A stretch of DNA of 25,311 nucleotides from a virus, in IMG/VR virus record IMGVR_UViG_3300043357_000086, positions 1 to 25,311 of that record; one strand, given 5' to 3'. A model generated the notes under the pieces. The model was not told the origin of the DNA and searched no databases. It saw nothing but the letters and a program-made list of their open reading frames with translations. Position 1 is the stretch's first letter. Every line of letters starts with the position of its first letter. Made by a program: the position numbers and the translations under genes. This document shows positions 1-25,311 of this stretch, piece after piece.

Positions 1-33
1 AACCGCCGTGGATGCCCGCACAGGCGCCCTTAT

Positions 34-63
34 GGGCTGGGTGGGGGCGAGGGGGCGGCGGGG
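34..63 (+). other. G-tract cluster, potential G-quadruplex
   Basis: Five G-runs of three to five bases lie at 34-36, 39-41, 43-47, 51-55 and 60-63 with loops of one to four bases, which fits the canonical four-tract quadruplex pattern. The stretch has no recognisable gene. More G-runs follow at 91-94, 99-103 and 108-113. Whether it folds is inference only. Confidence 0.4.
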
Positions 64-124
64 ACGTTATCGGCCTGTACGGGCAGATATGGGGCTCTGG
101 GGGACGCGGGGGGCTAGATCCTCC

Positions 125-138
125 GATTACGGTAGTTG
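125..138 (-). repeat. CAACTACCGTAATC motif, orphan copy with SD
   Basis: Exact consensus copy on the minus strand. It is followed at once by GGAGG (120-124), as at other gene starts, but no ATG, GTG or TTG lies at normal spacing. It sits just downstream of the stop of the 148-360 gene and may mark the start of a gene that is lost or lies left of the window. Confidence 0.85.
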
Positions 139-147
139 ATGGGTAGC

Positions 148-360
148 TTAGACCTGGTGCTCTGCGAGTTCGCGATTAAACTCGACCAGCAGGCGGCCAT
201 CGCGATCGTCCAGGCTGGCACACACCACGATCGGGTCATCGACGCAGGCGTTGTAGAAGTTAGCGGCGTCAAGGTAGCTATCATACTCGAACAGGTGATA
301 GCCAAGCTCGCCATGCTCGATCGCGCCGATGGTCACGACGAAGGGATTTTGCAGGTTCAT
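148..360 (-). CDS. Small hypothetical protein, 70 aa
   Basis: This leftward 70-residue ORF begins MNLQNPFVVTIG and is acidic, with several Asp-Asp pairs and many aromatic residues, suggesting a small folded cytoplasmic protein. I do not recognise the family. The start at 360 was chosen over a possible upstream start at 375 because it is preceded on the minus strand by GGAG about 8 bases upstream and, just before that, by a copy of the dispersed motif (374-386). The same motif-SD-ATG layout precedes the 2052-2279 gene. There are no membrane segments and no signal peptide. It could belong to the same leftward set as 987-1928, although 610 gene-free bases separate them. Confidence 0.6.
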   Translation of the reverse strand: MNLQNPFVVTIGAIEHGELGYHLFEYDSYLDAANFYNACVDDPIVVCASLDDRDGRLLVEFNRELAEHQV

Positions 361-373
361 GGTGGATAACTCC

Positions 374-386
374 AATTACGGTAGTG
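374..386 (-). repeat. Motif copy before 148-360 gene
   Basis: CACTACCGTAATT on the minus strand, followed directly by GGAG and the ATG at 360. The leader also holds TTATCCACC on the minus strand (362-370), one base off a DnaA box. Confidence 0.8.
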
Positions 387-938
387 CATGAAGGGTCTGG
401 ATAGTATGGAAGTATGTATCACGCATCCGTGAGGATACTTCCATTCTCGTGAGACGAAAATGAGACTTTGGCGGATTTCCAGGGGTTTTTCGCGATACTT
501 CCATACTTCTATTACGCATTCCGTGTAACGGAAGTATTCAAACACCAAAAAACCCAGGAGTAGCTAGGGCTACCGCGATGAACTTCTGCAACGACGTAAA
601 TACACCCCAAAATGGAGGGGTCCGGTTTCACGACCTATCGTGACAAACTCAGTCTCAGATCTCATCCTGCGAGACAGCCTCGCTAGTGGCTCCTGTTTTA
701 AAACATATAGAAGTATGGAAGTATGGAAGTATGAAAGAAAACTATTGAAAATCTGCCATAAACTGCGTCGAGATACTTCCAACGGTGCGGCCGGCGAACA
801 CGGCGCTACGGAAGTATGACCCCAAAATTGGTCGCTACGATAGTGACTGGGGGTTTTTGGCCCGGAAAGCTTCCACCACTATATAAATTGGTCGAGTAGC
901 GGCGGCGCAGGCGGCGCATCATTCGGTTTAATATAGTA
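387..938. other. Gene-free, A+T-richer region with iterons
   Basis: About 550 bases without a convincing gene, visibly richer in A+T than the flanks. Two minus-strand ORFs of 63 and 70 codons here have no SD, and their reading follows the repeats. The segment holds nine or more copies of GGAAGTAT(G) in both orientations and two copies of a CCACTA-TAGTG type palindrome. It is a candidate replication origin, centromere or operator array; nothing else is visible. Confidence 0.6.
404..818. repeat. GGAAGTATG iteron-like array
   Basis: Copies read directly: 408-416 (+), 435-442 (-), 495-502 (-) joined to a partial copy at 503-509 (-), 530-537 (+), three tandem 8-bp units at 710-733 (+), 773-780 (-) and 810-818 (+). 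The tandem block repeats GGAAGTAT head to tail with no spacer. One further copy lies at 3436-3444. Iteron arrays of this unit size are known in plasmid origins and partition sites; which applies here is inference. Confidence 0.75.
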
Positions 939-986
939 GTGGGGGCTTACGCCCCCACCCTACCTTGTAACCACTATAGTGATTGG
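834..986. repeat. CCACTA..TAGTGAYTGG palindromic repeats (left group)
   Basis: Three related elements occur: CTACGATAGTGACTGGG at 835-851, CCACTATATAAATTGG at 876-891 and CCACTATAGTGATTGG at 971-986. The last contains a perfect 10-bp palindrome at 972-981. The first matches the element at 2658-2674 in all but one position. They look like operators; the protein is unknown. Confidence 0.5.
939..958 (-). terminator. Hairpin after the 987-1928 gene
   Basis: GTGGGGGC, a TTAC loop and GCCCCCAC form a perfect 8-bp GC-rich stem. It lies about 30 bases beyond the minus-strand stop of the 987-1928 gene, where a terminator would be expected. There is no clear U-tract, only an A+T-rich TACTATATTAAA on the minus strand, so it could instead be a processing or attenuation hairpin. 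Confidence 0.5.
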
Positions 987-1928
987 TTAGGCAGCCTGGC
1001 CCAATGTAGTGGTGGGCGTGGTGGACTGGAACACGCGGCCGTTGAAGGGGGCGAACACGTCAACCACACCCGAAGCTGGCTCAATTACGGTAGTGGATGG
1101 GATAGGCTTGGGTCCGTCGAGCACTTCGGTCGCGGTCGCGGCTTTCACCTCGGCCGGCTCGCGCGCCTCGACGGCAGCGATCTCACGCATGTCCTGCGCG
1201 GTGACCGGGCGCGTGACCGGCCCGGCCTCGCCCAGCATCGCGGCGCGCGCCGCCTCCAAGGTTTCGACCTTGACCTTGGACAGGGTATCAAACGCAGCCT
1301 TCACGTCCTGCTCGGGGAAGTTGAGCGCGATGGTGGAAAGCTCATCCATCATGGCCTTGATCCGCTTGGCGGCCTTGTCGGCCTTGATATCCGGGTCGCA
1401 CTCGCGGGCATAGGCGGTGATCAGGTCGGGCGCGTCGAGCAATCTGCCGCGCGTCGGCAGGGCCTGCGTCGCGGACATCACGACATGGTAACGGCGCTTC
1501 CATGCCTTGCGTGCGGGCATGTCGGCGTCCTTGCCATTGAGCGCCTTGGCCAGGTCTTCGTCGGCCCACACCGCAAGTGCTGCGTCCATGATGGATGGGA
1601 AAGCCTCGCGCGTGCCGGGTTGCATGACCACGCGCAGCTCGTTGGCGAAAGTCTTGACGCTGGCGGGAAGCTTCGCGCCGTTGTTCGCCTCGGCGACAAG
1701 TGCCGCGCCCTTGTCTACCTGTTGCGCGGTCCAGGCGTTCTGCGTGGACAGCTCGGCCAGGGTGCGCAGCGTGCCCTCGCGCGTGACCAGCTCGTTGTCG
1801 CGCTTGCCCTGCACGATATCAGCTTCTTTCTTGATATCGTCCAGCTCCATGCTGTGGCGCGACAGCGCGCCCTGAATGGCGTTCTTGATGGTCTCCGCGA
1901 TGGTCGCGGTGTCGAGGAGCATGTTCAT
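987..1928 (-). CDS. Hypothetical helical protein, 313 aa
   Basis: This leftward 313-residue protein begins MNMLLDTATIAETIK and is mostly helix-forming and charged, with no membrane segment or signal peptide. I do not recognise the family. Residues around 155-180 are strongly basic (ARKAWKRRYHVVMSATQALP), which could suit nucleic-acid binding, but this is inference. The Thr/Ala/Pro-rich C-terminal third looks less ordered and contains STTVIEP, encoded by a copy of the dispersed motif. The start at 1928 is preferred over an upstream start at 1982 because AGGA precedes it and a full motif copy (1944-1957) lies just upstream, inside what would be the longer reading. A GC-rich hairpin follows the stop. 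Confidence 0.75.
   Translation of the reverse strand: MNMLLDTATIAETIKNAIQGALSRHSMELDDIKKEADIVQGKRDNELVTREGTLRTLAELSTQNAWTAQQVDKGAALVAEANNGAKLPASVKTFANELRVVMQPGTREAFPSIMDAALAVWADEDLAKALNGKDADMPARKAWKRRYHVVMSATQALPTRGRLLDAPDLITAYARECDPDIKADKAAKRIKAMMDELSTIALNFPEQDVKAAFDTLSKVKVETLEAARAAMLGEAGPVTRPVTAQDMREIAAVEAREPAEVKAATATEVLDGPKPIPSTTVIEPASGVVDVFAPFNGRVFQSTTPTTTLGQAA
1083..1095 (-). repeat. Motif copy inside the 987-1928 gene
   Basis: CACTACCGTAATT on the minus strand within the coding region, read as Ser-Thr-Thr-Val-Ile. Confidence 0.75.
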
Positions 1929-1943
1929 AGTGTGTGGGTTCCT

Positions 1944-1957
1944 GATTACGGTAGTTG
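1944..1957 (-). repeat. Motif copy before 987-1928 gene
   Basis: Exact CAACTACCGTAATC on the minus strand, followed by AGGA and, 16 bases after the motif, the ATG at 1928. Confidence 0.85.
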
Positions 1958-2051
1958 ATGGGGGGTTAGGCGCGGCAGACACAGAAAGAGAGTTGCAAGC
2001 GCCACACTCGCAGAAATCTAAGCCCGCCGACCTTGCGATAACGTAGGGTCA

Positions 2052-2279
2052 TTAGCGGGCACCCATGGCGTAGGCGCGGATGGCTTTGCTGCCGTGATAC
2101 ATCGCGCCCATGGCGTGGCTCGGCAGGTTTCCGGCGATGCAGCCGCCCTTGATCCTGCGGGCGCCGTTGGCGACGCGGGCCGGGCAACGCTTGATTACGA
2201 TGTTCGCGGGGGGCGCAACCACGTCGCGCTTGCCCAGCGTGGGGGCGAGTAGGAACTTGGCAGAGATCGTGGCTCGCAT
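2052..2279 (-). CDS. Small basic hypothetical protein, 75 aa
   Basis: This leftward 75-residue ORF begins MRATISAKFLLAPTLG and is strongly basic, with repeated Arg/Lys and Ala-Met-Gly patches and two cysteines. I do not recognise it. The start at 2279 is well placed: on the minus strand the dispersed motif (2290-2303) runs straight into GGAG and then the ATG. It lies immediately upstream of the 987-1928 gene on the same strand, so the two may be co-transcribed, each with its own motif at the ribosome-binding site. The basic charge could indicate nucleic-acid binding, but there is no clear domain. Confidence 0.6.
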   Translation of the reverse strand: MRATISAKFLLAPTLGKRDVVAPPANIVIKRCPARVANGARRIKGGCIAGNLPSHAMGAMYHGSKAIRAYAMGAR

Positions 2280-2289
2280 GGGTCACTCC

Positions 2290-2303
2290 GATTACGGTAG
2301 TTG
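2290..2303 (-). repeat. Motif copy before 2052-2279 gene
   Basis: Exact CAACTACCGTAATC on the minus strand. It is joined directly to GGAG, with the ATG at 2279 ten bases after the motif. This is the clearest example of the motif-SD-start layout. Confidence 0.9.
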
Positions 2304-2533
2304 AAGGTTTCGGGTTCGCACCCATCGTCAGCATGGCGAGCAGCCATGGACCTTGCGTGGCGCGGCCTTCCGCGCAACCTACTGCCTCCGCATGGTGGGT
2401 CCATGCATCTACGGGGTCGAGTGTCCGCACCTGCTGCGCTTGTTAGACGCATGGATGCTTAGGCGCCCCTGCCGGCATCATGTGTGCCGCGTTGCTGCGT
2501 CGGGGTGGATCTCATAAGGGGGTGGAAGGAACA

Positions 2534-2545
2534 ACTACCGGTAGT
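2534..2545. repeat. Palindromic motif variant ACTACCGGTAGT
   Basis: A perfect 12-bp palindrome made of two facing ACTAC half-sites, preceded by CA as in the consensus. It lies just left of the G-rich run and is not attached to a start codon. Confidence 0.6.
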
Positions 2546-2547
2546 CA

Positions 2548-2592
2548 GGGGGGCTGGGGGGCCGGGGGGAGTATTGGACAGGGGTGGGGGGG
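2548..2592 (+). other. Long G-tract run, potential G-quadruplex
   Basis: Three runs of six Gs (2548-2553, 2556-2561, 2564-2569) are separated by two-base loops, then GGGG at 2581-2584 and seven Gs at 2586-2592. It is one of the most strand-asymmetric stretches in the window and lies in a gene-free region. Folding is inference. Confidence 0.45.
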
Positions 2593-2654
2593 TGCCTAGG
2601 CCGCGGTTAGGTAAGTCACTCACACGACCAGCACTTTTGAATACTATGTCACCG

Positions 2655-2693
2655 CCACTACGTTAGTGACTGGGAATGACCACTACATTAGTT
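2655..2693. repeat. CCACTA..TAGTGACTGG repeats (right group)
   Basis: CACTA-CGT-TAGTG (2656-2668) is a 5-bp-arm palindrome followed by ACTGGG. A second element, CACTA-CAT-TAGTT, is at 2681-2693. Together with the group at 834-986 they bracket the leftward genes 987-1928 and 2052-2279. Confidence 0.5.
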
Positions 2694-2732
2694 TTTCTAT
2701 CTCCCCGCCCCCACCCCACCCAGCAGTATCTC

Positions 2733-2761
2733 TTGCAGACTCGGGGGCACGGCCCTATATA
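2733..2761 (+). promoter_or_regulatory. Candidate promoter for the HTH gene, distal
   Basis: TTGCAG (2733-2738), a 17-base spacer and TATATA (2756-2761) make a good sigma70-type promoter reading toward 2861. The start would be near 2768, immediately before a motif copy and a DnaA box, so a protein bound there could block it. Confidence 0.55.
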
Positions 2762-2770
2762 ACAATCATG

Positions 2771-2782
2771 TTTACGGTAGTT
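2771..2782 (-). repeat. Motif copy fused to DnaA box
   Basis: AACTACCGTAAA on the minus strand, seen as TTTACGGTAGTT on the plus strand. Its last two plus-strand bases are the first two of the DnaA box TTATCCACA. Confidence 0.75.
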
Positions 2783-2789
2783 ATCCACA
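2781..2789 (+). promoter_or_regulatory. DnaA box TTATCCACA
   Basis: A consensus 9-mer DnaA box. Only one full box is seen in this region, so alone it does not prove an origin. Its position next to an HTH gene and upstream of a partition pair fits a plasmid-type replicon. Confidence 0.55.
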
Positions 2790-2804
2790 AGCAGTGCAAC
2801 TAGA

Positions 2805-2834
2805 TTGACGCACGCGGCTTTAGGCGTGTTCTAT
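2805..2834 (+). promoter_or_regulatory. Candidate promoter for the HTH gene, proximal
   Basis: TTGACG (2805-2810), an 18-base spacer and TTCTAT (2829-2834). The spacer contains CGGCTTTAGGCGTG (2815-2828), nearly identical to a copy just after the HTH gene, which suggests an operator inside the promoter. Confidence 0.4.
2815..2828 (+). repeat. CGGCTTTAGGCGTG repeat, left of HTH gene
   Basis: A 14-base element that recurs with one extra A at 3342-3356, so one copy stands on each side of the 2861-3307 gene. It is a candidate operator for that HTH protein. Confidence 0.5.
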
Positions 2835-2860
2835 TCACGAGCTACTAGAAGGGGGTCCAC

Positions 2861-3307
2861 ATGGCGCAAAAGAGTACGCCCAGTCCATCCACCCGGTCGC
2901 GCAGCCGCAAGGCCCCGCCGCCGGCCAACACCAACTACAATAGCCTGGCTAAGCGCGACAAGGAGCCGTTGCCTGAGATCGACGAGGATCTGGCTGAGCG
3001 CCTGGTCGAGCTGCTCGCCGCGATCACCGAGACCACCAAGCCGGCGACCAAGAAGGCGCGGCTGCTCGCGTTCATCATCGAGATGGACCGGCTCAAGCAG
3101 CTGTTCCCTACCCACCAGCGGGTCGCGGACCATATCGGCTGCTCGGTCGACAATATCCGCACCGCGCTGAACGACAGTATCAAGCGCAAGCTGGTGACCC
3201 AGGAGCTGGTGTTTGTTCCCGGTAACATCGCGCGTCGCGAGAGCACCACGCGGCGGCACCGCTACGCACCAACCAGGAGATTAGCGCCCGTTACTAGTCT
3301 GCTGTAA
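2861..3307 (+). CDS. Helix-turn-helix protein, possible regulator or replication factor
   Basis: The 148-residue protein has a basic, Ser/Pro/Arg-rich, probably disordered N-terminus (1-30), an acidic helix (40-58) and a helix-turn-helix near residues 84-112, where THQRVADHIGCSVDNIRTAL fits the helix, turn and recognition-helix spacing. The C-terminus is Arg-rich. A DNA-binding role is therefore likely. Whether it is a repressor, a partition factor or a replication initiator cannot be told from sequence alone. The SD AAGGGGG lies about 6 bases before the ATG. Two candidate promoters, a DnaA box and a motif copy lie upstream, and near-identical 14/15-base repeats flank the gene, which fits autoregulation. 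It is transcribed away from the leftward genes. Confidence 0.75.
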   Translation: MAQKSTPSPSTRSRSRKAPPPANTNYNSLAKRDKEPLPEIDEDLAERLVELLAAITETTKPATKKARLLAFIIEMDRLKQLFPTHQRVADHIGCSVDNIRTALNDSIKRKLVTQELVFVPGNIARRESTTRRHRYAPTRRLAPVTSLL

Positions 3308-3341
3308 TACTGATAAACGCCCAAATTAAAACTAAATAAAA

Positions 3342-3356
3342 CGGCTTTAAGGCGTG
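3342..3356 (+). repeat. CGGCTTTAAGGCGTG repeat, right of HTH gene
   Basis: Direct-orientation partner of 2815-2828, with one extra A in the centre, 35 bases past the stop of the HTH gene. Confidence 0.5.
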
Positions 3357-3435
3357 ATAAACCGTACCCGACGGGCAGTCGTTAAAAATGCGTTATTCTG
3401 GCTCGCTCCATTAATCTCCATCTAGACATTTGTCA

Positions 3436-3444
3436 GGAAGTATG
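3436..3444 (+). repeat. Isolated GGAAGTATG iteron
   Basis: An exact copy of the 404-818 array unit about 2.6 kb away, in the spacer downstream of the HTH gene. Confidence 0.55.
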
Positions 3445-3491
3445 GGGCGAGTCATTTTTACTGTGGCCAGGATGTCACACCGGGTTTTCGT

Positions 3492-3520
3492 TTGACACCC
3501 CCTGACTCGGGATTTAGATT
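3492..3520 (+). promoter_or_regulatory. Candidate promoter with motif over the -10
   Basis: TTGACA (3492-3497), a 17-base spacer and TAGATT (3515-3520) form a near-consensus promoter, starting near 3527. A partial motif, GATTACGGTT (3517-3526), overlaps the -10 and start region, as expected of an operator. Confidence 0.6.
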
Positions 3521-3526
3521 ACGGTT
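3517..3526 (-). repeat. Partial motif over promoter -10
   Basis: AACCGTAATC on the minus strand: the right half of the consensus is intact and the left half has diverged. A second partial copy, TACCGTAAT at 3552-3560, runs into the ATG at 3559. Confidence 0.45.
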
Positions 3527-3558
3527 TAATCATGGGGCTTCCACGAAGGAATACCGTA

Positions 3559-3897
3559 ATGCGCCAGCGGCCGGTCCAAACCTCCTCCCCTCCCGCGAGT
3601 CGGGTCCAGTTACAAAACGTAACAGACGCGCAACCGCTACTTCACATGGCCGTGCGCTCGCCGCCGCGGGCGGTGTCGCAGATCGGGCCGCCGGTCCCCC
3701 GCGTCCGCCGTGCCTCCGAGATGAAACTGGCGATAGATCGCGCGCTTGAGGCGGTCGGACGGCTGTCGGACCAGCTGGGCGAGGGCGGGGGCGGCATGAG
3801 CGATCAGGAGCTGGTTCAGGTCGCGCAGGGGTTCGTACGCGCCGTGGCGACCGCCGGGACCCGCCTCGCCTGTATCATAACGCCAATAAAGCTATAA
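3559..3897 (+). CDS. Hypothetical protein, 112 aa
   Basis: The start at 3559 was chosen because AAGGA lies 8 bases before the ATG and a promoter with TTGACA and TAGATT lies about 40 bases upstream; another ATG at 3532 lacks an SD. The first 55 residues are low in hydrophobics and rich in Arg, Pro, Val and Ser. From residue 55 (MKLAIDRALEAVGRLSDQLG) the protein becomes a regular amphipathic helix pair with a glycine hinge, which looks like a genuine small domain. An internal start at 3721 would yield only that part. I do not recognise the family. It lies just upstream of parA on the same strand, but a 109-base gap with its own candidate promoter separates them. Confidence 0.5.
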   Translation: MRQRPVQTSSPPASRVQLQNVTDAQPLLHMAVRSPPRAVSQIGPPVPRVRRASEMKLAIDRALEAVGRLSDQLGEGGGGMSDQELVQVAQGFVRAVATAGTRLACIITPIKL

Positions 3898-3931
3898 CTC
3901 TCCGTCGCGTACGGTAAGTAAGCTTTCAAGC

Positions 3932-3960
3932 TTGCCAGCTGTGGCGGAAGTGTATTAGAT
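3932..3960 (+). promoter_or_regulatory. Weak candidate promoter for parA
   Basis: TTGCCA (3932-3937), a 17-base spacer and TTAGAT (3955-3960). The matches are modest. Nearby AAGCTTTCAAGCTT (3920-3933) is a tandem palindrome, and GGAAGTGTATT (3946-3956) resembles the iteron, so the partition proteins may bind here. Confidence 0.3.
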
Positions 3961-4006
3961 CGCCCCACCCCGTCGTGCATACGCGCATGGCGTGGAGAGG
4001 GAAACC

Positions 4007-4624
4007 ATGAAGGTTGTCGTGCTGGCGTCGCAGAAGGGCGGCGCGGGGAAGACCACGCTGACCGCGCATCTCGCGGTCGAGGCGGCGCGGCGGGGTTCCC
4101 GGGTCGTGGTGGTCGACCTCGATCCGCAGATGGGGCTCATGGAATGGTGGAACGCGCGCGCGGCCGACACACCGGTGGCTGCCCAGTTCGCCGCCGCCGA
4201 CCTCGCCGCCGGCATCGCCTCGCTGCGGGAGAGCTTCGACTTCATGTTCATCGACACGCCGCCGGCACTCGGAGACAATATCCGCCTCGCCATGGCCCAT
4301 GCCGACCTCGTGGTAATTCCCGTGCAGCCCTCGCCCAACGACCTGCGCGCCGTCGGCGCCACTATCCGCATGGCCCGCGAGGTGCGTAAGCGGTTGCTGT
4401 TCGTGCGGAACAGATCGAACCCCCGGCACGTCCTTGCCAGGGAGACAGCAAGATTGCTGGCGGCGCACGGGCCTTCCGCTCATGGTGATATCGGGGACCG
4501 CACCGACTTCAAGGCGGCGATGGCTGAAGGGCTGACCGCGTCCGAGATCAATCCATGGTCGCGGTCGGCGGTCGAGGTCGCCGCCCTGTGGGATGTCGTG
4601 GCAGAACAGCTAGGAGGGGTTTGA
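4007..4624 (+). CDS. parA: ParA-family partition ATPase
   Basis: The 205-residue protein has a deviant Walker A motif, KGGAGKT, at 10-16 with the signature first lysine of ParA/MinD ATPases, the VVVVDLDPQ segment at 33-41 and the FIDTPPA Walker B segment near 81-87. It is short and lacks an N-terminal HTH, which places it with type Ib-like plasmid ParAs that work with a small ribbon-helix-helix partner. Such ATPases bind DNA non-specifically in the ATP state and move plasmid copies along the nucleoid. The start at 4007 follows GGAGAGGG; an upstream in-frame ATG at 3992 has no SD. The next gene overlaps by one base (TGATG). ParA in a phage genome argues for plasmid-like prophage maintenance. 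Confidence 0.93.
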   Translation: MKVVVLASQKGGAGKTTLTAHLAVEAARRGSRVVVVDLDPQMGLMEWWNARAADTPVAAQFAAADLAAGIASLRESFDFMFIDTPPALGDNIRLAMAHADLVVIPVQPSPNDLRAVGATIRMAREVRKRLLFVRNRSNPRHVLARETARLLAAHGPSAHGDIGDRTDFKAAMAEGLTASEINPWSRSAVEVAALWDVVAEQLGGV

Positions 4625-4854
4625 TGGCCAAGACGCCGATAAAATTATCAGATGGCCTGGTGAATGCCGGTAAGCGCCCCGCACTCGGGCCAACTACCGT
4701 AGGTCGGGTCTATCCTATGATGCTCTCGGTCCGCGTCGATCCGGCGTTGCTCGACGAGGTGAAGGACCTCGCGCATGCGCGGCGGCTGAAAATCCAGGAT
4801 GCGGTGGACGAGATGATGCGCAGCTGGGTGCGGACCAACGGCTCACGGCGCTAA
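4624..4854 (+). CDS. Ribbon-helix-helix protein, likely ParA partner
   Basis: The 76-residue protein starts at the ATG overlapping the parA stop (TGATG), with GGAGGGG just upstream inside parA. Residues 32-38 (MMLSVRV) form a beta strand, and 40-72 read as two helices (PALLDEVKDLAHARRLKIQD and following), the CopG/MetJ-type ribbon-helix-helix pattern. The first 30 residues are a basic, flexible arm. In type Ib systems such proteins bind centromere repeats and repress the par operon, so the likely role is centromere binding. The gene carries a copy of the dispersed motif (4691-4702), read as Pro-Thr-Thr-Val-Gly. Its DNA target is not known; the dispersed motif and the iterons are both candidates. 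Confidence 0.75.
   Translation: MAKTPIKLSDGLVNAGKRPALGPTTVGRVYPMMLSVRVDPALLDEVKDLAHARRLKIQDAVDEMMRSWVRTNGSRR
4691..4702 (+). repeat. Motif copy inside the RHH gene
   Basis: CAACTACCGTAG within coding sequence, read as Thr-Thr-Val in the gene's frame. Confidence 0.75.
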
Positions 4855-4878
4855 ATGCAAGCAAGTTTGCCGGTAAGA

Positions 4879-5367
4879 TTACGAGGATGGGCGCCCCCCG
4901 CTCCCCATTCTGGCCTGGGTCGCGGCCTTCTGCGCCCCCAAATGGGCCAGCATCCGCCGTTCAGCCGCCGCTGCATCCCACGGCACCCCGTTCCCGAGCA
5001 CTTCTTCCTTGATTTTACTTACTTTTCTTGCTCCGCAAGGTTTGCGGTCTGGGAAAACCAGGGTTTCGGGGGCGTGCAGGCGGTAGCGGTTGCGTCCCCG
5101 GCGCCACCGACCCCCAACATTTTGTTGTGTGTGGTCCCAATCGAGCAAATTGAGGGCTTTTAGGCGCTTTCTGGCCTCGAAAACCGTCCTTTCACACCAG
5201 TTTTCGCCCTCCGCCAGCTCGCGATCGGTCGGGTTTTCGCCCCCACTTTCGAGCAAAAACCGCAGTTTTTGGCCAATATTTACGTGTTTTTCGGTTATAA
5301 ACCGCGCCCTCAGCGCCTCCTTGAGGCGGCAGGTCCAGGCATAGGTGGCCAGGGATGGCAGGTGCAT
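4879..5367 (-). CDS. Winged-helix protein, possible replication initiator
   Basis: The 162-residue leftward protein has a helix-turn-helix near residues 47-77 (TDRELAEGENWCERTVFEAR, then a helix ending at LNLLDW), followed by a basic beta-wing type stretch, RWRRGRNRYRL, at 87-97. Helix, turn, helix and an Arg-rich wing ending in NRYRL is the arrangement of winged-helix domains common in plasmid and phage replication or control proteins. The C-terminal 60 residues are basic and low in structure. The start at 5367 follows GGAG at 7 bases. It converges with the parA operon, its stop lying 24 bases from the RHH stop. Replication initiation is an inference from context; a repressor role is equally possible. 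Confidence 0.7.
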   Translation of the reverse strand: MHLPSLATYAWTCRLKEALRARFITEKHVNIGQKLRFLLESGGENPTDRELAEGENWCERTVFEARKRLKALNLLDWDHTQQNVGGRWRRGRNRYRLHAPETLVFPDRKPCGARKVSKIKEEVLGNGVPWDAAAAERRMLAHLGAQKAATQARMGSGGRPSS

Positions 5368-5439
5368 GTCCGCTCCATCGAGCGGCCCCGCGAAAGATTA
5401 CATCGCCCCCACCACGCAAAAAAGGACTTGCGCGGTACG

Positions 5440-5448
5440 CAACTACCG
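5440..5448 (+). repeat. Half-motif CAACTACCG
   Basis: The left part of the motif is intact, then ACAACTATGG replaces the right half. It lies about 75 bases upstream of the start of the leftward winged-helix gene. Confidence 0.35.
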
Positions 5449-5480
5449 ACAACTATGGACCTTAGTGGCTAGGTCCTGTT

Positions 5481-5498
5481 CCGGAGCTGAAACTCCGG
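5481..5498. other. Small perfect hairpin
   Basis: CCGGAG, a CTGAAA loop and CTCCGG make a 6-bp GC-rich stem in the spacer between 4879-5367 and the small ORF at 5617. There is no U-tract on either side. It could be a terminator remnant or an RNA structure. Confidence 0.35.
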
Positions 5499-5616
5499 GT
5501 AGGTTGTGGGGGTGGTTCTCTTTCGGGGGGCCACCTTTACTTTTGTACGCCCTTGGCAACATCGCCGTCGTGAACCTTGCGCGCATCCGCGCCGCGCTGC
5601 AATTCCTAATGCTGTC

Positions 5617-5691
5617 TCAGTGGAACCATGCCATCGCGATCAGGGTCACCAGGAGCAGCAGCAGTGGCTCGAGCAGTCGCGCGGGGCGCAT
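5617..5691 (-). CDS. Tiny membrane peptide, 24 aa
   Basis: This leftward 24-codon ORF begins MRPARLLEPLLLLLVTLIAM and ends in WFH: a short basic head followed by one strongly hydrophobic span of about 16 residues, so a single-pass membrane peptide. The ATG follows GGGAGAACAGG, a good SD, which in turn follows a motif variant TACTACCGTGA (5704-5714). That is the motif-SD-start layout seen before longer genes, and the reason I call it. Small hydrophobic phage peptides of this size include holin accessories and membrane toxins, but no function can be assigned. It is divergent from the Ig-like gene starting at 5761. Confidence 0.5.
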   Translation of the reverse strand: MRPARLLEPLLLLLVTLIAMAWFH

Positions 5692-5703
5692 CCTGTTCTC
5701 CCG

Positions 5704-5714
5704 TCACGGTAGTA
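5704..5714 (-). repeat. Motif variant before the 24-aa ORF
   Basis: TACTACCGTGA on the minus strand; the core differs from consensus in its last base. It forms a divergent pair with the copy at 5724-5738. Confidence 0.55.
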
Positions 5715-5723
5715 TGCTATTAG

Positions 5724-5738
5724 CAATTACCGTAATTG
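5724..5738 (+). repeat. Symmetric motif CAATTACCGTAATTG before the Ig-like gene
   Basis: A perfect odd palindrome with 7-bp arms around a central C. The right half-site (GTAATTG) is present on both sides. It is followed by GAGGAGAGG and the ATG at 5761. Confidence 0.8.
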
Positions 5739-5760
5739 GGATCAACACGAGGAGAGGGTC

Positions 5761-6615
5761 ATGGCGCAGTCCTACCGCAAGCCTATCCTGGAGGAGGCCG
5801 ACAGTAGGGATACTCCCACCCAGCAGGCCGCCGAGTACTGCAATGTCTGTCGCTTTGCCATGGTGCCCGACGCCACCTCCTACCGTTGCCGGCGCGACCC
5901 GCCGGTGAACGGCGTCCAGCCCACGGTCAAGGGCACGGACTGGTGCGGCTCTTACGAGATTGGCACGCCCTATGTGCCTGCCCCGCCCCCCGCGTCCCCG
6001 CCTGCCCCGGTCAACGCCGTCCTCCCCCGTATCGAGCAGGTCGCCAACGTGATCAGCTGCACCACGGGGAATTGGAGCGGCACGCCGACCAACTACAAAT
6101 ACGACTGGCGTATGGACGGCAAGGATGTCGGGCCGGGCACCGAGAACCCGAACTACATCACCGTCTCCGCCGATATCGGCAAGACCGCGACCTGCATCCT
6201 GACCGCCCGCAACGACTGGGGCGAGGCCAGCGTCACCTCGAACGCGATCGTGGTCGCGGACCCCGCACTCCCCGTTCCCGAGAACACCACAATCCCCTAT
6301 GCCAGCCAGGCCGGCGACACGTTGAACTGCACCATGGGCGAGTGGACCGGCACGCCCAGCGCGTATTTTTACCAATGGAAGGTGGATGGCGCCCCGGTCG
6401 GGGATGGCAGCGCGGACTACGTCACCACCCCCGAGCAGGAAGGTCGCGGCGCAATGTGCGTGGTCAGCGCGTCCAACATTAGCGGCAGCGGGACCGCGCC
6501 GCCTTCCAATACCGTCACCATCGCCCACTGGGCACCGCCGCGGTCAGCGCGTCAGGCGCCACATCGCAACCAGGGCGACCACGATGACGCCGCCCGCCAC
6601 AAGAAAGAAGACTAG
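5761..6615 (+). CDS. Four-cysteine and Ig-like domain protein
   Basis: The 284-residue protein has three parts. Residues 27-62 hold Cys27, Cys30, Cys43 and Cys62 (CX2C-X12-C-X18-C, ending WCGSYE), a likely metal or iron-sulfur binding knuckle. After a Pro-rich linker (72-84), two tandem Ig-like repeats of about 80 residues (84-165, 171-255) each carry an NWSGTP or EWTGTP motif, a Tyr-x-Trp core and a paired cysteine set. Ig-like domains are frequent phage surface decorations that bind cells or glycans weakly. The start at 5761 has a strong GAGGAGAGG. The last 23 residues are basic, disordered-looking and lie antisense to another ORF (6544-6624), so the natural end may once have been near 6545. 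Attachment to the virion is inference. Confidence 0.75.
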   Translation: MAQSYRKPILEEADSRDTPTQQAAEYCNVCRFAMVPDATSYRCRRDPPVNGVQPTVKGTDWCGSYEIGTPYVPAPPPASPPAPVNAVLPRIEQVANVISCTTGNWSGTPTNYKYDWRMDGKDVGPGTENPNYITVSADIGKTATCILTARNDWGEASVTSNAIVVADPALPVPENTTIPYASQAGDTLNCTMGEWTGTPSAYFYQWKVDGAPVGDGSADYVTTPEQEGRGAMCVVSASNISGSGTAPPSNTVTIAHWAPPRSARQAPHRNQGDHDDAARHKKED

Positions 6616-6624
6616 CCAGTCCAT
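6544..6624 (-). CDS. Tiny single-pass membrane peptide, 26 aa
   Basis: This 26-codon leftward ORF begins MDWLVFFLVAGGVIVVALVA and ends MWRLTR: one hydrophobic span of about 20 residues with a positive C-terminal end. Its ATG overlaps the stop of the 6624-6818 gene (TGATG), so it is the last gene of the terS-terL operon by coupling. Single-span peptides near packaging genes are often lysis or unknown membrane factors, but no homologue is recognised. It overlaps the last 72 bases of the convergent Ig-like gene in antisense; the translational coupling and clean membrane span are the reasons to prefer it over chance. Confidence 0.5.
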   Translation of the reverse strand: MDWLVFFLVAGGVIVVALVAMWRLTR

Positions 6625-6818
6625 CACGCCAACTCGTTGATGCGCCGGTAGATTTCGGCTTCGCCCAGCGCCAGCCATGCCCGGTCGTGGAAGGCGTGAA
6701 CGGCGAACGCCGCCTTTGCGTGATCGAGATCGGGCGCCTGCTCACGGCATGCGGGCCACAGGATTTCGAGGTCAATCTGCCGCTGGCGTGCGCGCCACCA
6801 ATTTATGAGCCACTGCAT
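6624..6818 (-). CDS. Small terminase-adjacent protein, 64 aa
   Basis: The 64-residue protein begins MQWLINWWRARQRQIDLEIL and continues with a WPACRE and DLDHAKAAFAVHAFHDRAWL pattern, which I recognise as a recurring type of small phage protein near terminases, with no known function that I can name. It is Trp-rich and amphipathic. Its ATG directly abuts the terL stop (TAGATG) and the next ORF overlaps its stop (TGATG), so it lies within a tightly coupled leftward operon. There is no signal peptide, and the N-terminal Trp/Ile patch is too short for a clear membrane span. Confidence 0.75.
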   Translation of the reverse strand: MQWLINWWRARQRQIDLEILWPACREQAPDLDHAKAAFAVHAFHDRAWLALGEAEIYRRINELA

Positions 6819-8228
6819 CTAGGTCCACCCGATGGATGGCGGGGCCACCGTCGGGCGGCGCACGGACATACGCAGCACTCTACCAGTAATATTAGTGGCT
6901 ACTCCAAGTGCAGCATAAGTAAGACAATCTGCTACGTCAGACCAGGGGTGTAGCTTCTCTGGTATTTCTTCCATCTGGCCGTCGCGCTTCCTGCGGTAAC
7001 GGTAGCGGTCGCCCAGCGCCTTCACCAGCGTCGGGCACAGCGCGCGGTTGATCTGCAGGGCGGGCTCGCCCTGGATGGTCCCGCGCAGCAGCTTCTCGGC
7101 TGCCATCAATCGCGGCGCGATCGCGTTCGTCGAGGCGGGGAAACTATGCAGGCCCAGAGCCTTCAAAGCCTCTATGGGGGTCTCCTCGGTGACCTGGCTG
7201 CGCTGGTTGCCCGCCGGGTCGGCCACCACGAAATGGTTCTTGCCGGCGTAGGGCTCCTGCAACAACCGTGGTCGCAGACGCTCCTCGACCATCTGGATCA
7301 GGCCCATGTCTTCCGTACATATTTCTTCAAAAACCAACAATCGCCCTAACGCATCAACCTGGGTGATCAGGCAGGTTGGGGTGCGGCCGAAATCGAAGGC
7401 GACCATGATCGGGCGATGCGGGTTGACCACGACTTGCATGTCGCGGACATGGGTGGGTGCGTGAAAAGAACGTCGGAACACCGCCTGACCGGCGTTACTG
7501 GTGCCCCACTGGCTCTCGACATGCACCGCCGCCCACTCCGCGTCGCGGCCGTTCATCAGGTCGTCGTAATACGCCGACGGTAGGTTGGCGAGGTTCTCGC
7601 CCTGCGGCGAGATTCCGCTGGGCTGGTGGAACAGCGCCCAGCCCGGCGTCGGGTTGAGGACGAATTTCTCGTGGTAGGGCGAGTCCGTGTCCCACGGGTT
7701 GCTGTCGGCGATAAGCCCGTACCAGCTGGGCGCGCCGTTGAGCTTGGAGGGGAAACGGCCGAGGCGGCCGAGCAGGGGCGCCACTATATCTAATGGCACC
7801 TCGCGCAGCTCGTTGATCCAGGCGCCGGTGAGCTGCATCGACAGCAGGCGCCGCTGGTCCTCCTTGGTGTCGAGCGGGATGAGCATGATGTCGGCCTCGA
7901 TGCGGGTGCCGTCGGGCATCGGGGCGCGCAGCCTTATGGTTGAGTCAGTGACGAAATAACTGATCATGGGCCGCAGATATTGCTGGATATCGGAGAGAAC
8001 AGTTGTTCTCAGTTGCTGCATCGTATTCCTAACAACTGCCCACCTTGTGGTGCGCACGCCGCCCCAGGGCGCCTGCAGGCGCGAGCGGCGGAGGATCTCG
8101 ACGATGCAGCCCATCGACTTGCCCGAGCCGACCGGGCCGACCAGCGCGCGCACGCGCGCGTCCGAGAGCATGAACTGCTCGACCGTGGGGGGTGGGACGT
8201 AGTTGAGGCTGCCCGCGTCGAGCGGCAT
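6819..8228 (-). CDS. terL: Terminase large subunit (packaging ATPase-nuclease)
   Basis: The 469-residue protein has an N-terminal ATPase domain with Walker A GPVGSGKS at 31-38 and a Walker B-like GAWINE at 135-140 ending in the catalytic Glu. An RNase H-like nuclease domain follows, with acidic residues in VAFDFG (Asp279), VVADPAG (Asp337) and HPWSDVAD (Asp431), the usual three-aspartate arrangement. TerL docks on the portal, pumps DNA into the prohead and cuts concatemers. Its length fits the family. The ATG overlaps the terS stop by one base (TGATG). The C-terminal 20 residues are basic. It is transcribed away from the portal gene, so packaging and head genes are divergent here. Confidence 0.95.
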   Translation of the reverse strand: MPLDAGSLNYVPPPTVEQFMLSDARVRALVGPVGSGKSMGCIVEILRRSRLQAPWGGVRTTRWAVVRNTMQQLRTTVLSDIQQYLRPMISYFVTDSTIRLRAPMPDGTRIEADIMLIPLDTKEDQRRLLSMQLTGAWINELREVPLDIVAPLLGRLGRFPSKLNGAPSWYGLIADSNPWDTDSPYHEKFVLNPTPGWALFHQPSGISPQGENLANLPSAYYDDLMNGRDAEWAAVHVESQWGTSNAGQAVFRRSFHAPTHVRDMQVVVNPHRPIMVAFDFGRTPTCLITQVDALGRLLVFEEICTEDMGLIQMVEERLRPRLLQEPYAGKNHFVVADPAGNQRSQVTEETPIEALKALGLHSFPASTNAIAPRLMAAEKLLRGTIQGEPALQINRALCPTLVKALGDRYRYRRKRDGQMEEIPEKLHPWSDVADCLTYAALGVATNITGRVLRMSVRRPTVAPPSIGWT

Positions 8229-8725
8229 CAGTCTTCTTCCTCAGGCTCGATTACCGTAGTCGAGATGGTCTCGGTCCTGCCCGAGAACATGATGTTGACC
8301 GAGAAGGTCGGCCCCGAGGGGGCGGGGGCGAAATCTCCCTGGCGGATCGGGGCGGGCTCCATGCCGCATACCTTGGTGAGTGTCTTGACCAGATCGACGC
8401 GCACCGCCGGCAGCACGCTGTCGTCCTGCAGCATGGAGAGGATTTTGGGCGAGGCTTCCAGCAGCCCGACCTGGCAATAGGTGCGGAAGCGTTCGGGGAT
8501 GTTGCCGTCGCTCTCCCAGATCGACCGCTTGAGCCGAAGCAGCTTGGTGATTTCCGGCCGCGCGCAGAACGCTACCGCCTGGTCGGGGGTGAGCCCGTAG
8601 CGCGCGGCGATGGCCTCGGGTTCGTGGATATTCCTCGCGATATCGTCAGTGAACTGGTCGATCGGGATGCGCTCGATGGTCTCCCGGTCGAGGGCAACTA
8701 CGGTAATCGTACCCGAGGCTGACAT
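8228..8725 (-). CDS. terS: Terminase small subunit
   Basis: This 165-residue protein lies directly upstream of terL with a one-base overlap, the classical terS position. The N-terminal half (IARNIHEPEAIAARYGLTPD) reads as a helix-turn-helix type DNA-recognition domain, the middle is helical and suited to ring oligomerisation, and the C-terminus is acidic (EPEEED), as expected for contact with TerL. TerS recognises the packaging site and stimulates TerL. The ATG at 8725 with GGGGA upstream is preferred over a longer TTG-started form at 8797. Unusually, the gene holds two dispersed-motif copies, one near each end (8248-8262 and 8695-8708), both with the central base changed. Confidence 0.85.
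   Translation of the reverse strand: MSASGTITVVALDRETIERIPIDQFTDDIARNIHEPEAIAARYGLTPDQAVAFCARPEITKLLRLKRSIWESDGNIPERFRTYCQVGLLEASPKILSMLQDDSVLPAVRVDLVKTLTKVCGMEPAPIRQGDFAPAPSGPTFSVNIMFSGRTETISTTVIEPEEED
8248..8262 (-). repeat. Motif copy near the end of terS
   Basis: CGACTACGGTAATCG on the minus strand, central C changed to G, read as Ser-Thr-Thr-Val-Ile in terS. Confidence 0.65.
8695..8708 (+). repeat. Motif copy near the start of terS
   Basis: CAACTACGGTAATC on the plus strand with central G, 17 bases inside the terS coding region, where the gene reads it antisense as Ile-Thr-Val-Val. Confidence 0.65.
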
Positions 8726-8742
8726 GGCTTCCCCACAAATAG

Positions 8743-8772
8743 TTGACGCAACACGGGAGAATACCGCATATA
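8743..8772 (+). promoter_or_regulatory. Candidate promoter for the rightward head operon
   Basis: TTGACG (8743-8748), an 18-base spacer and CATATA (8767-8772), in the 76-base gap between divergent terS and portal. Transcription would start near 8780, on top of the motif copy at 8779-8791. The -10 match is only fair. Confidence 0.45.
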
Positions 8773-8778
8773 GCGCCG

Positions 8779-8791
8779 GATACGGTAGTTG
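8779..8791 (-). repeat. Motif copy at the portal gene leader
   Basis: CAACTACCGTATC on the minus strand, so opposite in direction to the portal gene. It covers the predicted start point of the candidate promoter. Confidence 0.75.
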
Positions 8792-8801
8792 AGGCAAGGG
8801 A

Positions 8802-11078
8802 ATGCCCGAGGCGATCCCCGGCCGCTCGCAGTCCTCCCTGCCCGTGGGCTCCGTCGCACGCGCCGGGCCCGGCGGGTCCTATCCCAATGGACGGGGCTTG
8901 CTGCGGGTGGTCACCAGCGATGAGCTGACGCGCCGCGAGAACGAGCGGCGCATCGGCGCGGGCGCGGGGACGGCCAACCGGCTGACCAAGCCGGTGCCCG
9001 ACATCGGCGCCTATATCCGCCGCCAGTGGACGATCTTCCGGGACCACCGGAACCAGGGTAACAACCCGCTCAATAATCGCCTGCTCCGGGCGCAGCGCAT
9101 GTTCGAGGGCAAATACGACCCCGAACGCCTCGCTGCGATCCGTCAGTTCGGCGGGTCCGAGGTGTACGCGCGCCTCGTCGCGGTGAAGTGCCGGGGGGCG
9201 TCTTCACTGCTGCGCGACGTATATCTCGGGCCCGACCGACCCTGGGACATCCAGGCCCAGCCCGACCCGCCGGTGCCGCCCGAGGTGCAGAAGGCGGCGA
9301 TGCAGCTGGTCGCCGGCGAGGTTGCCACACAGGTGCAGGCGCAGCAGCCGATACTCCCCGAGCAGGCCAAGACCCGGCTGCAGTCGCTGCTGCATGCCGC
9401 ACAGCAGGCGGCGGCAGCGAACGCCAACGACCAGGCTGACCGCGCCGCCGACGCCATCGAGGACCTTCTGGTCGAGGGGCGGTTCTACCAGGCGATGGCG
9501 GAGTTCCTGGTCGATGTGCCGCTGTTCCCGTGGGCCTGCATCAAGGGCCCGACGGTCAGGATGGTGCCGAAGCTGTCCTGGACGCCGAACAAGGACGGCA
9601 GCAAGACCGCCTCGATCGAGCGCAAGGCGCAGATGTTCTGGGAGCGGGTCAGCCCGTTTAACCTCTACTGGACCCCCGGTGTGTCCAACATCGCCGACGC
9701 CGCCATCATCGAGCGGCATCGCTTCTCGCGCACCGACATCAACGACCTGATCGGGCTGCCCGGCTACGACGAGCAGGCCATCGCGGGGGTGCTGGAGGAT
9801 TACGACCGCGGCCTCAGGGAGTGGCTGGATAGCCCCGACGCCGAGCAGGCGATCAACGAGAACCGCGAGGACCCCAACCTCAACCGCTCCGAGATGATCG
9901 AGGGGCTCGAGTATCACGGCAACGTCCAGGGCCAGATGCTGATCGACGCGGGGATGAGCCCTAAGCTGATCAAGGACCCGCTGCGCGAGTACAACGTCCA
10001 GTCCTGGGTGATCGGCCGCTACACGATCAAGACCCTGCTCAACCCGATGCCGACCCAGCGCCATCCCTACTATCTTACCAGTTTCGAGAAGGCCCCCGGC
10101 ACCGTGGTTGGGCACGGGCTGCCGGATTTGCTGGAGGATATGCAGGAGGTGTGCAACGCCTCGTTGAGAGCGTTGGTGAATAATATGAGTATAGCTTCAG
10201 GGCCGCAGGTGGTCGTCAACGACGATAGCCTCTCCCCGGCCGAGGATGGCAACCAGCTGTATCCGTGGAAACGCTGGCATATCCAGGGCGACCTGTTCAC
10301 CAACCAGCGTGAGCCGATCACCTTTTTTCAACCCCAGTCGAATGCCCAGGAGCTGCTCTCGGTCTACACCGCGATCAGCAACATGGCCGACGAGATCTCG
10401 GCGATACCCCGCTACATCACCGGTAGCTCGCAGGGGCTGGGGGGTGCGGGGCGCACCGCCTCGGGCCTGTCGATGCTGATGGGCAACGCGGAGAAGGTGC
10501 TCCAGACGGTGGCGGCGAACATCGACGGGGACATCATGGACCCGTTGCTGAGCCAGACCTACGACCTGGTGATGATGACGGACCAGACCGGGATGCTCAC
10601 CGGCGAGGAGGAGATCCGCGTCCGCGGCGTCAACGTCGCGGTGCAGAAAGAGACCGAGCGCCAGAAGCAGCTCCAGTTCCTGCAGATCACCGCCAATCCG
10701 ATCGACGCGCCGATCGTCGGCGAGATGGGGCGCGCCCGCGTGCTGCGCTCGATCGCGCAGGGGCTCGGCCTGCCCGACAACGTGGTCCCCTCGGACCAGG
10801 AGCTGCAAGCCAAGCTCGATGCGCAGAAACAGATGCAGGCCGCCAGTCAGGCGATGCTTGCAGCCTCTGGCGCCGGCCAGCCGGGAGACGCCAATCCCCC
10901 CGGCGGGAAACCGGGGCAGCCGGGGCCACCGGCGGGTGGCAAGCCTGGGACGACTCCCGCCGGTGGCGCCCCGCCCGCCGCACACGCACAGGGACAGCAG
11001 GCGCCCACGCCGGGTCCCGCGCAGCTCGAAGACCACGCGCCCCGCGTCAATCTCATGCAGCAAGGGATACCGAAATAA
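8802..11078 (+). CDS. Portal protein
   Basis: The 758-residue protein lies opposite terS/terL and heads the structural operon. An extended N-terminal arm with DIGAYIRRQW is followed by a core rich in the patterns of podovirus and P22-like portals (for example FPWACIKGP near 245, PYYLTSFEK near 425 and the TASGLSMLMGNAEKVLQ segment near 555, typical of the portal crown-stem region). Residues about 185-230 are a Gln/Ala-rich helix, and the last 90 residues are a Pro/Gly-rich disordered tail. The dodecameric portal is the DNA channel and the docking site for terminase and connectors. GAGG lies 7 bases before the ATG. The stop overlaps the next start (TAATG). Portal identity is firm; the exact subfamily is not. 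Confidence 0.9.
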   Translation: MPEAIPGRSQSSLPVGSVARAGPGGSYPNGRGLLRVVTSDELTRRENERRIGAGAGTANRLTKPVPDIGAYIRRQWTIFRDHRNQGNNPLNNRLLRAQRMFEGKYDPERLAAIRQFGGSEVYARLVAVKCRGASSLLRDVYLGPDRPWDIQAQPDPPVPPEVQKAAMQLVAGEVATQVQAQQPILPEQAKTRLQSLLHAAQQAAAANANDQADRAADAIEDLLVEGRFYQAMAEFLVDVPLFPWACIKGPTVRMVPKLSWTPNKDGSKTASIERKAQMFWERVSPFNLYWTPGVSNIADAAIIERHRFSRTDINDLIGLPGYDEQAIAGVLEDYDRGLREWLDSPDAEQAINENREDPNLNRSEMIEGLEYHGNVQGQMLIDAGMSPKLIKDPLREYNVQSWVIGRYTIKTLLNPMPTQRHPYYLTSFEKAPGTVVGHGLPDLLEDMQEVCNASLRALVNNMSIASGPQVVVNDDSLSPAEDGNQLYPWKRWHIQGDLFTNQREPITFFQPQSNAQELLSVYTAISNMADEISAIPRYITGSSQGLGGAGRTASGLSMLMGNAEKVLQTVAANIDGDIMDPLLSQTYDLVMMTDQTGMLTGEEEIRVRGVNVAVQKETERQKQLQFLQITANPIDAPIVGEMGRARVLRSIAQGLGLPDNVVPSDQELQAKLDAQKQMQAASQAMLAASGAGQPGDANPPGGKPGQPGPPAGGKPGTTPAGGAPPAAHAQGQQAPTPGPAQLEDHAPRVNLMQQGIPK

Positions 11079-11278
11079 TGGCCACTGTGGAAAGCACCTC
11101 CTCGGGCAAGGACAAGTTCGTCCCGTCGGGCATGGGCAACAAGGGGCAGGCCGGCGGCAGCGGGCCTACCGGTAGTTCGCGCACCTACCCCAAGGGCGGC
11201 AGCGTCAGCACCAAGCCCGACTTCAACCCGATGAACTGCTCGAAATCCTGCGCTGAGTACAGCGTCGGCGGGGTGTGA
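11078..11278 (+). CDS. Small Gly/Ser-rich protein, 66 aa
   Basis: The 66-residue protein starts inside the portal stop (TAATG). It is rich in Gly, Ser and Lys, with a KGGSVS segment like the KGG motifs of the 20817-21695 genes, and ends with two cysteines in CSKSCAEY. It is probably disordered. I do not recognise it. Its place between portal and scaffold suggests a minor virion or assembly protein. A near-motif, CTACCGGTAGTT, lies inside at 11166-11177. Confidence 0.65.
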   Translation: MATVESTSSGKDKFVPSGMGNKGQAGGSGPTGSSRTYPKGGSVSTKPDFNPMNCSKSCAEYSVGGV

Positions 11279-11589
11279 TGGCGAAAGTCCATCTCGGCAA
11301 CCCGTATCGGGCGCCGCCCGCGTCCATCACCGCCGGCGAGCCGCTGAACCGGGTGATGGGCCAGTACGGCAAGAACGCGCCATCGGTCGCGGGCGCGCCG
11401 CTGGTGAGCATCGCCCTGGGGTCGCTGGTGCCGTTGCTCAACACCCCACGCAAGGGCGGTCCTACCGCGATGCGCGGACTGAAGGGCGGCATCGGCCCGC
11501 GTGTGAAACAAGGCGGCCTCGGCCCCGGCAAGCTCGGCGGCTACGGCAGCTCGCGCCAATACGACAAGAACCCGTTGGGTGATGGATGA
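11278..11589 (+). CDS. Basic Gly-rich protein, 103 aa
   Basis: The 103-residue ORF starts at the ATG overlapping the previous stop (TGATG). It is very rich in Gly, Pro, Arg and Lys, with repeated KGG and GGLGPGKLGGYG patches and few acidic residues, so it is probably disordered and nucleic-acid or capsid associated. Function is not recognised. The stop overlaps the next start (ATGA), keeping the operon gap-free. Confidence 0.65.
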   Translation: MAKVHLGNPYRAPPASITAGEPLNRVMGQYGKNAPSVAGAPLVSIALGSLVPLLNTPRKGGPTAMRGLKGGIGPRVKQGGLGPGKLGGYGSSRQYDKNPLGDG

Positions 11590-11858
11590 TCAATATCGGC
11601 AATGATGGCGTCACCGCCTGCAAGAACCTCAAGGGCAACGAGTTCTGGGACACGCTGCGCGCCCAGATCTACCGCGTCGCGGTCGAGCGCACCGATGCGG
11701 CACTCAGCTCCGACCCCGCCGCCCGCGTCGACCTTACCGCCTATGCCCGCGCGATCCGGGACCTGTGGGTCGCGGTGGAGAGCGCCACGCTGGAGGTCAA
11801 CTACCGGCAAATCGAGAAGCCCAGCCGCCCGATCATGACGAAGGCCGCAAATGTCTGA
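11586..11858 (+). CDS. Hypothetical helical protein, 90 aa
   Basis: The 90-residue protein begins MINIGNDGVTACKNLKGNEF and is mostly helical and of normal composition, unlike its Gly-rich neighbours. The pattern EFWDTLRAQIYRVAVERTD looks like a small folded domain. It starts within the stop of the previous gene (ATGA) and its 3' end overlaps the scaffold start by 8 bases. I do not recognise it; position suggests a head-assembly or accessory role. Confidence 0.7.
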   Translation: MINIGNDGVTACKNLKGNEFWDTLRAQIYRVAVERTDAALSSDPAARVDLTAYARAIRDLWVAVESATLEVNYRQIEKPSRPIMTKAANV

Positions 11859-12894
11859 CACGACCAAGTTCGCTCCTGCCGTCCCCGCCGCCGTCCGCCG
11901 TCAGGCGGAGGCCGCCGACGAGGCTGTTCGCCAGCTGCAGGCGGAGCAGGATGCGAACCGGGCCGAGACATCTCCTGGCGCTCCCGAGGGAACTCCATCT
12001 CCCCCCTCCGAGCAGCCGGAGAGTCCTGCCGGCTCTCCTCCCGGTTCACCACGGGACGGAGCTGCGGCGGGGCCTGCTCCCACCCCAACTCCGGGTGGAC
12101 CCCAGGAGGAGGGGTGGGAGCAGCGTTATCGCACGCTAAGGGGCAAATACGACACCGAGGTGCCGACGCTGCAGAACCAGCTGCGCACCCTTGAGCGGAC
12201 TATGACCGAGTTGCAGCTGCAGCTGCAGAACCCGCCGCCTCCGCCACCGTCAACTCCGGTAGTCAAGCCGGTGCCGATCTCCGACGAGGACATCGAGGCA
12301 TACGGCCCGGAGCTGATCGACCGCGCCAGGAGCTGGGCGCGGGCCGAGCTGATGCCCGAGATCGAGCAGCTGCGCCACGACGTGGTCAGGGCCAACGGCA
12401 CCGCCCAGAACGTCCAGTCCCAGGCGGCGATGCAGTCCGTCTACAACTTCATGGACCAGAACCTGCCGAGCTGGAACGATATCAACACCGACCCGCGGTT
12501 TATCGAGTGGCTGCGCGGCACCGACCCGCTCTCGGGTTCGGTGCGGCAGAACATGCTGAGTGCGGCTTTCCTGTCCGGGGATGCCCGCCGCACTCTGAGC
12601 TTCTTCAGGGCATTCCAAACCGAGCATACCGAGGACCACTTCCAGCCGGGGACGACCCATACGTATGCCAATGGCAGCGCGGGTGCAGTCAGGCTCGAGG
12701 ATATGGCGGGACCAGGGCGTGGTGCCCCAGTCTCTCCCGGCGCTCCTGCGACCAAGCGGCATGTAACCCAAAAGGACATCGCCGACTTTTATTCGGCCGT
12801 AACGAAGGGACGTTTCAACGGGCGCGACGCCGAGAGGCAGCGCATCGAGCAGGAACTCCATGAGGCCGTGTACGAGGGGCGCGTCCGTAATTAA
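11851..12894 (+). CDS. Scaffolding protein (likely)
   Basis: The 347-residue protein has the features of a phage scaffold: it lies just before the major coat gene and has an acidic, Pro/Ser/Gly-rich disordered N-terminus (about 35-90), a central coiled-coil with Gln/Leu heptads (about 100-128, for example NQLRTLERTMTELQLQLQ), and a helical charged C-terminus with basic residues (KRHVTQKDIADFYSAVTKGR) like the coat-binding helix-turn-helix of scaffolds. Scaffolds direct coat assembly and then leave the prohead. An AAGG just upstream serves as SD. Similarity is by architecture, not by motif. Confidence 0.75.
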   Translation: MSDTTKFAPAVPAAVRRQAEAADEAVRQLQAEQDANRAETSPGAPEGTPSPPSEQPESPAGSPPGSPRDGAAAGPAPTPTPGGPQEEGWEQRYRTLRGKYDTEVPTLQNQLRTLERTMTELQLQLQNPPPPPPSTPVVKPVPISDEDIEAYGPELIDRARSWARAELMPEIEQLRHDVVRANGTAQNVQSQAAMQSVYNFMDQNLPSWNDINTDPRFIEWLRGTDPLSGSVRQNMLSAAFLSGDARRTLSFFRAFQTEHTEDHFQPGTTHTYANGSAGAVRLEDMAGPGRGAPVSPGAPATKRHVTQKDIADFYSAVTKGRFNGRDAERQRIEQELHEAVYEGRVRN

Positions 12895-12906
12895 CAGGAG
12901 CACCAC

Positions 12907-13863
12907 ATGGCTGTCGTCTATCCCGTTGCCGCAACGCCATATTCTGGCGCGCGGCCCGTCCCCGAATACTCGGGTATCTTTATTCCGCAGATCTGGTCAG
13001 GGAAGTTGATCGAGAAGTTCTATTCTGCAACGGTCCTGGCGGCCATCGCCAACACGGATTACGAGGGCGAGATCAAGAACCAGGGCGACACTATCCACAT
13101 CCGCACCAAGCCCACCATCGCGATCAACGACTACCAGGCCGACATGCCGCTGACCGTGCAGCGCCCGTCGAGCAACATGGTCGACCTCCAGATCACGCAG
13201 GGGAAGTATTTCAACTGCGTGCTCGACGACGTGATGGAGACCCAGGCCGACCTCAACCTGCTTTCGATGTGGTCGGACGACGCCTCCGAGCAGATGAAGA
13301 TCAAGATCGACACGGCCGTGCTGGCGACGCTGGACGCGGGAGTTGATGCCAACAACAAGGGCGCCACGGCGGGGTTGATCTCCGACGACATCGTCCTCGG
13401 GGTCACCGGCACGCCGGTCTCGCTGACGCCGTCTACGATCCTTGGGCATATCGTCGACCTCGGCACCGTGCTCGACGAGCAGAACATCCCCGAAACGGGT
13501 CGGTGGATGGTCTTACCTCCATGGGCGGCCGGGATGGTGAAAAAATCCGATCTGCGTGACGCCTCGATCAGCGGTGACGGCGTGTCGCTGATGCGCAATG
13601 GGCGTCTCGGCATGATCGACCGGTTCACGCTGTATGCGTCGAACCTGCTGCCGACCGCGGTCGAGGGCACCACTAAGGCGTATCGCATCTTCGCCGGCCA
13701 TCCGCACGGCCTGACCTTCGCCAGCCAGGTTTCCAAGGTCGAGACGCTCCGCAGCGAGCAGACCTTCGGCACCCTGCTGCGCGGGCTGCAGGTCTACGGC
13801 AGCAAGGTGCTGGACGGGATCGCTATCGCCGAGCTTTACGCGGTCAAGGGGGCTGGTCCATAA
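12907..13863 (+). CDS. Major coat protein
   Basis: The 318-residue protein follows the scaffold gene by 12 bases, with a good SD, AGGAG, six bases before the ATG. It has an even composition and segments such as IFIPQIWSGKLIEKFYSATV, GDTIHIRTKP and VLPPWAAGMVKKSD that are typical of the HK97-fold coat family used by podophages and siphophages. A coat protein is expected at this place and should be the most abundant virion protein. No cysteine-rich or signal segment is present. The next gene follows after a 31-base gap that holds a motif copy. Confidence 0.85.
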   Translation: MAVVYPVAATPYSGARPVPEYSGIFIPQIWSGKLIEKFYSATVLAAIANTDYEGEIKNQGDTIHIRTKPTIAINDYQADMPLTVQRPSSNMVDLQITQGKYFNCVLDDVMETQADLNLLSMWSDDASEQMKIKIDTAVLATLDAGVDANNKGATAGLISDDIVLGVTGTPVSLTPSTILGHIVDLGTVLDEQNIPETGRWMVLPPWAAGMVKKSDLRDASISGDGVSLMRNGRLGMIDRFTLYASNLLPTAVEGTTKAYRIFAGHPHGLTFASQVSKVETLRSEQTFGTLLRGLQVYGSKVLDGIAIAELYAVKGAGP

Positions 13864-13867
13864 GGGC

Positions 13868-13880
13868 TAACTACCGTAAG
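13868..13880 (+). repeat. Motif copy between coat and connector genes
   Basis: TAACTACCGTAAG, followed by TAGGAA and the ATG at 13895; the same motif-SD-start layout. Confidence 0.75.
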
Positions 13881-13894
13881 CGTAGGAACGGGTC

Positions 13895-14296
13895 ATGTCG
13901 GTATCGGTGGGCACCCCGACGATAGGGGGGCTGATCCTGGAGGCGCGGGCGATGCTGCAGGACACCCTGCAGACCAACGCCATGTCGCCGATCCAGGATG
14001 ACCCGATCTACCGCTACTCCGATACCGACATGATCGCCGCGTTCAACGGGGCGATGCTGGAAGCGCGCACCAAGCGCCCCGACCTGTTCCTGCGCCTGGG
14101 GCTGCGTAAGGCGGTGCCGCGCTACACCACCGGCGACCTGGGCACCGCCTTCCCGCTCGACCTCTCGGTCTACGACGCTTTCCTCTACTACCTCGTAGGG
14201 CGCGCCGAGATCCGGGAAGACGCGTTCTCCAATGACGGGCGCGCTGTGGCTATGCTCAACAAATTCGTGAGTCAACTCATGGCGGTAGCGTCATGA
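13895..14296 (+). CDS. Head-tail adaptor-like protein, 133 aa
   Basis: The 133-residue, mostly helical protein lies right after the coat gene, where podophages carry head-completion or adaptor proteins. The opening (TIGGLILEARAMLQDTL) followed by YRYSDTDMIAAFNGAMLEAR is the helix pair pattern of the gp4-like adaptor class: a short domain with a conserved Asp and an Asn in the second helix. Function is therefore likely sealing of the portal, but without structure this is moderate. TAGGAACGGG precedes the ATG, and the next gene starts within its stop (ATGA). Confidence 0.6.
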   Translation: MSVSVGTPTIGGLILEARAMLQDTLQTNAMSPIQDDPIYRYSDTDMIAAFNGAMLEARTKRPDLFLRLGLRKAVPRYTTGDLGTAFPLDLSVYDAFLYYLVGRAEIREDAFSNDGRAVAMLNKFVSQLMAVAS

Positions 14297-14898
14297 GCAC
14301 CACCATTCCTTCGATCTCCGCGACCGGCGGGCTCGACCGCATCTACGATAGTGTCGAGAGCACCGTGCCCGGCGTGCTGCACCACTCCGTCGAGCAGGCG
14401 CTGTGGGACACGATCGAGGAGTTCTGCATCCAGAGTACGTTCTTCCGGGTCTGGGCGGAATGGGCGATGGGGGCCGGGACTAACGAGTTCGATTTCAATC
14501 CGGTCGACAGCAACACCATCGCCTTCGAGATCCTTTCCGTATCCGGACTGAGCTTCTGGGCTGCCGCGCCGATGGCGATACTGCTTGACCGCGGGCAGCC
14601 CTCCACCATCGCCCGGCAAGGCTGGGCGTGGCTAGCCTGCAAGCCCGTCTCCCTAGCCTGCTGCGGCCTGCCTTCCACCCTGGTGGATCGCTGGTATGAG
14701 GGGCTGCGCAACGGCACGTTGGCACGGTTGTTCGCGCAGCCGGCGAAACCCTGGTCCGCGCCGCCGCTGGCACAAAGTCACGGCGTGACCTATCGCGCGC
14801 GCATCCGCGAAGCGCGCGACCTCACCACGCGCCTCTACGGAGGCGGGTCGCAGCCTTTTTCCTACCCCTATTTCGCGCAGGGGAGGCGGAAGAATTGA
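14293..14898 (+). CDS. Connector or tail protein, 201 aa
   Basis: The 201-residue protein overlaps its neighbours with ATGA at the start and TTGA at the end. Its opening (VPGVLHHSVEQALWDTIEEF) resembles the start of phage neck or tail-completion proteins, which begin with a helix following a Pro-Gly and an EFC pair. The middle is beta-rich and the C-terminus, basic. I place it as a neck component on position and pattern; a specific family cannot be confirmed. Confidence 0.6.
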   Translation: MSTTIPSISATGGLDRIYDSVESTVPGVLHHSVEQALWDTIEEFCIQSTFFRVWAEWAMGAGTNEFDFNPVDSNTIAFEILSVSGLSFWAAAPMAILLDRGQPSTIARQGWAWLACKPVSLACCGLPSTLVDRWYEGLRNGTLARLFAQPAKPWSAPPLAQSHGVTYRARIREARDLTTRLYGGGSQPFSYPYFAQGRRKN

Positions 14899-15326
14899 GC
14901 GATCTTTACGTCATCGCCTGCGAGCGCATGGCCAAGGCCCGGTTCAACTGGGAGGCTGATCCGGTCTACGCGATCCTGGTGGATGCGAGCTACGTGCCGG
15001 ATTTCGCGGCGCACACCAGCTACGTCGACATACCCAAATCAGCGGTGCTGCTGGCGCCGTCCCCGGCGACCAGCCCGCCGCCTACGGTAGTTGACGGCTG
15101 GTGCGTCAATAAAATGATTTATGCCACCCAGTTCGGCCCGGCGGCGGCGATCCACGCGGTGATCGTGATGCAGGCCATCGCGGGGGTGACACCCCACGAC
15201 ACACCGCCCGACGATCAGCTCAGCCTCGTGGCCTATATCGACAAGGGTTACAATTTCAACGAGCAGTTCGCTACGCGCATGGCGCTCTACATCATCTGGC
15301 CCGACCAGGGGGTGTTCCGGCCATGA
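14895..15326 (+). CDS. Structural protein, 143 aa, TTG start
   Basis: The 143-residue protein starts with TTG inside the previous stop (TTGA). Its composition is that of a folded beta-rich protein. The opening, ACERMAKARFNWEADPVYAI, then a DASYVPDF stretch, resembles small phage tail components that begin with Trp-Glu-x-Asp and Tyr-x-Pro-Asp-Phe. It carries a motif copy, in the opposite direction (15082-15093), which the gene reads as Pro-Thr-Val-Val-Asp. Exact function is unknown; it is probably a minor virion protein. Confidence 0.7.
   Translation: MSDLYVIACERMAKARFNWEADPVYAILVDASYVPDFAAHTSYVDIPKSAVLLAPSPATSPPPTVVDGWCVNKMIYATQFGPAAAIHAVIVMQAIAGVTPHDTPPDDQLSLVAYIDKGYNFNEQFATRMALYIIWPDQGVFRP
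15082..15093 (-). repeat. Motif copy inside the 14895-15326 gene
   Basis: CAACTACCGTAG on the minus strand within a plus-strand gene. Confidence 0.7.
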
Positions 15327-15667
15327 TCATCAATATCTCCGAAGTGGATATGGCGGCCCTGGATGGCGGTGGGCGCCTGGTGCCGCCCCGGCTACCTACC
15401 CCCGATGAGCCGCATAACGCGCTCTACAACGACATGATCCTCAACGGGGTCGAGGTGGATGGCGGCTATGTCCCCTGGCACCCCGTGATTGAGGCGCGGG
15501 CGATCTACCCGTTCAGTTTCATCGCCACGAAGTTCAACACGGCATTCCTCTGGCACGAGGGCGGGCCGACCGGCGAGTGCCTGTGCGTGCCGTATCTGCC
15601 TGACCTGGTCTGCGCACCCTGCGTTCCCGACGCGGTCGTGGTCCCCTCGGGAGGCAAGCCATGCTGA
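15323..15667 (+). CDS. Hypothetical tail-region protein, 114 aa
   Basis: The 114-residue protein starts within the previous stop (ATGA) and overlaps the next by a few bases. It has a beta-rich, Pro-rich composition and four cysteines close together at the end (ECLCVPYLPDLVCAPCVPDA), which may bind a metal or form disulfides. I do not recognise it. Position suggests a small tail or fibre-associated protein. Confidence 0.65.
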   Translation: MIINISEVDMAALDGGGRLVPPRLPTPDEPHNALYNDMILNGVEVDGGYVPWHPVIEARAIYPFSFIATKFNTAFLWHEGGPTGECLCVPYLPDLVCAPCVPDAVVVPSGGKPC

Positions 15668-16038
15668 TCGGGCGGATGCAGAAGGAGATGACTGATATTC
15701 GCCGCTGCACGGTGGATTTCGGCACGAGCTGGCTCGACAGCGGCGAGACGATCCAGGAGATCACCGATCCGATGGCCGAGCTGATGGGTGCCTGGGTGCC
15801 GGGGCCCTATCCGTCCTGGCCCGACAACACTATCCCCAACGTCACCCTGCCCGACGACCCGACGCCGCTGCTGGTCGATTTCTGGATCATCCTGCCGACC
15901 AGCACTCAGGTTCAGATGTTCCTCTCGTCGGGCACGCCGGGGAATTTCTACCGCGTGAGCTTCATCGCCACGGGCGCGTCGGGGCGTGCGCAGACCGTCG
16001 AGGTGATCATGTCCGTCAAACCCCAGCCGACCGGGTAG
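15661..16038 (+). CDS. Tail-fibre-type small protein, 125 aa
   Basis: The 125-residue protein has the arrangement of a short phage tail or baseplate protein: a first segment with DFGTSWLDSGETIQEIT, which recalls the WLxxGDTI pattern seen in small phage fibre-associated proteins, followed by a beta-rich part ending in GRAQTVEVIMSVKPQP. That region commonly precedes fibre genes, as here. Beyond that I do not assign a function. It ends 9 bases before the next start. Confidence 0.6.
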   Translation: MLIGRMQKEMTDIRRCTVDFGTSWLDSGETIQEITDPMAELMGAWVPGPYPSWPDNTIPNVTLPDDPTPLLVDFWIILPTSTQVQMFLSSGTPGNFYRVSFIATGASGRAQTVEVIMSVKPQPTG

Positions 16039-16047
16039 GGAACGATT

Positions 16048-18276
16048 ATGGGTATTATGTTCGGTAATAACGCCCTGTCGACGCTCACCGTGTCGCTGTT
16101 CGCGGGCGAGACCACGCTCATCATCGACGCGGCGGATGCGGCGGCTTTCCCGCAGCCGTCGGCGGTGGGCGATTACTTCCTCGTCACCGTCGAGGATTTG
16201 AAGCAGACGCCGATCCAGCGCGAGATCTGCAAATGCACCGGGCGCACGGGTAACCTGTTTACGGTGGTTCGTGCCCAGGAAGGGTTCGCGGCGAAGGATT
16301 TCACCGTCGGCACAACGACCGTGTCCAACCGCGTGACCGCGGCCACGATGAACATGGCGATCAACCTGCTGCCGCCGGCCGACAGCAAGGTCTACGGCCA
16401 GCAGCTAACTACCGTAGGCGGCGTCCCCACCTTCGTCGAGGTGCTCACCACCCAGGGCCAGCTGACCTTCGGCGGGCCGATCGGGATCGGGAGCACGCCG
16501 CCTGCCGGGACGCCGTTGGCGACGCTCTATACCAACGATGTTTCTCTCAACGGCAATATCGGGTTCAACCAGGTCTGGAACTCCACGGGTACACCGGGGT
16601 GGCGATACCGTGTCGCCGGCGCCGGGGCGCTGTGGGGGTTCGATCCCACCCTCGGGCAGCTCGCGGCCTCGATGTCGCCTTCCGGCGCGGCGGGCGCGGC
16701 CGTGACAGGCACCGTGAGTGCGCTGCGGATCAATGCCAAGGGCCAGGTCGCGGGAGCTAATGTCGGACTGCCGCTTGCCGATGACACGCGCTACACCTGG
16801 ACGGCGGACAACTTCGCCCTCGAGCCGGGCGGCTATTTCGCTTTCAATACCTACCTTGGGGCGGGAAGCGTCTGGAAGACCAAAGCCGCCGGCTATAGCG
16901 GCCTTATGTCTTTGGACACTGCCTCTGGAAACCTGAATTTCTTCGTCAACCCGTCAACCTCCGCCGGGACTGCCGTTTCCCTGACCCTCGCCTCGATAAT
17001 GATGCCGTCGGGCGCGTTGCAGGTGCAGAATACGATTTTCGCGAACAAGGGCATCGCGTTCGGCAGCTTCAACAGCTGGGAGTATCAGGCTTACGTCACC
17101 ACCGGCGGCGACCACATCCTGGCGCATCGTGCGGGCTGGTATGACCAATGGCAGAGTTCCGGCGGGTCCACGATCTGGGTCCGGTCCAGCGCCAACGCGA
17201 TGGTGCTCTATGGCAACGGTGACCTGACGGTCGCGGGCGCGCTGCGGTCGACCAACGCGGCGGCGGGTGTCTGGGCGTCGAGCGACAATTCGCACGGGCA
17301 CTACACTTCGGGCGGCCGGTGGAAGGTCTGGCAGGTTTCGGCGGATGGCTGGCGTGTGCAGTGGGACGGCTCGAACGGGCAGCTCGCCTTCGTCAACCAA
17401 GCCGGTCAGATACTCTGGTCCGTCGACGGCAGCGGCAATGTCTGGGCCAGTGGGAACTACACTACCGGCACCGATATCAGCGTCCGCTCGCTGTATGCGA
17501 GCGCCACGGTGCAGGGGAACTACCTCTACTCGACCGGCAACATTCAGGCCAATGCCGACGTAAATTGCAGCCGGAACATATGGGTCGCGGGTACGGTGAC
17601 CTCCAACGTCATACACGCCACTGCGATGCTGTATGGCGACCAGAATGGTCAGTTCGCTGGCAACGTCGTCTCCAACGCCGCGTTCGCGCCCGCTGGATTT
17701 TTTGTGGGCGCGAACAACGATACCAGCTGGGGAATGTATTCCGCCAGCGGGCAGCGCATCTTCCAGTTCGGCTCGGGTGGTTGGTATTGGCAGTGGGACA
17801 ATAACTCGGGGACGCTGATCTGGTGGAAGGGCAACCAGCATTTCTGGGTCATGCGCACCAGCGACAACTTTGCTTACAACGAGCTTGGGGCGGTCGGCGG
17901 CAACGGCGCCTATGCCAACTTTTCCGACCGCCGTGGCAAGGACGCGATCACCCCCACCGAGCGCGGCCTCGCCGAGGTGTTGCAGCTTCATCCCGTCGAG
18001 TTCATCCGCGTTCCGCATCCGGAGCCGCAGGCTGGGGACATCGTGCCCCAGGCGATCGTCCCGCGCACCGAGATCGGGTTCGTCGCGCAGGACGTGGCAA
18101 TGGTGGTGCCCGAAGCGGTGGTGGTCATGGGGGCGGCGTTGCCCGACGGCACCGGCACTCTGGCCGATCCCGAGCCGTCCCTGGGGATGACCTACGACAC
18201 GATCGTTGCGATCATGGTCAATGCGATTAAGGAACTTAATACGCGCATCGTCGCGCTGGAAGGAGGGGCGCCGTGA
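16048..18276 (+). CDS. Tail fibre with S74 autoprocessing chaperone domain
   Basis: The 742-residue protein has a virion-anchoring N-terminus (1-115; LFAGETTLIIDAADAAAFP), a long central Gly/Trp/Asn-rich beta region with repeated phrases such as WQSSGG, VWQVSADGWRVQWD and WYWQWD, and a C-terminal intramolecular chaperone of the Peptidase_S74 type. Ser626 and Lys631 of SDRRGK match the Ser-Lys catalytic dyad spacing known from endosialidases, where the domain folds the trimer and cuts itself off. The central repeats suggest a trimeric beta structure that meets the host surface. AGGGAACG precedes the ATG. A motif copy lies inside (16406-16418), read as Thr-Thr-Val-Gly. Confidence 0.85.
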   Translation: MGIMFGNNALSTLTVSLFAGETTLIIDAADAAAFPQPSAVGDYFLVTVEDLKQTPIQREICKCTGRTGNLFTVVRAQEGFAAKDFTVGTTTVSNRVTAATMNMAINLLPPADSKVYGQQLTTVGGVPTFVEVLTTQGQLTFGGPIGIGSTPPAGTPLATLYTNDVSLNGNIGFNQVWNSTGTPGWRYRVAGAGALWGFDPTLGQLAASMSPSGAAGAAVTGTVSALRINAKGQVAGANVGLPLADDTRYTWTADNFALEPGGYFAFNTYLGAGSVWKTKAAGYSGLMSLDTASGNLNFFVNPSTSAGTAVSLTLASIMMPSGALQVQNTIFANKGIAFGSFNSWEYQAYVTTGGDHILAHRAGWYDQWQSSGGSTIWVRSSANAMVLYGNGDLTVAGALRSTNAAAGVWASSDNSHGHYTSGGRWKVWQVSADGWRVQWDGSNGQLAFVNQAGQILWSVDGSGNVWASGNYTTGTDISVRSLYASATVQGNYLYSTGNIQANADVNCSRNIWVAGTVTSNVIHATAMLYGDQNGQFAGNVVSNAAFAPAGFFVGANNDTSWGMYSASGQRIFQFGSGGWYWQWDNNSGTLIWWKGNQHFWVMRTSDNFAYNELGAVGGNGAYANFSDRRGKDAITPTERGLAEVLQLHPVEFIRVPHPEPQAGDIVPQAIVPRTEIGFVAQDVAMVVPEAVVVMGAALPDGTGTLADPEPSLGMTYDTIVAIMVNAIKELNTRIVALEGGAP
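16406..16418 (+). repeat. Motif copy inside the S74 fibre gene
   Basis: TAACTACCGTAGG in coding sequence, read as Thr-Thr-Val-Gly. Confidence 0.7.
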
Positions 18277-18467
18277 TCAATCTTCTCATATATATCTTAA
18301 TATTGCTGATTATCTTCAGCGTGATTTTTTACATCATCCGTCTCATTCCGTTGCCGCCACCGTTCGGGGTCGTCGCGCAGGCGGTCGTGGGATTGATCCT
18401 GTTACTGATCCTCATCGATATGTTGCTGGGCGGCAGGTTCGTGGGTTTTCCGCGGTATGGGCCATGA
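18273..18467 (+). CDS. Two-span membrane protein, holin-like candidate
   Basis: The 64-residue protein starts with GTG inside the fibre stop (GTGA). It has two hydrophobic segments, residues 3-23 (NLLIYILILLIIFSVIFYII) and about 32-52, joined by LIPLPPPF. This two-helix layout with a Pro-rich turn matches the Thivi_2564 membrane-protein type commonly found in phages, whose function is not established. Two spans of this size would suit a class II-type holin, and the location just before a papain-like lysis candidate supports that, but it is inference. Confidence 0.8.
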   Translation: MINLLIYILILLIIFSVIFYIIRLIPLPPPFGVVAQAVVGLILLLILIDMLLGGRFVGFPRYGP

Positions 18468-18508
18468 CCGGCAACCCCTTCACCCACTCCATGACGGTGT
18501 TCCGATGA
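18464..18508 (+). CDS. 14-codon bridging ORF
   Basis: MTGNPFTHSMTVFR starts at the ATGA overlapping the membrane-protein stop, and its own stop overlaps the ATG at 18505 in another ATGA. It exactly bridges a gap in an otherwise coupled series, which supports a role in coupling translation rather than a protein function. It could also be a chance arrangement. Confidence 0.35.
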   Translation: MTGNPFTHSMTVFR

Positions 18509-18882
18509 CCTTCATCGCCGAAGACACCCATGCCCGCCTGGGCGAAGCCGTCGGCAGTGGCCATTGCATGGCGCATGTCCAGGCCGTCGCCGGCGTGGGC
18601 CACTCCTCGACCCTGCACCAGGGCGAGAAGGTGCGTGGCAACGAAATCCCACCCGGCACCGTGATCGGCACCTTCGATGCCACCGGCTGCTACGCCAACG
18701 CCACCGACGGGTCGAGCCATGTCGCCGTGTTGGTCGAGCAGACCAAGGATGGGCTGAAAGTGGTCGATCAATGGCAAGGCCAGCCCGTGCACGAGCGGCT
18801 GATCCGGTTCAAGGGCGGTCGAGGTCCCGCCTGCGACGATGCCGATCAGTACCATGTGGTGGAGGCAGTTGAAGCCGCATGA
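18505..18882 (+). CDS. Papain-like (BPSL0067-type) amidase candidate, lysis
   Basis: The 125-residue protein matches the BPSL0067 pattern: a Cys in GSGHCMAHVQ (Cys21), a TVIGTFDATGCY strand, then His72 in GSSHVAVLVEQ and KVVDQWQGQPVHER. Cys and His in this spacing are the likely catalytic pair of a papain-fold, CHAP-related hydrolase, consistent with cell-wall cleavage during lysis. The ATG at 18505 is preferred to one at 18457, which would add 16 residues unlike the family. The SD is weak and initiation probably relies on coupling. Adjacent membrane proteins on both sides fit a lysis cluster. Confidence 0.7.
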   Translation: MTFIAEDTHARLGEAVGSGHCMAHVQAVAGVGHSSTLHQGEKVRGNEIPPGTVIGTFDATGCYANATDGSSHVAVLVEQTKDGLKVVDQWQGQPVHERLIRFKGGRGPACDDADQYHVVEAVEAA

Positions 18883-19144
18883 TCCCAAATTCTCCATGCT
18901 CCGGGCCGCGTTCTGGCTGCTCGCCGCCGTCGTGGGTGTGCAGCTTGTGGTCACTTTCGGTGTCGGTGCCGGTTGCCTCTGGCTGGTCATATCCGGCGCC
19001 TACCGCATCGGCGCCTGCGAGAACGTCAGCGGCCAGATCCGCGAGGTCTGGGCCGAAGCCATGGCGGCGATCCTGGCCCTGCTGCTCGCCGCCGGCGCCG
19101 GGCCGAAGCCGCCCGCCCCGCCACCAACGGGGGACGAGCCATGA
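18854..19144 (+). CDS. Small membrane protein with coil, 96 aa
   Basis: The protein has about 12 polar residues, then two hydrophobic helices (AAFWLLAAVVGVQLVV and GAGCLWLVISGAY), an amphipathic stretch GQIREVWAEAMAAILALLLA and a Pro-rich tail. The GQIREVWAEA part resembles small phage membrane proteins often found beside lysins; holin, spanin or accessory roles are possible. The start is uncertain: ATG 18839 or 18854, both overlapping the previous gene in another frame. I use 18854 because it gives a compact N-terminus. Confidence 0.6.
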   Translation: MWWRQLKPHDPKFSMLRAAFWLLAAVVGVQLVVTFGVGAGCLWLVISGAYRIGACENVSGQIREVWAEAMAAILALLLAAGAGPKPPAPPPTGDEP

Positions 19145-19218
19145 CAACGTTCGTCCAATTCCGTCCGTGCCGACCTCATCAACCAGAAGGAACTAATCAA
19201 TGGCTACTGTTCGCATAA
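19141..19218 (+). CDS. 25-codon ORF in leader of next gene
   Basis: A 25-codon ORF begins within the previous stop (ATGA) and ends 19 bases inside the 19200 gene, in another frame. Such an overlap could couple the two genes. The protein (MTTFVQFRPCRPHQPEGTNQ and onward) has no recognisable features. The 19200 gene has its own strong SD, so this may be only a leader. Confidence 0.25.
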   Translation: MTTFVQFRPCRPHQPEGTNQWLLFA

Positions 19219-19781
19219 CCGGTGGCGTCCTCAACGTCGAAACGGTCGGCACTCCCGACCATACGCTTCCAGGCGGTGGTGAAGGCCCGGTCGATCCGGG
19301 CTACGGCGTGCCCGAGGGGCATCCCGACCACAGCCTCCCCGGCGGCGGCCTGGGCATCTGGGGCGGTGGCAACAAGCCCGGCCACGACCTGCCGGGCGTC
19401 CCCGGCAGCGGGCGCCCTGACCACGCCTTGCCGCCCTTCGCGGCCCAGTTGCCGGAACTGCCGTCGCGCCCGCCGGGCTACCCCGACAACTCGCTCCCGG
19501 CGATCCCCACGCAGCCGATCTACAATCCGGTCTATCCGATGCAGCCGATCTACTACCCACCGGAGGGTACTCCGGAGCACCCGATCGTCCTGCCGCCGCC
19601 GGGCGCGATCTGGCCGCCTTTGCCCAAGCCGCCCGAGGAAGCCGAGGTGATTATTGCGATCGTGGGTATCCCCAACGCCGGGTGGTTCTACGTCGCTCTC
19701 GATCCGAATGCGGTGTGGCCCGCGCAAGGCTTGCCTGGGCCACAGCCGGGTGGCCCGGAAGTTGATCCAACACGCCGTTAA
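19200..19781 (+). CDS. Pro/Gly-rich repeat protein, 193 aa
   Basis: The 193-residue protein is built from degenerate repeats of PDHxLPGGG: PDHTLPGGG, PDHSLPGGG, GHDLPG, PDHALPP and PDNSLP, spaced by about 20 residues over residues 18-100. A Pro-rich linker (PTQPIYNPVYPMQPIYYPPE) follows and then a small beta-type domain (about 145-180). Repeats of this kind suggest an extended, flexible virion protein. GAAGGAAC precedes the ATG at 19200. Function unknown. Confidence 0.7.
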   Translation: MATVRITGGVLNVETVGTPDHTLPGGGEGPVDPGYGVPEGHPDHSLPGGGLGIWGGGNKPGHDLPGVPGSGRPDHALPPFAAQLPELPSRPPGYPDNSLPAIPTQPIYNPVYPMQPIYYPPEGTPEHPIVLPPPGAIWPPLPKPPEEAEVIIAIVGIPNAGWFYVALDPNAVWPAQGLPGPQPGGPEVDPTRR

Positions 19782-19796
19782 CGGAGACCAATACAC

Positions 19797-19820
19797 GGGC
19801 GCGGGGGCAACCTCGCGCCC
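19797..19820 (+). terminator. Hairpin between 19200-19781 and the PEP-CTERM gene
   Basis: GGGCGCG, a 10-base loop and CGCGCCC form a 7-bp GC-rich stem. There is no U-tract; the SD of the next gene follows at once. It may be an attenuator or insulating hairpin at a module boundary rather than a full terminator. Confidence 0.4.
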
Positions 19821-19833
19821 ATAGGAGGCCGTC

Positions 19834-20583
19834 ATGCGATCCCTCGTCGTTACCGGCGTCATCGCCTCTGCTGCGTTCAGCGCCGCCATCGCCCTCTCGC
19901 CGCATCCCGCCCACGCGACGCTACAAATCGCCGGCACGATCAACGGCGTTAACTTCCTCTGCGTCGATAACGCCGCGTGCGATCTCAATGGCGCCACCGG
20001 CACGATTGAATTGGCGAACCAGATCATCGGCGGCATCACCGTTGATGGCAGCATCCAGACATCGCGGGGTACACCGGCTAATCCGGGGCCACTCGATATC
20101 CTCAACACGTCGTCACTGAGCATCATAAACTCTACTGCGAGCACGATCACGGGCGCGGTGGCAGTGAGCGATACCAGCTTCACGGCACCCGTGTCGTCGG
20201 TTGCCCTCTCAGCGTCAGGCGTGTGGGAGACAGCAGTCGGCAGCAGTGCGACATTGCAATGGTACGCTGACACGGCGAACGCACAGGGTGCGGATAATGC
20301 CACCGACGCACCCGGCACACTGTTGGATACGTTCGTGTCCACTGCCGTCGTGGTGGCAGACAGCCTCTCGGACAACAACACTGCGCCGTTCTCCGCCCTC
20401 GCACCGTTCTCCATGACGGAAACGGTCAACTTCTCGCTGACATCAGGCGGAACGCTGCTCAATCGCGGCCAGACCATGCTCGCCGCCGTCGATACCCCGG
20501 AGCCGGCTTCCATGGCGTTGCTATGGGCAGGGCTGGTGGCGCTGGGCGTCGTTCGCCCGCGCGTGCGGGTCCGGGGCTCATGA
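19834..20583 (+). CDS. Exported PEP-CTERM protein, likely moron
   Basis: The 249-residue protein has a Sec-type signal peptide (1-28: a basic start, a hydrophobic run and the AHA cleavage-type site), a long Ser/Thr/Ala-rich beta region, and a C-terminal DTPEPASMALLWAGLVALGV stretch followed by RPRVRVRG. Pro-Glu-Pro, a hydrophobic span and an Arg cluster is the sorting signal recognised by bacterial exosortases, which process such proteins at the inner membrane for surface export. In a phage this is unusual: the gene is likely a moron acting on the lysogen surface. A strong AGGAGG precedes the ATG, a hairpin lies upstream, and base composition is visibly less GC-rich than its neighbours. Confidence 0.75.
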   Translation: MRSLVVTGVIASAAFSAAIALSPHPAHATLQIAGTINGVNFLCVDNAACDLNGATGTIELANQIIGGITVDGSIQTSRGTPANPGPLDILNTSSLSIINSTASTITGAVAVSDTSFTAPVSSVALSASGVWETAVGSSATLQWYADTANAQGADNATDAPGTLLDTFVSTAVVVADSLSDNNTAPFSALAPFSMTETVNFSLTSGGTLLNRGQTMLAAVDTPEPASMALLWAGLVALGVVRPRVRVRGS

Positions 20584-20592
20584 CTCTGTGAT

Positions 20593-20606
20593 CAACTACC
20601 GTAATT
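20593..20606 (+). repeat. Motif copy before the 20620 gene
   Basis: CAACTACCGTAATT followed by AGGAGG and the ATG at 20620, on the right-hand side of the PEP-CTERM gene. Confidence 0.85.
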
Positions 20607-20619
20607 ATAGGAGGAACCA

Positions 20620-20817
20620 ATGCCGCAACCGAACGTGCAACTCGCGACCCCGCCCGAGGTCCCGCTCGGGGTCACCTTGACCTTTGCCGAGTGGCAGATG
20701 GTGGTAGGCCAGCTCGGCCAGGGGCCGTATCAACAGGTCGCGGCGCTGATCGACAAGATCTCGCGCCATGTCAGCCAGCGCATCGAGGAGTTCCACGCCA
20801 AGCAGGAGAGCGCGTGA
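20620..20817 (+). CDS. Hypothetical protein, 65 aa
   Basis: The 65-residue protein opens with a Pro-rich stretch (PEVPLGVTLT), then an amphipathic helix (YQQVAALIDKISRHVSQRIEEF), likely a coiled-coil or oligomerisation element. AGGAGG lies 6 bases before the ATG and the motif lies just upstream. It starts the run of six coupled small genes ending at 22020. I do not recognise it. Confidence 0.7.
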   Translation: MPQPNVQLATPPEVPLGVTLTFAEWQMVVGQLGQGPYQQVAALIDKISRHVSQRIEEFHAKQESA

Positions 20818-21116
20818 TGGCCAAAGCCAATCCGTTCGCGGCCAAGGGCAAGGCAAAGGGGGCGGGCGGCAACCCGTTCGCCAAGGGAAGGGTGCCGACG
20901 ACCAAGGGGCCGCCCGCCAATGATCCGCTCGCGGCGGGCGGGGGCGGCGGCCCGCCGATCCCTATGGGGCCTGGTTTCGCCAAGGGCGGCAAGGTCGACC
21001 CGTGGGACAAGACCTCACGGGGCAAGAAGGATGCCGCTTTCGACAAGAAGATGGGCATCAAGCCGGGTTCTGCGACCGACAACAAGATCGACCGCCTCGT
21101 CAAGGGGAAGCGGTGA
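20817..21116 (+). CDS. Small basic KGG-type protein, 99 aa
   Basis: The 99-residue ORF starts at TGATG inside the previous stop. It is very rich in Lys, Gly and Pro, with GFAKGGKVDPWD at about 58-69 and repeated NPFAAKG/NPFAKG units near the start. It is probably disordered and positively charged. The (A/K)GGKV motif recurs in the 21288-21695 protein, so this is a local protein family. It may bind DNA or line the capsid; that is inference. Confidence 0.7.
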   Translation: MAKANPFAAKGKAKGAGGNPFAKGRVPTTKGPPANDPLAAGGGGGPPIPMGPGFAKGGKVDPWDKTSRGKKDAAFDKKMGIKPGSATDNKIDRLVKGKR

Positions 21117-21286
21117 AACGCGGCGGCTCGATCAGGCGCGTGGCGGGCAAACCCATCGGCAAGGATGACGGGCTGATCCCGGCGCAGGTCGGTGAGTATG
21201 TCATCCGCAGGAGCGCGGTGAAGAAGCTCGGCACCAAGGCGCTCGACCGGATCAACAAGGGGAAGCTCCCGAAAGGAGCGCGCTGA
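21113..21286 (+). CDS. Small protein with IPAQVGEYVIRRSAV, 57 aa, GTG start
   Basis: The 57-residue protein starts with GTG inside the previous stop (GTGA). The stretch DGLIPAQVGEYVIRRSAVKK is a pattern seen in many phage small proteins and in some tail proteins (PAxxxxGEYVVRxxA), usually annotated as hypothetical. It is basic. The ORF could be read from further upstream, but no other start has an SD; the GTG fits the coupled-overlap pattern of this operon. Confidence 0.7.
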   Translation: MKRGGSIRRVAGKPIGKDDGLIPAQVGEYVIRRSAVKKLGTKALDRINKGKLPKGAR

Positions 21287-21287
21287 G

Positions 21288-21695
21288 ATGGCGAATAAAT
21301 CAGGGCTCATGTCTGGCGACATTCCGGACAACGCCACATGGGCTAAGGGCGGCAAGGTCCATAAGGTCCGCAAGGTCAAAGGCTACGACGGTGGCGGCTT
21401 CGTCGAGGGCATGACCGGCATGATGTCGGCCATCGGCCAGGGCTACGACATGATGAACAAGGTCAAGAAGGCGCGGAAGGAGAGCGGCTCGGATACGTCC
21501 TCGGTGGCCAAGGACTCCGTCGCGGCGGGCTCGTCCGTGTCCAAGACCGACCCGCAGGATACCGCGACCCCCAAGTCTAGCGCGCCGCCGCGGGTCAAGG
21601 ACGACGACGCCGGCTCCACCAGCTTCGCCAGGGGCGGTAAGGTCAACCGGGTGATGGATCACCGCAGCCAGTACATGAAGAAGGGAAAACGCTGA
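21288..21695 (+). CDS. KGG-motif protein with two repeats, 135 aa
   Basis: The 135-residue protein carries WAKGGKVHKVRKVKG near the start and FARGGKVNRVMDHRSQYMKK at the end: two related (A/K)(K/R)GGKV units flanking a Gly-rich middle and a Ser/Asp-rich disordered segment. GAAAGGAG precedes the ATG. The shared units suggest duplication within the protein or ties to its 20817-21116 neighbour. Function unknown. Confidence 0.7.
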   Translation: MANKSGLMSGDIPDNATWAKGGKVHKVRKVKGYDGGGFVEGMTGMMSAIGQGYDMMNKVKKARKESGSDTSSVAKDSVAAGSSVSKTDPQDTATPKSSAPPRVKDDDAGSTSFARGGKVNRVMDHRSQYMKKGKR

Positions 21696-21841
21696 TGGTC
21701 GGGCATGTCGTCAGGAACCGCCTCGCGGCCGAGGCCGCCGAGGCCAGGAAGGAGGACGCGGCGCATCACCGGGCCGCGCCCAAGAAGAAAGTGCCCGACA
21801 AGCCGGAACCCAAGGCGGCCGAAAAAGGGAAGGACAAGTGA
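21695..21841 (+). CDS. Small charged protein, 48 aa
   Basis: A 48-codon ORF starts at the TGATG overlapping the previous stop and ends in the TGATG of the next gene. It begins MVGHVVRNRLAAEAAEARKE and is rich in Lys, Ala and Glu, with an amphipathic Ala helix and a basic tail (PKKKVPDKPEPK). Its place in an unbroken series of coupled genes is the main support; it is too short for a standard gene finder. Function unknown. Confidence 0.6.
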   Translation: MVGHVVRNRLAAEAAEARKEDAAHHRAAPKKKVPDKPEPKAAEKGKDK

Positions 21842-22020
21842 TGGCGAAAGGTAAAGGCAAGACGCGCTCGTCGGGCAGTGGCAGCCCGTCGTTCAACTCC
21901 GGTGGTTCCGGCGGCAGTTCGCTCAGCCAGCGCGCGATCCCCGGCCCCGCCAGCACCGGTGGCCCGGTCTCGCTGAAGAAGGCGCTGGCCAAGAAGGCGC
22001 CGCGTGGAAAGGGCATCTGA
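21841..22020 (+). CDS. Small Ser/Gly/Lys-rich protein, 59 aa
   Basis: The 59-residue ORF starts at the ATG overlapping the previous stop (TGATG). It begins MAKGKGKTRSSGSG, very rich in Gly, Ser and Lys, and ends KKAPRGKGI. It is likely disordered and DNA or capsid associated, as with its neighbours. The next gene follows after a symmetric motif. Function unknown. Confidence 0.65.
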   Translation: MAKGKGKTRSSGSGSPSFNSGGSGGSSLSQRAIPGPASTGGPVSLKKALAKKAPRGKGI

Positions 22021-22024
22021 AGGG

Positions 22025-22037
22025 AATTACCGTAATT
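22025..22037 (+). repeat. Symmetric motif AATTACCGTAATT overlapping a start codon
   Basis: A perfect odd palindrome around a central C, with the last two bases being the first two of the TTG start (22036) of the next gene. The SD GAAGGG lies just upstream, so a bound protein would cover the ribosome-binding site. Confidence 0.75.
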
Positions 22038-23802
22038 GCCGGCACTCGTCCTCAAAGGCTTCGGCGGCACCATCCCACGGATGAACCCGCGTTTGCTGCC
22101 CGACGTGCAGGCGTCGGAGGCGTGGAACTGCGACCTCGATAGCGGCGCCATCGCCGGGCTGCCGATGCCCAAGCTCATCAAGGATTTGACCGGTGCACTG
22201 CCCGGCAAGACGGTGAAGAAGGCGTATCGCCTGCCCGCGCCGCCGCCAGGCGGGCCGGATGCCTGGCTGCCGCTGCCTGACGAGGCGTCGAGCGTGGTGC
22301 GTTCGCCGCTTACCAATGACAGCCTGCACCGGATCTACTGGACCAACCCGAACGACGGTGCCTACTGGAGCACCTACGCGATGATCACGGCGGGCACCCC
22401 GCCATATAATCTCGGCTTCATCGCGCCCAGCACGTCCTATTCGCTTACTGTCTCGGCGTCCGGGGGAACTACCGACGGCAGCCTGCCGCTGGTGTCGCGC
22501 ACCTATTTGTTCACCTACATCGACACCTACGGCGAGGAGAGCAGCCCCTCGGGTCCCTCGGCGGTGGTGACTGGCGCCAGCGACGGTAATTGGACGATCT
22601 CGGGGATACCGACCGCACCGCCCGCCGCCGTGGCGGGCAAGAACTACCCGGCGGTCGCCCGCGTGCGCCTGTATCGCACGGTCACCGGCCAGAACACCGG
22701 GGCGCAGTTCTATCAAGTGCAGGAATGGCCGCTCCCGTCGGGGCCGGCAGGCGGCGTGTTCGTGGACACCATCGCCGACAGCCTGATCGTCTACTCCAAC
22801 CCGCTGCCTTCCTCGTCCTGGGCATCGCCGCCCGACGGGCTTGACGGGCTGGTCGCGATGACCTCGGGGATGCTGATCGGGTTCACCGGCAACACCGTGC
22901 ATTTCTGCGAGCCCAACCGCCCGCACGCATGGCCCGCCGCCTATGATCTCTCGGTGCAATACCAGATCGTGGCACTCGCGGTGTGGCAGCAGAGCCTGAT
23001 GATCCTGACGCAGGGATACCCCAGCAGCGGGACAGGCAACACCCCGGCCAATTTCGTGCTCAGCCAGATCCAGGTCGCCGAGCCGTGCATCGCGCGCAAC
23101 TCGGTGGTGACCGACCTTCTGGGCGTCTACTATGCGAGCCAGAACGGCATCCAGGTGCTGACCTATTTCGGCATCCAGAACCAGACCTTGCAGCTGATGA
23201 GCAAGAATATCTGGATGAATAAGTTCGAAGCCAACAGCATCAGCGCCTGCCGCCACCGCCAGCAATACCTCGCGGTGATCGACGACGGCACCGGTTTCAT
23301 CATCGACTACGCCGAGAACCGCCTCGGCCTGGTGCAGCTCAGCACCGTGGATGGCGTCGTCTCGGTGTGGAACGATGTCTACACCGGCGATGCCTACATG
23401 ATGCAGAAGGAGAAGGTCTATCTATGGGACGGCCCTTACGAGCCGCCGCTGGCGTATCGCTGGAAGTCCAAGGAGTTCTACCTGCCCGCGCCGGTGAATT
23501 TCGCCGTCGTGCAGGTCTCGATGTCCGACTACGTCTACGGGTTGCCTGCGCCGCCGATCATCAATCCGTTGGCCAGCCCCATAAATGTCGGCGAGACCGA
23601 GCTGCCTGACGGCGCGCTGGCGATCTTCCGGGTCTATTTCCACTACCAGCTGGTCTACCAGACCTGGCTGACTTCGCCGCGGCCGATCTTCAAGCTGCCG
23701 TCCGGGTATAAGGGTTTTACCTGGCAGTTCGAGATCGTCGCGCGCGTGCCGATCTACTCGATCGAGATCGCCACCACGGCGCAGGAGCTGAAGGGGGTCT
23801 GA
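22036..23802 (+). CDS. gp10-like tail or DNA-stabilisation protein, 588 aa
   Basis: The 588-residue protein starts with TTG, decided by the SD GAAGGG (22019-22024) and the lack of an SD before the next ATG (22081). Its body has features of the gp10-type tail-hub/packaged-DNA stabilisation proteins of podophages: an N-terminal RLLPDVQASEAWNCDLDSG part, a middle with YIDTYGEESSPSGPS, and the region GNTVHFCEPNRPHAWPAAYD with a following VALAVWQQSLMILTQ, in which beta-propeller-like repeats are usual. It would attach to the connector and stop DNA leakage. Confidence in the exact role is moderate. Confidence 0.7.
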   Translation: MPALVLKGFGGTIPRMNPRLLPDVQASEAWNCDLDSGAIAGLPMPKLIKDLTGALPGKTVKKAYRLPAPPPGGPDAWLPLPDEASSVVRSPLTNDSLHRIYWTNPNDGAYWSTYAMITAGTPPYNLGFIAPSTSYSLTVSASGGTTDGSLPLVSRTYLFTYIDTYGEESSPSGPSAVVTGASDGNWTISGIPTAPPAAVAGKNYPAVARVRLYRTVTGQNTGAQFYQVQEWPLPSGPAGGVFVDTIADSLIVYSNPLPSSSWASPPDGLDGLVAMTSGMLIGFTGNTVHFCEPNRPHAWPAAYDLSVQYQIVALAVWQQSLMILTQGYPSSGTGNTPANFVLSQIQVAEPCIARNSVVTDLLGVYYASQNGIQVLTYFGIQNQTLQLMSKNIWMNKFEANSISACRHRQQYLAVIDDGTGFIIDYAENRLGLVQLSTVDGVVSVWNDVYTGDAYMMQKEKVYLWDGPYEPPLAYRWKSKEFYLPAPVNFAVVQVSMSDYVYGLPAPPIINPLASPINVGETELPDGALAIFRVYFHYQLVYQTWLTSPRPIFKLPSGYKGFTWQFEIVARVPIYSIEIATTAQELKGV

Positions 23803-25311
23803 TGTCGATCACCTTCCCAAAAGTTCAGGCGCTCAGCACCAACCCGAATACGACGGTGGGTATTAACCCGAACCTGCCGGCGATCCCGAACCCGAACGTC
23901 GACCTCAAATCCGTGGCGACTGTCCTGCTTGCTTGCAAGCAAGCCATCGAAAGCCTGGGCGGGACCCGCGGTGCGATACTGGACCGGGCGGTTACCTTCA
24001 ACGATCTGATCCGCGTCGGGTTGTCCTCGCCCCAATCGTTCATGAGCCCGACCGGGACCGTGCCGGGCGGGGGTCCTGGCACGGGTGGCGGCGGGGTGGG
24101 TTTCCCCGAGGCGCCGGTCGACGGCACGATGTATGGACGTATCGACACTACCTGGCAGCGGGCGCTGGCGCTGGCGGGTGGCTCCATGACCGGGCCGATC
24201 GTGCTGGCGGGGAATGCCACTGCACCGCTCAATCCGGTGGCGCTGCAGCAGCTCTCAACTACCGTAGGCGCCTACCTGCCCCTGGCCGGGGGCACGCTCA
24301 CCGGGCCGCTCACCCTGGCGGCCAACGGCACGGTGGCGCTGCATGCGGTCACCCTGCAGCAGCTCAATGCGGGGCTGACGGGCAAGGAGGACAAGGTCAA
24401 CAAGGGTATTGCCAGCGGCTATGCCCCGCTCGATGCGGGGTCCAAGGTGCCTGCCGCCTTCCTGCCCGCCTATGTCGACGATGTGGTGGAGTTCGCTAGC
24501 CTCGCCGCCTTCCCGGCGCCCGGCACGGCCGGGCTGATCTACGTCGCGCTGGACACCAATAAGATCTACCGCTGGTCGGGATCGGCCTATGTCGAGATCT
24601 CGCCCTCGCCCGGCTCGACCGACGCGGTGCCGGAAGGCGCGGTCAACCTCTATTTTACCAACGCGCGGGCCGCTTCCGCGGCACCCGTCCAAAGCGTGTC
24701 GGGACGCACCGGGACGGTGGTGCTAACCAAGACCGACGTTGGCCTCGCCAACGTCGACAACACCAGCGACATCAACAAGCCGATCAGCACCGCGACCCAG
24801 ACGGCGCTCAACCTGAAGATCGGCGAGGCGCCCAACGACGGCCAATCCTATGTCCGGAAAAGTCTTGCCTGGGCACAGGCGGCGAGCACCGCCTTGCCGG
24901 TCGTGGTCGGGGACGCGCCGCCCACCCCTGTGGACGGGCAACTGTGGTTCGACTCGGTTGGGCTACAGCTTTACATCAGGTACAACGACGGTAATTCGTC
25001 GCAGTGGACATCAGCGACGAACCAGTTTGGCCTGACCTCGTACGCGCCACTGGCCAGCCCGGTCTTCTCTGGCGACGCCCGCTGCGTCACGCCCCCGCCC
25101 GGTGATAATGATACCTCCATCGCAACGACGGCCTTCGTGCAGCAGGCCGCTGTGACGGCGACGGCGGGGGCAGGGGCGGCGAACGTCGGGCGCAACCTCA
25201 TCCACAACTCGCTTTTCACTGTGTGGCAGCGCGGAACGTCGTTCTCTGCTGGTGGCTACACGGCGGATCGTTGGCAACTGGGCCTTGGCCCTGACACAGG
25301 CACCGTGTCGC
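23802..25311 (+). CDS. Large tail fibre, 3' end outside window
   Basis: An open frame of at least 503 codons starts at the ATG overlapping the previous stop (TGATG) and runs past the window edge. It has an N-terminal virion-binding part, a Gly-rich linker (residues about 87-100), collar-type repeats LAGGSMTGPIVLAGNATAPL and LAGGTLTGPLTLAANGTVAL, a NLYFTNARAA element, then VSGRTGTVVLTKTDVGLANV and a late GRNLIHNSLFTVWQRG with YTADRW, a pattern typical of receptor-binding lectin-like parts. A motif copy lies at 24256-24268, read as Ser-Thr-Thr-Val-Gly. A second fibre beside the S74 one suggests two adsorption modes, or a fibre and a tailspike. Partial gene: the C-terminus is unknown. Confidence 0.85.
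   Translation, partial: MSITFPKVQALSTNPNTTVGINPNLPAIPNPNVDLKSVATVLLACKQAIESLGGTRGAILDRAVTFNDLIRVGLSSPQSFMSPTGTVPGGGPGTGGGGVGFPEAPVDGTMYGRIDTTWQRALALAGGSMTGPIVLAGNATAPLNPVALQQLSTTVGAYLPLAGGTLTGPLTLAANGTVALHAVTLQQLNAGLTGKEDKVNKGIASGYAPLDAGSKVPAAFLPAYVDDVVEFASLAAFPAPGTAGLIYVALDTNKIYRWSGSAYVEISPSPGSTDAVPEGAVNLYFTNARAASAAPVQSVSGRTGTVVLTKTDVGLANVDNTSDINKPISTATQTALNLKIGEAPNDGQSYVRKSLAWAQAASTALPVVVGDAPPTPVDGQLWFDSVGLQLYIRYNDGNSSQWTSATNQFGLTSYAPLASPVFSGDARCVTPPPGDNDTSIATTAFVQQAAVTATAGAGAANVGRNLIHNSLFTVWQRGTSFSAGGYTADRWQLGLGPDTGTVS
24256..24268 (+). repeat. Motif copy inside the large fibre gene
   Basis: CAACTACCGTAGG in coding sequence, directly between two collar-type repeats, read as Ser-Thr-Thr-Val-Gly. 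Confidence 0.75.

Follow-up and report, generated by a model that had tools for sequence, protein, structure and literature searches.

The DNA analysed here (the window) is a 25,311-nt stretch of a soil phage, IMG/VR virus record IMGVR_UViG_3300043357_000086. It carries genes for terminase, portal, capsid, tail fibre and a PHROG-511 virion protein. The gene that encodes an exported PEP-CTERM protein (table 1) stands in the late region, with a Pro-rich gene on one side and small genes on the other. The reading frame, start and stop given in the earlier note were correct. Rfam and tRNA searches gave no match. G001 (60,690 bp), the closest relative of greater length, matches the window at 94-99% identity in the main aligned blocks. 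The nearest isolates, Rhizobium phages RHph_TM27A and TM3_14A (MN988461, MN988472), resemble the window in backbone and gene order (portal 52%, capsid 62%, PHROG-511 protein 33%) but have no PEP-CTERM gene in the corresponding region.

Table 1. Features of the window, and second PEP-CTERM genes in related viral loci.
Feature	Record	Position	Strand	Basis or remark
ParA-like gene	window	3992-4624
Terminase	window	6819-8228	minus
Portal	window	8802-11078
Capsid	window	12907-13863
Tail fibre	window	16048-18276
64-aa transmembrane protein, holin-like	window	18273-18467	+	sequence; L022 and L067 have a similar protein next to their PEP gene
Small Cys/His protein	window	18505-18882	+	possibly a lysis enzyme; no match in Pfam or PHROG; 96% identical in L021
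Pro-rich protein, PDHxLP repeats	window	19200-19781	+	travels with the PEP-CTERM gene; 94% identical in L021 (other backbone)
Segment swapped between window and near-identical G001	window	19366-19795		blastn and alignment
Hairpin, GCAA loop	window	19797-19820	+	immediately ahead of the Shine-Dalgarno; lacks a T run
Shine-Dalgarno of PEP-CTERM gene, ATAGGAGG	window	19821-19828	+
CDS, exported PEP-CTERM protein (P0001), 249 aa	window	19834-20583	+	61 viral loci with relatives; dN/dS
Predicted Sec-type signal peptide, residues 1-28, AHA before T	window	19834-19917	+	sequence; model helix 3-20; layout of relatives
Predicted beta-sandwich body, residues ~31-219	window	19924-20490	+	AlphaFold model; alignment A2; VIA-align Z 8-9
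Putative PEP-CTERM sorting signal: TPEP, helix 225-243, Arg-rich end	window	20494-20580	+	PEP at 20497-20505
Shine-Dalgarno of next gene, ATAGGAGG	window	20607-20614	+
PHROG-511 virion protein	window	22036-23802
Second PEP-CTERM protein	L029	10663-11379
Second PEP-CTERM protein	L037	5816-6511
Second PEP-CTERM protein	L039	10654-11424
Second PEP-CTERM protein	L049	5447-6184
Second PEP-CTERM protein	L051	10705-11490
Second PEP-CTERM protein	L056	1809-2468
Second PEP-CTERM protein	L059	9215-9970
Second PEP-CTERM protein	L061	10663-11436

Signals, fold and surroundings of the gene

The protein starts with a predicted signal peptide, MRSLVVTGVIASAAFSAAIALSPHPAHA followed by T, which has a positive n-region and a hydrophobic core. 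This layout is common to all intact relatives, and A28, where the peptide would end, is invariant across the family. The tail, TPEPASMALLWAGLVALGVVRPRVRVRGS, contains P222-E223-P224, a helix (225-243) and the basic end RPRVRVR, as the earlier note had read it. Judged from its sequence, the protein has the claimed architecture of an exosortase substrate (signal peptide, PEP, helix, basic end). The description of the body as Ser/Thr-rich is fair wording, but AlphaFold predicts an ordered beta-sandwich (mean pLDDT 85.7), modelled with confidence and flanked by two helices (3-20 and 225-243). The body holds a conserved cysteine pair, CVDNAACD (alignment A2). In fold searches the modelled sandwich resembled carbohydrate-binding modules, and the best VIA-align matches were glycan-binding sandwiches and phage receptor-binding domains or tail spikes. 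Nothing in the fold search stood well above background, and the Z scores of about 8-9 may reflect a common arrangement only. The body is under purifying selection, with a dN/dS of 0.11 against the nearest relative (L020) and 0.15 against the next (L021); values are given for close pairs, farther ones being near synonymous saturation. On the minus strand a 438-aa open frame (19197-20513) overlaps the gene and is most likely a GC-rich shadow frame.

The hairpin noticed upstream is real (z -3.4; no shuffle equalled its score). Its stem, GGGCGCGG/CCGCGCCC, also precedes the gene in L020 and L021, the two closest relatives, where the loop differs, and the hairpin may act in translation control or form an mRNA end. 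The supposed motif copy downstream is ATAGGAGG, the Shine-Dalgarno of the next gene; a repeated regulatory motif was rejected, both copies being Shine-Dalgarno sequences. Lower GC, taken earlier as a sign of acquisition, was also rejected: the gene has 63.3% against 63.9% for the window, which puts it at the 38th percentile among windows of 750 bp.

Phage morons and superinfection-exclusion envelope proteins are accessory genes that change the envelope. The window gene is like them in being accessory, missing from same-backbone relatives and predicted to change the envelope, and differs in its proposed sorting by a host exosortase and in having no promoter or terminator of its own. No sigma-70 pattern was found in 17900-22200, no terminator-like site flanks the gene on its strand, and a PrsR/sigma-54 site is absent upstream. 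Of the claim that the gene is a phage moron, the accessory character thus stood and the autonomy did not, given its late-operon position. Because it has neither promoter nor terminator of its own, the window gene falls outside the strict definition of a moron, although the gene of promoter-bearing relatives (below) could be one. The lysogeny assumed with the claim found no backing either, as neither the window nor G001 contains a tyrosine integrase, only a ParA/RHH pair; an integrase is present in 5/45 PEP-bearing or related records. From this pair of a ParA and a ribbon-helix-helix (RHH) protein (3992-4854), found without an integrase, the window phage may persist as a plasmid.

A viral family that moves between phages

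A single-protein search found relatives in 19 viral loci and a profile search in 61 IMG/VR contigs, at 30-96% identity. Alignment A2 comprises the 49 members with intact ends. In these, E223 is invariant and P222 and P224 are at least 90% conserved; the ends are mostly of the VPEP type, with variants such as VSEP in L050 and VPEA in L015. Loss of the C-terminal signal was looked for, and every intact relative has kept both a PEP-CTERM-type tail and a signal peptide. Scored alone, the window tail reaches 15.6 bits with PF07589 (cut-off 20.7) and 13.2 bits with TIGR02595 (cut-off 16), so that the window protein stays below both curated cut-offs, which are detection rules and not biological features. 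At E<=0.1, however, PF07589 matches 49/49 members of A2 (best 8.8e-8) and TIGR02595 47/49 (best 4.6e-7), and the weak window tail is therefore not a chance resemblance.

A tblastn search of INPHARED isolated phages and of plasmids gave no relative of the protein, and a GTDB genome scan (alignment A1) returned 51 stretches matching the pattern, none of which was confirmed. Among 399 genomes of one order (around G025) there was no family match at E<=1e-10, an empty result that is weak for want of a known positive, although the profile used does recover the window, at 4.8e-100. The best full-length cellular match reached E = 7e-9 only.

Directly downstream of the family gene, about ten relatives (L029, L037, L039, L049, L051, L053, L056, L058, L059 and L061) encode a further PEP-CTERM protein whose body is unrelated, in most cases from a gene that overlaps the stop codon of the first. 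Most of these partners, and L147, score above 16 bits with TIGR02595. In L137, which has the window backbone, we observed tandem proteins (1248-1958 and 2128-2967) with PEPxxWA-like ends, scoring 29.1 and 20.3 bits against a cut-off of 35; the tail variant there may follow the exosortase type of the host.

The proposed acquisition as a separate unit agrees with the distribution of the gene, which is accessory and moves between phages with unrelated capsid and terminase genes. In the first set of loci with relatives, the packaging, portal and capsid genes of the window were absent except in G001 and, as a distant terminase and portal, in L064; a few of these loci have tail-fibre, Pro-rich or other small genes in common with the window. 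L021 has another backbone yet shares 18509-20545 with the window at 86%, and the segment swapped with G001 is a recombination point just upstream of the PEP-CTERM gene. L147, by contrast, has the window backbone (capsid 70%), but its PEP gene occupies another place and has its closest counterpart (72%) in L043. The family gene is missing altogether from eight loci of this backbone that cover the stretch from capsid to PHROG-511 (L100, L101, L124, L129, L130, L140, L146 and L176). This pattern bears on whether the protein could belong to the virion, as a structural or decoration protein that is made late and bears a sandwich able to bind glycan. Its late-operon position would suit such a role, as would the several fold matches to phage tail spikes and receptor-binding proteins, yet one would not expect a virion protein to have a cleavable signal peptide or a membrane helix at its C-terminus, and the gene is missing from most phages with the same backbone. 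We regard this as very improbable.

The Pro-rich neighbour gave no match in the family search. Similar genes adjoin the PEP gene in L047, L067, L068 and L147; more broadly, L021, L047, L062, L067, L068 and L147, which have different backbones, encode a Pro-rich protein with PDxxLP or HPxHPI repeats next to the PEP-CTERM protein.

Host-type promoters upstream of phage PEP-CTERM genes

For the host system, Haft et al. 2006 (PMC1569441) describe a 17-nt motif ending in TTTACA, a spacer of 32-92 nt and a sigma-54 -24/-12 site, the latter lying some 71 nt ahead of PEP-CTERM genes in hosts. A PrsR plus sigma-54 site is common for PEP-CTERM genes in Proteobacteria and is not required. In an initial scan the regions preceding the phage genes proved enriched in sigma-54-like sites. 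The published pair of TTTACA and sigma-54 site was then found upstream of 13/49 phage members compared with 1/837 other ORFs of the same loci (Fisher 1e-16, with rows that are related) and in 34/9800 random windows; the letters permitted in the sigma-54 filter were fixed after examples had been seen. TTTACA alone preceded 16/49 members and 17/837 other ORFs. The phage motif (e.g. TGTCGGCGCGCTTTACA) is near-identical to that of sampled cellular PEP-CTERM genes (TGTCGGCGCACTTTACA), which have the pair in 9/18 cases (two being duplicates) compared with 1/63 other cell ORFs. Phage spacers measure 40-84 nt, within the published range, and cluster at about 41 and 51 nt, while most cell genes have 41 or 62-66 nt, the clusters lying about one helical turn apart. 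To our reading of these sequences, the host-type TTTACA plus sigma-54 promoter upstream of phage PEP-CTERM genes (13/49) is what is new here.

The 13 promoter-bearing members, whose rows are related, are spread across both halves of the family tree. The pair is missing from the window clade. As this clade branches from within promoter-bearing lineages, the promoter was likely lost when the lineage entered the late operon. Part of the family thus appears to use both the host sorting system and the PrsR/sigma-54 regulon. Because 13/49 members carry a host-type regulatory region, the gene type must have come from bacteria at some time, and we asked how far this favours a bacterial PEP-CTERM gene acquired by chance, or misassigned host DNA, with no role for the phage. 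Such a passenger would be expected to have close cellular homologues, but the A1 genome scan, the 399 genomes at E<=1e-10 and the best full-length match of 7e-9 revealed none. The promoter-bearing contigs checked for hallmarks hold terminase, portal, baseplate, tail, viral polymerase or helicase, or capsid genes; terminase, portal, baseplate, tail or capsid genes stand on the same contigs as the family gene, and purifying selection and recurrence in phages speak for use. A passenger gene is therefore improbable. We consider it quite probable that the family is large and nearly virus-specific, that its products would pass through the host exosortase to the surface or exopolysaccharide (EPS), and that the members which copied the PrsR/sigma-54 region would be switched together with the exopolysaccharide-associated proteins of the host.

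Proposed sorting by the host and possible role

In signal peptide, PEP motif, transmembrane helix and basic end, the family resembles the substrates of the PEP-CTERM/EpsH system as set out by Haft et al. 2006 (PMC1569441), and 13/49 relatives match its TTTACA plus sigma-54 region in order, with spacing in the published range. It differs in being phage-encoded and, for the window copy, in lying in a late operon without that promoter. The words 'phage' and 'virus' are absent from the text of that paper. In the literature searched, mostly judged from titles and abstracts and exclusive of subscription journals, no title or abstract describes phage-encoded exosortase substrates. The best NCBIfam match of the window protein is the flocculation protein PepA (NF033554; Aquincola PepA), likewise an exported PEP-CTERM protein. 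With 18 bits against a cut-off of 80 (residues 112-243, tail included) the window protein is no member. According to two published reports, PepA binds EPS to cells and its overexpression moves EPS from soluble to cell-bound (PMC9850573), and surface proteins require exosortase (PMC12188702).

The neighbourhood of the gene suggests another role, in which a periplasmic beta protein tethered to the inner membrane would act at lysis without being an exosortase substrate, much like a unimolecular spanin. Unimolecular spanins have a beta-rich body plus a C-terminal transmembrane helix, a layout that the protein shares. The window gene has a late-operon position with a holin-like protein nearby, and the gene's neighbours in L025, L029, L032, L010 and L036 are transmembrane proteins or a GH25 lysozyme. 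Intact members have no lipobox, however, their signal peptides ending in AHA or ASA before T, V or A with no Cys; the near-invariant PEP ahead of the helix has no role in spanins; and relatives carry host-type PEP-CTERM promoters, some members being far from lysis genes. We hold a lysis helper to be unlikely.

An exosortase substrate requires a suitable host. Exosortases were detected by PF09721 alone, which divergent exosortases would escape; by this measure none is encoded in the window or in 19 related records. In an alphaproteobacterial sample, profile matches of the viral family were almost all to the tail, and genomes with such tail matches had an exosortase in 25/36 cases compared with 34/289 in the class sample. 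PrsR exceeded its cut-off in 22/26 tested genomes with PEP tails versus 0/12 others. Capsid relatives in bacterial genome records belong to Bradyrhizobium (63-66%) and a betaproteobacterial MAG (63%). PF09721 had no match in the genomes with these relatives, including two Bradyrhizobium, and is found in 8/61 Bradyrhizobium. A related Bradyrhizobium contig in an isolate genome is 60,568 bp long, the size of a whole phage. If the host likewise had no exosortase, the product would simply remain anchored in the inner membrane. In favour of this, the closest relatives of the capsid gene among bacterial genomes come from Bradyrhizobium lacking PF09721. Those relatives are only 63-66% identical and lack the PEP gene, though, and the tail signature has been retained in the family, which leaves a merely anchored product with a small chance.

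We favour, as reasonably probable, the reading that the phage gene is accessory and encodes a substrate for the exosortase (EpsH/Xrt) system of the host. Its basis, established at the sequence level, is the architecture and conservation of the protein, its spread over unrelated phages, the tandem PEP-CTERM proteins whose bodies are unrelated and, among relatives, the promoter of host type; against it stand the window tail below the curated cut-offs, the window copy without a host-type promoter and the capsid-relative Bradyrhizobium without PF09721. The window copy would be transcribed together with the late genes, and its product exported by Sec and then held in the inner membrane through the C-terminal helix. 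The host exosortase would cleave at or near PEP and pass the beta-sandwich, now mature, on to the outer surface or to the exopolysaccharide layer. There the sandwich may bind a surface glycan or EPS and alter how the infected cell is coated, for instance by hindering adsorption of other phages or changing aggregation; the altered lysogen surface that had been proposed is likewise conjectural. In other phages, a family member under a host-type PrsR/sigma-54 promoter would be made when the host activates its own PEP-CTERM genes. Processing, location, glycan binding and phage benefit are the conjectural parts of this reading.

Since exosortase-type tails occur in unrelated phages, some with a host-type switch, phages seem to borrow the surface-coat machinery of their hosts. 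Exosortase substrates are a common and poorly understood part of Gram-negative surface coats. If phages do bring their own, in tandem and partly within the host regulon, they would offer a direct handle on exosortase surface function and represent a further route for phage envelope remodelling in soil. As a minor observation, G001 (L080) encodes, near its ParA region, an exported aspartyl-protease-like protein (11353-12045, minus strand; PF13975/PF13650).
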